Assembly (NCBI GenBank): GCA_937951615.1
Contig: CALFBH010000016.1
Span: 1-64,000 of the forward strand
Length of the DNA: 64,000 nucleotides
Source of the DNA: an uncultured Saprospiraceae bacterium
GTDB taxonomy: Bacteria; Bacteroidota; Bacteroidia; Chitinophagales; Saprospiraceae
Direction: 5' to 3'
Of this stretch, positions 1 through 64,000 are shown piece after piece. Within the stretch, counting starts at the first letter, position 1, and each line of letters starts with the position of its first letter. Position numbers and translations under genes: made by a program. The notes beneath the pieces were generated by a model. The model was not told the origin of the DNA. It saw only the letters and a list, made by a program, of their open reading frames with translations, and ran no database searches.

Positions 1-317
1 ACCTGCTCAACGGCTTTTTGACACAGATTTTCCAGACCTCTTTGAGTTCCTTTGTCAAAATGTGACAGGCTTTAAAGAACCTCGTAAAAGGAGGGCTAAG
101 CTACTGAATAACAGTAGTTGTCCAGCCTTAGACGGGTAGCCAGAAAAAAAAACAAAACACTGGTTATGAACCGTTTAGCGTCTCGCTTCCCGCCTCTGGC
201 TTCTCGCTTCCAAAGTCTAGTAAACAACAGATTATCCAAAAAGATGGGCAGAAAGATGGGCAGAAATGAAAGTTTTACGACTCCCACTTCTGCCAATTTC
301 TATTTACATAGGAATTC
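1..317. other. Left-edge intergenic stretch, no assignable gene
   Basis: No gene could be assigned. A plus-strand frame is open from base 2 to a TAG at 137-139 and could be the last 45 codons of a gene starting outside the window, but a second plus frame is also open to a stop near 62, so the choice is arbitrary. Bases 178-215 carry a pyrimidine-rich CTCGCTTC/CTGGCTTC micro-repeat and 244-267 a doubled AGATGGGCAGAA, both of the low-complexity type seen elsewhere between genes here. Confidence 0.4.
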
Positions 318-1682
318 CTATTCTTCCCGCGTCGCCTGTAGCGCGTACCAATCAATTTTTCTCGACAAGTACATCACTGTTGCCAAAACCACAAACAAAC
401 CAAGGCTACCGACCAGTAAAGTGTAATCTTGCAATTGGAGAATCACATAAACGAAGCCATACAAGATGACCAGTATCGCTGCAATGATGCCTGTCAATCG
501 AATATTTTTGAAAATGCTGTGGGCATACATCACAATCAAACCAATAATAGCTGAACTAGAAATCAGATAAGCCCATTGAAAAGGAAGGTGCTCGGAAAGC
601 GCGATGAGCAGCGTATAAAAAATACACAAAGCCAGCCCGACCATAATATATTGTATCGGATGGATGCGGACATTATTCATAATCTGCGCAAAGAAGAAAA
701 GCATAAAAGTCAGCGTGATGAAAAGTGAGGCATATTTTGCCGAGCGCATACTTTTCTGATATTCGCCTGCTGGCACAATGAGGTTCACGCCAAAAGCCGA
801 CTCATAAATGCCTTTCATCGAGCCTCTGAAACTTTGTGGATAAGTACGATTGAGGTGCAGGACATTCCATTGTGCCGTGAAGCCTTGGGGTGTTATTTCG
901 CGCTCGTCGGGCAGAAATGCCCCATCAAAACTGGGGTCTTGCCAACTGGAATTGAGGCTGACGGCTGTGTTTTTGCCCAATGGAATAAAGCGGAGTTGGG
1001 AACTGCCATTGAAGTCGAGCAGCACCTCGAATGTCCAACTTTCATCTGCTTCTTTGGCTGGACCGACAGGCACTCTGGTACTCATGCCCGTGCCGATGAC
1101 TTCATTGGTTTCTATGCCAGGATTGAAGGGATGCTGACTGCCATTCCAATTTACTTGTACATTATTCTGGATGCTTCGCATATCGGATAAGCCGAGCGAC
1201 ACAAAAGCTTCTTCCCACATCACATCTTTTTCTTTGATGTTCCAGACCTCAAAATCGGGCATCGCAAAATTTCCCGCAAGGGTGACTTTACTATTATACA
1301 CCACGACTTCATAAATGCCGCGATAGCGTTTTTCAGGAATGACATCGCCATTGACCTGTAATTCATTGGGTAGAAAATGGGCATAATTGCGAATGGGTTC
1401 GAGGCGATACTTATCGTTTTTGGCATCTTCGACTACTTTTACGTAAGTATAATAAGGAATCGTCAACACCAGCCCGTTCACTGTTTGCGCTTCTCCCCAC
1501 TTAGCACTGACTTCATTGATAGCGGCTGATTTTCGGTACTCCCGTTCGCGGATCAGATCACGCACCATCCCCACTGGAATGAGCAATATCAAAATGAGGA
1601 TACCAATGGTGAATAGACGTAAAGTAATCGAGGTTTTGAGCCAATGACTCGCTCGCTCGAAGAATGATGGATTATTGGACAT
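318..1682 (-). CDS. creD: CreD-like inner membrane protein
   Basis: 454-residue inner-membrane protein of the CreD (cell envelope integrity) family. It has one N-terminal membrane helix (about residues 20-42), a large periplasmic beta-rich domain (about 45-320) and a block of five to six helices at the C-terminus (about 325-450). The segment VRIHPIQYIMVGLALCIFYT just inside the C-terminal block is the family hallmark. Enterobacterial CreD belongs to the CreBC envelope-stress regulon; in Bacteroidota it is often found without CreBC, and neither creB nor creC is visible here. ATG start follows an A-rich run. A TTTGAGTTTGTATTTG array lies immediately upstream (1697-1731), probably within the promoter. 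Family assignment is firm; physiological role is inference. Confidence 0.9.
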   Translation of the reverse strand: MSNNPSFFERASHWLKTSITLRLFTIGILILILLIPVGMVRDLIREREYRKSAAINEVSAKWGEAQTVNGLVLTIPYYTYVKVVEDAKNDKYRLEPIRNYAHFLPNELQVNGDVIPEKRYRGIYEVVVYNSKVTLAGNFAMPDFEVWNIKEKDVMWEEAFVSLGLSDMRSIQNNVQVNWNGSQHPFNPGIETNEVIGTGMSTRVPVGPAKEADESWTFEVLLDFNGSSQLRFIPLGKNTAVSLNSSWQDPSFDGAFLPDEREITPQGFTAQWNVLHLNRTYPQSFRGSMKGIYESAFGVNLIVPAGEYQKSMRSAKYASLFITLTFMLFFFAQIMNNVRIHPIQYIMVGLALCIFYTLLIALSEHLPFQWAYLISSSAIIGLIVMYAHSIFKNIRLTGIIAAILVILYGFVYVILQLQDYTLLVGSLGLFVVLATVMYLSRKIDWYALQATREE

Positions 1683-1696
1683 AGTTTTTGTTTTTA

Positions 1697-1731
1697 AAAT
1701 TCAAATGCAAAATACAAATACAAACTCAAAT
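1697..1731. repeat. AAATTCAAA/CAAACTCAAA intergenic array upstream of creD
   Basis: Degenerate array of AAATTCAAA, AATACAAA and CAAACTCAAA words. The same vocabulary occurs upstream of gldF, mnmG, polA and the Nramp gene and downstream of the CMD gene. Read in the creD sense strand it supplies TTG and TATTTTG words resembling -33 and -7 boxes. Confidence 0.6.
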
Positions 1732-1858
1732 GGGATATTAGACAGTTGATTTCATTTCGACGACGCTCAATACAGGCGGCTTCGCTCGATCAACTGATAA
1801 CAAAAGTCTATAATTTGCGGATATTTCACCTCGCTATTCTACTAAATGGTGGGAAGAT

Positions 1859-1896
1859 TTGAGTATTTGTAGGTATTCGGGTAGGATTCGTTTTAG
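1859..1896. repeat. 38-bp direct repeat, copy 1
   Basis: Matches 3422-3459 in the same orientation at 34 of 38 positions (starts TTGAGTATTTGTA, ends GGGTAGGATTCGTTTTAG); weaker similarity extends about 15 bp to the left (AAATGG...). The two copies bracket the three tiny ORFs and the LytTR gene. Confidence 0.7.
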
Positions 1897-1910
1897 GGAG
1901 TTATAGATAA

Positions 1911-1952
1911 AAAGCTCTCTGAAGTGTTTTTCACAACACAACAAAGAGCTTT
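1911..1952 (-). terminator. Rho-independent terminator of the tiny-ORF operon
   Basis: On the minus strand AAAGCTCT pairs with AGAGCTTT (8-bp perfect stem, arms 1945-1952 and 1911-1918), with an inner GTG/CAC helix, and runs into TTTTTAT. It lies 13 nt after the stop of the last tiny ORF, in the correct orientation. Confidence 0.75.
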
Positions 1953-1964
1953 GGAAAACCTTAT

Positions 1965-2075
1965 CTAAGGCTTTTTAACAGGCTTAGGTTTTGGAGGATT
2001 ATTTCCTCTACCTCCACCAGAAGGTTTACCTGTTGTACTTGGAGCATTAGCTGGTTTTTTAGGCGATTTACTCAT
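1965..2075 (-). CDS. Tiny hydrophilic Pro/Lys/Gly-rich protein (36 aa)
   Basis: 36-residue ORF MSKSPKKPANAP...PKPKPVKKP with no hydrophobic segment and low complexity (Pro, Lys, Gly, Asn). Evidence that it is translated: the ATG lies 6 nt after a TAAAATTT box also found before the next two tiny ORFs, and a terminator follows the stop. It is the third gene of a three-gene mini-operon. Function unknown; probably intrinsically disordered. It could be spurious, but the conserved leader argues otherwise. Confidence 0.55.
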   Translation of the reverse strand: MSKSPKKPANAPSTTGKPSGGGRGNNPPKPKPVKKP

Positions 2076-2174
2076 AATAATAAATTTTAAAGGTTAAAAA
2101 TATAATTCTAAAAATCGACTTCCACGCAGGATAACAGACCAACATGGAAGTCAGGTCATCTTACAAATTGTAGT

Positions 2175-2324
2175 CTATTTGTCTGTATCTTGCCAATCGT
2201 CGGGCCTGTCATCATCCTCTCTTGCTTGCCAGTAAACATCGTTGTTCGGATTCAACTGGTTTGCACGATTGTCTGTATCGGCTTGATCCTGCTGAGTGTC
2301 CTTATTTTTATCATCAATTTTCAT
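2175..2324 (-). CDS. Tiny acidic protein with NQLNPN motif (49 aa)
   Basis: 49-residue ORF beginning MKIDDKNKDTQQDQ with a central NRANQLNPNNDVYWQARED and an acidic tail ending DTDK. The NRxxQLNPN core is shared with the neighbouring ORF at 2354-2491. My recollection is that short Bacteroidota proteins with QxNPNNxxYWxSRG-type motifs are common and uncharacterised; this was not checked by search. The TAAAATTT box is 6 nt before the ATG. No signal peptide, no cysteines. Confidence 0.6.
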   Translation of the reverse strand: MKIDDKNKDTQQDQADTDNRANQLNPNNDVYWQAREDDDRPDDWQDTDK

Positions 2325-2353
2325 AATGCTAAATTTTAGACGCGTGAAATAAT

Positions 2354-2491
2354 TTATGAATTTTGTTTTTGATTCGGGTTGAGTTGTTTGCCTCTATTCC
2401 CGTTTCGTTTGTCCCAAATGACATTGGTGTCTTTGGTTCCTTTGTTCGGATTTTTAATATCCGCTGGATTGTTTTTGACTTTCTTTTTCAT
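2354..2491 (-). CDS. Tiny basic protein with NxxQLNPN motif (45 aa)
   Basis: 45-residue, Lys/Asn-rich ORF (MKKKVKNNPADIKNPNKGTK...) ending QLNPNQKQNS. The frame is open further upstream to 2590, but the ATG at 2491 is preferred: it follows an A-rich segment and lies 9 nt after the same TAAAATTT box as the two other tiny ORFs. Shares NR(G/A)(K/N)QLNPN with the 2175-2324 product. First gene of the mini-operon. Function unknown. Confidence 0.6.
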   Translation of the reverse strand: MKKKVKNNPADIKNPNKGTKDTNVIWDKRNGNRGKQLNPNQKQNS

Positions 2492-2602
2492 AAGAATTTC
2501 AAATTTTAGTGAATCTCTACTCTGTTCTGGATTTTCGAGAAATAACTCCTGTTGGTTGCAACTAACACTGCAAAAGTCAATCAAAAACAATTCACATACA
2601 AT

Positions 2603-2660
2603 TGAGAAAACCTAAAAACCTGAAACCTAAACCTGAAAACCTGAAATACGCGACTCAAAT
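2603..2660. repeat. AACCTGAAA/AACCTAAA micro-repeat
   Basis: About six degenerate copies of AACCTAAA or AACCTGAAA between the LytTR gene and the tiny-ORF operon. No gene or hairpin seen in it. One of several unrelated low-complexity intergenic arrays in this window. Confidence 0.6.
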
Positions 2661-2661
2661 C

Positions 2662-3276
2662 CTAAAAAGTCAATGTTTCTAATTCTCTTTTTAGGTCTTT
2701 TATTTTGTCTTCAGACAGTTTAATTTTTTCACTATCATTCATAATTGAATAATAATTATACTTGTAGCCACTATGATAATATTTTTCTCGAACAATTTTT
2801 TGAACATAATGACAATTCAAAATGGAACTCTTGGTTTTGAAAAAAGATACTGATTCCCCTTTATTTAACAACCCATAAAGATCTGTTAGGCTTAGATTTG
2901 GTTTTATTACCTCTCCTGTTGTCATTTTTAAAAAGCATGTCCTGTCTTTTATATCAACATACATAATTTCGGATGGGCGCAAATAGACACTCCCTTCTTT
3001 TATAGGAATTTCATATTTTTTAGCGTTATAATTATTAGGGCTTATTTCTTCAAAACTCTCGATGTGAAAATCTTCATCATCTGTACTGGTTTCATAAAGT
3101 ATTTCTTCTCGAGGCATACTCATTGCTTTTGGATCTTCCTCTTCCAGAGCTTTTAACAAGTCCTCTGCTGCATCCTCATTATAAGAGAAGAAAACAACGA
3201 TACCAACAACCCCCAAAACAATTATGAGGCTTAACGTTCTTAATACATTGAAAATAAATTTGAAAAGTGCTTTCAT
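2662..3276 (-). CDS. Membrane-anchored LytTR-domain protein
   Basis: 204 residues. One N-terminal membrane helix (about 10-31, LRTLSLIIVLGVVGIVVFF), an acidic linker (about 35-85), then a LytTR-like DNA-binding fold (about 90-195): YLRPSEIMYVDIKDRTCFLKMT is the first strand pair, FFKTKSSILNCHYVQKI corresponds to the usual F-x-R-x-H-K-S-x-x-V-N element, and KIKLSEDKIKDLKREL to the C-terminal helix. LytTR domains normally sit behind response-regulator receivers; here the domain is tethered directly to the membrane with no receiver. Likely a transcription regulator acting at the membrane; targets unknown. Several canonical basic DNA-contact residues look replaced, so DNA binding is not certain. 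Confidence 0.7.
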   Translation of the reverse strand: MKALFKFIFNVLRTLSLIIVLGVVGIVVFFSYNEDAAEDLLKALEEEDPKAMSMPREEILYETSTDDEDFHIESFEEISPNNYNAKKYEIPIKEGSVYLRPSEIMYVDIKDRTCFLKMTTGEVIKPNLSLTDLYGLLNKGESVSFFKTKSSILNCHYVQKIVREKYYHSGYKYNYYSIMNDSEKIKLSEDKIKDLKRELETLTF

Positions 3277-3421
3277 TTTTATGGCGTTTAAGTCATGTGA
3301 ATAATTCGTTTACAGAAGCTAATTTACAAACCTTCCAGCTAAAACCCTACATTTAAACATATTCAAAGTTAAGCAATAAATTAAGTAATGGTTTGCAGGC
3401 TTTATCAAATGGTAGAATGAA

Positions 3422-3459
3422 TTGAGTATTTGTAAGGTTTTGGGTAGGATTCGTTTTAG
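3422..3459. repeat. 38-bp direct repeat, copy 2
   Basis: Second copy of the repeat at 1859-1896, lying just after the stop of the minus-strand gene 3472-4065. See copy 1. Confidence 0.7.
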
Positions 3460-3471
3460 CAACGATTCATG

Positions 3472-4065
3472 CTAGAAAATAGACAAGACCAAAATAACAA
3501 AAACCAAAATTGCAGCAATCATCACAAAAATAATAAAACGGATACGGTAGCGATAAATATCGTACAACACCTCCACCACTTCCCTCCATTCCAAATTTTT
3601 GACACGAGCTTCTCTGCCCATCACCAGGTATTTTTTACTGCCTTCGCGCCAGCGGTCTCCGTGCTTTTTCAGAATAAAGAAATCGCCATTGATAAATGCT
3701 TTTTCATACAAGGAGTAGTTGGTCGCTGTTTGTAGGGTAATCATATTGGAGCTGTGTTTTTCCAGTCTGGCCCAGTTGCCTTTTTCTACATTGCCATTGA
3801 TAGAAAAAATATATTCGGCTCCTTTGCCTTCACTCTGGGGTTTGATGCCGTGCGGATTCAAAATATGTAAAATAACATCCAATAAAGCATCATCGTCATT
3901 CACTTCGCGCCAGGGTTTTTCAGTGTAATATTCTTCTTCATACAAATCTTCACTGTACGGAATAATTTTCGGTAGGATGAAGTCAATGTACTTATCCAGT
4001 TCCTCATAATCCGGTAACTCCGAGCGCATCGGGCCAAAGAGAAATTCTATGTAAGGTATGTTCAC
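3472..4065 (-). CDS. Hypothetical protein with C-terminal membrane anchor
   Basis: 197 residues, not recognised. Soluble acidic N-terminal part rich in Asp/Glu/Tyr (LPDYEELDKY...), a central beta-rich stretch with two Trp-containing strands, and one strongly hydrophobic C-terminal helix (about 173-195, FIIFVMIAAILVFVILVLSIF) preceded by Arg/Tyr. The topology is that of a tail-anchored cytoplasmic protein. The first codon is GTG preceded by a CA-rich stretch; the next in-frame ATG is residue 13, so the start is uncertain. Monocistronic as far as visible. Confidence 0.65.
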   Translation of the reverse strand: MNIPYIEFLFGPMRSELPDYEELDKYIDFILPKIIPYSEDLYEEEYYTEKPWREVNDDDALLDVILHILNPHGIKPQSEGKGAEYIFSINGNVEKGNWARLEKHSSNMITLQTATNYSLYEKAFINGDFFILKKHGDRWREGSKKYLVMGREARVKNLEWREVVEVLYDIYRYRIRFIIFVMIAAILVFVILVLSIF

Positions 4066-4169
4066 TGTTGATTGGTTGATTAAGTCTAATATCGTAAATT
4101 AACAACAATTTATTAAAGTTACAAGCAGATTTTATCCTTTTCTGCAATCGCCATATCATATAGATTAAG

Positions 4170-4177
4170 TACTTTTG
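4170..4177 (+). promoter_or_regulatory. Putative fabG promoter -7 box
   Basis: TACTTTTG is a perfect match to the Bacteroidota -7 consensus TAnnTTTG, 120 nt before the fabG ATG. No clear TTG at the -33 position, so moderate confidence. Confidence 0.45.
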
Positions 4178-4297
4178 TGGAATTGCAATGAATAAATGCG
4201 TGAATGATAGAATGAGTAAATAATTTTATCATCCATTCATATACTCATTTCCCAAAGACAGAAAAGCACTTTACACAGACCATACTTACTACGGACT

Positions 4298-5044
4298 ATG
4301 AAACAATTAGAAGGAAAAATTGCACTGGTGACGGGCGCATCAAGAGGCATTGGACGGGCTATTGCCAAAAGATTTGCAGAAGAAGGCGCACACGTAGCCT
4401 TTACTTATTTGTCTTCGGAAGAAAAAGCAAAACAACTAGAAGCAGAACTGACTGCCCTTGGTGGTTCGGCGAAAGCCTATCGCTCCGATGCTGGTTCTTT
4501 TGAGCAGGCTGTCGCATTGGCGGAAGCAGTATTCAAAGACTACGGGCAAATTGATATTCTGGTCAATAATGCAGGTATTACCCGCGACAATCTACTACTT
4601 CGCATGAGTGAAGAGCAATGGGATCAAGTGATTGGCACCAATTTGAAATCAGTATTCAATCTGACCAAAAGTGTGCTAAGACCCATGTTGAAAAAACGGG
4701 CAGGCTCGATTATCAACATCACTTCAATTGTTGGTATCACAGGAAATGCAGGTCAGTCCAATTATGCCGCTTCCAAATCTGGTGTCATTGGTTTCACCAA
4801 ATCTATCGCACAGGAAATTGGCTCGCGGAATATCCGTTGCAATGCCATCGCACCAGGCTTTATAGAAACAGAAATGACACAAGGCTTAGGTGATGATCTA
4901 AAAAAAGCGTTCACCGATAATATCCCGCTCAAACGCGCAGGACAGGTCAATGATGTAGCAGACGCCGTTGTGTTTCTGGCTTCCGATAAATCAACTTATA
5001 TCACCGGACAAACCCTAAGTGTGTGTGGAGGAATGAATAAATAA
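4298..5044 (+). CDS. fabG: 3-oxoacyl-ACP reductase FabG
   Basis: 248-residue classical SDR that reduces 3-oxoacyl-ACP to 3-hydroxyacyl-ACP with NADPH in fatty-acid elongation (cytosol). The Rossmann motif TGASRGIGRAIA is at residues 12-23, NNAG at about 90, the catalytic Ser in NITSIVG and the YAASK Tyr/Lys pair follow at about 140-160, and the FabG-like ending ITGQTLSVCGGM is present. Length is exactly that of the family. The start is supported by an A-rich leader. It is followed by gldF after 96 nt, so co-transcription is possible but not required. FabG paralogues exist, so the assignment as the main housekeeping copy is likely rather than proven. Confidence 0.93.
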   Translation: MKQLEGKIALVTGASRGIGRAIAKRFAEEGAHVAFTYLSSEEKAKQLEAELTALGGSAKAYRSDAGSFEQAVALAEAVFKDYGQIDILVNNAGITRDNLLLRMSEEQWDQVIGTNLKSVFNLTKSVLRPMLKKRAGSIINITSIVGITGNAGQSNYAASKSGVIGFTKSIAQEIGSRNIRCNAIAPGFIETEMTQGLGDDLKKAFTDNIPLKRAGQVNDVADAVVFLASDKSTYITGQTLSVCGGMNK

Positions 5045-5085
5045 ATTCAAATTCAACCGCCAAATTCAAATTCAAATACCAAAAT
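5045..5085. repeat. AAATTCAAATTCAA array upstream of gldF
   Basis: Four AAATTCAA words between fabG and gldF, followed by TTTGGAATTTGGAG at 5100-5113, a partial reverse complement. Same family as the arrays before creD, mnmG, polA and the Nramp gene. Confidence 0.6.
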
Positions 5086-5140
5086 CGTACAGTTTTACGT
5101 TTGGAATTTGGAGTTTATTTTTTTGGAATTTAATTACCGA

Positions 5141-5872
5141 ATGTTAAGCATTTTAAAAAAAGAAATCAACCTATTTTTCAGTTCTCTGATTGGCTACATT
5201 GCCATCGGGGTTTTTCTGCTGCTCACCGGACTGGTGATGTGGGTATTCCCGCAGAGTAGTGTACTGGATTATGGATTTGCAACGATGGACGGCTTTTTTA
5301 TGGCTGCGCCCTATATTTTTATGATTCTCATTCCTGCTGTAACGATGCGCTCTTTTGCAGAAGAACAACAAACAGGAACGATAGAATTGCTGGTGACTCG
5401 CCCGCTGACTGATTTATCCATCATCATGGGCAAATTTTGGGCTTGTTTTATATTGGTCATTTTTGCCTTGTTGCCAACACTCTTGTATTTCTACACCATC
5501 AACCAACTCGGTGATCCTGTAGGCAATATAGATGCTGGTGGAGTCGCTGGTTCTTATATCGGATTGCTGTTTCTTGCCGGTGCATTTGTGGCGATTGGAT
5601 TATTTGCGTCCTCCATTACCCGCAATCAAATTGTAGCTTTTGTGCTTGCCGTGGTTTTGTGCCTGTTTTTATACGAAGCTTTTGGCGAATTGAGTCAGTT
5701 GCCCATATTTTTTGCAAAAGCAGATGATCTTGTCGATCAAATGGGCATTGGTTATCATTATAGTTCGATTAGTAAAGGAAAAATTGATTCCAGAGATGTC
5801 ATTTATTTCCTAAGTCTGATAGCGGCCTTCGTAGCAATGACAAAAGTCTCCCTGGAATCCAGAAAATGGTGA
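5141..5872 (+). CDS. gldF: Gliding-motility ABC transporter permease GldF
   Basis: 243 residues, the usual GldF length. ABC-2 type permease with six predicted membrane helices; N-terminus MLSILKKEINLFFSSLIGYI is typical. Contains the EEQQTGTIELLVTRPLTDLSIIMGK segment characteristic of this permease group. It forms the membrane part of the GldA-GldF-GldG ABC system required for Flavobacterium gliding; the ATPase GldA is not in the window. The frame is open upstream through a TTG at 5108, but the ATG at 5141 gives the family-consistent N-terminus. The last codons overlap an ATG of gldG (ATGGTGA), so the two are translationally coupled or nearly so. Confidence 0.9.
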   Translation: MLSILKKEINLFFSSLIGYIAIGVFLLLTGLVMWVFPQSSVLDYGFATMDGFFMAAPYIFMILIPAVTMRSFAEEQQTGTIELLVTRPLTDLSIIMGKFWACFILVIFALLPTLLYFYTINQLGDPVGNIDAGGVAGSYIGLLFLAGAFVAIGLFASSITRNQIVAFVLAVVLCLFLYEAFGELSQLPIFFAKADDLVDQMGIGYHYSSISKGKIDSRDVIYFLSLIAAFVAMTKVSLESRKW

Positions 5873-5884
5873 TTCAGAAGAGAG

Positions 5885-5925
5885 ACATCAACACAACAAC
5901 ACATCAACACCCCAACACATACAAT
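5885..5925 (+). repeat. CAACAC/CATCAACAC leader array before gldG
   Basis: ACATCAACACAACAACACAT and following CA-only words run without a single G up to the probable gldG ATG at 5926. Related arrays occur at 9756-9768, 10800-10842 (reverse orientation), 11811-11869, 41429-41470 and 43767-43800. Confidence 0.75.
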
Positions 5926-7632
5926 ATGGCAAAGAAGCAACATACACGCAGACAATCTTTATTTCAACTAGGCTTATTCCTCGGGATACTCATCTTCTTG
6001 AATATCCTGGCGAATGCCTTCTATGGGCATATTGACTTGACAGAAGACAAGCGATTCACCCTCACGCCTGCGACCAAACAACAGATCAAAGAACTGGATG
6101 ATATTGTGTATATCGAATCCTTTCTCGAAGGCGATTTCCCATCAGGCTTCAAGCGTTTGCAAACAGCTTTAGGCGATTTATTGAATGACTTCAAATCTAT
6201 GTCTGGTTATGTCGAATGCCAGTTTACCAACCCCTCCGAAGGTACTGTGGAGGAGATTAATGCCATGCGGGAAGAACTGAAAAACATGGGCATTTTCCCT
6301 GTCAATTTACAAGTAAAAGATACGGAAGAATACTCTGAAAAACTGATTTTCCCAGCCGTATTGGTGCGATATAAAGGGCGTGGTATTCCCATCAATGTTT
6401 TAGAAAATAATACTGCTGGAACACCGCCCGAAGTCGTTCTCAACAACTCCATCAGTCTATTGGAATACAAACTCACCAATGCCATTCAAAAATTAAAAAC
6501 CCTGCACCGACCGAAGATCGCGATAACGGAAGGACATGGAGAACTGAAACCTTACGAAACGGCTGATTTTGATGCTGCCCTACAACAATATTATGAAGTA
6601 GAACGCATCCACCTGGACAGCTTCACCATGATTCCACCAGAATTTAAACTGGTCATCATGCCCAAGCCACGCCAGGAGTTTAGCGATAAAGACAAATTTA
6701 AAATTGACCAGTTTGTGATGAATGGTGGGCGTATGATTTGGCTCATTGATCGACTCAGCGCCGAGCTGGACAGTATGCGGGTTCGGTCGCCTTATATTCC
6801 ATTTGATTATCCACTGAATCTGGACGATATTTTGTTTAAATATGGGGTACGGATACAGCCGAATATGGTGCTGGATATCCGATGCAGTCGGATTCCGCTG
6901 CAAGTCGGACAAATGGGCAATGCACCTCAATACGACCTGCGTCCCTGGTATTATAACCCGATTATTTTTCCGAAAATGGATGACGCACATCCCATTGTGA
7001 AAAATCTTGACGGCATCGACTTCTCTTTTGTGTCTTCTATTGATACCATAAAAACCAAAACGCCAGTCAAAAAGACGGTTTTGCTGACTTCTTCTGATAA
7101 AAGTCGTTTGCAATTTTCACCCGCTCGCCTCAGTTTTGAAATTGCTCGTTATAAACCAGAATTAGAGAAATTTGATAAGCCGAACCAGCCTGTAGCTGTA
7201 TTGCTGGAAGGCGAGTTTCCTTCTTTATATGAAAATAGAGTAACAGACGGCATGACTGCCATGCTCGACCAGCTAGGTCAGCCTTTTAAAGCCACTAGTC
7301 GTTCTACAAAAATGATCGTGATTGCCGATGGAGATGTCGTTAAAAACCCTATTGATACCAAAGAAAATAAAATTCTGCCCCTTGGTCTCAATCGCTACGA
7401 AAAGTACACTTTTGCCAATAAAGACTTCCTGCTCAATGCCGTTGAATATCTGCTGGACACCGATGGCGTCATCGCTTCACGTTCCAAAGAAGTCAAGTTG
7501 CGTCTATTGAATAAATCCAAAGCCAAAGCAGAAAAAACCAAGTGGCAAATGTTGAACATTGTCCTGCCGCTTGTCTTGTTGTTTTTGTTTGCTTTAGGGT
7601 TTAATTTTATGAGAAGGCGACGGTATGCTTAA
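5926..7632 (+). CDS. gldG: Gliding-motility ABC system protein GldG
   Basis: 568 residues from this ATG. One N-terminal membrane helix (about 14-36), a long periplasmic region carrying the Gldg ABC-transport domain (KPKIAITEGHGELKPYE... and the following beta-alpha units), and one C-terminal helix followed by RRRRYA. Partner of GldF in the gliding-motility ABC system. An earlier ATG at 5866 overlapping the gldF stop would add 20 residues encoded by the CAACAC array ([13 protein letters not shown]), which looks like translated leader rather than protein; MAKKQHTRRQ is preferred. The DUF4340 gene that commonly follows is 4.2 kb downstream, beyond four accessory genes. Confidence 0.88.
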   Translation: MAKKQHTRRQSLFQLGLFLGILIFLNILANAFYGHIDLTEDKRFTLTPATKQQIKELDDIVYIESFLEGDFPSGFKRLQTALGDLLNDFKSMSGYVECQFTNPSEGTVEEINAMREELKNMGIFPVNLQVKDTEEYSEKLIFPAVLVRYKGRGIPINVLENNTAGTPPEVVLNNSISLLEYKLTNAIQKLKTLHRPKIAITEGHGELKPYETADFDAALQQYYEVERIHLDSFTMIPPEFKLVIMPKPRQEFSDKDKFKIDQFVMNGGRMIWLIDRLSAELDSMRVRSPYIPFDYPLNLDDILFKYGVRIQPNMVLDIRCSRIPLQVGQMGNAPQYDLRPWYYNPIIFPKMDDAHPIVKNLDGIDFSFVSSIDTIKTKTPVKKTVLLTSSDKSRLQFSPARLSFEIARYKPELEKFDKPNQPVAVLLEGEFPSLYENRVTDGMTAMLDQLGQPFKATSRSTKMIVIADGDVVKNPIDTKENKILPLGLNRYEKYTFANKDFLLNAVEYLLDTDGVIASRSKEVKLRLLNKSKAKAEKTKWQMLNIVLPLVLLFLFALGFNFMRRRRYA

Positions 7633-7718
7633 GTTGGGATTTATTTTAGTTTTATGGCGGATTTATTTCTATCCATAATCTTAAGTATACTCAGGATGCG
7701 TTTCGAATTTCTGCTTTC

Positions 7719-9020
7719 CTAAAACTTAATAATCTTCTGAACTTCTAATAAATTATTCGAAAGATTCCTCACTCTGACAAAATACAAACCGTCCGGAAGC
7801 TCTGAAATGTCGATGGTATGAGAATTTTCGACATTAATGACCGTTTGTGTGATTTGTCCAGCAGCATCCAAGATGTCAATTTGATACAGATTTAATGTTC
7901 CATTTATAGTAAATTGATTGGCTACTGGATTTGGAAAAATGACAATATGATTTTCACTGACTTTTATATCTGGTATTGAGGTTGTTATTGAGCAACTATT
8001 CAAGTGCCTGACCAAAAACTCAATCCCGCTCTCTCCATTAGTTGTATTAATGGAGAGTGCCGGGATATCTGCCTTAACTTCTGATACACCCACCGCCAAA
8101 GCAGTATTATGAATTTCTCGACCGTGAAAGGAATGATGAAAGAGGTCCTGACTTGGATGAACTGCTAAGGATTGACTGCTGATGAACAATGGAGGGTCAT
8201 CATTAGACAAGTAAAAAAGTTGATCTACATCCTGTCGATACTGAATCAAAGCAGGGTCAACTAAAATTTGGGAGATAGAGTCAAATCCGCCATGAAAATT
8301 AGAAGCTCTCTCAAAACCCATTAAGTTTTCCATACTATCCAAGGTATAGTTAGTGCCGTTCCCGTCAAAGTTATCGAATACTTGTGTCTCCCATTTATAC
8401 ACATCCAGCGTAGCTTGAGGACCATACAAGTCCACCGCACAAACCCTTGTTGATTGCTGTAAAATAGAATCTGTAGCATTTGGATCTGCCATGTCAGGTC
8501 GAGTTCCCAACCAGTAGCTAATACTTGCTCCAGCTGACCGCCCTTGCAAAGCTATTGTTGTAGAATTAATCTGTAAGTCATTTGAATAATAACGTATAAA
8601 CTGTAGTGCTCTCTTTGCATCATTCAAACATTTGATTACACCTTCATTATCTGGACCAGTATTGTTAATGAGACGATATCCAACACTGGCAAACGCGATT
8701 CCGTTTTCCAGAAAATATTTAATGTCTTGTCTTCTTACAGGAGTTGAAACAATATCCGGAGTACCTGATATAAAACCCCCTCCATGAATAAAAATAACAA
8801 GAGGAAAATTACCTGTGGTATCTGGTAAGAATAAGTGAAAGACTTGCTTATTTAAGTCTATATTGTCATAGTTGAAATTTTGAACAAAGACCGGGTTTGG
8901 ACTGTTTATATTCCAACTTGCGGGGATTGCGTTGAACTGGGGATTAATTTGTGCTATTCCTGAAAAGGAGCATAAGAGGAATATTGATGCAAGTAAATTT
9001 AGTTTCATTGACTTTTTCAT
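7719..9020 (-). CDS. Secreted alpha/beta-hydrolase (esterase) with T9SS sorting domain
   Basis: 433 residues. Signal peptide about 1-24 (LLASIFLLCSFSGIAQ). Carboxylesterase/lipase-like alpha/beta fold about 45-330: oxyanion HGGG at 79-82 and nucleophile elbow GRSAGAS at 160-166 with Ser162; His candidates lie in HHSFHGREIH near 300. The last about 85 residues (VIFPNPVANQF...DISELPDGLYFVRVRN...KIIKF) are a type-A T9SS C-terminal sorting domain, so the enzyme is exported by the T9SS and probably attached to the cell surface. HGGG plus GxSAG suggests a carboxylester hydrolase on short or aryl esters; substrate unknown. Convergent with gldG, so not part of that operon; accessory. Confidence 0.88.
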   Translation of the reverse strand: MKKSMKLNLLASIFLLCSFSGIAQINPQFNAIPASWNINSPNPVFVQNFNYDNIDLNKQVFHLFLPDTTGNFPLVIFIHGGGFISGTPDIVSTPVRRQDIKYFLENGIAFASVGYRLINNTGPDNEGVIKCLNDAKRALQFIRYYSNDLQINSTTIALQGRSAGASISYWLGTRPDMADPNATDSILQQSTRVCAVDLYGPQATLDVYKWETQVFDNFDGNGTNYTLDSMENLMGFERASNFHGGFDSISQILVDPALIQYRQDVDQLFYLSNDDPPLFISSQSLAVHPSQDLFHHSFHGREIHNTALAVGVSEVKADIPALSINTTNGESGIEFLVRHLNSCSITTSIPDIKVSENHIVIFPNPVANQFTINGTLNLYQIDILDAAGQITQTVINVENSHTIDISELPDGLYFVRVRNLSNNLLEVQKIIKF

Positions 9021-9228
9021 TAGTTAAGTATTTTAAATGACTTGCTTTTTTTGTTTGTTTTAATTACTGCTAACTCGTTTAATAATACAATATGGCGTTT
9101 TCCCCCTCCAATTTAGAGCGATACACACAAAACATGCGTGTATTTTCAATAAACCAACTTCAAGAAATAAAAAACCGTAAGCCTGTCTTCTTGAAGTTAG
9201 CGCATGCTTATCTAAAAATCAAAGATAT

Positions 9229-9261
9229 ATAACAGGGCTGACTTCTCATAAGCTCTTACTT
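9229..9261. repeat. 33-bp direct repeat, left copy, flanking HTH gene
   Basis: Identical to 9691-9723 at 31 of 33 positions, same orientation, 462 bp apart. Contains the exact shared word TTCTCATAAGCTCTTACTT. The pair brackets the HTH gene and its operator and looks like the scar of an insertion or a deletion-prone cassette. Confidence 0.8.
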
Positions 9262-9306
9262 ACTCCACATTCATTAGCAATTGCTGACTTATCTTTTTCT
9301 GAGCCA

Positions 9307-9585
9307 TTAATGAGATTTGAATAGTTTTTCAAGTCGCTTATTGTCTTTTGGGAGAAGAAGGGTTTCAAACTCATCAAGTCGGTTGAGCGCCTCTGCTATC
9401 TTAAGAAGAGATTCAAAGGATATTTTTCCAAGTCGTTCAAACCTCTTGATGCTTCCATAAGACACCCCTGATTTATCTACTAAATCCTGTTGAGTCCAGT
9501 TCAATTCTTTTCTTAATTCGGCAACATTCTGAGCTGTTGATTTAAGAATGTCAGAGGGTAATTTATTTATGCTGTATTTTCCCAT
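9307..9585 (-). CDS. Orphan XRE-family HTH regulator (antitoxin-like)
   Basis: 92 residues. XRE/Cro helix-turn-helix at about 18-70: VAELRKELNWTQQDLVDKSGVSYGSIKRFERLGKISFESLLKIAEAL, with the canonical Q-x-D-L-x-x-x-S-G-V-S recognition region. Small HTH proteins of this size in Bacteroidota are often HipB-like antitoxins, but no hipA or other toxin gene follows; only a 286-bp gene-free stretch separates it from the hydrolase. A strong inverted repeat overlaps its own promoter (9588-9645), so autorepression is likely. Its immediate surroundings are bracketed by 33-bp direct repeats. Probably the survivor of a toxin-antitoxin or mobile module. Confidence 0.8.
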   Translation of the reverse strand: MGKYSINKLPSDILKSTAQNVAELRKELNWTQQDLVDKSGVSYGSIKRFERLGKISFESLLKIAEALNRLDEFETLLLPKDNKRLEKLFKSH

Positions 9586-9587
9586 AA

Positions 9588-9645
9588 TAGATAGTATTTT
9601 GTCTAAATATACGTAAAACTATTAAAATAGACAACATATTATCTG
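9588..9645 (-). promoter_or_regulatory. Autoregulatory operator and promoter of the HTH gene
   Basis: Inverted repeat: left arm TAGATAGTATTTTGTCTA (9588-9605), right arm TAGACAACATATTATCTG (9628-9645), complementary at 15 of 18 positions. On the minus strand the arms overlap a promoter TTG (9632-9634), 20-nt spacer, TATATTTA (9604-9611), a 7/8 match to TAnnTTTG. The geometry is typical of HTH repressor autoregulation. Confidence 0.75.
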
Positions 9646-9690
9646 TGATAGATAAAAATAATGGTGCAGATCTGGTCAGGAAATAAAAAT

Positions 9691-9723
9691 ATAATAGGGC
9701 TGAATTCTCATAAGCTCTTACTT
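9691..9723. repeat. 33-bp direct repeat, right copy, flanking HTH gene
   Basis: Second copy of 9229-9261 (31/33 identical). It ends 20 bp before the promoter of the downstream oxidoreductase gene. Confidence 0.8.
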
Positions 9724-9742
9724 CGTTTTATACCAAAAAAAC

Positions 9743-9750
9743 TATCTTTG
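9743..9750 (+). promoter_or_regulatory. Promoter -7 box of the MDR oxidoreductase
   Basis: Perfect TATCTTTG 24 nt before the ATG. Transcription would start about 9757, inside the short CA-rich word AACATCAACACAC (9756-9768), giving a leader of about 17 nt that lacks G. Confidence 0.6.
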
Positions 9751-9773
9751 CACAATAACATCAACACACAAAA

Positions 9774-10796
9774 ATGAAAGCAGCCGTATTAGTCCGTCAT
9801 GGCAGTCCTGACAAAGCCTTTGAAATCAGAGAGCAAGCCATGCCCACTACTGAAGCACACCAAATCTGCATACAAGTCGAAGCCTTTGGGCTCAACTTTG
9901 CCGATGTGATGGCAAGGCGTGGTTTATACGAGGATGCGCCCCCTATGCCAGCTGTTATTGGCTACGATGTCATCGGGCATGTGCATGAAGTAGGCAGCGA
10001 TGTCAATGACTTTCAGGTCGGGCAAAAAGTCATTGCACTGACGCGCTTTGGTGCTTATGCCGAATATGTAGCTACGGATGCGCGAGGCGTGGTCGCTGTA
10101 CCAGAAGATACGGATGCAGGCGAAGGCGTAGCACTAGCTACTCAATACGGCACGGCTTGGTATTGCTCACAAGTCGTCACCAATCTATATGAAGGCGAAC
10201 ACGTTTTGATACAGGCGGCGGCAGGTGGAGTGGGAACGGCTTTGGTGCAACTCGCAAAGCATCGCGGCTGCATTGTCTATGGCACAGCTTCTACACAAAA
10301 ACTGGACTACTTACGTGAAATGGGGGTCGATTATCCCATTGATTATCGGACAACTTCTTTTGATGCGGAAATTCGTAAATTGCGTGGCGAAGCGGGTTTG
10401 GATGTCGTGTTCGACAGCATCGGCGGAGCTTCGGTGAAGAAAGGCTATAAATTGCTCGGTTCGGGCGGGCGACTGATTGCCTATGGCGCAGCCGACATGA
10501 CAACCGGTGGCAGGAAAAGCATTTTCAAAATGATAAAAGTGGCCTTGGGTTTTGGAGTTCATTCGCCCATTGGTTTTCTGCAAAGTTCTCGTGGTCTGAT
10601 TGGTGTCAATATGCTCCGTATTGCCGACGACCGACCGGATACGCTGAAACGCTGTATGGAAGGCGTGGTTGATTATTATAAAAAAGGAATCTTGAAACCT
10701 AAAGTCGGCGGGGCATTTACGATTGACCAATTGGCGGAAGCGCATGATTTGTTGGAGTCGCGGAAGTCTATTGGTAAGGTTGTGGTGAGCTGGTGA
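9774..10796 (+). CDS. Zinc-free MDR-family NAD(P)H:quinone oxidoreductase-like protein
   Basis: 340-residue medium-chain dehydrogenase/reductase. GroES-like domain about 1-125, Rossmann fold with AAAGGVGTALVQLAK at 148-162, NADPH-type YGTAS after the second strand. The catalytic- and structural-zinc cysteines of alcohol dehydrogenases are absent, placing it with quinone oxidoreductases/VAT-1-like reductases. Likely a cytosolic NADPH-dependent reductase of quinones or enones; substrate not deducible. Its promoter lies directly right of the direct repeat flanking the HTH gene. The stop is followed immediately by an inverted CAACAC-type array. Confidence 0.88.
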   Translation: MKAAVLVRHGSPDKAFEIREQAMPTTEAHQICIQVEAFGLNFADVMARRGLYEDAPPMPAVIGYDVIGHVHEVGSDVNDFQVGQKVIALTRFGAYAEYVATDARGVVAVPEDTDAGEGVALATQYGTAWYCSQVVTNLYEGEHVLIQAAAGGVGTALVQLAKHRGCIVYGTASTQKLDYLREMGVDYPIDYRTTSFDAEIRKLRGEAGLDVVFDSIGGASVKKGYKLLGSGGRLIAYGAADMTTGGRKSIFKMIKVALGFGVHSPIGFLQSSRGLIGVNMLRIADDRPDTLKRCMEGVVDYYKKGILKPKVGGAFTIDQLAEAHDLLESRKSIGKVVVSW

Positions 10797-10799
10797 AAT

Positions 10800-10842
10800 G
10801 TGTTGTCGTGTTGTCGTGTTGATGTGTTAATGTGTTAATGTG
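10800..10842 (-). repeat. CAACAC array, inverted copy, left of EAD11 gene
   Basis: 43-bp GTGTTGTC/GTGTTGATGTGTTAATG array; its reverse complement (ACACATTAACACATCAACAC plus CGACAACA words) matches the array at 11811-11869. The two arrays face each other around the EAD11 gene like long degenerate inverted repeats. Confidence 0.8.
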
Positions 10843-10854
10843 AAACTCATATTA

Positions 10855-11811
10855 ATGAAAGCAAGATTAAAATATCAAGAAATTAAGAATCTGATTCGAA
10901 AGAATAAAATAGAAGAGGCATTGGAATGGTTGATTGAAATAGGAGATTCATTAAATCACGTACAATCAGGCAAAACTTTAAGATTATTAAACTCAAATTA
11001 TATAAGGCTAAATGAACAAATCAGAAATAACATAATTGAAAATCAACAAGCGAACATTAATAATAATAAAATTATAATAGCGATTCAACAAGAACTCGAC
11101 GGTTTAGAAAAACATGAAAATTTAAACCTCTCCAACAAACCTGTAAAGACCTTAAATTCAAAACCTTCTGATGAGCTTCTAAAAACAAATACCCAATTAA
11201 CAGAAGAAGACGTTTTCAGAGTAACAAAAACAGCCATTATTACAATTGAGTTAGAAAAAATAAAAGAAGAATTTTATGACGCTGGATGGGAAGAAAGAGG
11301 AGAAATATTGAGTAAATTATTTAAATATTCAGACCATAAAACACTAAGATTATCAAAAGAAATTTTAACATTTCTTTTGGATATTGCAACCGTAACAAGA
11401 AGCGGAATGACTCCAGAAATTGCCTCTCGTATTGAATCCTTAGTTTTTTATTATTTCCCTTACTTTGAAAAAGGAAAAGAAGACGAAGAGTATCAGAACA
11501 TTGCCTTTGAATGTATACATATCGGATATAATATCTTTTATGATGGATCTATTCATCTGAATAATTTAGAAGTAGGCGCTCAAGGGCTTCAAATATTGAA
11601 ATGGATGTATTTGCAGGGTAAGAATAGAGGGCTTGAAAATGTAATGAATGAAGTCAAAGAAACCTATCAAAAATTAGAAGCAACATTAGATAGACCCGAA
11701 AGAAATGACTTAGAAAATGCAAAAAAAGTACTCCAGATTTTTAAAGATGATTTGGACAGACCAGGATTGCAATATCCAATAATGTCGAGCCATTTATCTG
11801 CATTGATATAA
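10855..11811 (+). CDS. Protein with N-terminal effector-associated domain (EAD11-like)
   Basis: 318 residues, distinctly AT-rich compared with its neighbours. Residues about 1-85 (IKNLIRKNKIEEALEWLIEI, then LRLLNSNYIRLNEQIRNNII...NNNKIIIAIQQELDGLE) match the pattern of effector-associated domain 11: a short IxxLIxxxxxEEAL helix, an LLxxxYxRL helix and a final NxIxxAIxELxDxLE helix. EADs are small adaptor helices of bacterial counter-invader (NLR/TRADD-like) systems that join a sensor protein to an effector. Residues about 120-318 are all-helical and unassigned (KLFKYSDHKTLRLSKEIL...), with no catalytic motif visible. No cognate EAD partner is adjacent. GTG at 10840 lies within the repeat; ATG 10855 is preferred. 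Flanked by inverted CAACAC arrays. Confidence 0.65.
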   Translation: MKARLKYQEIKNLIRKNKIEEALEWLIEIGDSLNHVQSGKTLRLLNSNYIRLNEQIRNNIIENQQANINNNKIIIAIQQELDGLEKHENLNLSNKPVKTLNSKPSDELLKTNTQLTEEDVFRVTKTAIITIELEKIKEEFYDAGWEERGEILSKLFKYSDHKTLRLSKEILTFLLDIATVTRSGMTPEIASRIESLVFYYFPYFEKGKEDEEYQNIAFECIHIGYNIFYDGSIHLNNLEVGAQGLQILKWMYLQGKNRGLENVMNEVKETYQKLEATLDRPERNDLENAKKVLQIFKDDLDRPGLQYPIMSSHLSALI

Positions 11812-11869
11812 CGACAACACATTAACACGACAACACCACAACACATCAACACCACAACACCACAACACA
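11811..11869 (+). repeat. CAACAC/CATCAACAC leader array before DUF4340 gene
   Basis: 59 bp of ACGACAACAC, ATTAACAC, CACAACACATCAACACC words with almost no G, ending 8 nt before the next ATG. Reverse-complement counterpart of 10800-10842 and same sense as the arrays before gldG and gcvT. Confidence 0.8.
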
Positions 11870-11877
11870 ATAAAAAC

Positions 11878-12879
11878 ATGAAAAAAACATCCTGGATACT
11901 CCTCCTCATCTTTGCAATACTGGCAGCAGCCACTTATTTCTATTTGAATAAAGAAGATAAGACCTTCAAGGGAGACGAATTTGCCATCAAAAACACAAAA
12001 AAAATTGCTAAAATTGTGATTTGGGACAAAACCAAACGCCGTGTCACCTTGACCAAAGAAGATGACCATTGGCAGGTCAATGGAAAACATCGCGCCCGTC
12101 AGGATGCGGTGGATTTATTATTGAAGACCTTCAGTAGTCTTCATGTCAGGGCAATGGTACCCAAAGCTGCGGAGAACAATATTCGCCGCAACATCAATAC
12201 CAATGGCATCATTTCTGAAATTTATGACAAAGACAATAATCAGCTAAAAGTACTCTACATAGGAAGTGGTTCGCAGGGCAATATGGGTACTTACATGATA
12301 CAAAAAGGCAGCAAGTATCCCTACGAAGTCGGCATACCCAACTGGGATGGTGTACTTGCACCACAATTCATGCTGGACGAAGTAGACTGGAAAGACCGAG
12401 GTGTATTTCGGTATAAAACGGAGGAGATAAAAAGCGTTTCACTAGAATATTTTCAGCCCGATAGAAAAGAACTGTCTTTCCGAATAGATAAAAAAGATGG
12501 CAAATTTCAGGTACAAAAACTATATGGACTACCCGAAAAACGCAGCCCCATCAAAGCCAAAACGCTCTATTATTTGAAAGGCTTTGAAAGTTTGGTCGCA
12601 GAAGCATTTGAATCTAAAAATCCAAAACGGGAGTCTTATACGACAGTAAGTCCATTCTGCGAAATCAAACTAGAGACCAATAAAGGCGAGCAAAAAAAGG
12701 TGCAATTATATCCGCTTCCTGGTCGTAAAACAGGAGAAATCAACGACGGCACACCAGTCCGCGCCAATGTAGAACGTTATTATGCCTCCATCAATGATAA
12801 TGAAGAATTTATGTTGATTCAGGATCGAGTATTTCGTCGTATTCTCGCGCCTAGCAGTTTCTTTTTTGATGAGGAATAA
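11878..12879 (+). CDS. DUF4340 membrane-anchored protein, GldG-associated
   Basis: 333 residues. N-terminal signal-anchor (about 5-22, WILLLIFAILAAATYFYL), then a DUF4340 domain: FAIKNTKKIAKIVIWDKTKRRVTLTKEDDHWQVNGKHRARQDAVDLLLKTFSSL is the family signature. DUF4340 proteins are typically encoded just after the ABC-2 permease/Gldg pair and are thought to be an extracytoplasmic partner of that transporter. Here it lies 4.2 kb downstream of gldG, separated by accessory genes, while keeping the same strand. The CA-rich array forms its leader. Confidence 0.85.
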   Translation: MKKTSWILLLIFAILAAATYFYLNKEDKTFKGDEFAIKNTKKIAKIVIWDKTKRRVTLTKEDDHWQVNGKHRARQDAVDLLLKTFSSLHVRAMVPKAAENNIRRNINTNGIISEIYDKDNNQLKVLYIGSGSQGNMGTYMIQKGSKYPYEVGIPNWDGVLAPQFMLDEVDWKDRGVFRYKTEEIKSVSLEYFQPDRKELSFRIDKKDGKFQVQKLYGLPEKRSPIKAKTLYYLKGFESLVAEAFESKNPKRESYTTVSPFCEIKLETNKGEQKKVQLYPLPGRKTGEINDGTPVRANVERYYASINDNEEFMLIQDRVFRRILAPSSFFFDEE

Positions 12880-12886
12880 CATTCAA

Positions 12887-12924
12887 CAATTCTCTCATTC
12901 ATTCATTCTCTCATTCATTCATTG
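12887..12924 (+). repeat. CTCATTCATTCATT array
   Basis: Three to four CTCATTCATTCATT units between the DUF4340 gene and the Kazal gene; similar words at 4227-4252 and 42637-42657. Pyrimidine/A-rich and G-free in the sense of the downstream gene. Confidence 0.65.
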
Positions 12925-12934
12925 TATTTATATC

Positions 12935-13156
12935 ATGAAAAAAATAGTCCTAATCACCAGTTGTTTCATCATACTCAGCGTCATAGCCTGTAAGGACAAG
13001 CCAGATTGCTACGATGCAGAAATGGAAGCCAACCATCCAGGCATTTGTATCCAGGATTGCCCTGGCGTATGTGGCTGCGATGGCGAAACTTATTGCAACT
13101 CATGTATTGCAAATAGTCAAGGCATTTCTGTTGTATCCAACTCGCCTTGCGATTGA
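12935..13156 (+). CDS. Kazal-type protease-inhibitor lipoprotein
   Basis: 73 residues. Lipoprotein signal peptide with lipobox SVIA-C (Cys19). The mature part carries a Kazal-like core: C-x7-C...CxGVCGCDGETYCNSCxAxxxGI...C, including the CGCDGxTYxNxCxA signature. Kazal domains inhibit serine proteases by a substrate-like loop; in Bacteroidota such short lipoproteins are common and the target protease is unknown. The product should be acylated, in the periplasm or on the cell surface. The frame is open from 12866, overlapping the previous gene, but only the ATG at 12935 yields a signal peptide. A strong hairpin follows. Confidence 0.82.
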   Translation: MKKIVLITSCFIILSVIACKDKPDCYDAEMEANHPGICIQDCPGVCGCDGETYCNSCIANSQGISVVSNSPCD

Positions 13157-13165
13157 AAATCGAAC

Positions 13166-13213
13166 GTTTCGAACGTTTACTAAACCTTCGGAGGTTTAGT
13201 AAACGTTCGAAAC
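13166..13213. terminator. 22-bp perfect hairpin between convergent genes
   Basis: Arms 13166-13187 and 13192-13213 are perfectly complementary over 22 bp with a TCGG loop. It lies between the convergent Kazal and PLP-decarboxylase genes and contains the last codons and stop of the latter. Probable bidirectional terminator. A half-copy (CGAACGTTTCGAACGTTT) extends the left arm, suggesting a repeat-type palindrome. Confidence 0.75.
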
Positions 13214-14587
13214 CAAAGCTCGCGCAAACGAAGCTACAGAAAGCTCCACATCCTTCACCGTCGTCGCCCAAGAACAAACGCTAATGCGAATAACTTTGCG
13301 CCCCTCCCACATAGAACCACCAACCCAACAAGTACGCAATTGCTGAATATTTTCCATCGTTTTTTGAGTCTGTTCATCCGTTGCACAACGTATAATCACC
13401 TGATTGAAAACCACCTCATTTAGCACCTCGAATCCTTCTATTTGCCGCAAGGCATCTGCAAACTGAACCGTTCGCTGGTGCAGCCCATATATCATCTCCT
13501 GAATACCTCTTCTGCCGAGGTACTTCATCGTTGCCCAAAGCTCTACCGCCCTTGCCCGCCTCGACATTTCCTGCGTAAAAAACATCCCATCCCGTTTTTC
13601 ACTCACCACAAAATAGCTCCCCGACGAATGTAAAGCAGCCCTCAATGCCTCTCCATCCTCACACAGCACAATGCCGGAATCGTAAGGCGTATTTAGCGTT
13701 TTATGTCCATCGACTGCCCAGGAATTGGCTTTTTCTATGCCTTTGGTCAGGTATTTCAATTCCTCTACAGTCGCCGCCCATAATCCAAATGCACCATCAA
13801 TATGCACCCAGGCATTTGCTGCATTGGCTTTTGTACAAATTTCTTCAAAAGGATCATAAGAACCACTATTCACATTGCCCGCCTGTAGAATGACGATGGT
13901 AGTATCATCTAGTTCAGGCATTGCCTCGGGGATTATTCTCCCTTGGTCATCTACCTCCACCCACTCTACATTTGTTGTACCAAAGCCCAATAAACCAATC
14001 ACCTTAACGATAGAAGAATGAGCCTGTTTTCCTGCGACCACTCGCAGCCGAGGCGCGTCGAAAAGTCCCTGTTCATTGATGTCCCAGTTTTGTCGTTTCA
14101 ACAGTCGATAACGAGCTGCTGCTAAAGCACAAAAATTAGCCGACGATGTGCCACTGACAAAGCCCGCCACCGTTCGGTCAGGCAATCCAAATAATTGCCG
14201 TAGCCATTTTTCACTAATAGATTCCAGCGTCGAAGCAATGGGCGATAATACATACATCGCTGAATTTTGATCCCAGAAAGTCGCCAGATTTTTAGCTGCC
14301 AAACCTGCGGGTACAGAACTCCCATTGACAAAACCAAAATACCGCCCCCCCACCTGCGGAATAGTGGCTGGAGATCCATATTGATGCAACAGGTCAATCA
14401 CATCAGCTGCCTCGGCTGTTTGTTCTGGCATGTCTTCTTCAAAGTGTTTCAGATTCGCTATCGCAGCTTCCGTCGGATATACCTGACGATCAAATACCTT
14501 GTCGAGGTAATCATAAGCGTAGGTTTGCGCTTGTTTAAATACGCTTTTTTCGCGCATTTCGCGGAACATGGTTTCTTGTAAATTCAT
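13196..14587 (-). CDS. PLP-dependent group II decarboxylase-like enzyme
   Basis: 463 residues, fold-type I PLP enzyme of the group II decarboxylase family (glutamate/aspartate/aromatic amino-acid decarboxylase-like). Visible residues: SGTSSAN at 145-151 for phosphate binding, His190 in GKQAHSS for ring stacking, Asp264 in HIDGAFG, and the PLP lysine Lys296 in VDGHKTLNTPYDSG. The C-terminal small domain (about 365-463) is complete. Likely decarboxylates an amino acid in the cytosol; substrate cannot be set from sequence alone. The last codons lie within the terminator palindrome, so its extreme C-terminus (ALVSNVY) may have been added or changed by the repeat. Confidence 0.87.
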   Translation of the reverse strand: MNLQETMFREMREKSVFKQAQTYAYDYLDKVFDRQVYPTEAAIANLKHFEEDMPEQTAEAADVIDLLHQYGSPATIPQVGGRYFGFVNGSSVPAGLAAKNLATFWDQNSAMYVLSPIASTLESISEKWLRQLFGLPDRTVAGFVSGTSSANFCALAAARYRLLKRQNWDINEQGLFDAPRLRVVAGKQAHSSIVKVIGLLGFGTTNVEWVEVDDQGRIIPEAMPELDDTTIVILQAGNVNSGSYDPFEEICTKANAANAWVHIDGAFGLWAATVEELKYLTKGIEKANSWAVDGHKTLNTPYDSGIVLCEDGEALRAALHSSGSYFVVSEKRDGMFFTQEMSRRARAVELWATMKYLGRRGIQEMIYGLHQRTVQFADALRQIEGFEVLNEVVFNQVIIRCATDEQTQKTMENIQQLRTCWVGGSMWEGRKVIRISVCSWATTVKDVELSVASFARALVSNVY

Positions 14588-14623
14588 TAAGCAAATATAC
14601 TATACTTTGAACAAAAGAAATGA

Positions 14624-14646
14624 GCTACGAATACACGAATAATTTT
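14624..14646. repeat. GCYACGAATRCACGAATAATTTT repeat, copy 1
   Basis: 23-bp word, 21/23 identical to 58878-58900. In the second place it forms one arm of a terminator-like hairpin; here the second arm is degenerate (TTGATTCGCC). Confidence 0.55.
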
Positions 14647-14726
14647 CTTGATTCGCCTAAAAACTCCTAGCATAATATTAAATTGCATTTTTTTAATCAT
14701 AAATACTCCGTATTGGTTTCTAAACT

Positions 14727-14870
14727 GCTATACACTTTTCAATTTGAATGGCATTATCCCCTTTTGGAAGGGGTGCAGGGGATGGACAACTGGGCAAAGT
14801 TTTCCGATTTTCCACCCCCTTATTCCCCCTCCAAAGGGGGATATTCAGCATTTTAGCAAAAGTGTATAGC
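14727..14870. repeat. Palindromic intergenic element, copy 1
   Basis: 144-bp element with perfect 13-bp terminal inverted repeats GCTATACACTTTT (14727-14739) and AAAAGTGTATAGC (14858-14870), inner CCCC/GGGG-rich arms and a core ending CCGATTTTCCACCCCCTT (14804-14821). Copy 2 is at 53866-53987. No ORF of credible quality. It sits in the 371-bp gap between the PLP enzyme (divergent) and the CMD gene. Similarity continues downstream as GAAACATCCAATAATA (14899-14914). Could be a non-autonomous mobile element or a structured RNA/terminator family. Confidence 0.8.
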
Positions 14871-14958
14871 GGTTTAATTGGTTTCAAAATAAATAAAAGA
14901 AACATCCAATAATACCCACAACCAATACGAAGTATTGAAATCAAAAATTTATACAAAA

Positions 14959-15558
14959 ATGAAACGACCATTAGTTTTTCCATTAGATAAATCTGCCAAC
15001 AAAGAAGCCGCTGAAATGGCTGAATTTTATGAAGAGACTTTAGGCTTTACGCCAAATAGCTTGTTTACCATGATGCACCGTCCGCGAATTGCTAGAGCTT
15101 TTCTGGAAATGAATCAGGCGGTCATGGAAAATAAGGGACGAGTAACGAGTGCTTTAAAAAGACAACTGGCCTATCTGTCGAGCATGACGGCAGGCTGTCG
15201 ATATTGTGAAGCCCATGCCATACGCGCCGCAGAACGGTACGGTTCTGAACAGGACAAACTGAACAATATATGGTCGTATAAAACCTATTCAGCTTTTACA
15301 GATGCAGAACGTGCTGTTTTTGATTTTGCTATCGCTGCCTCTTGTATTCCCAATGCGGTAGATGATGAGATTTCCGAAAACTTACGGAAGCATTGGGACG
15401 AAGGTGAGATTGTCGAAATTCTTGGTGTTGTTGCTTTATTTGGCTACTTAAATCGCTGGAATGATAGTATGGGCACACAATTGGAAGAACCCGCTGCGGA
15501 TGATGGCAATAAGTATCTTGCCAAAGAAGGCTGGTCGAGGGGTAAGCATCAGTATTGA
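14959..15558 (+). CDS. Carboxymuconolactone decarboxylase/AhpD-family protein
   Basis: 199 residues from the ATG at 14959 (an upstream in-frame TTG at 14935 is less likely). All-helical CMD/AhpD fold with the redox motif Cys80-R-Y-Cys83-E-A-His86, which in AhpD-like peroxidase-related proteins forms the catalytic disulfide. The N-terminal extension (FPLDKSANKEAAEMAEFYEETLGFTPNSL) is typical of the peroxidase-related CMD subgroup. Probable antioxidant function in the cytosol; reducing partner unknown. Preceded by the palindromic element; single-gene unit. Confidence 0.85.
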   Translation: MKRPLVFPLDKSANKEAAEMAEFYEETLGFTPNSLFTMMHRPRIARAFLEMNQAVMENKGRVTSALKRQLAYLSSMTAGCRYCEAHAIRAAERYGSEQDKLNNIWSYKTYSAFTDAERAVFDFAIAASCIPNAVDDEISENLRKHWDEGEIVEILGVVALFGYLNRWNDSMGTQLEEPAADDGNKYLAKEGWSRGKHQY

Positions 15559-15576
15559 ATAAATAACGAATAAGTG

Positions 15577-15615
15577 GAAATACAAATCCAAACGTCAAAT
15601 TAAAATTCAAAAAAG
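15577..15615. repeat. AAATCCAAACGTCAAATT array
   Basis: Degenerate TACAAATCCAAACGTCAAATTAAAATTCAAA, same family as the polA and creD arrays (shared AAACGTCAAATT with 53045-53056). Confidence 0.55.
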
Positions 15616-15695
15616 TATTGACAATAAGCCAATTATGTAAATTGAAAGTGGCGTTTAGTTGAGTCCAAGCACTTACCTTGTTTAAAAAATAAGTT

Positions 15696-16355
15696 ATGGA
15701 ATTCAAAAAAGGAGATGTTGTTAAAGTCAAAAAAGGAACTAAAGTAGAAGGTGTAAATATTGACCTTGGAGGCTGGCATGGCAGGATAGGCATTTCAGAG
15801 TACGAAGACCCATCTTTTGTATTACTGGAATTAGATAGCATCGTACTAAAAAACCTGCCAGAAGATTATATTATTAATACACTTAGAATAACAAATGACC
15901 TGAATCATTTTTATTTGTATAAAAATGACGTTGAAATATCAACTGCAAGAGACACGCAGGCTGATGTCGATATTGTATTAAAAGAGATTAATGGCAAATA
16001 CTGGTGGAAAGTAATGAGCAATGGCAGTCCCGAAGAAGATTTGATTGCAGAGGTGCTGGAAAACATTGATGATAAAAATGCATTATATGTCTGGGAAGAA
16101 TATTTGGAAGAAAACCTGAACTTTCCATTTAAAGTTAGAATAACAGAAGCTGATTTTAGAAGCCCGCATAGAGTTGGAATAACTTTAAAAGTCTATTCCA
16201 TTGCGGACTCTGATGACCATTATGGTATAATTGTAAGAGGAAAAAAAATGCGAAAAACTGTTCATTATCCATTATGTGATTTAGAAGTGATAGACCAAAA
16301 AGACCCTAATCACATTCCTGTTCGGGCTTACGTCATCTGGTTTGCCAATCGTTAG
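15696..16355 (+). CDS. Two-domain small-barrel protein, CcbP-like C-terminus
   Basis: 219 residues. N-terminal half starts FKKGDVVKVKKGTKVEGVNIDLGGWHGRI, a KOW/SH3-like small barrel. The C-terminal half (FPFKVRITEAD...VGITLKVYSIADSDDHYGIIVRGKKMRKTVHYPLCDLEVID) resembles the CcbP-type calcium-binding family, in which an acidic barrel binds Ca2+. Many acidic residues support metal binding, but this is inference. No signal peptide; cytosolic. The neighbour downstream begins 24 bp later, so the two may be co-transcribed. Confidence 0.6.
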   Translation: MEFKKGDVVKVKKGTKVEGVNIDLGGWHGRIGISEYEDPSFVLLELDSIVLKNLPEDYIINTLRITNDLNHFYLYKNDVEISTARDTQADVDIVLKEINGKYWWKVMSNGSPEEDLIAEVLENIDDKNALYVWEEYLEENLNFPFKVRITEADFRSPHRVGITLKVYSIADSDDHYGIIVRGKKMRKTVHYPLCDLEVIDQKDPNHIPVRAYVIWFANR

Positions 16356-16379
16356 CAAAGCAAGTAATCAATTCAAACC

Positions 16380-17765
16380 ATGTCTCTACTATCCGACTTA
16401 CAAGAACAATTAGGAAAAGAAAAAATCCTGACGGGTGATTTAGTCAAAGAACGCTATCACCACATCTGGCAGATGGACGAGCCGCTGAATGCCAAAGCAG
16501 TTGTATTGCCGACGACTACCCAAGAGGTAGCCGATGCTTTGCGTATCTGTCATGCACATCAACAAGCTGTCGTGGTGCATGGCGGGCTGACCAATCTAGT
16601 CGGCAGTACAGAAACCCATGGCAATGAAGTCGTCATTGCCATGGAACGACTCAATAAGATTGAGGAACTCGATGAACGAAGCAGAACAATAACTGTGCAG
16701 GCTGGTGTGATTTTAGAAAATATTCAAGAGGCAAGTCAGGCAGTCGATTTATTATTTCCGCTCAATTTTGGCGCAAAAGGTTCGGCGCAGATTGGCGGCA
16801 TACTTTCGACCAATGCTGGTGGCTTGCGTGTATTTCGCTATGGCATGACTCGAAACCTTGTGCTAGGACTAGAAGCAGTCTTGGCAGATGGGACGGTTAT
16901 TTCTTCTATGAAAAAAATCATTAAGGACAATTCTGCTTATGATTTAAAGCAGTTGTTTATTGGTTCGGAAGGGACATTGGGCGTGATTACTAAAGCAGTA
17001 CTCAAACTAGTTGAAGCACCAAAAAGTCGCAACAGTGCCTTTGTCGGGTTTAATGATTATCACAAAGTCATAGATTTTCTGAAATACATGGACAGTGGAC
17101 TGGCTGGTACATTGAGTGCTTATGAGTTGATTTGGAAAAACACTTATCAGGCAATGACTTCGCCTCCAGCCATTATGAAACCGCCTTTGCCTTATGATTA
17201 TAAATATTATGTCCTACTGGAAAGCCTGGGCAGTCATCAGGAAAACGATCGGCTAATTTTGCAGGATTTACTAGAAAAAGCTTTGGCGCGAAACCTGATT
17301 GAAGACGCAACACTGGCGCATACAGAAGCCGATTTAAACTGGTTTTGGACTATCAGAGAAGATGTTCATGTCCTGACTTCCCAATGCAATAATGACCATC
17401 ATTTTGATGTCAGCTTGCCTATTCCACTGATTGATGATTTTGTAAAAAAAGTACTCGAACAGCTAGCCGCTATTCCTGAAGTAGAATTGTGTTTTACTTT
17501 CGGACATGTTGCTGATGGGAATATTCATTTTATCATAGGAAAAAGCAATAACAGCCCTGCCCTCAAAAAGCAAATTGATGAAATTGTTTATGCTCCGCTA
17601 CAGGCTATCGGTGGTTCTGTTTCTGCGGAACATGGTATTGGAGTACACAAAAAACCCTATCTACACCTTTGTCGCTCAGCAGCAGAAATTCAACTGATGA
17701 AAACGCTAAAGCTAGCCCTTGACCCACTGAATCTACTTAATCCAGGAAAGGTTCTCGACATGTAG
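16380..17765 (+). CDS. FAD-linked glycolate/D-lactate oxidase (GlcD-like)
   Basis: 461 residues, FAD-linked oxidase family. PCMH-type FAD domain about 35-215 with HGGLTNLVGSTE and GAKGSAQIGGILSTNAGG (flavin-binding), then the C-terminal oxidase domain ending SAEHGIGVHKKPYLHL and LDPLNLLNPGKVLDM, both family signatures. Oxidises a 2-hydroxy acid such as glycolate, D-lactate or D-2-hydroxyglutarate, passing electrons to a quinone or another acceptor. The Fe-S subunit GlcF is not next to it and no Fe-S motif is fused, so it is a stand-alone enzyme. Followed by a long hairpin. Confidence 0.88.
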   Translation: MSLLSDLQEQLGKEKILTGDLVKERYHHIWQMDEPLNAKAVVLPTTTQEVADALRICHAHQQAVVVHGGLTNLVGSTETHGNEVVIAMERLNKIEELDERSRTITVQAGVILENIQEASQAVDLLFPLNFGAKGSAQIGGILSTNAGGLRVFRYGMTRNLVLGLEAVLADGTVISSMKKIIKDNSAYDLKQLFIGSEGTLGVITKAVLKLVEAPKSRNSAFVGFNDYHKVIDFLKYMDSGLAGTLSAYELIWKNTYQAMTSPPAIMKPPLPYDYKYYVLLESLGSHQENDRLILQDLLEKALARNLIEDATLAHTEADLNWFWTIREDVHVLTSQCNNDHHFDVSLPIPLIDDFVKKVLEQLAAIPEVELCFTFGHVADGNIHFIIGKSNNSPALKKQIDEIVYAPLQAIGGSVSAEHGIGVHKKPYLHLCRSAAEIQLMKTLKLALDPLNLLNPGKVLDM

Positions 17766-17813
17766 CTACTAAGTACCACAGGTATATTTTGCCATGAATG
17801 GCAATTCAATAAA

Positions 17814-17898
17814 AAAAGCCGGAAACCAAATCAAGCAGATTTTAATATCTGCCCGATTGGTTTCCGGCTTATTAGTAGCCGCCTTTCAGACGGCTACT
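17814..17898. terminator. Double hairpin terminator between convergent genes
   Basis: AAGCCGGAAACCAAATC (17816-17832) pairs with GATTGGTTTCCGGCTT (one bulged A), enclosing a smaller GCAGAT/ATCTGC stem. A second hairpin GTAGCCG/CGGCTAC follows at 17876-17898. T-runs lie on both outer sides. It separates the oxidase gene from the convergent giant adhesin gene, so it probably ends transcription in both directions. Confidence 0.75.
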
Positions 17899-17914
17899 CC
17901 TTGTCTGTATTTCC

Positions 17915-18187
17915 TTACGGAGAGACTTTGATAAACGGTTTCACTTTAGGTACTCCATTTGCCGGAATAGCCCGGATGAAGTAAGTACCTGCGGTGAGGC
18001 TAGTCACATTCAGGTTGTAGTTATTCAACCCTTCCTGTGCCACTTCTTTGCTCGAAAGAATTACGCGACCGTCATTCGTAAATATCTCTATCAATAAGTT
18101 TTCATTATTTACCTCGGATTTATATTCCAGCGTCAAGTTGCTCATTGCCGGAACAGGATATACATGAATATCATTAACTAATGTTTC
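17915..18187 (-). other. T9SS type-A sorting domain of the giant adhesin
   Basis: About residues 6291-6381: VYPVPAMSNLTLEY, a middle GRVILSSKEV strand and NVTSLTAGTYFIRA, ending KPFIKVSP. The pattern P-x-P-x(6-8)-strand-D-x-x-G-x3-hydrophobic-L-x-x-G-x-Y-x-x-R matches type-A CTDs recognised by the PorU sortase complex. Confidence 0.88.
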
Positions 18188-21100
18188 TTCGACTTTCGTC
18201 TCAAAATCATTGCTATCAATATTATCAGTATCACCTGAATTGTCTGTAATAAATACAGGTCCGCCACAAGTATTGAAACTAGCTGTATATCTCAGGACAC
18301 CTGCTCTGAATGAATATTCATCACCTGCATTCTGTCCTGCAACGTCGTCAAATTCTATTGTCCAGAAGTTTATATTACCTGTTGTTGAGCCACCTTGTAT
18401 CGGCACTGTAACGGTATGCAACATATCAGGATCAGCGAAACAAGTCGTAAACAATGGTCCATTAGTCGTACCTGGTCCATAAGTATCTACAAGGTTACCT
18501 GCCGGATCATAGACATTAATTGCAATATCACTTTCACAGGAAATTCCTTCTGTTTTGAAGAACAGTGTCAATTCAATATTTGTCAATGAAGCACCAGCTA
18601 CTGTACCAGGATCGGTATAAGTCATAGTTGGATTATTAGCAAATCCTACATTATCAACAAAATCATCCTGATCAGATACAATTTCTACAACTGCACTTGT
18701 AATTGGTCCTAATACTGTGACTACCTGCTGGCAGGTCACTTCATTACCATCATTATCTGCTACTGTCCAAGTAACGATTGTTGAACCTACAGGATAAGTG
18801 CTTGTTGCATCATCCGTACCGGTATAATCATTCGTTATGGTTGTTGTACCGCAATCAGCAGCTTGTAATAATGGAACATTTATATCTGCTTCACAAAGAC
18901 CATTATCTGGTGCTGTGATAACAATATTGTCAGGACAAGCTACAATCGTAGGTCCAGCTTCATCTGTTACAGTTACTGTCGTTTCACAAGTTACTGCATT
19001 GCCATCATTATCTGTTACTGTCCAAGTAACCAGTGTTGTACCGACAGGATAGCTATCAGAAGCATCATCCGTTCCATTATAATCATTGATTATAGTAAAT
19101 GCACCACAATCATTAGCTTCTAATGGATCAATGCTTACCGTTGCTGCACAAGTACCTGCTGCTGCTGCAGTCGTAACATCAGTCGGACAACTTGTAATAG
19201 TTGGTGCTCCACCCACTACTGTTGTTGTCGTCGCAATGTATGTCAATACACCTGCTCTAATAGAGTACTCCGCACCTGCGTTTTGTCCATTGCTATCATC
19301 GAAAGCTACTGTCCAGTTACCAGGAACACCAGTTGTCATACCTGCTGGAATCGTAATCGTCGTCGTGTATAAGGCATTACCACCAATACATGCTCCTGCT
19401 CCAAAGATTGCCGGATAAGTCGAAGTATTACCAGCTGGATCAGTCACCTGTACATCAATATCACCTTCACAAGAACTACCTTCCAGTCTGAAATACAAGA
19501 GTAATTCAATATCAGAAAGTACTGCGCTCGCAGATGTTCCAGGATCAGCATAAGCTGTCGAAGGATTAGCTGCAAAACCAATGTCATCAATGAATGCATC
19601 TTGGTCAGACACGACTGAAACAGTATCCATAACAACTACAGTAGACATTCCTTCAAAAACAGTCACTGTTGTTTCACAAGTTGTCATATTGCCATCATTA
19701 TCCGTTACTGTCCATACAACTGATGTTGCACCCAATGGATAAACACCAGAAGCATCATCTGTACCAGTATAATCATTCGTTATCGTAATTGTACCGCAAT
19801 CATCAGCTATAGGTGTTGGCATACTTATAGTTGCTTCACAACTTCCAGAATCAGTTTCGGAAGAAACTGCTCCCTGACAAAAGATGAGTACTGGTCCATC
19901 ATCCTGAACAGTAACATCAGTAGAACAAGTCACTGCATTGCCATCATTGTCCGTTACTGTCCAAACAACTGTTGTTGTTCCAACAGGATAAGAACCAGAA
20001 GCATTTGCTGTACCTGTTTTATCATTTGTTACCGTAACTGTTCCACAGTCATCAGCAACTAACGCTGGTACATTTACATTTGCAACACACTGATTTGGTA
20101 TAACTGGTGCAGTTATATCCGCAGGACAACTTACAATTGTTGGTCCTACATCTATAACTGTAATATCAGTCGAGCAAGTTGCTGTATTGCCATCACTATC
20201 TGTTACTGTCCATGTTACGGTTGTTGTACCGATTGGATAAGAACCAGAAGCATCTGCACTGCCATTGAAATCATTCGTCACTGTAGTTGCACCACAGTCA
20301 GTTGCTGACAATGCTGGTACACTTACTGTAGCTTCACAACTTCCCTGATCTACACCTTGTGTCATATTTGCAGGGCAACTTACAATCGTCGGTCCAGCAT
20401 CTGTTACAACAACATTAGTAGCACAAGTCGCTGTATTACCATCATTATCCGTTACTGTCCAAACAACTGTTGTTGTTCCAATTGGATAAGTATCTGATGC
20501 ATTAGCTGAATTATTATAATCATTAATAATGGTTACAGTACCACAATCATCAGCCGAAACTGCTGGAACGCTTACTGTAGCATTACACGTTGCAGGATCA
20601 GCTACTGCTGAAATCGTTCCTGAACATAATACAATCGTTGGTCCATCATCTACAACTGTGATATCAGTCGAGCAAGTGGCTGTGTTTCCATCATTATCCG
20701 TTACTGTCCAAACAACTGTTGTTGTTCCTACTGGATAAGAACCGGAAGCATCTGCACCGCCATTGAAATCATTCGTTATAGTAATTGTACCACAATCTTC
20801 CGCATCCAGTCCACCTAATGCACCTGGTGCAGGTACAGTAATTGCGGCGTCGCAGCTACCTTGGTCTACACCTTGTGTTATATCAGCAGGACAAGACACG
20901 ATAGTTGGTCCATCATCTAGAACAGTAACATCAGTCGAGCAAGTCGCTGTATTACCATCATCATCCGTTACTGTCCATATTACAGTTGTTGTACCAACCG
21001 GATAGGTATCGGACGCATCTGCTGTACCTGTTTTATCATTCGTAATAGTAATACTACCACAATCTGTCGCATCTAGTCCACCTAATGTACCTGGTGCAGG

Positions 21101-24100
21101 TATAGTAACTGCTGCTGAGCAAGTTCCTACATCTACCCCTTGTACAATATTTGCAGGACAACTTACAATCGTTGGTCCAACATCAGTTACAGTAATATCT
21201 GCTGAACAAGTGGCCATATTGCCATCATCATCAGTTACCGTCCATACTACTGTTGTTGTTCCGATTGGATAAGTACCGGAAGCATCTGCACCGCCAGCAT
21301 TAAAGCTATTGGTAATCGTTACCGCTCCACAATCTTCTGCTACGAGGGCAGGAACGGTAACTGCGGCGTCGCAGCTACCTTGATCCACACCTTGTGTCAT
21401 ATCAGCAGGACAAGACACGATGGTCGGTCCGCCTTCCGTTACTGTAACGACTGTCTGACAAGTGGCAGTATTGCCATCATTGTCTGTTGCAGTCCAGGTT
21501 ACAGTCGTTGTTCCTATAGGATAGGTTCCGGATGCATTATCCGTACCTGTATAATCATTCGTTACGGTAACTGTGCCACAGTCTGTTGCTACAGCCTGTG
21601 AAATCGTTACATTAGCATCACAACTTGCAGGATCTGCTATTGCAGAAGCTGCACCTTGGCATAGGATAAATAGTGGATTATCATTGCCTGTTACAGTAAC
21701 CGTTGTTTCACATGTTGCTGTATTTCCAGCAAGATCAGTCACAGTCCAAGTTACTACAGTTGTTCCTACAGGGTAAGAACCTGATGCATTGCTTGTACCA
21801 TTATAATCATTCGTTGCCGAAGCAGGTATGCAAGAAGTAAACGCTATTGGCGCAACATTTACATTTGCTGCACAAGCACCTATCGGAGCCATTGCTGTAG
21901 CGTCAGCAGGACAAGTAGTTATAGCCAGACTTGCGGTCGTTATAATCGTCGTATCTGCTATTGTTGCGACATAACAGATTCTACCGAAACGCGCTGAATA
22001 TTCATCCCCAGCATTCTGTCCATTTGAATCATTAAATTCAACTATCCAATCATCCATAGCACCAGTAACCGTTGCAGAAGTAATAGGCAGAGTTACATTA
22101 TACAATGTTCCTATACCTGGCCCCATACCGTTACAAGTACTAAATATGCTACTCGCAGGGAAGCTGGCTACTAATGCACCTGTCGGATCAAATACCTGTG
22201 CTTCTATATCACTCTCGCATGAAGCTCCCGCTACGCGGAAGTACAACTCAAGTGTAATATCTGAAATTGTTGCAGCAGGATCTGTACCTGGGTCGGTGAA
22301 TGGATAATTTCCATTTGCACCAAAGGTCGCATCATCCACAAATAAATCCTGGTCGGATATCATACAAATCGTATCTATCGTCAAGACTATTGTTGTATCC
22401 ATCATGCCCACTGGAGCTGTTACTGTTACTGTATGGTCACAAGTTACTGCATTACCATTCGAGTCACTTACAGTCCAGACTACCGTTGTCACGCCAAGCG
22501 GATAATTATCTGAAGCATCTGTTGTACCATTATAGCTGTTTGTTGCTACTGCACCTTCGCAGGCATCAAATTCAACTGGTGGTACTGTAACATCTGCTGA
22601 ACAATCAGCTCCTGCCGTTGCAACGATGTCTCCAGGACAAACTGTAATTTGTACGGGTGTAATATTTACAATCACATCTACTGCATAAGTACAACCGTTC
22701 TCATCAGTAACTGTCGCCCAAAGATCTTCAATCTTATTCAGGCTGACACAACTGACTGGGAAGATCATAATACCTCCAGTAGTAGGATCATTATTATACC
22801 AATCCACATCACCTGCTGTGCTGACTAATCCTCCAAGAGCCCCCAGATTGACACAAGAAGTATCACCCGGGCAGAACTCAAGTACAGGACTTACCAGTAC
22901 AATTGGATTGTTGATCATCACTGTTACAGAAGACGTTGCTGTACAACCAGATTCGTTGGTTGCTACAACGGTGAATGTTTCACCGTCTGCTGCACCACTT
23001 GCTGAAGTACTTTGTGCAGTCGGATCAGCAATTACTGCTCCGCCGTCTGTTGTCCAACTCCAAACTAATCCACCGGTACCCGTATCCGAAAGTTGAATTT
23101 CGGCATCAGGACACATACCCGTTGCTGTTGCGATAGGTGCTGGATTATCATTGATAATAATTATAATCTCTACTGCAACTGTACAACCTTTATCATCAGT
23201 TACCAGTACCCAGAGTTCATCTATCTTATTCAAACGGACACAACTAGTTGGGAAGATATTCGTTCCACCATTCAGTGGATCGCCATCATACCATCCTACT
23301 GTACCTGTTGTGCTGATTTGGCTGTTGTAAGACATCAAATCAAGGCACATCGTATCGCTTACGCAAACTTCGATAACCGGATCATTAATGACTACCGGAT
23401 CACTGAGTGTGATGGTAATTTCATCCGTTGCTGTACAACCATTATCATTGGTCACTACTACTGTGAAGGTTTCCCCATCAACAGCACCAGTTGCCACTGG
23501 GTTCTCGTCAGTCGGACTAGTAATCGTTGCCCCACCATCCGTTGTCCAAGCCCAGGCAATTCCACCTGTACCAGATTCTGTCAGTTGTACTTCTTCACCA
23601 GGACAATCGCCGCTCGCGCCTGCAATGGCTACTGGAGAAGGATTAACAACAACTGAAATCATTACAGCTAAAGAACAACCATTTTCATCTATTACAACTA
23701 CCCATACATCACCAGCTTGCAATTTAGTTATGCTTACACAGGTTAATGGGAAGATTAATTGGCCACCTGCATTTGGATCACCGAGATACCATTGTACACC
23801 ATAAGGTGCAAAATCACCAGCATACTGTGTCAAATCAACACAAGCCTCATCTTCACAAACTTCAATAGTAATTGGTGTTGCTACTGGCAATGGTAGAAGA
23901 GTTACTGCTACTGCACTTGTTGCAGAACAACCGTTATCATCAGTTATCGTTACCGTAAAGGTATCGCCATCCGCAGCACCTGATGCTACTGGATTTTGAT
24001 CCGTTGGGTTAGTAATTACTGCACTACCATCTGTTGTCCAGCTCCATGCGATTCCTCCTGTACCTGCTTCCGTCAATTGTACATTTGAACCTTCACAAAC

Positions 24101-27100
24101 CGTCGAAGCACTAGCAACTGCTGTTGGCAATGCATTGATAGTAATTGTGATGTTCACTGAATTTGCACAATTTGAAGTCGGATCATTGACCAATGCCCAA
24201 ACGTTGTTCAGACCAATGAATGGAAGATCAGCTACCTGAGCAGGATTAATTATTGTACCTCCCGCAAACGGATCACCTGCATACCAGGTCACCGACGCAC
24301 CGACAGTATTTACAACTGTTTCCCATTGTGTCAGGTCGTAGCTGGTCAAATCATCACCAGCACAGAAGACCAACATTGGGTCATTTGCTTCAGGTGATTC
24401 ATCAAAGGCAACTGTAATTGCATCTGTTGCTGTACAGCCATTCGCATCCGTAATAGTTACGCTTATTGTTTCACTACCCGTTGCACCAAGTGCAATTGGA
24501 TTTTGTAATGTTGCATCATTGAAAACTGCGGTTCCATCTGTAGCCCATGACCAGGAAACGGCATCGCCTCCATTTTCATTGAGTACTAAGTCACCACGTT
24601 CACAAACACTGCCTAATACTTCTATACTTGCTGTTGGTACAGCAAAAGTACTGATAGTCGTCAGCACTGCTGATGTACAGCCTGTAGCTGGGTCAGTTAC
24701 CTGCGCCCAGACATTACCTGCTCCTATCACGCCTATATCTGCTGCGGTAGCCGGATTAATCAATACGCCACCTGCACCAGGATTTCCATCATACCATGTT
24801 ACGATACCTGTTGCACTTACGTCGCCGTTGTGCTGTGTCAGGTCGTAGCTCGCAAGATCTTCATCTACACATGCCATGATATTCGCATCCGTCGCAATTG
24901 GTGATTCATTTATAGTCAGTACTGCTTCTGCTCTATCGCTTGGACAGCCACTACAGCCTGTCTGTGCGTAGAAAGTATAAGTACCTGGTAGTCCGTTGCC
25001 TACAATCGCTTCAGCATCAAATGTAGTACCCATGCCTAGATTCGTACCACCTGTTGGTGTATCCCACCAAGTAATCATCGGCTCAATAGTACAAGTATAA
25101 GTATACACCAATTCTGCTTCAAAGTCTGCTGCTACTGGTCCACCGTTAAAAGAGACTGGCACTATTATATCTCCAGGGCTTACCGCCAATGGAGCTAAAG
25201 TAACGAGTCCAGGTCCAACACCACTGACTGACGTGTTAGTAGTGGTATTCACCAATACAACATCGCTACCAGCCAAAGTAAATGTAGCTGTTACACTTTC
25301 TAAGGTACAACCAGATGGAGCTAAAGGTGCAGTCTGCATGTCAAAGGCAACTGTACCTCCAAACAATGCGAGGGAGCTTCCGTTGCTTGCTGCCGCCATT
25401 GAAATAAACGCTAATTCATCAGGGCATGATGCGCCCAATGCTTCAAAATCAGCTATATCGTCTCCTATACAGGCTTCTATCGAAGCTACTGTTGGTGCGG
25501 CAGGGTTTGGTGCGATATCAATCGTCACCATGATTGCCGAGCTACAGCCGTTTGCTCCTGTTGTTAATGCCCATACTCCGTTTCCAGTAATAATAGGATC
25601 GGTCAAATCTACTGTTGTTGGTGGGTTGATCGGCGTTCCGCCATTTGCAGGATCACCTGCATACCAAACCGTCGTTCCTGCATCAAATATATCTACATCG
25701 CCATCATGCTGTGTCAAGTCATAGCTGGTCAGGTCATCACTGGCACAGAATGCCAATACCGGATCAACTAGGAGTGGACCTCCCATGAAGGTCACTGTTG
25801 TAGCTGCTGTAGCTGTACAACCGCTTGCATCTGTTACCATTACCGTAAAGGTATCGCCATCATTTGCACCACTTGCTGTAGTCGCTTGCGCACCTGCATC
25901 TGCAATTGCACCAGTACCATCTGTTGTCCAACTCCAGGCTACACCTGCGGTGCTGCCTGTTTCTGACAAGCTTACAACATCACCTATACAAGGCATATCT
26001 GCTGTAACTGCTGCAAATGGTGCAGGCAGAACAGTAATCGTAATATTCATTGCACCAGAACAACCCGAAGAAGCACTTACCTGAGCCCAGACATTGCCTG
26101 TACCGATAACTGCTAAGTCTGCTGCTGTAGCTGGATTGATGACATTACCACCTATACTTGGGTCACCATCATACCAAACTACGAGGCTTGGATCTGCTGG
26201 ATATGCTTCTGCATTATGTTGTGTCAAATCGTAACTGGTCAAATCTTCGTCTGCGCAGAATTCGATCATTGGATCATTCGTTGCAACTTCATCTTCTACT
26301 GTAATCGTTACTTCATCTGTACAGCTTACTCCACCGCAAGTCAATACGGCTGTATAAGTCGTTGTAATCAATGGATTAACGACTGTATTCAAATTGGTAT
26401 CAAATATAGTAGCTCCACCATCATCAGACCAACCGGCGAATGCACAGGTTTCTACAAAATCCGGCACGTAAGAGATACAAGTTGTACTAGAAAGTAGTGT
26501 AGCATCATCGAAGGAAGATTCGACAAAATTAACACCATCTGCTGCATCCAGTCCGATTGTTGCCGTAGCACCAAAACTTTCTGTAGCATCTAAGGCATTA
26601 TCTAAATCATCATACACAAAGGTAATTGTTCCTGTAGCACTATCCCAGATCACCTGGAAGGTCACGCCGTCACCGGCTACTGCTCCTGTACCACTAAAAT
26701 GTGGTCGGTCATCCCATTGTACAATCAACATTGTACCCATTTCCTGCCAGTACACATCTCCTATGTCGCTATCCCAGTCATCCCATAATGGTGAGACTAC
26801 AGGATTACCGGAAGCTCCCCCTCCTGTCAGGGCAGTATTACCTGTAAAGAGTTGCTCGCTTCCTGTTGCGCCTACGATTATTCCACCATTATTACCAATA
26901 CCAAAGTTGGTATAAGCTGTCGTGAATAAGGTATAAGTATTTGTCGTCGTGATATAAGCTTCGCCGTCGTCGCCCAGTCCAAGTGCCGTACCAGAACCAG
27001 AAATGTCGATAAATCCTGTCGTACAGGCATCATCAACAGTATACCCCTGAAATACTCCAACCGCACCTGCACTCACTACCGTTGCATCAAGCGTAGTAGA

Positions 27101-30100
27101 TTCGCCGGCACAAATCGTTGCATCTTCACCTGCGTCTATTTCTCCGACTGCAATGACAACTGAAGCTGTTGCAGTGCAACCTGCCACATTTGTTACTACA
27201 ACCGTAATGATTTCTCCATCGGAAACATTACTGGCTATCGGATTGGCTATTGTATTGTCATCAAATGTAGCTGTACCGTTTGTAGTCCAGTCCCATGTTG
27301 CGACTGCACTACCACCGATTTCAGCAAGACTTACTACCCCTCCTGCACATATTACAGTATTCGATGCAATTTCTGCGTTTGGTGCTTCATCTACTGTAAC
27401 TTCTGTTTCGCTGGTTGCGGTGCAACCATTGGCATCTGTTACCGTTAATGTCAGCGTATAAATACCTGGCACCATCATATTGTATGTTGGATCTTCCAGT
27501 GTTACATCATCGAAGCTACCACCTGTAGCTGTCCATGCGAAAGTGTATGGTGCTGTACCATCTGCTGCTGTACCATCTAATAGTAAAGCGTCAGCAGGAC
27601 ACTTAGCATAAGGTCCGCCGGCATCTGCTGTTGGTGCATCTAATATCTCAACCGTTACTGGAACTCTTGCTCCGATACAGCCATTGCCCATATCACATTC
27701 TGCGTAATAAGTATAGATACCCGGTACGGTCGCATCAAAAGCTCCTTCTTCTGCTGTTGTACCTGTTGGGTCAAATGGTGAACCAGCTCCCTGTTGTGTA
27801 CCGCCAGAAGCAGCATCCCACCAGGTCGAAGCAATTGTACTTGGCTGTGTAGCCGTTATGGTCATACTTGCTGCTGTAAATTCTCCATCATCTCCTCCAG
27901 TATCATCACTAAAAGTAATTGTCCAGATACCATTCGGATCTTCGCCTGCAAAGGCACTGAATGGACTGGCAGGCTGATAAGTGCCTTCCAGATCATTAGA
28001 ACCTGTACCTCCTACACCTAATATAGAAGCTCCTGCATCTGTAAATGTATAGCTACCAGAACCACTTGCTCCTGTACCATCAGCTGGTGAACCAGGTCCA
28101 AGGTCGTCTGAACCAGCATTAGTAACACCATCCATGATCGCTACCACTGTTCCTGCAGGAGAGGTAATACTAATATTCACATCACTCATCCAGGAATGCC
28201 ACATATCCACATCTACGCTTAGATTTGAAACTGTTGCACCTGTGGGGAAAGTCACTGCTACAGTAGCAGAGCCTGTATCACCAGCCCCCTCAACGACAAC
28301 AGGGAAAGCTGACGCATCAAAGGCAAAGGCCCCTACTGTTTCTCCGCCTCCGCCACAATCGGCTGTCAGACCAGTTGCTGCAATGTCTCCATTCGGATCA
28401 CCTGCGCATACGGTCAGACCAGCTACTGTTGGTGAAACAGCGGTCATATTTGTAGTTACTGTAATTGCTGTGCTTGCAGTACAACCATTGGCATCCGTAA
28501 CAGACGCTGAGATTGGACCAAGAGCCAGTAAGACATCTAAGTCGGCTGCTGTTGCAGGATTAATCACATTACCATTGGCATCAAACCAAACGACTGTGTT
28601 TCCTGCACCACCATCTACTACTGCATCAAATGCTGTTAAGTCGTAGCTGGTCAAGTCATCCGTATCGCAAGCCATAATCATTGGATCATTAGCTTCTGGT
28701 AGTGGATTGAATGCTGCTGTTACGCTGGCTTCTGCTGTACATCCAGCGGCAGTCGTCACCATTACGGTGAAAACATCGCCATCAACTGCTCCAGCTGTGG
28801 TAGTTGTTTGAGCCGCAGGATCAGCAATTGCGCTGCCTCCGTCTGTCGTCCAACTCCAAGCCACACCTCCTGTGCTACCTGTTTCACTTATTGTCAGTAC
28901 TTCTCCCACACATGGCATATCTGCCTCTGCTACTACTGTCGGGAGTGGATTGATTGTTATTGTAATATTCACAGAAGAAGCACAACCTGTGGAGGCGTCA
29001 TCTACCTGTGCTGTTATACTTGTAAGTCCAATAGCTGGTAAGTCTGCAACCGTTGCAGGGTTGATAACATTACCATTGCCATCCAACCAGGTGACTGGTA
29101 AACCAGAACCGCCATTGACTGTAGCATCATGCTGTGTCAAATCGTAGCTGGTCAAATCATCTGGTGTACAGAACATCAGTGCAGGATCAACTGCTACTGG
29201 TACTGCTTCAATGACCAGTACTACTGGTACTCTTGCACTTGGACAACCATTATCATCGCATTGTGCATAGAATGTATAAGTACCTGCGGTATTCGCATCT
29301 ACTACTGTTCCTTCTTCGCCTGTCAAACCTGTTGGATCAAGCGGGCTTCCTGCTCCAATTAGTGTACCGCCGGTTGCAGCATCCCACCAAGTTAGAGAAG
29401 GTGGTGTTACTGCGCTACCCGGACCAACCAATGCAGTCGTATAAGTATCGCCTGTGCCTCCACTACTGAAGGTCGTTGTCACTAAAGTATAAGTGACACC
29501 TGCCGTCAATGAAACGCCGACAATATCGGAAGTACCAACACCACCAGCACCATCATCATCACTTCCAAGACAGCCTACATCTGGATTGAGTGGGTCAAAA
29601 GCTCCGTCATAAATGAAGGCATAACCATCCCATTGATTTGCTAATCCATCGTTTTGATTGCTTAAAATATCATACGTTCCACTTACATCTACTGTAAAGC
29701 TAATCGCCTCATAAGGATGATCCGCTGCGCCTGATGCAGGTCCGCAACCAAAAGGTCGTGCAAATACATCTGTTGCACCAGTCAAATCGCCATCCAGAGA
29801 AACAGGAACTCCTCCACCTGCTGAAACACAGGAAGCTGTCAGTCCGATTGCTGCTATATCTCCATTTGCATCGCCTTCACAAACTGTTAAGCCTGCTACG
29901 GTTGGTGGATCAGAATCCGGTGTCGTGCTGACTGGTATCAATGCAGTAGCAACACAACCTGTAGCTGCATCTGTCACCTCTGCAAATAAACCATTGGCTA
30001 CGATAGCCGGATCAGTTAAGTCCGCTGTTGTTGCAGGATTGATAAGTGTACCACCTGCATTAGGATCTCCTATGTACCACGCTACTGCGTTTCCGCCACC

Positions 30101-33100
30101 TACGACTGCATCGTTTGCTGCCAGGTTGTAGCTCATGTCAGTAAGTCCACCACAGAAAGCTATTTCCGGATCAGTAATGACCGGTGGTTCTTCAACCACA
30201 ACGCTTACTGCTGTTCTTGTGCTTTCACATGGGTCGGCACAACTTACATAATATGTATAAGTTCCTGGTGTATTTGCATCAAAAGCACCTTCTTCCGCAG
30301 TCGTTCCTGTTGGATCGAATGGGCTGCCTGTGCCTTGTGCCGTTCCCGCTGTCGGGTCATCATACCAGGTAATTATTGCTGTTGGTGAAGTACCTCCGGG
30401 AGCAGTAGCTGTTATCGTGATAGAGGCGGAAGACACTATACCATCATCTCCACCGGCATCATCCATAAATCGTAAACTCCACATGCCATTTACTGGCTCG
30501 CCTATAAATGTAGTCGCATCCCACAAAATTGGTGAACTACCATCAATAAGTCCAAAAGGTAAAACATCTGTTGGTTCGTAATTGCCTCCAGGTATCGGAT
30601 TTGCTGCTGCGCCTAAATCATTTCCTGCGTAAGCAGGGCTAAAGCAGTATTGTATCGTTGCAGGAGCAGTTGATTCATCTCCGTCTCCCAAATCATTCAA
30701 GCTACCTTCGTCTGCAAGAACTATTGCTTCAAGACCGTTCGGGCTTGTTAAAATAACTTCCATGTCACCTGAAAAGGAGTGATCTATTGTAAAACATACT
30801 TCAATATCATCACCGCTTTGTACGATTGCCGCACTTGCCGGGTCAGGATTGACCATTACCGATCCTAAGACGCCAGAAGACAAACCAAAAACGACATCAT
30901 ATATACCAGCATCAGGGAAAGCTGCTATTGTCATCGTGGTTATCGGTGCGGCACAGCTTGCTGTCAGACCAGTAGCTGATAAATCTCCATTGGGATCACC
31001 TGGACAGATATTTAAGCCTGCTGCTGTAGGCGGATCGGAATCCGGCTCTATCGTAATCGTAAGATTTACTGTAGCTGAACAACCTGTGGCTGCATCATCA
31101 ACTACTGCAAAAATATTCGTCAAGCCAATCAATGGCAAGTCTGCACCATTCGGTGAATTAATAGGAACACCTGCTCCATCTACCCAGAATACCGGTAAAC
31201 CAGCAGGGCTTACAGTAGCATCAAGGGTGGTCAAATCAAAGCTCGTCAAATCATCTGTGCCACAGAAGACCAGTGCAGGATCAATCGCATCAGGTGATGC
31301 TTCTACCACTACAGTGATTGGTGTTCTTCCCCCTTCACATGGGTCTGTACAACTTGCATAGTAGGTATAAGTACCTGGCGTATTGGCATCAAAAGCACCT
31401 TCTTCGGCAGTCGTTCCTGTTGGATCGAATGGGCTGCCTGTGCCTTGTGCTGTACCACCTGTGGCGGCATCATACCAAGTAACGATAGCCGTAGTTGAAA
31501 CACCGGCTGGCGCAGTAATTGATATAGAAGCCGAAGACACTATACCATCATCTCCACCGGCATCATCCATAAATCGTAAACTCCACATGCCATTCACCGG
31601 CTCGCCTATAAATGTAGTCGCATCCCACAAGATTGGTGAACTACCATCAATAAGTCCAAAAGGTAAAACATCTGTTGGTTCGTAGTTGCCTCCAGGTATC
31701 GGATTTCCTGCTGCGCCTAAATCATTTCCTGCGTAAGCAGGGCTAAAGCAGTATTGTATCGTAGCAGGAGCAGTTAATTCATCTCCATCTCCCAAATCGT
31801 TACTACCACCTTCATCTGCAAGTACTATTGCTTCAAGACCGCCCGGACTCGTTAAAATAACTTCCATGTCACTAGCCCAGGAATGATCTATTGTAAAGCA
31901 TACTTCAATATCTGCGCCGCTTTGTACAAGGCTCGTACTTGCCGGGTCAGGATTGACCATTACCGATCCTAAGACGCCAGAAGACAAACCAAAAGCGACA
32001 TCATATATACCAGCATCTGGGAAGGCTGCTGTTGCTGTTGTTGTAGCACCACCGGCACATTCGGCGGTTAAACCTGTTGCTGCCAGGTCTCCATTTGGAT
32101 CACCGGGGCAGATTGCCAGTCCTGTGACTGCAGGTACACCCGTACCAGTAACTACATCAACAGTAATTTGTGCGCTGACCGGACAAACGCCGTCATCTAC
32201 CAATACCCAAAGGTCAGCACCTACTACATTTAAATCAACGGCTATATCTGGGAAAATCGGAATACCTCCTGTAAGTGGGTCGCCGAAGAACCAGTCTATT
32301 GTTGCGCCTGCATTAATTGCAGCTTCAAAAGTTGTGAGGTCTATATTTGTAATATCTAAATCAGAATCATCGCAAAATTCGATAGCCGTTAGGTCAACTG
32401 TCGCTGGCGGTAGAATTTCTACGATTATTTGTTCAGTCACTACACAGCCCGGGCTACAATTCTCGCAAGGCACAGTTGCTGCATCATCCTGATCAAAATT
32501 AACATCTATGGTATAAGTACCCGGTACATCTGTAAACGGGCTGGTAATCGCCGAACCATCTGCATTATTGGTATAAGTATACACACCTGTTGCTACATTG
32601 CCTTGTCCATCATCTGCGGAGAATAGGGCATCAAGATCAACAGGCAAGCCATCTGCACAAACCTGGATCGGTGCTGGTGTCGTCACTATTGGATAGAAGC
32701 AGGTATTGCCAATTGTCAAATCATCTGTTCCATCACAAAGGCTACAGAGCGTAAGTGAGTATCCTGCTGCTGCATCATGTACGCCTGGCAGGGTAAATGT
32801 GCCTGCTGGTCCCTGTGGTAAGAAAGTTCCATCTGGAATCAGTGTAACACCATCAGCCGGATCAAATAAACCAGTGTTTCCACCTGGTGCAATTTGCCAT
32901 GCATTAAATGATCCGCTGAATACGGTGACTGTCTCGCTGAACTGGTTACTTAAACCATTTGGCGAAAGCTCATTCAGACAGGCACATGGGTCAGCAATTT
33001 CTACACAAGCTCCTACGGTCACCTCATAAGTTGCGATGACTTCGCAGCCTGGGAAAGCGGGTGTAGTTCCACCATCTGGAGAAATACCGCCATTGCCATC

Positions 33101-36100
33101 ATCTGCTCCCATATAAGTCAGGGTGATGGTATGTGTACCTGGTCCTGATAAGGCAGGATCGAAAGTACCGTTCAGGTTGTCACCGGCATCTGTCACACCA
33201 GAACCTGACCAAACTAATGTAGCTGCTGTACTCATTGCAGAATTCTCTGTTGATTGCGTATATCCGCCTGCTCCATCAGGAGTATAAGTAATACTACATC
33301 CACCTCCACTCAAGAATGTTACATCATCAAAACTAAACTCTGTAAAATTCGCACCATCTGCATTATCCAAACCTATACTTGCTGAGCCACCATTGTCGTG
33401 ACTACCATCTGCTGTATTTATTACATCATCATATACAAAAGTAATTGCACCTGTTGCGCTATCCCAAATAAGTTGGAACGTAACACCATCACCAGGATTT
33501 GAAGCACCACAACAATCTCTAAGATCATTCCATTGTACAATCAACTGCGTTCCTATTTCCTGCCAGATCACGCTTCCTGTACCTCCATTCATTAAATCAT
33601 CCCAAAATGGATAAATACCCGGAAGTGTTTGACTACTACCACTTCCATCAATTGTTTCATTAGAAAAATCTGAATTGGCAGTAAGTGTACCAAGATAAAA
33701 ATCGCCATTATTTCCTATCGTAAAATCAGTATAACTTACTCCATAAAAAGTGTAGGAGTTTGTTGTTGTGATCCCTATTTCACCGTCATCACCTAAATCG
33801 AATGCCACACCTGTACCTGCAATATCAGTAAAAGCAGTTGGGCATGCTCCAACTCCTGCCATACCATCAGTAATAATAGCTGTAAGATTCTCTACAGGGC
33901 TATCGCAAACAAGACCAACTGGTAGCGGGTCAATACTTGCTGTAGGATATTCGCATACATTTGAAATACTTAATCCAAGAGAATTCCAGGTTGTACCACC
34001 GTCATTAGAGGCTTCTACATCATTGATGGTATAGCCTACTCCATTATCATGATCGAAGGTTAATTGGTAAATACCGGAACCTGGAGGATTCTCGTCAAAC
34101 ATCACATTGGGACCCGGCGGTGTGCCTGTGGTCGCATCTGTTCTCAGCATAAAGCCTGTCAATCCTACAATCTCGACGACTTCACCAAAAGTACCATCAC
34201 CTGCTCCCGGAGCAGATTCGTCATTATTACAAATACAAGGATCAACTATTGTAAATGTGGAGAAAGAAGGTGTTCCTACACAATCACATTGACTACCGTC
34301 ACAATCCAGTGTTGTTAGCATGTCTATAGTTGTCGGATCGCCATCACATTCCATGCCTACTGTTGTAGTCGTTCCTGTTGCACAATCTTCCAGCGTACCT
34401 CCTGTACAGCTACATTCCGATCCATCAGAACCTAATACCTGCACATCACCTACTGTACAAGGATTACCATCACATTCTACTGTTTGTGTAGTTGTACAAG
34501 CTGCGTCACAGGCTGGTGCTACTGTTATCATAGCCGGGACTCTATCACTTTCACAGCCATTACATTCGCAGACATGATAGAAAGTATAAGTACCGGGTGT
34601 AGCTTCATCGTAAGTGTTGCCATTCTCATCTACCAATCCGGCCGGGTCTAATGGGCTGCCCGTTCCGATTGGCGTTGTTGAGGTCATATCGCTGTACCAG
34701 ACAATGTCGGCTGGAGGACCAGCAACAACAGGTCCTGTAGTTTGTCCTGAAACAGCAGGAATGGCTGTGTATTCTACAGAATAATTAATTGTCAAATCAA
34801 CATTTCCAGGTCCAAAGTCTGTTTCACCAAATAGGGAGAAAACTGCAACGCCTCCCGGTCCTGTAATACCAGGAAAAACTACTGGTCCGGCAAATGTACC
34901 GGAAACAGGCACATCTGCTACTGCCGTAGCCCCTGGAATTTGTCCTGGACATGCCGTACCAAAAGCACCACAGGAATTATATTCAACAATAGTAGAACCA
35001 TCGGGTCCTGTTACTGCAAATCCCATTTCTGTAGCCCATGTTCCCCCTTGAGGTGTTACCGTCCAGTCTATAGAAGTTACCGTAATTTCATAAGTTGTAC
35101 AAGGTGGCAATGTGCCATCCAGCGGAACGTCTATTGAGCCGAAAGGCGTACCACCTGCACTAGGTAGTCCTGGTCCTGGCGGTTGAAATGTATCATTATC
35201 GTTAAAGGAGCCAGTAGCTCCGGTTGCCGTACTAAAGGTTACTGTACATCCTGCATCTGCTGTCACCACAGTCAAGTCACTTGCAGGGTCTAACAATCCT
35301 GTTGCAGGGTCTATAGCACCACATGGAATACAATCTACCAAAGTCTGCACATCAGGGCAATCAGCACAGGTAGCCATCAAGTCCACAGATATATTGGTGG
35401 GATCTGTTGCACAGAATGTCTGGTCTGCGCCAGAAGTACCTGGTGTCGTTGGCGTCGCTGTCAAACAGCCTAGATTACCAGTAGCTGTAGGGTCATATTC
35501 GGCGAAGCAGGGGTCGTTACAATCTATAACAATACAACCAGCACAGGTAATTGTTTCTTCAGCAGGTAGCATTACACATCCTGCCGGTGCTCCTGCCAGG
35601 GCTGCAACCGTAGCTGTAGCGGCAAAGTTTGTAGTGAACATATCACCATCAGCAACACAGGCAGCTCCGGTTTCCGTTTCGCAGACTGTTCCGTCAGCGG
35701 CTACGAGTTCAACTGTAGGGGTACCACAGCCTGATCCGTCATCTACCACATTTGCCGTGAAGGCAGAGGGATATACTGTAACTGTCACCATCTGAGCACA
35801 AGTAACACCGCAACTGGTAACGGACATCGTTAAATCTACATCGACAGAGGCGCATCCCGTAGCACCTGCCATTGAAGGATCGAAAGTATAGACTTCATCA
35901 CCTGAATTGGGCGTACCATCAGGGTCGGTAGTTACGGCTCCGGTACCTGACCATGCTACTGTAGCGGGCGGCGCAGTATAAGTAAATGTTGTCCATGCTA
36001 ACTCATCTTGTGCATCTGCAGCAATAGCATCAATAAATTGTGCCAAATTAGCTATTATGACATTACCTTCACAGTCCAATAAATCGGCATCACTGCCATC

Positions 36101-37060
36101 CCAGCCATCTCCGAAGTCATCCACAATATACAAAGTGTAAGTAGCACCATCCATAAGTGGAGCAGAGGTGAAACTATTACCCACAGCGGAGGTTGCCCCC
36201 CAATTACCGACTGTGGTGATATTATTAGCTCCGGGCGTACTTCCCTCAATGGAAGTCTCGGTGTCTGTACCAAACAAACCCGTACCGGCAGGTGGAAGTC
36301 CAATAACAGAACCATCGTCAAAAGTACCTTGATATAGTCCAAGTCCATGTTCACCGTCAAAGCCCCCATCTACAGTTTGTATAGCAGTAACTCCAGCGTC
36401 CAGCGGAAGAATAGCCGTAGCAGTCGCTGCTGCATCAGCCGCACAAAAAGTACTTCCATCAGCTATCCCCGCTTGCGTATCGCTACATATACATGAACCA
36501 TCATCTATGGTAGCGCAAGGGTCGAAATTGAGGTCACCCATAGTAGTACAGCCCGTGATTGCGGTAGCATCACAGCCAAAAATAGGTAAGGTAATAACAA
36601 ACTCTTCATTACTGGTTTCACAAGAATTGGTTACACTTACATCCGGTTCAACATCTAAGCCTTCTCCAGCATTTTGTAGTACGACACAACCATCCTGAGC
36701 GGCACAGCCATTGACAGAGCCATCTTCGGTCACGATCACATTAAAGAAACCGCCATTCCAATCATCACCAAACGAATCGTAGCCAGTAAATACAAGTGTA
36801 TTGCCGTCCGTCACACAGAAAGGGCCTTCCAAAGTAGGCGTGGCAGAAGTCGCGTAAGTACCTGCGGGTTGGCAGGCAATTACAGTACCTGTAGTTTGAT
36901 TCACCAATTCCCACCCCACTTCATTTCCAAAACTCGTATGGAAAATTTCAAGCGTAATTTCGGTTTGTCCTGCCGGGCATTGAGCATTGACATATATACC
37001 AAATAAAAGACAACAAATTGTCAGGTATATTTTTTTATTTTTTGTAATGTTATTTCTCAT
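17915..37060 (-). CDS. Giant T9SS-secreted multidomain adhesin (6381 aa)
   Basis: 6381 residues. Signal peptide 1-27 (ends YVNAQ). N-terminal part: Cys-rich segments with an NFDPxATxDDGSC motif near 172-193. Middle (about 1550-4790): about twelve Ig/PKD-like units carrying a DDLTSYDLTQHD motif and TGCxSxVxITI, interspersed with proprotein-convertase P-domain-like sandwiches (about 1681-1854, 2049-2223, 2901-3074) and two nidogen-like beta sandwiches with the WxDxxxGxVxWQE motif (about 1071-1258, 3338-3528). C-terminal third (about 4800-6121): twelve HYR modules with three SDQD-type sandwiches. The last 90 residues (VYPVPAMSNLTLEY...KPFIKVSP) form a type-A T9SS sorting domain. Almost certainly a cell-surface adhesin. 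No porP/sprF partner is adjacent. The frame is uninterrupted over 19.1 kb. Boundaries are approximate. Confidence 0.92.
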   Translation of the reverse strand: MRNNITKNKKIYLTICCLLFGIYVNAQCPAGQTEITLEIFHTSFGNEVGWELVNQTTGTVIACQPAGTYATSATPTLEGPFCVTDGNTLVFTGYDSFGDDWNGGFFNVIVTEDGSVNGCAAQDGCVVLQNAGEGLDVEPDVSVTNSCETSNEEFVITLPIFGCDATAITGCTTMGDLNFDPCATIDDGSCICSDTQAGIADGSTFCAADAAATATAILPLDAGVTAIQTVDGGFDGEHGLGLYQGTFDDGSVIGLPPAGTGLFGTDTETSIEGSTPGANNITTVGNWGATSAVGNSFTSAPLMDGATYTLYIVDDFGDGWDGSDADLLDCEGNVIIANLAQFIDAIAADAQDELAWTTFTYTAPPATVAWSGTGAVTTDPDGTPNSGDEVYTFDPSMAGATGCASVDVDLTMSVTSCGVTCAQMVTVTVYPSAFTANVVDDGSGCGTPTVELVAADGTVCETETGAACVADGDMFTTNFAATATVAALAGAPAGCVMLPAEETITCAGCIVIDCNDPCFAEYDPTATGNLGCLTATPTTPGTSGADQTFCATDPTNISVDLMATCADCPDVQTLVDCIPCGAIDPATGLLDPASDLTVVTADAGCTVTFSTATGATGSFNDNDTFQPPGPGLPSAGGTPFGSIDVPLDGTLPPCTTYEITVTSIDWTVTPQGGTWATEMGFAVTGPDGSTIVEYNSCGAFGTACPGQIPGATAVADVPVSGTFAGPVVFPGITGPGGVAVFSLFGETDFGPGNVDLTINYSVEYTAIPAVSGQTTGPVVAGPPADIVWYSDMTSTTPIGTGSPLDPAGLVDENGNTYDEATPGTYTFYHVCECNGCESDRVPAMITVAPACDAACTTTQTVECDGNPCTVGDVQVLGSDGSECSCTGGTLEDCATGTTTTVGMECDGDPTTIDMLTTLDCDGSQCDCVGTPSFSTFTIVDPCICNNDESAPGAGDGTFGEVVEIVGLTGFMLRTDATTGTPPGPNVMFDENPPGSGIYQLTFDHDNGVGYTINDVEASNDGGTTWNSLGLSISNVCEYPTASIDPLPVGLVCDSPVENLTAIITDGMAGVGACPTAFTDIAGTGVAFDLGDDGEIGITTTNSYTFYGVSYTDFTIGNNGDFYLGTLTANSDFSNETIDGSGSSQTLPGIYPFWDDLMNGGTGSVIWQEIGTQLIVQWNDLRDCCGASNPGDGVTFQLIWDSATGAITFVYDDVINTADGSHDNGGSASIGLDNADGANFTEFSFDDVTFLSGGGCSITYTPDGAGGYTQSTENSAMSTAATLVWSGSGVTDAGDNLNGTFDPALSGPGTHTITLTYMGADDGNGGISPDGGTTPAFPGCEVIATYEVTVGACVEIADPCACLNELSPNGLSNQFSETVTVFSGSFNAWQIAPGGNTGLFDPADGVTLIPDGTFLPQGPAGTFTLPGVHDAAAGYSLTLCSLCDGTDDLTIGNTCFYPIVTTPAPIQVCADGLPVDLDALFSADDGQGNVATGVYTYTNNADGSAITSPFTDVPGTYTIDVNFDQDDAATVPCENCSPGCVVTEQIIVEILPPATVDLTAIEFCDDSDLDITNIDLTTFEAAINAGATIDWFFGDPLTGGIPIFPDIAVDLNVVGADLWVLVDDGVCPVSAQITVDVVTGTGVPAVTGLAICPGDPNGDLAATGLTAECAGGATTTATAAFPDAGIYDVAFGLSSGVLGSVMVNPDPASTSLVQSGADIEVCFTIDHSWASDMEVILTSPGGLEAIVLADEGGSNDLGDGDELTAPATIQYCFSPAYAGNDLGAAGNPIPGGNYEPTDVLPFGLIDGSSPILWDATTFIGEPVNGMWSLRFMDDAGGDDGIVSSASISITAPAGVSTTAIVTWYDAATGGTAQGTGSPFDPTGTTAEEGAFDANTPGTYTYYASCTDPCEGGRTPITVVVEASPDAIDPALVFCGTDDLTSFDLTTLDATVSPAGLPVFWVDGAGVPINSPNGADLPLIGLTNIFAVVDDAATGCSATVNLTITIEPDSDPPTAAGLNICPGDPNGDLSATGLTASCAAPITTMTIAAFPDAGIYDVVFGLSSGVLGSVMVNPDPASAAIVQSGDDIEVCFTIDHSFSGDMEVILTSPNGLEAIVLADEGSLNDLGDGDESTAPATIQYCFSPAYAGNDLGAAANPIPGGNYEPTDVLPFGLIDGSSPILWDATTFIGEPVNGMWSLRFMDDAGGDDGIVSSASITITATAPGGTSPTAIITWYDDPTAGTAQGTGSPFDPTGTTAEEGAFDANTPGTYTYYVSCADPCESTRTAVSVVVEEPPVITDPEIAFCGGLTDMSYNLAANDAVVGGGNAVAWYIGDPNAGGTLINPATTADLTDPAIVANGLFAEVTDAATGCVATALIPVSTTPDSDPPTVAGLTVCEGDANGDIAAIGLTASCVSAGGGVPVSLDGDLTGATDVFARPFGCGPASGAADHPYEAISFTVDVSGTYDILSNQNDGLANQWDGYAFIYDGAFDPLNPDVGCLGSDDDGAGGVGTSDIVGVSLTAGVTYTLVTTTFSSGGTGDTYTTALVGPGSAVTPPSLTWWDAATGGTLIGAGSPLDPTGLTGEEGTVVDANTAGTYTFYAQCDDNGCPSARVPVVLVIEAVPVAVDPALMFCTPDDLTSYDLTQHDATVNGGSGLPVTWLDGNGNVINPATVADLPAIGLTSITAQVDDASTGCASSVNITITINPLPTVVAEADMPCVGEVLTISETGSTGGVAWSWTTDGGSAIADPAAQTTTTAGAVDGDVFTVMVTTAAGCTAEASVTAAFNPLPEANDPMIMACDTDDLTSYDLTAFDAVVDGGAGNTVVWFDANGNVINPATAADLDVLLALGPISASVTDANGCTASTAITVTTNMTAVSPTVAGLTVCAGDPNGDIAATGLTADCGGGGETVGAFAFDASAFPVVVEGAGDTGSATVAVTFPTGATVSNLSVDVDMWHSWMSDVNISITSPAGTVVAIMDGVTNAGSDDLGPGSPADGTGASGSGSYTFTDAGASILGVGGTGSNDLEGTYQPASPFSAFAGEDPNGIWTITFSDDTGGDDGEFTAASMTITATQPSTIASTWWDAASGGTQQGAGSPFDPTGTTAEEGAFDATVPGIYTYYAECDMGNGCIGARVPVTVEILDAPTADAGGPYAKCPADALLLDGTAADGTAPYTFAWTATGGSFDDVTLEDPTYNMMVPGIYTLTLTVTDANGCTATSETEVTVDEAPNAEIASNTVICAGGVVSLAEIGGSAVATWDWTTNGTATFDDNTIANPIASNVSDGEIITVVVTNVAGCTATASVVIAVGEIDAGEDATICAGESTTLDATVVSAGAVGVFQGYTVDDACTTGFIDISGSGTALGLGDDGEAYITTTNTYTLFTTAYTNFGIGNNGGIIVGATGSEQLFTGNTALTGGGASGNPVVSPLWDDWDSDIGDVYWQEMGTMLIVQWDDRPHFSGTGAVAGDGVTFQVIWDSATGTITFVYDDLDNALDATESFGATATIGLDAADGVNFVESSFDDATLLSSTTCISYVPDFVETCAFAGWSDDGGATIFDTNLNTVVNPLITTTYTAVLTCGGVSCTDEVTITVEDEVATNDPMIEFCADEDLTSYDLTQHNAEAYPADPSLVVWYDGDPSIGGNVINPATAADLAVIGTGNVWAQVSASSGCSGAMNITITVLPAPFAAVTADMPCIGDVVSLSETGSTAGVAWSWTTDGTGAIADAGAQATTASGANDGDTFTVMVTDASGCTATAATTVTFMGGPLLVDPVLAFCASDDLTSYDLTQHDGDVDIFDAGTTVWYAGDPANGGTPINPPTTVDLTDPIITGNGVWALTTGANGCSSAIMVTIDIAPNPAAPTVASIEACIGDDIADFEALGASCPDELAFISMAAASNGSSLALFGGTVAFDMQTAPLAPSGCTLESVTATFTLAGSDVVLVNTTTNTSVSGVGPGLVTLAPLAVSPGDIIVPVSFNGGPVAADFEAELVYTYTCTIEPMITWWDTPTGGTNLGMGTTFDAEAIVGNGLPGTYTFYAQTGCSGCPSDRAEAVLTINESPIATDANIMACVDEDLASYDLTQHNGDVSATGIVTWYDGNPGAGGVLINPATAADIGVIGAGNVWAQVTDPATGCTSAVLTTISTFAVPTASIEVLGSVCERGDLVLNENGGDAVSWSWATDGTAVFNDATLQNPIALGATGSETISVTITDANGCTATDAITVAFDESPEANDPMLVFCAGDDLTSYDLTQWETVVNTVGASVTWYAGDPFAGGTIINPAQVADLPFIGLNNVWALVNDPTSNCANSVNITITINALPTAVASASTVCEGSNVQLTEAGTGGIAWSWTTDGSAVITNPTDQNPVASGAADGDTFTVTITDDNGCSATSAVAVTLLPLPVATPITIEVCEDEACVDLTQYAGDFAPYGVQWYLGDPNAGGQLIFPLTCVSITKLQAGDVWVVVIDENGCSLAVMISVVVNPSPVAIAGASGDCPGEEVQLTESGTGGIAWAWTTDGGATITSPTDENPVATGAVDGETFTVVVTNDNGCTATDEITITLSDPVVINDPVIEVCVSDTMCLDLMSYNSQISTTGTVGWYDGDPLNGGTNIFPTSCVRLNKIDELWVLVTDDKGCTVAVEIIIIINDNPAPIATATGMCPDAEIQLSDTGTGGLVWSWTTDGGAVIADPTAQSTSASGAADGETFTVVATNESGCTATSSVTVMINNPIVLVSPVLEFCPGDTSCVNLGALGGLVSTAGDVDWYNNDPTTGGIMIFPVSCVSLNKIEDLWATVTDENGCTYAVDVIVNITPVQITVCPGDIVATAGADCSADVTVPPVEFDACEGAVATNSYNGTTDASDNYPLGVTTVVWTVSDSNGNAVTCDHTVTVTAPVGMMDTTIVLTIDTICMISDQDLFVDDATFGANGNYPFTDPGTDPAATISDITLELYFRVAGASCESDIEAQVFDPTGALVASFPASSIFSTCNGMGPGIGTLYNVTLPITSATVTGAMDDWIVEFNDSNGQNAGDEYSARFGRICYVATIADTTIITTASLAITTCPADATAMAPIGACAANVNVAPIAFTSCIPASATNDYNGTSNASGSYPVGTTVVTWTVTDLAGNTATCETTVTVTGNDNPLFILCQGAASAIADPASCDANVTISQAVATDCGTVTVTNDYTGTDNASGTYPIGTTTVTWTATDNDGNTATCQTVVTVTEGGPTIVSCPADMTQGVDQGSCDAAVTVPALVAEDCGAVTITNSFNAGGADASGTYPIGTTTVVWTVTDDDGNMATCSADITVTDVGPTIVSCPANIVQGVDVGTCSAAVTIPAPGTLGGLDATDCGSITITNDKTGTADASDTYPVGTTTVIWTVTDDDGNTATCSTDVTVLDDGPTIVSCPADITQGVDQGSCDAAITVPAPGALGGLDAEDCGTITITNDFNGGADASGSYPVGTTTVVWTVTDNDGNTATCSTDITVVDDGPTIVLCSGTISAVADPATCNATVSVPAVSADDCGTVTIINDYNNSANASDTYPIGTTTVVWTVTDNDGNTATCATNVVVTDAGPTIVSCPANMTQGVDQGSCEATVSVPALSATDCGATTVTNDFNGSADASGSYPIGTTTVTWTVTDSDGNTATCSTDITVIDVGPTIVSCPADITAPVIPNQCVANVNVPALVADDCGTVTVTNDKTGTANASGSYPVGTTTVVWTVTDNDGNAVTCSTDVTVQDDGPVLIFCQGAVSSETDSGSCEATISMPTPIADDCGTITITNDYTGTDDASGVYPLGATSVVWTVTDNDGNMTTCETTVTVFEGMSTVVVMDTVSVVSDQDAFIDDIGFAANPSTAYADPGTSASAVLSDIELLLYFRLEGSSCEGDIDVQVTDPAGNTSTYPAIFGAGACIGGNALYTTTITIPAGMTTGVPGNWTVAFDDSNGQNAGAEYSIRAGVLTYIATTTTVVGGAPTITSCPTDVTTAAAAGTCAATVSIDPLEANDCGAFTIINDYNGTDDASDSYPVGTTLVTWTVTDNDGNAVTCETTVTVTDEAGPTIVACPDNIVITAPDNGLCEADINVPLLQAADCGTTTITNDYTGTDDATSTYPVGSTIVTWTVADNDGNEVTCQQVVTVLGPITSAVVEIVSDQDDFVDNVGFANNPTMTYTDPGTVAGASLTNIELTLFFKTEGISCESDIAINVYDPAGNLVDTYGPGTTNGPLFTTCFADPDMLHTVTVPIQGGSTTGNINFWTIEFDDVAGQNAGDEYSFRAGVLRYTASFNTCGGPVFITDNSGDTDNIDSNDFETKVEETLVNDIHVYPVPAMSNLTLEYKSEVNNENLLIEIFTNDGRVILSSKEVAQEGLNNYNLNVTSLTAGTYFIRAIPANGVPKVKPFIKVSP
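18700..22660 (-). repeat. Tandem array of twelve HYR modules
   Basis: Coding repeat, period mostly 247-267 bp (82-89 residues), each with SYPVGTTTVVWTVTDNDGNxxTC and a CGxxTVTNDY/N motif. The conserved GNxxTC codons recur near 18752, 18999, 19689, 19937, 20187, 20437, 20686, 20952, 21219, 21472, 21722 and 22453. Neighbouring copies at 19.9-21.5 kb are most alike, which suggests recent unit duplication. HYR modules are Ig-like adhesion folds. Confidence 0.88.
30235..31016 (-). repeat. Duplicated P-domain/Ig unit, copy B
   Basis: Nearly identical at DNA level to about 31345-32120; matching points lie 1104 bp apart for most of the length (6-bp indel near one end). Encodes ICPGDPNGDLxATGL, a P-domain-like sandwich (SGVLGSVMVNPDP...MWSLRFMDDAGGDDG) and the start of the next Ig unit. 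Long runs show no change over 40-100 bp, so duplication or gene conversion is recent. Confidence 0.85.
31345..32120 (-). repeat. Duplicated P-domain/Ig unit, copy A
   Basis: N-terminal member of the 1.1-kb duplicated unit of the adhesin gene; see copy B. Confidence 0.85.
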
Positions 37061-37121
37061 AGTCAGTAGGTTTAAGTTTACTGATTTTTGTTTCTTAAGA
37101 TTATATTATAAAACAGCAAAA

Positions 37122-37145
37122 GACAGCATTGCGAACAATGCTGTC
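37122..37145 (-). terminator. Rho-independent terminator of the small secreted protein gene
   Basis: Perfect 10-bp stem GACAGCATTG/CAATGCTGTC with a 4-nt loop. T-rich sequence follows on either strand; on the minus strand it ends the gene at 37242-37586 and leaves about 60 bp to drive the giant adhesin gene. Confidence 0.75.
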
Positions 37146-37241
37146 GGTTTTTCTTTTTCAATCTTGTCACCGATGCTTTTTCTTACAAAACTCAACGATA
37201 TGACATCAACTGACAAACCAAGTCAGCGTCAGGATATAGGA

Positions 37242-37586
37242 TTAATGCCCCATTTCCTGTAGTTTCTCTTTCATGCCCTCTACCATACCAGTCACATATC
37301 TTTTTTCTTCAGTCGTGAGTGTAGCCTGATCAACCTTCGTCCAGAATTCATAAGATTCTTTACTCGTGCTATTCAAGTCACCCCAATTTAGTGTTTGCCC
37401 TAGTTTGTTTTGTAAGTTCTTACGCATTTGCAGTTTTGCCTGCATTTGGGCTTTTTGAGTTGTTTGTTGTACATTTTCTTTAGCAGGTGTTTGCTGAAGT
37501 TCATTCGCAGCTTGTCCGAATACGCTCATAGCGCATACTGCAAAAAAGGCGGTCAATAGTGTCGTTAGAATGTTTCTCTTTGTCAT
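37242..37586 (-). CDS. Small secreted helical protein (114 aa)
   Basis: 114 residues, not recognised. Signal peptide about 1-25 (LLTAFFAVCAMSVFGQ). The mature part is Gln/Lys-rich, helical and charged (AQMQAKLQMRKNLQNKLGQTLNWGDLNSTSKESYEFWTKVDQATLTTEEKRYVTGMVEGMKEKLQ); no cysteine after the signal. Likely periplasmic. It is upstream of the giant adhesin on the same strand but separated by a perfect terminator, so not clearly co-transcribed. A 14-bp palindrome TACAATATATTGTA lies 52 bp upstream of its start. Confidence 0.75.
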   Translation of the reverse strand: MTKRNILTTLLTAFFAVCAMSVFGQAANELQQTPAKENVQQTTQKAQMQAKLQMRKNLQNKLGQTLNWGDLNSTSKESYEFWTKVDQATLTTEEKRYVTGMVEGMKEKLQEMGH

Positions 37587-38588
37587 GATATGAAAATTTA
37601 ATTCGTAGTATAAATTTTATTTTAAATTAAAACAATTTACAATATATTGTATTAAAGTTCTTCTTTTTGTATAAATGAGTGAAAAACACTTTTCGTTAAA
37701 TAATGCTGGATTTTCTTGAAATAGCTTTCAGAGACACACAACAAATCAATTATAAAACAGAACATTTTTCTGTTTTAGCCGGGTGTTGATTTTGTTTTGG
37801 TATATAATAAACGTTACCCTAAAAACAAGCACATTTCAATCTTGTAGGAGGAATAGCAAATTTGCTATTTTCATTTGTAATAAGAGGCTAAAAAATTAGT
37901 TTGATAATTGGGTTTCAGCCTTTTTGTTTTTACGGAATCCATGTACAATTTTTCCTTCTCAAGGGGCATTTTTTTCAACGGATAACGAAACATTGTAGAT
38001 ATTAACATTAATATGTGTTTATCTTACTTCTAAGCAAATGTAATCATAATTCCGAAATTCAAAAAAAAATAATTGATAAAAAAATAATTGATTCCATCAA
38101 GCAAAAACAACAAAAAACAAACACACTTATCACTTATTCAGAAAACAATCTATTCAAAATCCTGATTATCAAACACTTATATACATTATTAACATAAAAC
38201 AAATGTCATAAAAGCGTCAGATTTCATGTCACTTTTTCTTATTAAAGAAAGTAAAAATTTAACTCTTTTTTTATCTGACAAGTTAAAGCCAGAACATAAT
38301 GCGAGAAAAGAGACCACCTTCGGCTGTGAGAAGACAGACTATAAGGACTTTTTCTCCTTTTTGATTTTTTATCTGCTAAGCAACATTTAAAAAATAACTA
38401 TGCACAAATGGGAATGGAAGATATTTAAAATGTCTTCCATTTTGGCGTAAGCCTCCCCATGTATCCTGTGCAGTTTTCTTTTGTACAATTAACCAGTCGT
38501 CATTGTGAGAAAGATTTTGCGAAGCAAAACAAAAAACAATGAAACCATCCAGCAATGGAACAATGCTAACAATTCAGCAATCGAACCA
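37587..38588. other. 1-kb AT-rich gene-free region with hairpins
   Basis: No convincing gene. Contents: palindrome TACAATATATTGTA (37638-37651); hairpin AAAACAGAA/TTCTGTTTT (37754-37776); perfect 18-bp palindrome AATAGCAAATTTGCTATT (37852-37869); doubled AAAAAATAATTGAT (about 38062-38093); a longer imperfect palindrome 38401-38472 (AATGGAAGA...TCTTCCATT nested inside TGCACA...TGTGCA); hairpin TTTTGC-GAA-GCAAAA (38515-38529). A 60-codon ORF at 38015-38197 is AT-driven and not supported. Confidence 0.6.
37638..37651. promoter_or_regulatory. 14-bp palindrome, possible operator
   Basis: TACAATATATTGTA, perfect dyad, 52 bp upstream of the small secreted protein ATG. Size and position suit a dimeric repressor site, but AT-rich palindromes arise by chance. 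Confidence 0.35.
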
Positions 38589-39011
38589 TCAATCCCCCAT
38601 CACAGCAATACACTTCAATTCAATAGCAATCGGCGTAGGCAGGGAATCTATGCCGACCGTCGTGCGACAAGGCTGGGCGTCTTTGAAATACTCGGCATAA
38701 ATGCGATTATAAGTATGGAAGTCACGCTTCATGTCCGTCAGAAAAACCGTGACGTCTACGAGATCTTCCCATTTTGCGCCGCTGTCTGTCAATACACGTT
38801 TTACATTTTGAAAGACGGAATGACATTGTGCTTCAAAATCAAAACTGGTGTAATTCCCTGTTTTGCTTTGCTGCAAACCGGGTACACTATCGTCCTCCGG
38901 GTCGCGCGGGCCGATGCCAGAGAGGAATAGTAAATTGCCGACTTTACGGGCATGTGGATATAAGCCAACAGGCTTCGGGGCACTTTTTGCTTCTATTTTT
39001 TTTGATGACAT
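38589..39011 (-). CDS. RidA/YjgF family deaminase (2-aminomuconate deaminase-like)
   Basis: 140 residues. RidA fold: GNLLFLSGIGPRDPEDD at the N-terminus, NVKRVLTDSGAKWEDLVDVTVFLTDM in the middle, and the catalytic Arg segment CRTTVGIDSLPTPIAIELKCIA near the end. The IGPRDPEDD region and the extended N-terminus resemble the 2-aminomuconate deaminase branch. RidA proteins deaminate reactive enamine/imine intermediates. No aminomuconate-pathway genes are nearby, so the specific reaction is inference. The sense leader carries CTTAAA repeats. Confidence 0.85.
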   Translation of the reverse strand: MSSKKIEAKSAPKPVGLYPHARKVGNLLFLSGIGPRDPEDDSVPGLQQSKTGNYTSFDFEAQCHSVFQNVKRVLTDSGAKWEDLVDVTVFLTDMKRDFHTYNRIYAEYFKDAQPCRTTVGIDSLPTPIAIELKCIAVMGD

Positions 39012-39044
39012 CTGTAAATGAATTATTAGACTTTATTCTGAAAT

Positions 39045-39075
39045 AAGTTTAAGTACAAGTTTAAGTTTAAGTTTA
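39045..39075. repeat. AAGTTT hexamer array
   Basis: About five AAGTTT/AAGTAC hexamers between ridA and mnmG, close to the ridA start. One of the low-complexity intergenic families. Confidence 0.6.
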
Positions 39076-39226
39076 AAGGCTGTAGTTGTGATTTGATGTA
39101 CTGATATAAAAAGTATTTTTTTGTAAAAATAAAAAATATGAGGCGTAAAATTGCGCCGTGTGCAAAAACATTTCCCTCGTATCACACAGGTGACGACTGA
39201 AGTCGCCGATACTTCCCAAAATTCCC

Positions 39227-39234
39227 TATCTTCG
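39227..39234 (+). promoter_or_regulatory. Putative mnmG promoter -7 box
   Basis: TATCTTCG (7/8 of TAnnTTTG) 133 bp before mnmG. Downstream, 39320-39350 holds a TTTGAATTTGGATTTGG array. The rest of the 355-bp gap (39012-39366) holds a dyad CGACTGAAGTCG and no gene. Confidence 0.4.
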
Positions 39235-39319
39235 CGGCACGAAAGAACGAATTAGCACAAAACGTTGTTAGTTGTTCAGTATAAAGAAATGTCATTTCCA
39301 ATTTTATTCCCAATCGCTT

Positions 39320-39350
39320 TTTGAATTTGGATTTGGCGTTTGAATTTGAG
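39320..39350. repeat. TTTGAATTTG array before mnmG
   Basis: TTTTTGAATTTGGATTTGGC and GTTTGAATTTGAG; reverse-complement orientation of the gldF array. Ends 16 bp before the mnmG ATG. Confidence 0.6.
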
Positions 39351-39366
39351 TTTTCAACAATAAAAA

Positions 39367-41232
39367 ATGTTTCCAGAATACGACATCATAGTAGTAGGTG
39401 CAGGACATGCAGGCTGTGAAGCCGCAGTAGCTGCCGCCAATATGGGTTCAAAAGTCATGTTGGTGACGATGAACATGAACACCATCGCTCAGATGTCGTG
39501 CAACCCGGCAATGGGCGGCGTGGCGAAAGGGCAGATCGTGCGGGAAGTAGATGCGCTGGGTGGCTATTCCGGCATCGTGACCGACCATACGATGATACAA
39601 TTTCGGATGCTCAACCTGTCGAAAGGTCCGGCTATGTGGTCGCCTCGTGCGCAGAGCGACCGCACCGAGTTTCACCTCAAATGGCGGATGCTCCTCGAAG
39701 GCAATCTCAATATTGATTTCTGGCAGGAGATGGTCACGGGACTGGTTGTGAAAGATGGCGTCGTGAAAGGCGTGCGGACTGGCATGGGCGTCGAGATTCC
39801 TTCCAAAGCGGTGGTCATTACAAGTGGGACATTTTTGAATGGACTGATACACGTTGGCGAAAAAACTTTTGGTGGCGGACGCAGTGGCGAAAAAGCCTCG
39901 AAAGGCATTACAGAACAACTGGTTTCGCTTGGCTTTGAGGCTGGACGCATGAAGACTGGCACACCGCCCCGCGTGGATGGCCGCACCATCGACTGGGGTA
40001 AAATGGAAGAACAGCCAGGCGATACGGAAGTCAGCAAATTCTCTTATACCGATACGCCGCGACTCGAAAACCAAGTGCCTTGCCACATCACTTATACCAA
40101 TCAGGAAGTACACGATGTTTTGAAAACGGGCTTCGACCGTTCGCCGATGTTTAATGGTCGGATTCAGGGCCTAGGCCCACGTTATTGCCCCTCTATTGAA
40201 GATAAAATCAATCGTTTTGCGGAGCGCGACCGGCATCAGTTATTTGTCGAGCCAGAAGGTCGAAATACGGTGGAAGTTTATGTCAATGGCTTTTCTTCTT
40301 CCCTGCCGGAAGATGTGCAATATAAGGCTTTACGCAAAATTGTGGGTTTTGAAAATGCTAAGATGTTCCGTCCTGGCTATGCGATTGAGTACGACTTTTT
40401 CCCACCGACACAACTAAAAATGTCGCTAGAAACCCGTTTGGTAAAAAATCTATTCCACGCTGGACAAATCAATGGCACAACGGGCTACGAAGAAGCCGCT
40501 TCCCAGGGTTTGATGGCGGGCATCAATGCGCATCTTGCCATTCAGGATAAAGCGCCTTTTATTTTAAAACGCTCAGATGCTTATATCGGGGTTTTGATTG
40601 ATGATTTGATCAATAAAGGTACAGACGAGCCTTATCGCATGTTCACCTCACGGGCAGAATATCGGATTCTGCTGCGCCAGGACAATGCTGATATTCGACT
40701 CACGCCTATCGCGCATGCCTTGGGTATGAGCGGTTTGGAGCAGCGCCTGGAACGGGTCAATGAAAAAGTAGAAAAAGCCAAAGAGGTCGAGCAGTTTTTC
40801 CGCAACACCAGCGTATCGCCCGATGAGGTGAACGGCTTTTTAGAAGAAAAAAAATCAGCTCCACTGAAGCAGAAAGTCAAATTGCATGGTGTATTGCTGC
40901 GCCCGCACGTCGCGCTACACGAGCTGGCCAATGTGCTGCCCGACTTAGATCAATTTGCCGAAGACTACGATAAAGAAACCCTCGAAATTGCGGAAATCAA
41001 TATGAAGTACGAGGGCTATATCAAAAAAGAGCAGGAAATGGTCGCGAAAATGAATCGACTGGAAGGCGTGAAAATAAAAGAGACTTTTGATTATCATGAA
41101 TTGACTTCGCTCTCTTCGGAAGCTCGTGAAAAACTGACGGCGATTAAGCCACTTACGATTGGGCAGGCGAGCCGAATCAGTGGCGTTTCTCCGGCGGATA
41201 TTTCTGTTTTGTTGGTTTATATGGGACGATAA
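39367..41232 (+). CDS. mnmG: tRNA uridine-5-carboxymethylaminomethyl(34) synthesis enzyme MnmG
   Basis: 621 residues, full family length. FAD/NAD-dependent partner of MnmE that installs the (carboxymethyl)aminomethyl group at wobble U34 of several tRNAs. FAD dinucleotide motif VVGAGHAGCEAA at 8-19, CNPAMGGVAKGQIVREVDALGG, GTFLNGLIHVGEKTFGGGR, GLGPRYCPSIEDK and GQINGTTGYEEAASQGLMAG, all MnmG signatures; the helical C-terminal MnmE-binding domain ends ISGVSPADISVLLVYMGR. Cytosolic housekeeping gene; mnmE is not in the window. The stop is followed by a GAGACCGCTGCGCT word that recurs after gcvT. Confidence 0.97.
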   Translation: MFPEYDIIVVGAGHAGCEAAVAAANMGSKVMLVTMNMNTIAQMSCNPAMGGVAKGQIVREVDALGGYSGIVTDHTMIQFRMLNLSKGPAMWSPRAQSDRTEFHLKWRMLLEGNLNIDFWQEMVTGLVVKDGVVKGVRTGMGVEIPSKAVVITSGTFLNGLIHVGEKTFGGGRSGEKASKGITEQLVSLGFEAGRMKTGTPPRVDGRTIDWGKMEEQPGDTEVSKFSYTDTPRLENQVPCHITYTNQEVHDVLKTGFDRSPMFNGRIQGLGPRYCPSIEDKINRFAERDRHQLFVEPEGRNTVEVYVNGFSSSLPEDVQYKALRKIVGFENAKMFRPGYAIEYDFFPPTQLKMSLETRLVKNLFHAGQINGTTGYEEAASQGLMAGINAHLAIQDKAPFILKRSDAYIGVLIDDLINKGTDEPYRMFTSRAEYRILLRQDNADIRLTPIAHALGMSGLEQRLERVNEKVEKAKEVEQFFRNTSVSPDEVNGFLEEKKSAPLKQKVKLHGVLLRPHVALHELANVLPDLDQFAEDYDKETLEIAEINMKYEGYIKKEQEMVAKMNRLEGVKIKETFDYHELTSLSSEAREKLTAIKPLTIGQASRISGVSPADISVLLVYMGR

Positions 41233-41373
41233 GGGAGACCGCTGCGCTGCGAGAGGAGAGACTTTAATACTCAATCACTAAAGTGAAAATAAAACCATTG
41301 AGAAGCCATAATTGAAATCGGTGAAAAAGTAGCGGTAAGTGGTGTAGGCATCTGTCAATTCCAAATATTCCCT

Positions 41374-41381
41374 TACTTTTG
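41374..41381 (+). promoter_or_regulatory. wecB promoter -7 box
   Basis: Perfect TACTTTTG, 100 nt before the wecB ATG; no clear TTG -33. The predicted leader includes the CAACACGC array at 41429-41470. Confidence 0.5.
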
Positions 41382-41428
41382 CGCCAGCAAATATGACTTA
41401 TTGATGCGGTATCGTCTCAATAAACGCG

Positions 41429-41470
41429 ATAACACGCAACTCGCAAACTCGCAGCCCAACAACACGCAAC
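41429..41470 (+). repeat. AACACGCAACTCGC leader array before wecB
   Basis: AACACGCAAC, TCGCAAACTCGC and CAACAACACGCAAC words ending 10 nt before the ATG. A GC-containing variant of the CAACAC arrays. Confidence 0.65.
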
Positions 41471-41480
41471 AAAAAGAAGA

Positions 41481-42581
41481 ATGAAAATACTAAATATAGT
41501 AGGCGCAAGACCCAATTTTATGAAAATAGCTCCTCTTCACCGAGCATTTCAACAGCATCCACAAGTCATCTCCAAAATCATACATACCGGACAGCATTAC
41601 GACGAAAAGATGAGCGACATCTTTTTCAACCAACTTGAATTGCCCAAGCCGGATTATTTTCTCGGCATTGGTGGTGGTACGCATACGCAGCAGACCGCGA
41701 AGATTATGATAGCGTTTGAAAACGTGGTCAATACGGAAAAACCAGACTTGGTTCTGGTGGTTGGCGATGTCAATTCTACAGTCGCTTGTACGCTGGTCGC
41801 CACAAAAATGGGCGTGCCGCTTGCGCATGTGGAAGCTGGCTTGCGTAGCGGTGATCGCACTATGCCAGAAGAAATTAACCGCATCCTGACAGACAGTGTT
41901 TCCAATTATCTATTCGTCACGGAGCAAAGTGGGATGATTAATCTCGCAAAAGAAAACGTGCCAGATGAAAAGGTCTTTTTTACTGGAAATGTAATGATTG
42001 ATTCGCTCGCTTATTTCCGCAAAAAAGCAGCAGACAGCAACATCCTCACACAAGCAAAAACCAGCCCAGGCGAATATATCCTGATGACCATGCACCGTCC
42101 CGCAAATGTGGACAACGAAGATGGACTCAAAAGCATTTTAAAAATTATAGAAGACGCTACGAAATACAAAAAGGTCGTATTCCCCATGCACCCACGCACC
42201 TCTAATAACATGGTGCGTTTTGGCTTGCGCGAACGACTTGAAAATATAGAAAACTTTGTCCTCATGGGACCGCAAGGCTATTTGCAGTTTTTGAAAATGA
42301 TGGAAAATGCCGCACTTATTATCACGGATTCTGGCGGTATTCAGGAAGAGACCACTTACCTTCAAGTGCCTTGTTTGACTTTCCGCGATACGACTGAACG
42401 CCCCATCACGACCACCCTCGGCACAAATCAGTTATTGAGCGACCTCAATCCATTAACGGTACATGAAAAAATGGTCGCCATCCTCAATGGTGATACCCGT
42501 AAAGGCATCGTGCCGCCACTTTGGGATGGGCATGCTGCGGAGCGTATTGCTAGCATTCTTGTGGAAAAATTGACGGCTTGA
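41481..42581 (+). CDS. wecB: UDP-N-acetylglucosamine 2-epimerase (non-hydrolysing)
   Basis: 366 residues. Interconverts UDP-GlcNAc and UDP-ManNAc for surface polysaccharides. GT-B-like fold with N-terminal GARPNFMKIAPLHRAF, the HTGQHYDEKMSDIFFNQL substrate segment, HVEAGLRSGDRTMPEEINR with catalytic acidic residues, and C-terminal TDSGGIQEETTYLQVPCLTFRDTTERP, all diagnostic. Length equals the family standard. No wecC (ManNAc dehydrogenase) is adjacent; downstream are lpxD (convergent) and, further on, glycosyltransferases. Cytosolic. Confidence 0.95.
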   Translation: MKILNIVGARPNFMKIAPLHRAFQQHPQVISKIIHTGQHYDEKMSDIFFNQLELPKPDYFLGIGGGTHTQQTAKIMIAFENVVNTEKPDLVLVVGDVNSTVACTLVATKMGVPLAHVEAGLRSGDRTMPEEINRILTDSVSNYLFVTEQSGMINLAKENVPDEKVFFTGNVMIDSLAYFRKKAADSNILTQAKTSPGEYILMTMHRPANVDNEDGLKSILKIIEDATKYKKVVFPMHPRTSNNMVRFGLRERLENIENFVLMGPQGYLQFLKMMENAALIITDSGGIQEETTYLQVPCLTFRDTTERPITTTLGTNQLLSDLNPLTVHEKMVAILNGDTRKGIVPPLWDGHAAERIASILVEKLTA

Positions 42582-42655
42582 CTTTGGACGCGAGAAGCTT
42601 CTTTTCGTCCAAAGTCCAGTAAAGTCCAGTAAGTCCATCTCATTCATTCATTTTC

Positions 42656-43600
42656 TCATTTCCCCATCAACTTCCTAAGTCGAGCCACTTCCCTCGGCAA
42701 GCGTTTCACTGCCCGATATTCACTAAACCAATCTTTGGCAGGAATGGCTGGTGAGCCAAAATAAGCCTGTCCGCCTGCCAGGTTCCGAGATACGCCGGAT
42801 TGTGCATACACTTCTACCCCTGCCTCAAGATGAAGGCGAGGTGCAACGCCAACCTGCCCCCATAATTTTACGCCGTCTTCCAGTATTGTTTTTCCAGCTA
42901 TCCCAACTTGCGCAGCAATCACACAATGCTTGCCTATCACCACACCATGCGCTACATGCACTTGATTGTCCAGCTTACTGCCTTCGCCGATAACCGTATC
43001 GCCCGACACGCCCCGATCTATCGTGCAGCATGAACCAATTTCTACATTATCCTCTATCACTACTCGTCCGCAGGAGTTCATTTTTTCATATTGAGTGGGG
43101 CGTTTTTTATAATAAAAAGCATCTGTGCCAAGCACTGTACCTGACTGAATAATGACGTTTTTACCAATCACTGTGCCTTCATGAATCACTGTATTGGCTC
43201 GAATATACGAGTCGGCACCTATACTGACTTGATGGCCAATAATCACATTGGGTTCAAGTATTACAGTAGGGTGTATTTTCGCGCTTTCGCTAATATGGAC
43301 ACTCAATGGTCGGCTTGGCGCGAAATGGGCAACCAGTTGATTATACGCCGAAAAAGGATCCGCACAAACCAACAAATGTTTGCCGACTGGAGCAGTTATT
43401 TTTTCATTGATTAAAATAAAAGTGGCTGCCGACTGGAAGGCTTTTTTGAAATACTTCTGCACATCCACAAACATCAAATCGCCAGATTCTACTTTATGAA
43501 TTTCATTGATGCCAGTGACTAGTGCATGGGCATCGCCGATAATTTCTGCCTGAATAATTTCTGCCAGTTCGGATAGCGGAGTAGGTTTTAGTAATTTCAT
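42656..43600 (-). CDS. lpxD: UDP-3-O-acylglucosamine N-acyltransferase (LpxD-like)
   Basis: 314 residues. N-terminal uridine-binding LpxD domain (about 1-95, TPLSELAEIIQAEIIGDAHALVTGINEIHKVESGDLMFVD) followed by left-handed beta-helix hexapeptide repeats (about 100-290; e.g. HPTVILEPNVIIGHQVSIG) and a short helical tail. The catalytic-type His lies in VHVAHGVVIGKHCVIAAQVGIAG. Adds the N-linked acyl chain in lipid A synthesis. Somewhat shorter than the 340-residue enterobacterial enzyme. Bacteroidota often carry a second LpxD-like gene fused or next to lpxA/lpxC; this stand-alone copy may be a paralogue. Confidence 0.88.
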   Translation of the reverse strand: MKLLKPTPLSELAEIIQAEIIGDAHALVTGINEIHKVESGDLMFVDVQKYFKKAFQSAATFILINEKITAPVGKHLLVCADPFSAYNQLVAHFAPSRPLSVHISESAKIHPTVILEPNVIIGHQVSIGADSYIRANTVIHEGTVIGKNVIIQSGTVLGTDAFYYKKRPTQYEKMNSCGRVVIEDNVEIGSCCTIDRGVSGDTVIGEGSKLDNQVHVAHGVVIGKHCVIAAQVGIAGKTILEDGVKLWGQVGVAPRLHLEAGVEVYAQSGVSRNLAGGQAYFGSPAIPAKDWFSEYRAVKRLPREVARLRKLMGK

Positions 43601-43665
43601 GTAATGTGGTCATTTGTGATTGCTTGAATTGCTAAAGGGTTCACAAATTAACAAAATACCCGTTC

Positions 43666-43699
43666 TTGTTAGCCATACCATTTAAAATATCTATTTTTG
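43666..43699 (+). promoter_or_regulatory. gcvT promoter (TTG-N23-TATTTTTG)
   Basis: TTG at 43666-43668, 23-nt spacer, perfect TATTTTTG at 43692-43699. Predicted leader about 100 nt long, carrying the CAACAC array. Confidence 0.65.
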
Positions 43700-43766
43700 C
43701 ACCACATTTTTTATCTAGATGTTTTGCCGTTTTTTTGGTCTATTTATTATTTGTACGTAAGTACTT

Positions 43767-43800
43767 ACATCAACACGACAACACATCAACACCACAACAC
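43767..43800 (+). repeat. CATCAACAC/CAACAC leader array before gcvT
   Basis: ACATCAACACGACAACACAT followed by CAACACCACAACAC, ending 9 nt before the ATG; one G in 34 bases. Nearly the same word order as 11811-11869. Confidence 0.8.
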
Positions 43801-43809
43801 AAAAAAGAA

Positions 43810-44919
43810 ATGAAAAATACACCACTGACTCAAATTCACTTAGATCTCGGTGCAAAAATGGCAGAATTTGCTGGTTATAACATGCCGATTTCTTATGTAG
43901 GCATCAAAAAAGAACATCAGGCAGTACGCGAAAGCGTTGGGGTATTTGATGTATCGCACATGGGCGAATTTATTGTAAAAGGAAAAGAAGCTGCCGATTT
44001 AATTCAATTGGTCACCTCCAATAATGTTAAAAAACTAGAAATTGGCGATGCGCAATATTCCTGCTTGCCAAACCATAAAGGAGGAATTGTGGATGATTTA
44101 TTGGTATACCGTTTACCCGAAGACAGATGTTCGGAAGGCGAGCAGGCTTTTATGCTAGTGGTCAATGCGTCCAATATCCAAAAAGACTGGGATTGGATCA
44201 GCCAGCACAATACTTTTGATACGCAGTTGATGAACATCTCTGACCAAACAGCCTTGCTCGCCGTGCAAGGACCAAAAGCAGCAGAGGCCATGCAGTCTTT
44301 GACCGATATTGACTTAGTGGGTATGAAATACTACACCTTTGCCAAAGGCACTTTTGCAGGTATCAATAATGTCTTGGTTTCAGCAACTGGCTATACCGGT
44401 TCAGGCGGATTTGAGTTGTATGTAGATGCCAATGAAGCACCCAAAATCTGGAAAGCAGTATTTGAAGCAGGTGCAGCTTATAACGTTCAACCTATTGGTT
44501 TAGGCGCACGTGATACACTTCGACTGGAAATGGGTTTTTGCCTGTATGGAAATGACATTGACGATTCTACTTCACCTATTGAAGCGGGTTTGGGCTGGAT
44601 TACCAAAACGAAAAAAGGTAAATTTAACTCCGTGGAGATATTCAAGCAACAACGCACAGAAGGCGTCAGTCGAAAACTGGCAGCTTTTGAAATGCTAGAA
44701 CGCGGTATCCCGCGCCATCACTACGAGATTACAGATGCGGATGGGAATACGATTGGACAGGTCACTTCAGGCACACAAGCTCCTTCACTGAATAAGGCGA
44801 TTGGACTCGGCTATGTAAAAACTGAATTTGCTAAACCTGACACAGAAATTTTTATCAAAATTCGCGATAAGCAAATCAAAGCCCAGGTGGTGAAATTGCC
44901 ATTTTATAAGGTCTCCTGA
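43810..44919 (+). CDS. gcvT: Glycine cleavage system aminomethyltransferase GcvT
   Basis: 369 residues from the ATG at 43810; the frame is open to 43666, but that part is promoter and leader array. T-protein of the glycine cleavage complex: transfers the methylene group from the aminomethyl-lipoyl H protein to tetrahydrofolate. N-terminal [26 protein letters not shown], central VSHMGEF and LQYSCL-like ([22 protein letters not shown]), [16 protein letters not shown] (folate-binding region) and the C-terminal barrel ending VVKLPFYK are characteristic. gcvH and gcvP are not adjacent, as is common in Bacteroidota. Confidence 0.95.
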
Positions 44920-45004
44920 CGGAGCATAGAAGAGAGACCGCTCCGCTATAGGAATAGAGATTATGCCTGTGGTATTGAGAGTCCCCGATTAAAAATATTC
45001 CGAT

Positions 45005-46174
45005 TTATTTTAAAATCCGTTGAAAAACTTCAACATAACCTTTAGCCATTTTATCCCAACTAAAATTGTCTAGCGTAAATGTCTGGAATTGCCCGCCAGT
45101 TTGCGCTAAGTCTTCGGGATTACTTAATAATTGTTCAATCTTTTTTATCCAGATTTCCGCATCTCCTGAAGGAAGTAGATAGCCATTTTTTTCATGCTTA
45201 ATGGCTTCCGTAATCCCTTCCATATTGCTGGCAAGAACAGGTGTTTTTCGCAAAGAAGCTTCCAGTGCCACCAGCCCAAAACCCTCTGCATCGCCTTCTA
45301 TTTTGATATTGGGCATCACAAAAAGATCGGCTATGCTGAGTAAGCTCATGACATCTTTATAGGGAATTGCTCCCGTTTCTATGACTTGCTTTTTTAAGTC
45401 GGGCTGACGCAGCAAAGTGCGGATACGCGCTTCGTCATTCGACGCGCCAAGAAATAAATCAATCTCGTGAACCCAGGTTTTGGGAAGTATTTTTCGCCAT
45501 AATGGAGGGCTTTTTTGCTTAGAGCGCGGGCCGACCATAATAAACAGAACATCTTCACTCAATTTAGGCATGACCTGTTCTAAAAACCAGGAAAAGCCTT
45601 TCCGTTTTACCGGACGCCCCAAACTAATAATGACCTTTTTTTTATGTAAATGAAGTCCAAACTGCGTATAAAAACGCTGGCTTACATCAGCTTCATCAAT
45701 GTTTAAATCTGCAATGTCATGATCGACGCCATTGGGCACAACATGAATTTTGTCAGCAGCAAAACCTCGCTCCACACAAGCCTGTGCAGTCGCTTCACTG
45801 ACACAAATAAAGCCTGCATATTTTCTATACTTTGGAACAATTTTTTTCTGGAACAACTTATTGGGAAACACAATATCCAGCCCGTGAAAAGTCAGCACAA
45901 CTGGAATTTTCGTGTACTTCTGCAACCACAGACCAAAATAGCCCATCAGTCCATCATTGAGATGAATGATGTCAATATCAGGATGGTCTCGAAGAATTTT
46001 TTTGACCCGTTTTTTTAATCGAAAGAAAAATTGCACCCTGTTTTCCTGGTGCGCATCGTAGAGTACTTTGTGTACCTGATGGTAAGGTTCTACGCCACAA
46101 ACCAGTTCATAACTCTGCTTTTCCATGCCACCAATAGTGGGCGGATATTTGTGGGAAATAAACAGAATTTGCAC
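45005..46174 (-). CDS. Family-4 glycosyltransferase
   Basis: 389 residues, GT-B fold. N-terminal ISHKYPPTIGGMEKQSYEL with the GGME donor/acceptor loop, a central VPNGVD hinge, and the retaining GT4 motif E-x7-E in EGDAEGFGLVALEASLRKTPVLAS. Transfers a sugar from a nucleotide sugar to a polysaccharide, lipid or natural-product acceptor; specificity unknown. The start codon is GTG (46174) preceded by CAATCAACCAAACAC, a G-free leader; no nearby ATG would keep the N-terminal strand. Same strand as two further glycosyltransferases, probably a common envelope-glycan pathway. Confidence 0.9.
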   Translation of the reverse strand: MQILFISHKYPPTIGGMEKQSYELVCGVEPYHQVHKVLYDAHQENRVQFFFRLKKRVKKILRDHPDIDIIHLNDGLMGYFGLWLQKYTKIPVVLTFHGLDIVFPNKLFQKKIVPKYRKYAGFICVSEATAQACVERGFAADKIHVVPNGVDHDIADLNIDEADVSQRFYTQFGLHLHKKKVIISLGRPVKRKGFSWFLEQVMPKLSEDVLFIMVGPRSKQKSPPLWRKILPKTWVHEIDLFLGASNDEARIRTLLRQPDLKKQVIETGAIPYKDVMSLLSIADLFVMPNIKIEGDAEGFGLVALEASLRKTPVLASNMEGITEAIKHEKNGYLLPSGDAEIWIKKIEQLLSNPEDLAQTGGQFQTFTLDNFSWDKMAKGYVEVFQRILK

Positions 46175-46177
46175 GTG

Positions 46178-46260
46178 TTTGGTTGATTGTGTTATTGGGT
46201 TATTGAGTTGATTGTATTATTGAGTGAGCTACTCAATAAATAATATCTCAATACACTCAA
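46178..46260. repeat. TTATTGAG/CTCAATAA array
   Basis: TTATTGGGTTATTGAGTTGA with further ATTATTGAG and CTCAATAA words in the 87-bp gap between the two glycosyltransferases. On the sense (minus) strand it reads as CAATAACACAATCAACC, G-depleted, next to the GTG start. Confidence 0.6.
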
Positions 46261-46261
46261 A

Positions 46262-47479
46262 TTAGATTTCGAAACTTTTTTCTACCCGTACAGAGACAGG
46301 TGTAACAGGGCGTGCTTTGATGTAGTTTTTACTGCGAACTAGTTCACGCAGGTCTTCAAAATACACATCTACCAAATCATCCCAGTTGAGCGATTTGGTA
46401 AATTCCAGTCCTTTTTGAACCGTTCTATAATAGACTTGTTTGTCTGATAGTAGCATATTAATGGTATCCCGATAAGCGGTGATGTCATTGGCTTCACAAA
46501 GAAAAGCCGTTTCTTTGTGCTTCAAATAGCTTTTGGGTCCGCCTCCATTAGCCGCTACACAAGGCGTGCCGGACGCCATAGCTTCCACCACAACATTACC
46601 ATAAGTCTCCGTGTCAGATGGAAAGAAAAAGACATCAGAAGAAGCGTATAAGCGAGCCAATTGTTCATGTCCGACCATACCAAGAAAATGTGCATTGGGC
46701 ATTTCGGCTTCGAGTTCTTTTCTTGCCATGCCATCGCCTGCAATGACAAAATTGACTGGGTCGCCTTTGGCTTCACACAATTTGTACAGATCAATAAGTG
46801 CCTGTAAGTTTTTTTCCCAGACAAAACGGCTGGCAAACAGGATAACAGGTTTATCATTGCCCGTAATGGCGTGCATATACGCTGCATCTTTTTTATTGGG
46901 ATTGAACAGGTCACTGTCCAATCCTCGTTGCCAGAGTTTGAGGTTGTGTCCATGCAGTCCTGCTTCCTTCAATTCTCGGATAATTTCCTGCGTTGGAACA
47001 TATACTTTTTTGAGGTTATTATAAAAATTATAGGTTATTTTCTCAATCAGCCTTTTCCCTGAAGGGATAAAATACCTCAAGCCTCGCAAATAATATTTGA
47101 CATAAGAAATATAATGTGTGTGGTAAATTGAAATCACAGGGACATTTCTTTCGCGTCCATAGTTTTTGGCATAACTTGCCATGGGTGAAGGGCTGGTAAA
47201 ATGGATAACATCTGGTTGGAAATCATCCAGTGCTTTCCACATTTTGCTTTTTGAAAAATAAGGAATCGCAGCCTTATAGGTTTTGTTATTGGGCAGGGTC
47301 ACTGCCGGGAATTGAAACACTTTGGCATCCAATTCACGATTGGGTGCTACACCACAGAAGTACATGAACTCAAATTCCTCACGGGGAATACGATTCAAAA
47401 TTTGATACACGGTTCGGGAAGCTCCGTCAAAATCGTCGATTAGATTTTCGGCGAAGAAGGCTACTTTAATCTTTCTCAT
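46262..47479 (-). CDS. Family-4 glycosyltransferase (MgtA/SQD2-like)
   Basis: 405 residues. GT-B retaining enzyme similar to GDP-mannose-dependent alpha-mannosyltransferases and plant SQD2: AFFAENLIDDFDGASRTVYQ at the N-terminus, FTSPSPMA and IYHTHYISYVKYY in the acceptor domain, LWQRGLDSDLFNP (donor-domain entry), PSDTETYGNVVVEAMASGTPCVA with the E-x7-E motif. Probably glycosylates a membrane lipid or glycan on the cytoplasmic face. Own promoter at 47583-47609. Confidence 0.9.
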   Translation of the reverse strand: MRKIKVAFFAENLIDDFDGASRTVYQILNRIPREEFEFMYFCGVAPNRELDAKVFQFPAVTLPNNKTYKAAIPYFSKSKMWKALDDFQPDVIHFTSPSPMASYAKNYGRERNVPVISIYHTHYISYVKYYLRGLRYFIPSGKRLIEKITYNFYNNLKKVYVPTQEIIRELKEAGLHGHNLKLWQRGLDSDLFNPNKKDAAYMHAITGNDKPVILFASRFVWEKNLQALIDLYKLCEAKGDPVNFVIAGDGMARKELEAEMPNAHFLGMVGHEQLARLYASSDVFFFPSDTETYGNVVVEAMASGTPCVAANGGGPKSYLKHKETAFLCEANDITAYRDTINMLLSDKQVYYRTVQKGLEFTKSLNWDDLVDVYFEDLRELVRSKNYIKARPVTPVSVRVEKSFEI

Positions 47480-47582
47480 GGTCTGGTTTTTCTTCTTCTA
47501 CCGAGTCGTGGGGAAAGGAAGACGAGTTTGGAACTCGCTGGTCGAATCTGCCCATGACTTAAGTAGAAGTGTTTTTCTGGTG

Positions 47583-47609
47583 CAAAAATAGGGTAAAAAA
47601 CTCACACAA
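47583..47609 (-). promoter_or_regulatory. Promoter of the MgtA-like glycosyltransferase
   Basis: On the minus strand TTG (47607-47609), 16-nt spacer, perfect TATTTTTG (47583-47590); about 100 nt before the ATG. The gap also holds a small GAGTT-TGG-AACTC hairpin. Confidence 0.55.
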
Positions 47610-47652
47610 GTAACGGTTAAATGTGTTTTGAAGTTGCTTTATTAAGATAATT

Positions 47653-48714
47653 TTAAGCTATCTGCTCCAAAAACGAAGAAATAGCCCTCTGCAATGCTTT
47701 ATTATCTGCCTTAATATTTAACCCAATACAAGTGTCTACCTGCCGCAAAGCCCGTTCCAAATTTAACGTATTTTGCTTTTCACACAAAAATATTTTTTTA
47801 GTATGAAAAATATCAGCGAGGTACTCCTGCTCCGTCTGTCCGGGCGTGGGAACAAGAATTACTCGCTGCTTGCCCATCGCAGCCAAATCCATGAGCGTAC
47901 TATAACCCGAACGGGTCAATACAATATCGCTGGCCATGATGGCTTCATTGAGTTCGTTTTTGGTCATATAAGCAACGGTCTCAATATTGCCAGATTTTGT
48001 CCGTTCTTCCGAGTCCGTTTTTCCTTTTACAATAAGAAAACGATGGGGCATTTTTTCCGCTTGTCGCAAAATGGCTTCCTCAAAATAGCTGCGCTGTGGT
48101 TCTGGTCCAGACAAAACAGCTATGATGTCATAATGTTTTTTGGTATCCATTTTCTGCATCCGCGAGAGCGGACCAATGTATCTCGCATTGGCAAGCGGCT
48201 GCCCGTGAGAGAGGCTGCCCGACAGGTTCGGTTCGCCTGCTGCATCAGGAATCCAACATTCCTGATATCTGCTGATGAGGCGGCGATTATTCCACTTAGC
48301 AAAAGTTCCCAAGCCCATCAATGTAGGAACGATCAAGTTGATTTGATGCGTAAGAAAAACACAAGGCACCTGGGTAGAATAGCAACCAAAACGATTATCA
48401 GAAATCACGCCTTGAATATCATGGGTTTGGATAATTTGGCGCAAAGCCCGTCGTTCTCGTTCCATCGCCCACAGAATTTTCGGCATTTGGGGCGCAATAT
48501 TCCAGGCCATATTGCCGCTGCCATAACGAATATTATACGCCGGCAATTCCAATAAAGGCAAATCTGGATATTCTTTTTCCAATAAACGATACGCCCGCCC
48601 ATCAGAAGCCAGCCAGACTTCTGCCCCCTGTCGCCGCAGCTCATCTACGATGGGCATACAGCGCGTAGCATGTCCCAATCCCCAATTGAGCGGAGCGACG
48701 AGTATTTTTTTCAA
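47653..48714 (-). CDS. MurG-like (GT28-type) glycosyltransferase
   Basis: 353 residues starting from TTG (48714). The N-terminus KKILVAPLNWGLGHATRCMPIVDELRRQG contains the GxGH loop of GT28/MurG-type enzymes and requires this start. The C-terminal donor domain has LTRSGYSTLMDLAAMGKQRVILVPTPGQTEQEYLA. Related to MurG and monogalactosyldiacylglycerol synthases but not MurG itself (no GGS-type SxGG pair in the expected place). Acceptor unknown; could be a membrane lipid. The TTG overlaps the stop of a VapC remnant in another frame (TTGA). Confidence 0.82.
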   Translation of the reverse strand: MKKILVAPLNWGLGHATRCMPIVDELRRQGAEVWLASDGRAYRLLEKEYPDLPLLELPAYNIRYGSGNMAWNIAPQMPKILWAMERERRALRQIIQTHDIQGVISDNRFGCYSTQVPCVFLTHQINLIVPTLMGLGTFAKWNNRRLISRYQECWIPDAAGEPNLSGSLSHGQPLANARYIGPLSRMQKMDTKKHYDIIAVLSGPEPQRSYFEEAILRQAEKMPHRFLIVKGKTDSEERTKSGNIETVAYMTKNELNEAIMASDIVLTRSGYSTLMDLAAMGKQRVILVPTPGQTEQEYLADIFHTKKIFLCEKQNTLNLERALRQVDTCIGLNIKADNKALQRAISSFLEQIA

Positions 48715-48782
48715 TGTTGTGATTTTTTATTGGTGGGGTTGGGGTGTTTTATGACGATCAATACATTAGTGTCTAAAAGGGC
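48711..48782 (-). pseudogene. VapC (PIN-domain) toxin 5' remnant
   Basis: Directly after the stop of the upstream antitoxin-like gene, the same frame reads ALLDTNVLIVIKHPN and stops after 23 codons. LLDTNVLI is the opening strand and catalytic Asp of PIN-domain VapC toxins. There is no in-frame ATG (the nearest ATG is one frame off, suggesting an indel) and the rest of the about 130-residue toxin is missing, replaced by the glycosyltransferase gene. Confidence 0.6.
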
Positions 48783-49007
48783 TTATTCCCACTCATTCCG
48801 TTGTTGTCTTTGCCAGGTTACAGGATGCTCAATTTCCTCAAACATCGGATTGGCTCGCATACTTCTAATGACCGCAGCTAAATTTTCCTTAGCATTTTCT
48901 ATAGGATTTTCATTTGTGGTATTGGATAGCTCCGTTTTTAATTGCGCTCGAAGATGCTCTGGCAAATCATCAAAAGGAAAAGGGACAAGAACGATTTTAT
49001 GCTTCAT
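48783..49007 (-). CDS. VapB-type antitoxin-like protein of a decayed TA pair
   Basis: 74 residues. The N-terminus KIVLVPFPFDDLPEHLRAQL recalls both VapB-type beta strands and the first strand of PemK/MazF toxins; the C-terminal part (ENLAAVIRSMRANPMFEEIEHPVTWQRQQRNEWE) is amphipathic and acidic, like antitoxin tails preceding PIN toxins. The position immediately before a VapC fragment favours an antitoxin. Cytosolic, probably no longer functional as a pair. Family name is inference. Confidence 0.5.
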   Translation of the reverse strand: MKHKIVLVPFPFDDLPEHLRAQLKTELSNTTNENPIENAKENLAAVIRSMRANPMFEEIEHPVTWQRQQRNEWE

Positions 49008-49093
49008 GGCTGGTAAGGCTTTCCGTCAGAAAGTGTATAGATGTCTATTCCCAGCTATTTCTATTGCTTTCATATTTTTTCTTTTCCTCAAAT

Positions 49094-49567
49094 TTACAAT
49101 TTTTTCACCTCTTTATCCAGTTGTTTTTTGCTCATTTCCTCAAATACACAAATCGCCAGTTTTGCGAAAGCAGGCACTTGCCGATTGATGGATGCTTTGA
49201 TGGAATCCCCACTCGCTGCACCAGTGAAACGCGCCATGTCCTCATATTTCCAGTCTAATGCCTTTTTCATGGTTTTGAATCGTTCCTGCCATTCTATTTC
49301 GGAACGTTCCTTCATTTTTTCGCGGATAAAATCCATCGTGGCGGCAGGATAATCGCTTTGCGTAAGCTCTATAAAACGCATACTGATGTCGGATTCTGTG
49401 GTGAAGGGGTTTGCCCGCAATTCATCCCCACGAACTTTTTGAACAACAAAATCATAGCCATTATATACCATTTGAAACTTTTTTTCATCTGATAATTGGC
49501 TATACCACTTGGTATAATTTCGCCTTGCCTCTTGCTTGGCTAATATATTTTTTTCAGAAAAGTCCAT
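49094..49567 (-). CDS. Partner protein of the NTase gene (unknown)
   Basis: 157 residues, not recognised. Helical and charged. N-terminal half SEKNILAKQEARRNYTKWYSQLSDEKKFQMVYNGYDFV; C-terminal half WKYEDMARFTGAASGDSIKASINRQVPAFAKLAICVFEEM, which has the spacing of a small helix-turn-helix. It starts 14 nt inside the end of the upstream nucleotidyltransferase gene, so the two are translationally coupled. Such overlap with an MNT/AbiEii-like NTase is typical of toxin-antitoxin pairs; which of the two is toxic cannot be told. Confidence 0.6.
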   Translation of the reverse strand: MDFSEKNILAKQEARRNYTKWYSQLSDEKKFQMVYNGYDFVVQKVRGDELRANPFTTESDISMRFIELTQSDYPAATMDFIREKMKERSEIEWQERFKTMKKALDWKYEDMARFTGAASGDSIKASINRQVPAFAKLAICVFEEMSKKQLDKEVKKL

Positions 49568-50081
49568 ATCGTTTGATGTTGAGTCGTTTTGCCCAGATTT
49601 CGAGATATTGTTTGTTCAACTCCACTTCTTCAAGCAAGAATTTAATATCCCGAATTTGCTTTTCACTTTCGGACAAAGCATACCATTTTAATTTTGCGAT
49701 AATTAAATCTTCAGGAGCAGACACAAAACATTCTATATCAGTAAGTAATATTTTACGCCTTCTTTCAAAAGCTGTCCAGTTATAATCGCTATCTTTATAA
49801 AGCATAAAATCATAGCGGACATTCGTTTCAAAGTCAGTCAAATTAAACAAGATACCCTGCCTTGCACTTTCTTTAAAACTATCTACAAAAGGCAACCAAT
49901 CGGGAAAATGTTTGACTATACTATCAATATCTTTTGGATACATCTGAACAACAATGTCCATGTCTTCTGTGTACCGAAAGCTATTATAATAGCTCATTGC
50001 AAAGCCACCAACAATCATATAGTCGATGTCCTCCTTCTGAAATACACTCACAATTTTTTGTAGTGCTTTTTGTAAATTCAT
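49554..50081 (-). CDS. Nucleotidyltransferase (AbiEii/DUF6036-like)
   Basis: 175 residues. Polymerase-beta-type nucleotidyltransferase core at 20-45: VGGFAMSYYNSFRYTEDMDIVV, with Gly25-Gly26, Arg36 and the metal-binding pair Asp40-x-Asp42; a further PEDLIIAKLKWY element follows, as in AbiEii-like proteins. Members act as toxins or tRNA/protein-modifying NTases in TA and phage-defence modules, or as orphan enzymes. It overlaps the next gene by 14 nt. Upstream lies a CACCAATACACCAATCACC array (50128-50160) and no promoter that I can define. Confidence 0.78.
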   Translation of the reverse strand: MNLQKALQKIVSVFQKEDIDYMIVGGFAMSYYNSFRYTEDMDIVVQMYPKDIDSIVKHFPDWLPFVDSFKESARQGILFNLTDFETNVRYDFMLYKDSDYNWTAFERRRKILLTDIECFVSAPEDLIIAKLKWYALSESEKQIRDIKFLLEEVELNKQYLEIWAKRLNIKRYGLF

Positions 50082-50127
50082 TTACAAAGATAACATAAGT
50101 TTACTTTTTAAGCAAATTAAGCCCTAA

Positions 50128-50160
50128 TCACCAATACACCAATCACCAAGCCACCACTTC
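50128..50160. repeat. CACCAATACACCAATCACCA array
   Basis: CA-rich array in the 137-bp gap between polA (stop 50219) and the NTase gene (start 50081). Relative to both genes (minus strand) it reads GT-rich, so it does not follow the G-free-leader rule seen elsewhere. Confidence 0.55.
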
Positions 50161-50218
50161 CCAACACATACTATCCACCATCAGGTGCTCACTGGTGAAA
50201 TTGCACCACTTACATTCC

Positions 50219-53005
50219 TTAGTGCGCCTCCAACCAATTCTCCCCAGTATCCATGCCCACCACTATCGGTACTTTCAGATTTGGGATCGCATTTTTCATT
50301 TTATCCTCAATCATCGGTTTCACCTGTTCCAGTTCCGATTTGGGTACATCAAAAACCAATTCATCATGTACCTGCAAAATCATTTTGGTTTCGAAATTTC
50401 CGGCACGTAGGGCGTCGTGGATGTCGATCATGGCTACCTTTATCATGTCGGCGGCGGTGCCTTGTATGGGCGTGTTGATGGCATTGCGCTCGGCATGACT
50501 GCGAATCATACTATTGCGAGAATCAATGTCGCGTAACACACGACGACGACCGAGGAGCGTTTTAACATAACCCTCTTCGCGGGCTTTTTCTACCGTTTCA
50601 TCCATATACGTTTTCAAGCCCTTATATTGTTTGAAATATTGCTCAATCAGTTCCTTTGCTTCTGTCCGCTTGATGTCCAACTGGCGGGAAAGATTGGTCG
50701 CGCCTGCGCCATAGATGATACTGAAATTCACCGTCTTGGCATTTCTGCGCTGGTCGGCGGTGACTTCCTCGAATGGCACTTCATACACGCGGGCGGCTGT
50801 GGCGCGGTGGATGTCCTGTCCGTTTTGGAAGGCTTCGAGCATGGCTTCGTCGCCACTGATTTCGGCAATGAGTCGCAGTTCGATTTGTGAATAATCGGCA
50901 GCTAGTAAGATGTGCTGGTCGTCGCGTGGAATAAAAGCCTTGCGAATCTGTCGCCCTGCTTCTGTGCGGATTGGAATGTTTTGCAGGTTGGGGTTATTGG
51001 AACTTAGTCGCCCTGTGGCGGCGAGTGCTTGATTGAAAGAACTGTGAATGCGTCCAGTCTTTGGATTCACCATGCGGGGCAGGGCATCTACATAGGTGGA
51101 ACGCAACTTGGCGTAGCTGCGGTATTCCAAAATAGCATTGACAATTTCGTGGTCTTTTGCCAGTTCAGTCAGCTTTTCTTCATTGGTCGAATAATGTCCA
51201 GTTTTTGTTCGTTTCCAACGATACTTAATGCCCATTTTATCAAACAAAATCTCGCCGACCTGCTTAGGTGAATCTATATTGAATGGCGTTCCTGCCTGCT
51301 CATAGATTTTCTGTTGCAGGATATCAATTTCTTTGGTCAGCGTTTTAGAGTAATCGTGTAAAAAATCTGCATCGACTCGAATGCCTTCGTATTCCATCGC
51401 TGCCAGTACATTGATGAGTGGGATTTCTATGTTGTTGAATAGTTTTTCCAGTTTATTTTCTTTGACCAATGGTGCTAAAACCTCTTTCAACTGCAAAGTG
51501 ACATCCGCATCTTCGGCGGCATATTCGCGTACCTTCTCCAATGGCACATCGCGCATCGTGAGTTGGTTTTTTCCTTTTTTTCCAATGAGTGTTTCAATCG
51601 AAACGGGTTGATATTTCAGGTAGGTTTCTGCGAGGTAATTCATGTTGTGTCGCAACTCCGGCTCGCAGAGATAATGCGCCAGCATGGTATCATAAAACCT
51701 GCCTTTTACTTCCACATCATACCATTTCAATACAATAATATCGTACTTCAGATTCTGTCCGATCTTTTCTATTTTTTCATTTTCCAAAAGGGGCTTAAAC
51801 TCCGCTACGATGGCTTTCGCCTCCGCCTCATCGTCTGGCACAGGCACATAATAAGCCTCTCCTTTTTTCCAGGAAAAAGCAATGCCGACCAATTCTGCCT
51901 GATTTGCATCTATAGAAGTCGTTTCGGTATCAAAGCAAAATTCTTTTTGTTGTTCTAGCTGTTTAATCAAGTCAGCCCGCAATTCCGGTGTATCGGCAAG
52001 GTGGTATTCATGCGGCGTATTGCTGATGTTATTGGCGACAATTTGAAAGGCAGGCGCAGCTGATTTTGTTGATTTTTTAGTCGCAACTGCATTGCCAAAT
52101 AAATCCGTTTGTCCGTTTCCTTCCTCCTTTTCAGTCCCAAGAATAGTTTTAGACAAAGACCGAAATTCCAGTTCCTGAAAAATTTCTGTCAGGGCTTCTT
52201 TGTTCGGTTCGTCTAATTTGTACTTAGTCGCATCAAAAGTTATCGGTACATCGAGTGCAATGGTCGCTAAGGCTTTTGAAAGTCGTCCTTGCTCGGCAAA
52301 TTTTATTACATTTTCCTTTTGCTTGCCTTTCAGTTTGTCCGCATTGTCCAATAAGTTTTCTAAGCTGTCGAATTGTGCCAGCAACTTCACTGCCGTCTTT
52401 GCACCAATGCCGGGGATCCCTGGAATATTATCCACCGCATCGCCCTGCAAACCTAAAACATCAATCACCTGCTCTACTCGTTTGATGCCCCATTTTTCAC
52501 AGACTTTTTTAGCATCCAAAATTTCTACCGCATTGCCAAAACGGGCAGGTTTGTACATAAATACTTTGTCAGAAGTCAGTTGGGCATAATCCTTATCGGG
52601 CGTCATCATATACACCTCAAAACCTTCCTTTTCTGCTTGCTTCGCCAATGTACCAATGACATCATCCGCCTCATAGCCTTGCTTCGTCGCGATAGGAATA
52701 TTAAACCCCTCAATAATTTTCCGAATATAAGGAATCGCAGTCGTAATGTCCTCCGGTTGCGCTTCTCGATTGGCTTTGTATTCTTCAAACATCTCATTGC
52801 GAAAGGTACCGCCTGGCAAGTCAAAAGCCACTGCAATATGACTGGGTTTTTCTTTGCTCAATATTTCCCATAAGGTGCGTGTGAAGCCGGTAATGGCAGA
52901 AGTGTTCACGCCCTTAGAGTTGATAAGTGGACGTTTGATAAATGCGTAATGCGCCCGATACACAAGAGCGTGTCCGTCGAGTAAGAATAGTTTTTTTTCT
53001 GACAT
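50219..53005 (-). CDS. polA: DNA polymerase I
   Basis: 928 residues, full length. Three domains: 5'-3' exonuclease (about 1-290: LFLLDGHALVYRAHYAF, YEADDVIGTLAKQAEKEGFEVYMMTPDKDYAQL, GDAVDNIPGIPGIGAKTA), 3'-5' exonuclease (about 325-520: CFDTETTSID and YAAEDADVTLQL retain the DxE and YxxxD residues, so proofreading is probably active), and family-A polymerase (about 560-928: motif A ADYSQIELRLIAEISGD, motif B RRNAKTVNFSIIYG, motif C LQVHDELVFDVP). Repair and Okazaki-fragment maturation. A TTTGAGTTTGAATTTG array and TATCTTGC 30 nt upstream may be its promoter. Confidence 0.97.
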   Translation of the reverse strand: MSEKKLFLLDGHALVYRAHYAFIKRPLINSKGVNTSAITGFTRTLWEILSKEKPSHIAVAFDLPGGTFRNEMFEEYKANREAQPEDITTAIPYIRKIIEGFNIPIATKQGYEADDVIGTLAKQAEKEGFEVYMMTPDKDYAQLTSDKVFMYKPARFGNAVEILDAKKVCEKWGIKRVEQVIDVLGLQGDAVDNIPGIPGIGAKTAVKLLAQFDSLENLLDNADKLKGKQKENVIKFAEQGRLSKALATIALDVPITFDATKYKLDEPNKEALTEIFQELEFRSLSKTILGTEKEEGNGQTDLFGNAVATKKSTKSAAPAFQIVANNISNTPHEYHLADTPELRADLIKQLEQQKEFCFDTETTSIDANQAELVGIAFSWKKGEAYYVPVPDDEAEAKAIVAEFKPLLENEKIEKIGQNLKYDIIVLKWYDVEVKGRFYDTMLAHYLCEPELRHNMNYLAETYLKYQPVSIETLIGKKGKNQLTMRDVPLEKVREYAAEDADVTLQLKEVLAPLVKENKLEKLFNNIEIPLINVLAAMEYEGIRVDADFLHDYSKTLTKEIDILQQKIYEQAGTPFNIDSPKQVGEILFDKMGIKYRWKRTKTGHYSTNEEKLTELAKDHEIVNAILEYRSYAKLRSTYVDALPRMVNPKTGRIHSSFNQALAATGRLSSNNPNLQNIPIRTEAGRQIRKAFIPRDDQHILLAADYSQIELRLIAEISGDEAMLEAFQNGQDIHRATAARVYEVPFEEVTADQRRNAKTVNFSIIYGAGATNLSRQLDIKRTEAKELIEQYFKQYKGLKTYMDETVEKAREEGYVKTLLGRRRVLRDIDSRNSMIRSHAERNAINTPIQGTAADMIKVAMIDIHDALRAGNFETKMILQVHDELVFDVPKSELEQVKPMIEDKMKNAIPNLKVPIVVGMDTGENWLEAH

Positions 53006-53026
53006 GTTGCAAGATAGTTAAGTGTA

Positions 53027-53060
53027 AATACAAATTCAAACTCAAACGTCAAATTCAAAA
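53027..53060. repeat. AAATTCAAACTCAAACGTC array upstream of polA
   Basis: On the polA sense strand this reads TTTGAATTTGACGTTTGAG then TTTGAATTTG; a TTG in it lies 20 nt before TATCTTGC, giving a plausible -33/-7 pair. Confidence 0.6.
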
Positions 53061-53108
53061 TGGCAGCCCAAGAAAGAGGACTTTTTTCGCTAGGATGCTA
53101 AGAGAAAA

Positions 53109-53126
53109 CAAACTTTGCGGCTTCGC
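53109..53126. repeat. CTTTGCGGCTTCG repeat, left arm
   Basis: CTTTGCGGCTTCG (starting 53112) is the exact reverse complement of CGAAGCCGCAAAG at 53364-53376; a variant AAACTTGGCAGCTTCGC occurs at 53393-53409. The pair brackets the T9SS-tail fragment. Confidence 0.65.
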
Positions 53127-53147
53127 GTCTTTAAGAGAAAAAATAGC

Positions 53148-53318
53148 CGATTTACAATTTTGTCCTGCACTACTGCAAAACTTTTTGCAAAGTCTTTGGA
53201 AGGGCAACAAAACGAAGTCACTATTGATATGAGTACTCTTGAAAAAGGCATGTATTTCTGTGAGGTCATTATGGCTTCGGGGGAGCATCGTATGGCGAAG
53301 GTGATTATTGGGAAATAA
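53148..53318 (+). pseudogene. Orphan T9SS C-terminal sorting-domain fragment
   Basis: The frame ending at 53318 reads ...TAKLFAKSLEGQQNEVTID then MSTLEKGMYFCEVIMASGEHRMAKVIIGK. This is the second half of a type-A T9SS sorting domain (…G-K-L…V-x-I-D-x-S-x-L-x-x-G-x-Y…K-x-I-x-K), without the rest of any secreted protein. The only in-frame ATG (53115) lies inside the repeat, so there is no signal peptide. It is a remnant of a deleted or rearranged secreted-protein gene, between the polA upstream array and inverted CTTTGCGGCTTCG repeats. Confidence 0.75.
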
Positions 53319-53363
53319 ACCTAGGAAAGTGCCAGCATAAAATAGATCGACAAAAAATATCTC

Positions 53364-53409
53364 ACGAAGCCGCAAAGGTGCTATGAAAAGCAAACTTGGC
53401 AGCTTCGCT
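53364..53409. repeat. CGAAGCCGCAAAG repeat, right arms
   Basis: CGAAGCCGCAAAG (53364-53376) in inverted and AAACTTGGCAGCTTCGC (53393-53409) in direct orientation relative to 53109-53126. The words resemble a dispersed intergenic repeat I recall as frequent in Bacteroidota genomes (not verified). Confidence 0.6.
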
Positions 53410-53490
53410 TTTTTTATTCAATTCGCTACTTTCAAAGGGAATTTGTACATTCGTAAAAATGTATGAACTAGGCTTTCACAAATAATAACC

Positions 53491-53856
53491 ATGGAAAAAG
53501 AAATTTTAGATTTCCCGGAACAAGGAACAACATCTTTTTATAAAAAAAGCGTCCAGCAATTTGTTCTCTCTATGAGATGTCTGTTCGGTATTCTTTTGTT
53601 GAGTGTGTTGGAATTTCTGATGCTCAATTTTAATGGTATGATAACCACTATTATGGTCATAATTTATGTCATTTTAATAATTGCTTGCTGGGTTAATGCT
53701 GTGAAAGGCTTTATGAATGGGATTAAAAGTTTCAAGCACAAAGAAAATTATGGAACAAAAAGGGTTGCAGTATTATTCGGCAATTTTATCCTCTTTGTTT
53801 CCCCTATAGCTGCCTTGCTTATTGCCAATGTCATGGATTTTTACAGGGCATTTTAA
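53491..53856 (+). CDS. Small membrane protein, DUF4870-like
   Basis: 121 residues. About three membrane helices: 25-50 (MRCLFGILLLSVLEFLMLNF), 52-75 (TTIMVIIYVILIIACWVNAV) and 95-118 (VLFGNFILFVSPIAALLIAN), with a cationic loop (NGIKSFKHKENYGTKR) between the second and third. General size and topology recall DUF4870 proteins but the family match is weak. Preceded by an A-rich leader; followed directly by palindromic element copy 2. Function unknown. Confidence 0.65.
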   Translation: MEKEILDFPEQGTTSFYKKSVQQFVLSMRCLFGILLLSVLEFLMLNFNGMITTIMVIIYVILIIACWVNAVKGFMNGIKSFKHKENYGTKRVAVLFGNFILFVSPIAALLIANVMDFYRAF

Positions 53857-53865
53857 CAGAAATAA

Positions 53866-53987
53866 AATTGCTGAATATCCCCCTTTGGAGGGGGTGAAGG
53901 GGGAGGGCAACTGGGAAATTGACCGATTTTCCACCCCCTTCGCCCCCGCCAGCGGGGGATATTGATAGTCAAATTGAAAGTGTATAT
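53866..53987. repeat. Palindromic intergenic element, copy 2
   Basis: Second copy of the element at 14727-14870. The left outer arm 53869-53894 (TGCTGAATATCCCCC...) equals the reverse complement of 14825-14850 at 26 of 26 bases, while the core word CCGATTTTCCACCCCCTT (53923-53940) is in the same orientation as in copy 1. Right arm AAATTGAAAGTGTATA matches the reverse complement of the left arm of copy 1. Similarity continues into GAAAGCATCCAATAATA (53998-54014) just before the MsbA-like gene. It lacks a clear left GCTATACAC terminus. Confidence 0.8.
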
Positions 53988-54024
53988 TAGAAGAAATGAA
54001 AGCATCCAATAATAAAACATCTAA

Positions 54025-55842
54025 ATGAGCAGTTTCTGGCAACTTATCAGCTACATCAAAAACTACAAAGGCTTAGTGAGTCTTAATGTCGTTTTTAATA
54101 TCCTCACGGTGATCTTTTCTACTGTGTCGGTGGTGTTGCTCGCGCCTTTTCTGGAATTGCTGTTTGATATCAAAGAGCCTGTACTCACCAAGCCGGAAGT
54201 CACGACGAGCATAGATTCTCTGATACAGTATTTCAATTATTACCTGAGTCAGATGATTGCTGAAAATGGTAAGCAATCCGCTTTGTTGTTTGTTTGTGTG
54301 GTTATTGCAGTGGTTTTCTTTTTGAAAAACTTATTTCGCTACCTGGCTTTGGCAGCGATGGCGCCTGTGCGAAATGGCATTGTGCGGGATGTGCGGAGCA
54401 ATGTTTTTCGCAAACTGATGCACCTGCCGTTGGCTTATTTTTCGGAAGAACGTAAAGGCGATTTGCTCTCCCGCATGACTGCCGATGTGCAGGAAGTACA
54501 GTGGAGTATTTTGAATATGATAGAAATTGTATTCCGCGAACCGCTGGCGATTATCGCCTCGCTGGCTGTCATGTTATACATCAGTCCGCGACTGACGCTC
54601 TTTGTGCTGGTCTTGATTTTCTTCACAGCTTTTGTCATTGGCAGCATTGGACGAACCTTGAAAAAAACGTCCGCTAAGGCGCAAAACAGTCTGGGCAAAT
54701 TGCTGATTATTCTGGATGAAGCCCTCGGCGGAATGCGAGTAGTCAAAGGCTTCAATGCAGAAGGCGTACAGCAAGAGAAATTTGAGCAGGAAAACAATCA
54801 TTATCGCAATATAATGAACCGCATTTTGTGGCGGAAAGACCTGTCTTCTCCTTTATCGGAATTTCTGGGTATTTGTGTCATTGTGGTTTTGCTCTGGTAC
54901 GGTGGCAGCTTGGTTTTTAATGAGCAAATTAAGGCGCAGACCTTCATTGTATTTGTTACCATGTTTTATAATATTATTGGCCCGGCAAAATCATTTTCAT
55001 CAGCATTTTATAATATCCAAAAAGGCGCAGCCGCAGCCGAGCGTGTTGATGTCATTTTGAAGACACCCAACACCATTCAGGATAAGCCAGATGCGCAGCC
55101 AATCGAAGCTTTTCAGCAACAAATCGAATACCGAAATGTCTATTTTCAATACGAAGAAAATCAGGCTGTTTTAAATAATATTAAGCTCATTATACCCAAA
55201 GGAAAAACAGTCGCATTAGTAGGAGCATCAGGCGGTGGCAAGTCCACAATAGCAGACCTGCTGCCTCGTTTTTACGACACGACTGCCGGACAAATTCTAT
55301 TGGATAATAAAGACATTCGAGAATGCAAAATCGCCGACCTCCGCGCCCTGATGGGCATTGTGACCCAGGAAGCCGTTTTGTTTAATGACACCATTTATAA
55401 TAATATTGTTTTTGGTTGGGCAGGCGCGACCCGCGAGCAGGTAGAAGCTGCTGCCCGCATTGCCAATGCGCACGAATTTATCAGTGCCACAGAAAAGGGC
55501 TATGACACGCTCATCGGCGACCGAGGCAGCAAGCTCAGTGGCGGACAACGCCAACGCCTGACCATCGCCCGCGCCATCCTCCGCGATCCGCCCATTTTGA
55601 TCCTAGATGAAGCGACTTCTGCGCTGGATTCGGAGTCGGAAAAACAGGTGCAGGATGCTTTGTTTCGGGTCATGCAGGGGCGCACGGCTATTGTGATTGC
55701 ACATCGCCTGTCCACGATTCGTCATGCGGATGAAATTATAGTTTTGCAGGCAGGCGAGATTATTGAACGGGGCAATCACGAAGAATTGATAGGACAGAAT
55801 GGTGTATATCGTGGTTTGATTGATTTGCAGGCTTTCGCCTAA
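54025..55842 (+). CDS. MsbA-like ABC exporter (lipid A/multidrug type)
   Basis: 605 residues, fused permease-ATPase half-transporter. Six membrane helices in 1-330 (first helix about 15-40; FFTAFVIGSIGRTLKKTSAKAQNSLG intracellular loop), nucleotide-binding domain 365-605 with Walker A GASGGGKST near 400, signature LSGGQRQR near 504, Walker B ILILDEATSALD near 524 and the H-loop IVIAHRLSTIRHADEI. Homodimeric exporter of the MsbA group; in Bacteroidota a candidate lipid A flippase, but multidrug export cannot be excluded. Inner membrane. Preceded by palindromic element copy 2. Confidence 0.9.
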   Translation: MSSFWQLISYIKNYKGLVSLNVVFNILTVIFSTVSVVLLAPFLELLFDIKEPVLTKPEVTTSIDSLIQYFNYYLSQMIAENGKQSALLFVCVVIAVVFFLKNLFRYLALAAMAPVRNGIVRDVRSNVFRKLMHLPLAYFSEERKGDLLSRMTADVQEVQWSILNMIEIVFREPLAIIASLAVMLYISPRLTLFVLVLIFFTAFVIGSIGRTLKKTSAKAQNSLGKLLIILDEALGGMRVVKGFNAEGVQQEKFEQENNHYRNIMNRILWRKDLSSPLSEFLGICVIVVLLWYGGSLVFNEQIKAQTFIVFVTMFYNIIGPAKSFSSAFYNIQKGAAAAERVDVILKTPNTIQDKPDAQPIEAFQQQIEYRNVYFQYEENQAVLNNIKLIIPKGKTVALVGASGGGKSTIADLLPRFYDTTAGQILLDNKDIRECKIADLRALMGIVTQEAVLFNDTIYNNIVFGWAGATREQVEAAARIANAHEFISATEKGYDTLIGDRGSKLSGGQRQRLTIARAILRDPPILILDEATSALDSESEKQVQDALFRVMQGRTAIVIAHRLSTIRHADEIIVLQAGEIIERGNHEELIGQNGVYRGLIDLQAFA

Positions 55843-56144
55843 CGTACCGGCGACTTCAGGCAATTGTCAAATTGCACAATCTCGATTCGCCCATGGTTAA
55901 AACCATTGGCTACCAAATAATTCGTGTCTATGACACTTTGGACAACCTGACAATTATAAAGTAAGTTCCATAGCGACGAATTATTTTCAAAGTATGATAG
56001 AGTAAATTCCGTTGTCGTCAGACGAATTCGGTTGGAAATACAGCATATTTAAGGGGATAAACCACCAATTTTCATAAAATCCTTCGTCTGCCGACTATTC
56101 CATACTTTAATCGAATACTACCTAAAATTGCCGATACAGTAAAT
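55843..56144. other. 302-bp intergenic region, no gene
   Basis: Short dyads only: CAATT-GTC-AAATTG near 55861 and ATGGTT-AA-AACCAT (55893-55906). No ORF above 40 codons with coding character and no clear TAnnTTTG box close to the next gene. Confidence 0.5.
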
Positions 56145-56705
56145 ATGAAAAATATCTCTATAATTATCTGTTTTATTATCGCCGTTGCCTTAGCAAATGC
56201 ACAGGAAAACGACTCCAGAAACCTACAAATTCTAGTCGAAGGCGGCATTTTAGCTGGCGCGGAAGTCAATCAAAATACCGGCAATTTCAAACGTGCGCCA
56301 ACGCTCCGTGCAGGACTCTTATATCCAGTTCACAAACATATTTCAGTCGGCGGAGGAGTAGGAATAGAATGGTATGATGAGGAAACGCTCTTCCCGATAT
56401 ATGCCGACCTGCGCCTTTATAAAAAAAGCGAAGGCAGGACTCCATTTTTTGCGACTCATGCAGGCTATGCTCCTGGCTGGCACGAAGCATATCGAAAATT
56501 AGACAATTATGAATTGGAAGGTGGCTGGCGGCTAGGTTTTGATTATGGCTGGCACTTGGCGGTGCAGGATCAACTGGCTGTTCAGTTGAGTCTGGGACTC
56601 CATTTTCAGCAATTGCGGATTGATGTGGATACTGGTTTTTCGGATGATTATACGGAGTCGATTACTTATGTTTTGTTGGGTTTTAAGACGGGGATTTTGT
56701 TTTAA
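56145..56705 (+). CDS. Outer-membrane beta-barrel-like secreted protein
   Basis: 186 residues. Signal peptide 1-19 (IIICFIIAVALANAQ). The mature part alternates Gly/aromatic strands (LQILVEGGILAGAEV, LRAGLLYPVHKHISVGGGVGIEWY, LQVQLSLGLHFQQL-like) and ends in a strand with C-terminal Phe (VLLGFKTGILF), as in outer-membrane eight-stranded barrels. Not recognised beyond that; function unknown. Single gene. Confidence 0.7.
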   Translation: MKNISIIICFIIAVALANAQENDSRNLQILVEGGILAGAEVNQNTGNFKRAPTLRAGLLYPVHKHISVGGGVGIEWYDEETLFPIYADLRLYKKSEGRTPFFATHAGYAPGWHEAYRKLDNYELEGGWRLGFDYGWHLAVQDQLAVQLSLGLHFQQLRIDVDTGFSDDYTESITYVLLGFKTGILF

Positions 56706-56812
56706 TGATGGGTGAAAACCATACGGCAGTCGCACAAAAATAACTGGCTATCAATATATTCTAGCTGTTTTTTATACCTTTATAAAATATTTTTTAGCAA
56801 AAACAATGTATT

Positions 56813-57607
56813 ATGAAAACAATGTATTTTCTCGCTTTAGTATTTATTTTCCCTGCCTTATTAGTACATGCACAAGACGAAAATTCTACAAATTCTATTT
56901 ATACCATAGTAGATATTGATGAAGCACCTCGTTTTCCAGGCTGCGAACACATGGATAGTCCGAAAGAAAAAAAGCAATGCTCTGATAAAGAGATGTTGAG
57001 GTTTGTTTTTACAAAAATAAAATATCCAAAATTGGCCAGAGAAAATGGAATTGAGGGGACTGTCGCCGTTTCCTTTATTGTGGAGAAAGACGGTTCTATT
57101 GACCCTGACCATATTGAAGCTACTCGTGGGATTGGAGCAGGCTGTGACCAAGAAGCAATGCGCGTTATAGCAGCTATGCCCCTATTCATTCCGGGAAAAC
57201 AGGAAGGACAGCCTGTACGTGTTCAATTCTATATGCCAATTAAGTTCAGTTTAGAAAAAAACAATAAACCTGCCACAAAGACATATAACCCACCTGTAAA
57301 ATACAAAAAAGAAGAAGTACTGGAAGAACCGATAAAAGAAGAGGAGAAAGAAGAACGTATTCGTTTTACACTGAAAAACAACAGCGTTTTGCCCTATATT
57401 ATATCTGTTTCAGATACAGAATGGTTAATGATTCCGCCACGCTCTGAGCAAGAGGTTAGCCCAATAAAAGGGTATAATATGATGTATAATAAAAGCAACA
57501 AAGCTATATCCTTTTTAACAGTAACACCAAAATTAGAAGGCAGGGAAGTGGATATACGAAAGACCATTAAAACAGGAGTACTGCACATTAGCAAAATAAA
57601 CGATTAG
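56813..57607 (+). CDS. Secreted TonB C-terminal-domain protein with extra C-terminal domain
   Basis: 264 residues. Signal peptide 1-20 (LALVFIFPALLVHAQ) instead of the usual TonB membrane anchor. TonB C-terminal domain about 38-150: APRFPGCEH, MLRFVFTKIKYPKLARENGIEGTVAVSFIVEKDGSI, GAGCDQEAMRVIAAMPLFIPGKQEGQPVRVQFYMPIKF, the standard family pattern. A Lys/Glu-rich linker (about 160-190) leads to an unassigned beta-rich domain (about 190-264, IRFTLKNNSVLPYIISVSDTEWLMIPPRSEQEV). Without a membrane helix it may not transduce energy; such proteins are frequent and poorly understood in Bacteroidota. Confidence 0.8.
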   Translation: MKTMYFLALVFIFPALLVHAQDENSTNSIYTIVDIDEAPRFPGCEHMDSPKEKKQCSDKEMLRFVFTKIKYPKLARENGIEGTVAVSFIVEKDGSIDPDHIEATRGIGAGCDQEAMRVIAAMPLFIPGKQEGQPVRVQFYMPIKFSLEKNNKPATKTYNPPVKYKKEEVLEEPIKEEEKEERIRFTLKNNSVLPYIISVSDTEWLMIPPRSEQEVSPIKGYNMMYNKSNKAISFLTVTPKLEGREVDIRKTIKTGVLHISKIND

Positions 57608-57617
57608 GAAATATCCG

Positions 57618-57657
57618 TTGGATTTGAGTTTGACATTTGAGTTTGAATTTATCTTTC
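57618..57657 (+). promoter_or_regulatory. Nramp-gene promoter inside a TTTGAGTTTGA array
   Basis: GATTTGAGTTTGACATTTGA followed by GTTTGAATTTATCTTTC: the array supplies TTG (57630-57632) 17 nt before TATCTTTC (57650-57657), a 7/8 match to TAnnTTTG; ATG 23 nt later. Confidence 0.5.
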
Positions 57658-57679
57658 CACTTTCCGTACATTTACAAAC

Positions 57680-58870
57680 ATGAACAAATACTTCGGACCC
57701 AGCACCCTCGTCGCGGCAGCCTTCATCGGGCCTGGCACACTGACGACCTGTACCATGGCAGGCGTACAAACTGGCTACACCCTCCTCTGGGCAATGCTGT
57801 TTTCCATTATTGCCACCATCGTTTTACAGGAAATGGCGGCTCGGCTCGGCTTTGTCACACAAGCTGGATTGGGCGAAGCCATCAACCAACAATTTTCAGC
57901 AGGGTTGGCTCGGTATCTGGTCTTTTTTCTGGTAATCGGTGCTATTTTGGTGGGCAATGCGGCTTATGAAGCTGGGAATATTTCTGGCGGCGTGCTGGGT
58001 TTGCACCTGATGGTGGGCGAATTTAAATTGTGGCCGCTCGTGCTGGGCGGGCTAAGTTTTTTGCTGCTGTTTTTTGGCAAGTATAAACTCATTGAACGGA
58101 TTCTTATTGCGCTGGTCATTTTGATGAGTATTTGTTTTCTGGCGACGACTATCTTGGTCAAACCTGACTGGTCGGCTATTTTTAGCGGCTTTGTGCCAAG
58201 TGGCATCAATGAAAATTTTCTGCTGATTATGGGCCTGATTGGGACGACTGTTGTGCCGTATAATCTATTTCTACACGCCTCCACCATTTCCAAAAAGTGG
58301 TCTTCTGATGCGACTTTAAAAGACATTCGGATAGAAAATGCAGTAGCGATTGTACTGGGTGGTTTGATTTCTATGCTGATTATCATCACGGCTGCGGCAT
58401 CGCAGGGGCAGGTGGAAGCGGTGACTTCAGCAAAAGACCTAGCGGTGCAGTTGGAACCGCTTTTTGGTTCGGCTGCGAAATGGTGTATGGGAATTGGTCT
58501 GCTGGCTGCGGGACTGAGTTCTACACTTACTGCGCCTATTGCAGCGGCTTATGCGGCACAAGGTTTATTTGGCTGGGAAAAAGATGAAAAAGATATTCGT
58601 TATCGAGCAGTCTGGATGTTGATTTTGGGTATTGGAATCATTGTGGCTATGGTGGGCTTGAAGCCTATTTTGATTATCAAATTTGCACAAATTACCAATG
58701 CGATTTTGCTGCCTTTTATAGCAATTTACCTGCTGTATATTTCTAATGCAAAAAAGATTTTACAGCAACATACCAATAGCTTGTTTATAAATATAATTGC
58801 CGTAGCGGTGATTGGAATTACAGTTTTATTGTCTTTGAAAACGCTGAATAGTGTTTTTCATTTCTTTTAA
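57680..58870 (+). CDS. Nramp-family transporter with non-canonical metal-site motifs
   Basis: 396 residues, about eleven membrane helices (LeuT fold). Overall Nramp similarity is clear (KYFGPSTLVAAAFIGPGTLTTCTMAG in helix 1, GLIGTTVVPYNLFLHASTISKKW in helix 6). In canonical Mn2+/Fe2+ Nramps helix 1 has DPGN and helix 6 has MPHN; here these are GPGT and VPYN, so the metal-coordinating Asp, Asn and Met are all replaced. The protein may move a different ion or function by another mechanism. Inner membrane. Convergent with the TonB-dependent receptor, separated by a hairpin. Confidence 0.85.
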   Translation: MNKYFGPSTLVAAAFIGPGTLTTCTMAGVQTGYTLLWAMLFSIIATIVLQEMAARLGFVTQAGLGEAINQQFSAGLARYLVFFLVIGAILVGNAAYEAGNISGGVLGLHLMVGEFKLWPLVLGGLSFLLLFFGKYKLIERILIALVILMSICFLATTILVKPDWSAIFSGFVPSGINENFLLIMGLIGTTVVPYNLFLHASTISKKWSSDATLKDIRIENAVAIVLGGLISMLIIITAAASQGQVEAVTSAKDLAVQLEPLFGSAAKWCMGIGLLAAGLSSTLTAPIAAAYAAQGLFGWEKDEKDIRYRAVWMLILGIGIIVAMVGLKPILIIKFAQITNAILLPFIAIYLLYISNAKKILQQHTNSLFINIIAVAVIGITVLLSLKTLNSVFHFF

Positions 58871-58877
58871 AAAAATA

Positions 58878-58917
58878 GCCACGAATGCACGAATAATTTT
58901 ACTCGCGCATTCGTAGC
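58878..58917. terminator. Hairpin between Nramp and receptor genes; GCYACGAAT repeat copy 2
   Basis: GCCACGAATGCACGA (58878-58892) pairs with TCGCGCATTCGTAGC (58903-58917), 13 of 15 pairs. Likely bidirectional terminator of the convergent genes. The left arm plus ATAATTTT repeats 14624-14646. Confidence 0.65.
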
Positions 58918-58945
58918 CAGATAAGTTCAAATTTAACTTAATCCG

Positions 58946-61825
58946 TCAAAACGTATAAGCCACTCTGCCCAGTAATCTTCTGCCGATTTTCGGCATATTT
59001 GGAAGATAGCGGTATTCTGTATCCAGTACATTGGTTGCAGAAACATCAATACTCAAACCAAAATCAAACTTATAACCAACAGCAGCATCAACTAGGTTAC
59101 GCGCATCTGTCGTACCTGCAAATTGTCCGGCACTGGCAAAATAAGAATCATCATGCTGGAAAGAAAGATTACCTCTAAAACCATATTCCGGAATATAATT
59201 AACCCCCAGACGGAATTTATTCTTAGGTATATTCAGGTAAGTAGGGAGTGGCGGGCCATCTACGCCTACGACATTCTCTTCAAATTCAATGGCACTGACC
59301 CATGAATAATTACCAAAAACAGAAATATCATCATTGATAAAATATTCTAAACCTATATCAGAACCAAAGAAATTTCGTCCATCAAAAGTACGGTAACCTG
59401 CGCCGAGGTGTGTTACACCATTGTTCGGAGATTCATTGGTCTGAACAGTCGCATGAAAAGGCAAAGCACCTACAATTTGCGTTAAAGTTGCGCCACCCGC
59501 TTCCGGCAGTGGTGTATTAATGAAAGCATCTCCGCCGCCATTATAAGCTCCAGCAATGCTGGGTAAAAGTTGATCTACAGTTGCCTGCGCAGTTGCTCCA
59601 TCTAAACCTGCTGCTATAAGCGCGTCTAAAAGTGGTCCGGCAGCGGCATTGGCAACAGATTCGCCAAGATCGCCAGGCAGGTTTTCGATACCGCTATATA
59701 TGTAAGCTGGTGAAATCGCTGTAAACTGAGACGTGTTCTTTTGCGTAATGTGATAAACATCAACCATCACACCCAATTTATCCTTAACAAGTCCTTTATA
59801 ACCAAGCTCCCAGGAATCGTGTGTGCTAATTTGCGAGATAGGCGCGTCAAGAACACCGAGTGGCGTACCATCAAAAATATTAAACCCATCGGAAAGCGAA
59901 CCTGTCGTACCCAGCGTAGCTGGATTAAGCCCAAGAAGTACGCCCTCTACAATTGGTCCAATATCAGGAATACCTGCACCAAGTGCAGCCGCAACATTAG
60001 CATTCACTGCGCCAAAAGGGACGCCAAGCGGCAAACCTGGTGTGCCTACTGGCACTTGTGGGATAGCTGGATTGAACCAGGAAATCATGGGGTTCTCATC
60101 AAATGTCTGAGTCGTTTTATTGCCATAGAGCCAGATGTCAAATCCGCCTGGAATAATCGTATTCAGCGGAAAATCAATATTCAGTTGAAGATTGGAAACG
60201 GTGCTGTTGGCTCTGTTGAATGAACCTCTGAATGTGTGTTTCGGATTCATTTTATATACCACAGCAGCCCGTGGCGAAAAAGCACCTTCATCAATAAAAT
60301 TAAACCTGTCATAACGAGCCGCGAGTACAATATCCAATTTACTCATTGGAGAGAATTTGGCTTGCGCATAACCACCGATTACAGAATAACTATCGTCGTC
60401 TTCATTTCTTCCATACACCAGATTTCCAGTATCCTGACCAGCAAAACGATAATCTGTACCCACTGTCCAGTTGGCATTCATGAAATTTTTGGTGTCAAAA
60501 TTATATTGTAACTGTCCTTCCAATTGTGTCCGCGCAACAGATGATTTTAAACCTGTTTGATATAAAAATGAAGGATTCTCTCTTCCTCCACCATCATTGA
60601 CCACGCTAAAAACCTGCGCAAAGAGACCACCATACTGCGCCCTTGCCTGCCCCCAAAACTCTATAGCTTGCGCCAGTCCTTCCCCTTGCTCATTATAAAA
60701 AACAGAAGAAGCCTGATTATAACCACCAGAAAGGGTAACCCCCAGGTCATCCTGTGGTCTGAACTCAAGTGTTGCATTCATCGCAGTGTTGAACCAATCG
60801 TCCTGCATAGGGTTTCCATCTCCATCGTCGTCCAGTTCTTCATAAGTAATCAACTGCTCAGGAGTAATCAGAGGATCAAGATAACCTTCTTCGCTCACAC
60901 CAGGCTCAAAAACACCTGTCGTGGTAAATTTTGCAATTTGTAGGGCATCGTCTGGGTCATCTGGGTCAAGTGTAAATTCATTACCTCTTCTATAGTGAGC
61001 GTTGACTTTAAAGCCAAATTTATCACTAACTTTAGTAGCATGTCTGACATTACCACCTAAAGTGTTGAGTTCTCCTGCCAGCAATTCTACTGTCGTACCA
61101 GGAAAATCTATTGGGTTTTTAGTAATAAAATGCACGACACCCTGCGTCACACCAGGCCCATATAAGGCAGAACCTGCGCCTCTAACGACTTCAATACGTT
61201 GCAAATCAATATTACTAACTCCCGCTGCATCGCTCTGAAAAGTACCAATCCCTGGACCAACAAGACTCCGGTAATCCATAATTGGAAACGCTGATGTACC
61301 GAACAAGCCTGCACCACCACGCATAGAGATATTGATGCGATTGGCAGATTGTTGTTGAATTTGTACACCGGGTGTGCTGACCAGATTCCGCGTTGGGTCG
61401 GTAGCATTGGCACTGGTCTCCAGTTTTCTTGCCGAAATTACCGAGATAGATGCCGGTGCTTCCTGCACTTTTTCCCGTTTACGGGAAGCAGAAATGACAA
61501 TATTTTCTCCGATAATGATACCGTCTTCTTCCATCGTGACGAGTAATCTTGCTTTGTTGGCATCTGTTATTGGAATGACCTGCTCTTTATAGCCGAGATA
61601 ACTAATCACCAGATTCCACGGAAGTGGAGTACGTCCGGTAATTTCAAAATTACCATTCGGATCAGTTGTTGTCCCAATCGTTGTTCCTTCTATGATGACA
61701 CTTGCACCTGGCAGCGGGCCAAATTGGTCTTTCACCACGCCATTAACACTATTTTGTGCTTGTGCAGAAATACTGAATAGCAATACTGCCAGACAGCATA
61801 ATAAATTGTAAGCCTTCTTTTTCAT
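58946..61825 (-). CDS. TonB-dependent outer-membrane receptor
   Basis: 959 residues. Signal peptide 1-23 (LLCCLAVLLFSISAQAQ). CarboxypepD_reg-like beta sandwich 25-105 (VNGVVKDQFGPLPGASVIIEGTTIGTTTDPNGNFEI), plug about 115-235 (ISASRKREKVQEAPASISVISARKLE ... RIEVVRGAGSALYGPGVTQGVVHFITKNP), then a 22-stranded barrel ending GRRLLGRVAYTF. Within the barrel there are long Gly/Pro/Ala/Val-rich loops (about 565-690 and 745-800) likely to be extracellular. It has no SusD partner and is not SusC-type, so a siderophore, cobalamin, metal or oligosaccharide ligand is equally possible. Not in an operon with the convergent Nramp-like gene. Confidence 0.92.
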   Translation of the reverse strand: MKKKAYNLLCCLAVLLFSISAQAQNSVNGVVKDQFGPLPGASVIIEGTTIGTTTDPNGNFEITGRTPLPWNLVISYLGYKEQVIPITDANKARLLVTMEEDGIIIGENIVISASRKREKVQEAPASISVISARKLETSANATDPTRNLVSTPGVQIQQQSANRINISMRGGAGLFGTSAFPIMDYRSLVGPGIGTFQSDAAGVSNIDLQRIEVVRGAGSALYGPGVTQGVVHFITKNPIDFPGTTVELLAGELNTLGGNVRHATKVSDKFGFKVNAHYRRGNEFTLDPDDPDDALQIAKFTTTGVFEPGVSEEGYLDPLITPEQLITYEELDDDGDGNPMQDDWFNTAMNATLEFRPQDDLGVTLSGGYNQASSVFYNEQGEGLAQAIEFWGQARAQYGGLFAQVFSVVNDGGGRENPSFLYQTGLKSSVARTQLEGQLQYNFDTKNFMNANWTVGTDYRFAGQDTGNLVYGRNEDDDSYSVIGGYAQAKFSPMSKLDIVLAARYDRFNFIDEGAFSPRAAVVYKMNPKHTFRGSFNRANSTVSNLQLNIDFPLNTIIPGGFDIWLYGNKTTQTFDENPMISWFNPAIPQVPVGTPGLPLGVPFGAVNANVAAALGAGIPDIGPIVEGVLLGLNPATLGTTGSLSDGFNIFDGTPLGVLDAPISQISTHDSWELGYKGLVKDKLGVMVDVYHITQKNTSQFTAISPAYIYSGIENLPGDLGESVANAAAGPLLDALIAAGLDGATAQATVDQLLPSIAGAYNGGGDAFINTPLPEAGGATLTQIVGALPFHATVQTNESPNNGVTHLGAGYRTFDGRNFFGSDIGLEYFINDDISVFGNYSWVSAIEFEENVVGVDGPPLPTYLNIPKNKFRLGVNYIPEYGFRGNLSFQHDDSYFASAGQFAGTTDARNLVDAAVGYKFDFGLSIDVSATNVLDTEYRYLPNMPKIGRRLLGRVAYTF

Positions 61826-61991
61826 AACTTATACGTTTTGAATTATGTTAGTTGAAATATGGTTAGTATATAATTATAGTACAAGTTATGATTTTTATCA
61901 ATAATTGGGTGTTTTTTCATTAAATTAAAATTTAATTTCACAAAGACACCAGAGAGCTAAACTTTATTCTTTTTTTAATGTAAATATTGAT

Positions 61992-62663
61992 TTATAAAAT
62001 AATTTCTGAAAAAGCTGCCCAAACGCCATCTCCTTCCGGCAAATTTGCCAGAAATTCTATATCGTCTCCACTGAACGGATGCCGAAAGGTTAATTTTCGG
62101 GCGTGTAAATGAATAGATCTGTCCTGATTGCTACGGCGAAAGCCATATTTTACATCTCCTTTTATCGGATTATTTATAGCTGCGAATTGTGCCCTTATCT
62201 GATGATGTCTGCCCGTCAATAAGTCAACTTCTAGTAAATGATACCGCTCAATACTGCCCAGTAAGCGATAATGCAGCTCCGCTTTTTTTGTATGGTGGAG
62301 TGCTTTATCAAAAGCAAAAGAGCGATTTTGTGCCTGTTTTTTGCGAAGGTAATGAATCAGCGTTCCTGTAGCTTCTTCAGGTTTGTTTTTCACAACAGCC
62401 CAATAGATTTTACGAACTTCCCGTTCTCGAAATTGCTCATTGAGTTCTTCTACCATACTTTTATCAAGTGCAAATACAACAAGTCCACTAGCAGGGCGGT
62501 CGAGTCGATGAATAAGATGTATAGGCTTGTCTATTTCTGTTGCTAACAGGCTTTGTAAATTATCACTTTCCGTTTTATCAGGTTGCACAGGTAAGCCGGG
62601 AGGTTTATTGACGACTAGAATTGCAGAATCCTGATAAATAATATGCTCTTTAAGTATTTTCAT
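61992..62663 (-). CDS. RluA-family pseudouridine synthase
   Basis: 223 residues from the ATG at 62663; ten more codons are open upstream (to 62693) but overlap the promoter. Catalytic Asp in HRLDRPASGLVVFAL, then RKIYWAVVK, LTGRHHQIRAQFAAINNPIKGDVKYG (family motif) and IHLHARKLTFRHPFSG. No S4 RNA-binding domain, as in the TruC/RluA branch. Converts U to pseudouridine in rRNA or tRNA; exact site unknown. Divergent from the SusC gene. Confidence 0.9.
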   Translation of the reverse strand: MKILKEHIIYQDSAILVVNKPPGLPVQPDKTESDNLQSLLATEIDKPIHLIHRLDRPASGLVVFALDKSMVEELNEQFREREVRKIYWAVVKNKPEEATGTLIHYLRKKQAQNRSFAFDKALHHTKKAELHYRLLGSIERYHLLEVDLLTGRHHQIRAQFAAINNPIKGDVKYGFRRSNQDRSIHLHARKLTFRHPFSGDDIEFLANLPEGDGVWAAFSEIIL

Positions 62664-62684
62664 TATATATATTTTCAAAAAGGC

Positions 62685-62715
62685 TTGACACAAAAGTATA
62701 AAACATGTATCTTTG
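62685..62715 (+). promoter_or_regulatory. SusC-gene promoter (TTG-N20-TATCTTTG)
   Basis: TTG at 62685-62687, exactly 20-nt spacer, perfect TATCTTTG at 62708-62715: consensus Bacteroidota promoter. Predicted start near 62722 leaves an unusually long leader of about 257 nt. It overlaps the divergent rluA -7 box. Confidence 0.8.
62691..62698 (-). promoter_or_regulatory. Divergent rluA promoter -7 box
   Basis: TACTTTTG on the minus strand, perfect consensus, 28 nt before the rluA-type ATG and inside the SusC promoter spacer; the two promoters should exclude each other. Confidence 0.55.
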
Positions 62716-62721
62716 TTAAGA

Positions 62722-62978
62722 TATATTTAACACATTGACGTTTTAAAAACAATATACTATATTCTACCAACCTACCAAACACACACACTAAGTGATCACC
62801 TACAAACGACGCAACCAATCTACGACTACACAATCAAATTTAATAAACATTACTATATGATGTAATGGGTTTACTATATCTGAGGAGTTCTGAATTTACA
62901 TGACTTCTTCAGGGTAAACGATATATTTTTTTAACAAACTGTATTATATTTTTTCATTCAACAAAAATCAATTATCGT
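62722..62978 (+). other. Long 5' leader of the SusC gene
   Basis: About 257 nt, no ORF. First half (62765-62850) is C/A-rich and G-poor (CTACCAACCTACCAAACACA...); second half is AT-rich with a possible ATATGATGTAATGGG segment. Long leaders are common before susC genes and can carry post-transcriptional control; no named riboswitch recognised. Confidence 0.45.
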
Positions 62979-64000
62979 ATGAAACATCTCTTGTTAGTTG
63001 TTGCGATGATGCTGACCTGTTTTAGCATAGCTATAGCACAAAGCACCGTCTCAGGAACTGTGACTGATGAGTCCGGCGAAGCTCTGCCATTCGCCAATGT
63101 GTACGTAGAAGGAACAACCATCGGTACAACAACCGATATCGATGGAAAGTACACATTAAAAGTGCCGGAAGGCGCGACAACAATCGTAGTAGAATACACG
63201 GGTTATACTGCTTTTACTCAGGATATTGGGAGCGGTGGTACAATAGACGCCACACTTTCGCAAGGTATCAATCTGGTAGAAACCATTGTTGTAGGTTATT
63301 TGCCACAAAAGCGAAAAGACATCACTGGTGCTGTCTCCTCTATTAGTGCGGAGGATATTGAAGATGTGCCTTTGCCAAGTCTTGAAATTGCATTGCAAGG
63401 TGGTGCAGCAGGTGTAAACGTCAATAAAAACTCAGGTAAACCTGGAGGAGGAGTTGATGTGAACATTCGGGGTAGAACATCTATCTCTGCTTCCAATCAG
63501 CCTTTGTATGTAGTCGATGGCGTCCCTGTAATTTCTGGCGACAATTTCGACTTCTCTCAGCAAGATATTGGCGGAAGTGATTTATCTATTATTTCCGATC
63601 TTAATCCTGATGATATTGCGTCAATTGAAGTCCTTAAAGATGCTTCTACTGCCGCGATTTATGGATCAAGAGCAGCCAATGGTGTCGTGTTGATTACCAC
63701 AAAAAGAGGAAGCGCAGGCAAAACAAAAGTTGACCTGAATGCTTCTTATGGAAGTGCTACACTTCCTAAGAAACTTGACGCAATTACGGGAGCAGAGTAC
63801 AAAGAGTACTTGGTATTGGCTTATGGAGATCTTCTTGGTGGCCCAGAAGGGGTAACGTTTGAAGATTTGGAAGACAATGTATTTGGCCCACTTGGTAACG
63901 CGAGTACAAATTGGCAGGATGAGGTATTCAGAACGGCTCCACAACAGGAGTATAGTATGAATATTTCTGGTGGTACAGAAACCACTCGTATTTTTGCTTC
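62979..64000 (+). CDS. SusC/RagA-family TonB-linked receptor (5' part, truncated by window)
   Basis: First 340 codons of a gene running out of the window; full proteins are about 1000 residues. Signal peptide 1-21 (VVAMMLTCFSIAIAQ), CarboxypepD_reg-like domain 23-100 (STVSGTVTDESGEALPFANV), then the SusC signature plug: VGYLPQKRKDITGAVSSISA, GRTSISASNQPLYVVDGVPV, SIEVLKDASTAAIYGSRAANGVVLITTKRG. Outer-membrane importer that works with a SusD lipoprotein (expected just downstream) to take up glycans or peptides. The canonical DGVPV/LKDASA(A) motifs mark it as SusC rather than an ordinary receptor. Confidence 0.93.
   Translation, partial: MKHLLLVVAMMLTCFSIAIAQSTVSGTVTDESGEALPFANVYVEGTTIGTTTDIDGKYTLKVPEGATTIVVEYTGYTAFTQDIGSGGTIDATLSQGINLVETIVVGYLPQKRKDITGAVSSISAEDIEDVPLPSLEIALQGGAAGVNVNKNSGKPGGGVDVNIRGRTSISASNQPLYVVDGVPVISGDNFDFSQQDIGGSDLSIISDLNPDDIASIEVLKDASTAAIYGSRAANGVVLITTKRGSAGKTKVDLNASYGSATLPKKLDAITGAEYKEYLVLAYGDLLGGPEGVTFEDLEDNVFGPLGNASTNWQDEVFRTAPQQEYSMNISGGTETTRIFA

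Follow-up and report, generated by a model that had tools for sequence, protein, structure and literature searches.

Introduction

Very large surface proteins are known among the cargo of the T9SS, SprB and RemA of Flavobacterium johnsoniae being examples that the protein described here resembles in this respect. Aureispira, the source of the grappling-hook protein GhpA, belongs to the Saprospiraceae, whose giant surface proteins are abundant and functionally opaque. In RTX adhesins, split Ig domains project ligand-binding domains from the axis of the protein, and some of these domains have been shown to bind glycans (PMC12077191, PMC10865825). Cargo with a type-B CTD, such as SprB, associates with PorP/SprF-like proteins, and PorV is the presumed collector of type-A cargo (PMC9143113). 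Here we analyse a window of 64,000 nucleotides (contig CALFBH010000016.1, positions 1 to 64,000) from an uncultured Saprospiraceae relative with a genome of 6.96 Mb in 142 contigs, and compare the predicted architecture of a giant protein encoded in it with these systems.

A giant T9SS type-A protein

The giant gene is a single open reading frame without frameshift (Table 1); the original prediction had its coordinates and length exactly right and did not mention that it lies on the minus strand. An N-terminal Sec signal peptide can be read from the sequence, ending ...IYVNA-Q (MRNNITKNKKIYLTICCLLFGIYVNA-Q) and without a lipobox, and the tail is of T9SS type A, with matches above cut-off to TIGR04183 (28.8 bits, cut-off 23) and to PF18962 (Por_Secre_tail; 39.0 bits, cut-off 27), so that both export signals proposed earlier were recovered. 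Pfam further detects Ig_7, P_proprotein, PKD and HYR (12 stretches), and the Cys-rich head, SYDLT units and HYR tail of the original prediction are all present. SprA (2,495 bits) and the PorV family (414 bits, outside the window) are encoded in the source genome. A lack of an adjacent porP/sprF gene had been remarked on, with the suggestion to search elsewhere: PorP_SprF has 17 matches in the genome and none in the window, so the observation stands, but since type-A cargo uses PorV, a missing neighbour of this kind is expected and not informative. Taken together, these features support a T9SS-exported, stalked surface protein, in keeping with the long stalk first proposed, and we infer that it is secreted and displayed on the surface.

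The protein is uniformly acidic, with K+R at 0.64%. The clade's giant Ig proteins (that of the window, L051, L169 and L161) share a K+R content of 0.59–0.77%, compared to 12% in MnmG, and contain 11–14% Asp+Glu; ordinary trypsin proteomics would nearly miss such proteins. The protein had been placed among the larger T9SS cargo; its 6,381 aa are not exceptional for its clade, in which we found open frames of 6,093 aa (same genome), 7,993 aa (G120:C52, L160) and 9,991 aa (G221:C142, L161), the latter two with Ig_7-type modules.

A sister species (G001:C157, a Saprospiraceae MAG, JAHDFX010000026.1) encodes an orthologue of ~6,009 aa, with 64% identity over residues 1339–4337, 66% over 4416–5809 and 60% towards the C terminus; the N-terminal heads differ. 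The orthologue is broken only by a scaffold gap of ~120 N, and a frameshift at this position was rejected because the break is the gap itself. Within the giant gene no exact repeat of at least 80 bp was found (the longest exact internal repeat is ~60 bp), and the best of the long internal duplications covers 860 bp at 84% identity. Collapse or frameshift of the assembly is therefore unlikely, all the more since the orthologue is similar in length, and the intactness of the frame, as originally described, was borne out.

The large neighbours of the two genes differ, with an FAD-linked oxidase, MnmG and a UDP-GlcNAc epimerase in the window and ASPIC/UnbV, BatD and an enoyl-CoA hydratase beside the orthologue. 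The window also encodes a protein with the effector-associated domain EAD11 (10840–11811, plus strand), and the contig of the orthologue has an EAD11 protein as well, 984 aa long (L050:12689–15643). Further genes in the window encode a feruloyl-esterase-like alpha/beta hydrolase (BD-FAE) with a T9SS tail of its own (7719–9020, minus strand) and a CcbP calcium-binding domain protein (15696–16355, plus strand). Rfam gave no matches in the window.

Table 1. Features of the giant gene and the small gene upstream of it, with nucleotide positions in the window and residue numbers of the giant protein.
Feature	Position	Strand	Remarks
Giant T9SS surface-protein gene, 6,381 aa	17915..37060	-	orthologue in G001 / JAHDFX010000026.1
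Sec signal peptide, residues 1-26	36983..37060	-	sequence
Cys-rich head, residues 27-194, DSFGDDWNGG + GCTTMGDLNFDPCATIDDGSC motif	36479..36982	-	unaligned in orthologue
Possible split Ig-like unit, residues 195-432, ~143-aa guest with DDFGDGWDG	35765..36478	-	tentative; by eye; without Pfam match
Split Ig_7 no. 1, residues 540-850; guest 569-783, without Pfam family	34511..35443	-	
Nidogen-like guest copy 1, Ig-like host, residues ~1062-1370	32951..33877	-	fold and nesting tentative
Split Ig_7 no. 2, residues 1642-1925; P-domain guest 1671-1857, replaced relative to orthologue	31286..32137	-	
Split Ig_7 no. 3, residues 2009-2296; P-domain guest 2038-2227, replaced relative to orthologue	30173..31036	-	
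Split Ig_7 no. 4, residues 2384-2624; guest 2413-2553, without Pfam family, replaced	29189..29911	-	
SYDLT - PKD - SYDLT stalk segment, residues 2625-2875	28436..29188	-	AlphaFold: PKD Z 9.8, GhpA Ig fragments Z 10-11
Split Ig_7 no. 5, residues 2876-3145; P-domain guest 2905-3078, kept in orthologue	27626..28435	-	
PKD/Ig stalk pair, residues 3146-3312	27125..27625	-	PKD matches
Nidogen-like guest copy 2, Ig/PKD host, residues 3313-3605	26246..27124	-	fold unconfirmed
SYDLT - PKD - SYDLT stalk segment, residues 3606-3853	25502..26245	-	GhpA base Z 10.1; PKD Z 10
Split Ig_7 no. 6, residues 3854-4057; guest 3883-3993, without Pfam family	24890..25501	-	related guest in orthologue
Alternating SYDLT and PKD-type modules, residues 4058-4800	22661..24889	-	
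HYR tail, residues 4801-6290: 12 HYR and three P-domain-like 'CESDI' modules (~4890-5030, 5812-5950, 6118-6262)	18191..22660	-	
T9SS type-A sorting domain, residues 6300-6381	17918..18163	-	PF18962, TIGR04183
Terminator-like hairpin (10 bp) separating small gene and giant gene	37122..37145	-	
Small secreted protein gene, 114 aa, 181 nt upstream of giant gene	37242..37586	-	

Six Ig_7 domains split at one point

In the middle of the protein Pfam detects only the C-terminal parts of Ig_7 domains (from profile position 14–18 onward). Using models built from the two Ig_7 halves (B-half and C-half) to locate split hosts, we found a B-half paired with a downstream C-half in all six units of the giant protein and in all seven of the orthologue, the intervening guests of the giant protein measuring 111–215 aa. 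When the guests were excised in silico, near full-length Ig_7 matches were obtained in 6/6 cases (profile 2–10 to 81–84, 25.6–31.7 bits), and the matches of the C-halves alone (four tested) start at profile 31–33, with 24.2–26.8 bits. The insertion point thus directly precedes the conserved strand-C tryptophan and, as judged from these profile matches, every one of the six Ig_7 (CHU_C-associated Ig) domains is interrupted there. Naming strands after the general Ig fold, the insertion site would be the B–C loop. Across 60 related genomes the majority of Ig_7 matches are contiguous.

An AlphaFold model of residues 2384–3148, with alignments drawn only from window and L056 sequences, reached a mean pLDDT of 67. 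GhpA fragments align to it from the B-half of unit 4 to past the guest (304 residues, Z 11.2), and this range, which concerns aligned positions only, is compatible with a single Ig domain that has been interrupted. Because the AlphaFold models are shallow (pLDDT 67 and 54), they do not directly show how the split host packs.

The guest domains

The six hosts hold three P-domains, assigned by Pfam or by clear similarity to Pfam-matched ones, and three guests without a Pfam match, which are probably other beta-sandwiches. The P-domain fold was confirmed in the model for the guest of unit 5: a Kex2/furin P-domain aligns at residues 2904–3074 (model 521–691; Z 14.7, 2.2 A over 129 residues), in agreement with the guest boundaries set earlier from sequence. 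The P-domain insertions of the original prediction were thereby upheld by sequence and fold, every Ig_7 host being split at a single site. The proposed nidogen-like segments, of which copies 1 and 2 are 43% identical, were not confirmed: no NIDO match appeared in Pfam even at E≤10, and the AlphaFold model of residues 3226–4072, which covers copy 2, was poor. NIDO, PPC and DUF11 identities of guests, proposed by eye, have support from neither Pfam nor NCBIfam. An ML-domain (E1_DerP2) match in the giant protein was disregarded because no single stretch passed alone, and Cas12a matches to the CESDI module are due to chance.

Guest replacement between orthologues

We paired the split units of the giant protein (p1–p6) with those of the orthologue (o1–o7) by their neighbouring domains, which are 61–88% identical for the pairs p2–o3, p3–o4, p4–o5, p5–o6 and p6–o7. 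The guests behave differently from pair to pair. Those of p2 and p3 are 68–70% identical to the o1/o2 guests, compared to 42–43% for their positional partners in o3 and o4, around which the neighbouring domains match by position at 61–84%; the sequence preference switches at the guest boundary and reverts within the C-half. The p4 and o5 guests are unrelated (27%, not alignable), and their C-half is 77% identical. The P-domain guest of p5/o6 is kept (75%) and has not accelerated, and the p6/o7 guests have diverged to 47%, below their hosts. Measured in 40-residue windows, mean identity is 34.5% for the three replaced guests and 71.4% for the remainder, in which the lowest window is not under 48% (Mann-Whitney p 7e-8, the windows not being fully independent). 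The breakpoints of the exchanges are blurred into the host halves because these are short.

Guests are thus replaced in three of the five corresponding units, two of them by a P-domain subtype found elsewhere in the same gene. Within this single orthologous pair the alignments show guest replacement with the flanking domains staying orthologous. Within each gene these guests are close to one another, at 88% identity for p2 and p3 and 83% for o3 and o4, which suggests that guests are copied between units of one gene. Only one of five congeneric genomes searched contains the giant gene, and neither this genus nor that of G138 yielded another orthologous pair on which the exchange could be checked. 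In a control pair (C11 and G001:C309, 73–75% identity) windows of the repeat region are mostly 80–98% identical, the exceptions being a variable N-terminal part and one deletion.

Distribution of split Ig_7 domains

Two other giants of the same genome, L051 (G000:C11) and L169 (G000:C95), carry split Ig_7 domains as well, and the guests, one in C11 and three copies in C95, are all CESDI modules. The same module is un-nested in the HYR tail of the giant protein. The P-domain unit was matched in 50 of 298 genomes of the order (1e-8), and other families of the order also have matches spanning both Ig_7 halves and the P-domain. In a search of the phylum (395 genomes), matches outside the order were mostly to the P-domain alone, with one extending to the C-half. 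In genus g49 (G053, G134, G150) the P-domain guest is kept. One member, L148 (G134:C133), holds two tandem P-domains in one split Ig_7 host, where its relatives hold one, and has by eye a CHU_C-like (type-B) tail.

A small secreted protein encoded upstream

The small gene lies on the same strand as the giant gene, and its product is without a Pfam family. The only clear homologue in 61 genomes, at 62% identity, precedes the orthologous giant gene by ~120 nt; the one other match is weak and stop-ridden. At both loci a 10-bp hairpin (z −3.2 and −5.4) stands between the two genes. Its outer pairs agree and its inner pairs differ, and the copy in the window is terminator-like. Since the other neighbours differ between the loci, the small and the giant gene seem to be conserved together as a unit. 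Neither the small gene nor the guest exchange figured in the original prediction. The small protein might, at a guess, be an export or assembly helper.

Discussion

We consider it probable that the giant protein is a long multi-ligand adhesin with exchangeable ligand-binding modules projected sideways from a stalk. SYDLT, PKD and HYR modules would form the stalk of this very long, very acidic T9SS type-A protein, which would be expressed and sticky. The six Ig_7 domains are interrupted ahead of strand C, and from each a different folded guest would project, the guests being the likely binding modules, although P-domains may also act in fold stability or in binding Ca. A guest may be replaced by recombination among the gene's own units or by import from elsewhere, the host Ig halves and their neighbours staying in place, in which case binding specificity would change without redesign of the stalk.

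That the protein might instead form a grappling-hook-type predation filament, a multimeric fibre snaring prey as GhpA of Aureispira does, seems unlikely. GhpA, with 5,898 aa, is comparable in size, is secreted by the T9SS and comes from a predator, and the stalk modules match it by sequence (E 2.8e-62 and 2.7e-84) and fold (Z 10–11). The similarity, however, is scattered across repetitive Ig modules and carries a high bias, GhpA is matched equally by a second giant from this genome (8.7e-64 from 1,200 aa), and no match to it was obtained with the P-domain unit or the CESDI module. The N-terminal 4,301 aa, searched as a single query, gave no PDB match at 1e-5, a result that carries little weight given the query's length. 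We give little probability to a gliding-motility adhesin moved along the cell surface like SprB or RemA; the T9SS machinery is present and giant repetitive T9SS proteins do include SprB, yet the type-A tail and the lack of an adjacent sprF/porP gene set this protein apart from SprB.

The composition of the protein, which would resist trypsin-like proteases, would suit a structural protein of a matrix or S-layer-like kind, in which the inserts do no more than shield the stalk or make it stiffer. We regard a purely structural role as improbable, because unrelated guests at one site and their replacement between orthologues fit variable specificity better. Very improbable, finally, is ordinary fast divergence of exposed domains in place of module exchange. 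Exposed binding modules often evolve fast, and the p6/o7 guest also falls below its hosts, but divergence of this kind would not bring the p2 and p3 guests nearer to those of other units than to their positional partners, nor does it agree with p4/o5 guests that do not align and a p5/o6 guest that is not accelerated.

The multi-ligand adhesin can be extended to a broader proposal, possible but still doubtful, in which the Ig_7 B–C loop is a general cassette site in the giant T9SS proteins of the order. Recombination within the host halves would exchange the guests, so that each lineage acquires its own binding repertoire while the stalk is conserved, and the upstream small secreted protein would be a dedicated export or assembly partner travelling with the gene.

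The split-Ig_7 rule makes probable binding modules findable from sequence alone, shows convergence with the RTX adhesins, which use another secretion system, and comes with a documented replacement of single modules between orthologues. It can be tested which modules set specificity and whether exchange at the B–C loop diversifies adhesion or prey capture, and the giant protein would offer a natural system for altering what a cell adheres to.

Comparison with known systems

The principle of a split-domain adhesin is known from RTX adhesins; the giant protein has in principle the same architecture and would be the T9SS counterpart of these adhesins, with evidence of guest replacement between orthologues. 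The literature searched yielded no split or inserted Ig domains in T9SS adhesins, which does not in itself prove their absence. Like HYR-domain proteins (PF02494), the giant protein contains HYR domains, although these are confined to the C-terminal quarter and interleaved with the three CESDI modules. SprB has a type-B tail and needs SprF, unlike the type-A protein described here, which has no sprF neighbour. GhpA (Aureispira sp. CCB-QB1; PDB 9flp, 9fly and others) shares with it similar Ig/PKD stalk modules, size and T9SS export. GhpA is a heptameric grappling hook; the P-domain unit and CESDI module have no match in it, and the likeness of the stalk is common to another giant of the genome. 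The RTX adhesins AhLap of Aeromonas hydrophila, FrhA of Vibrio cholerae and MpIBP likewise combine a giant Ig-like stalk with a domain, in their case ligand-binding, inserted in a split Ig-like domain, and it is by analogy with them that the guests may bind ligands. The RTX adhesins are type I secreted and have RTX beta-rolls; in the giant protein Pfam found no C-terminal RTX beta-roll or T1SS signal, a T9SS type-A tail standing there instead, and the host is Ig_7. The giant protein further differs from them in having six split hosts, guests that are mostly P-domains, and, by the sequence comparison, guest replacement between orthologues.
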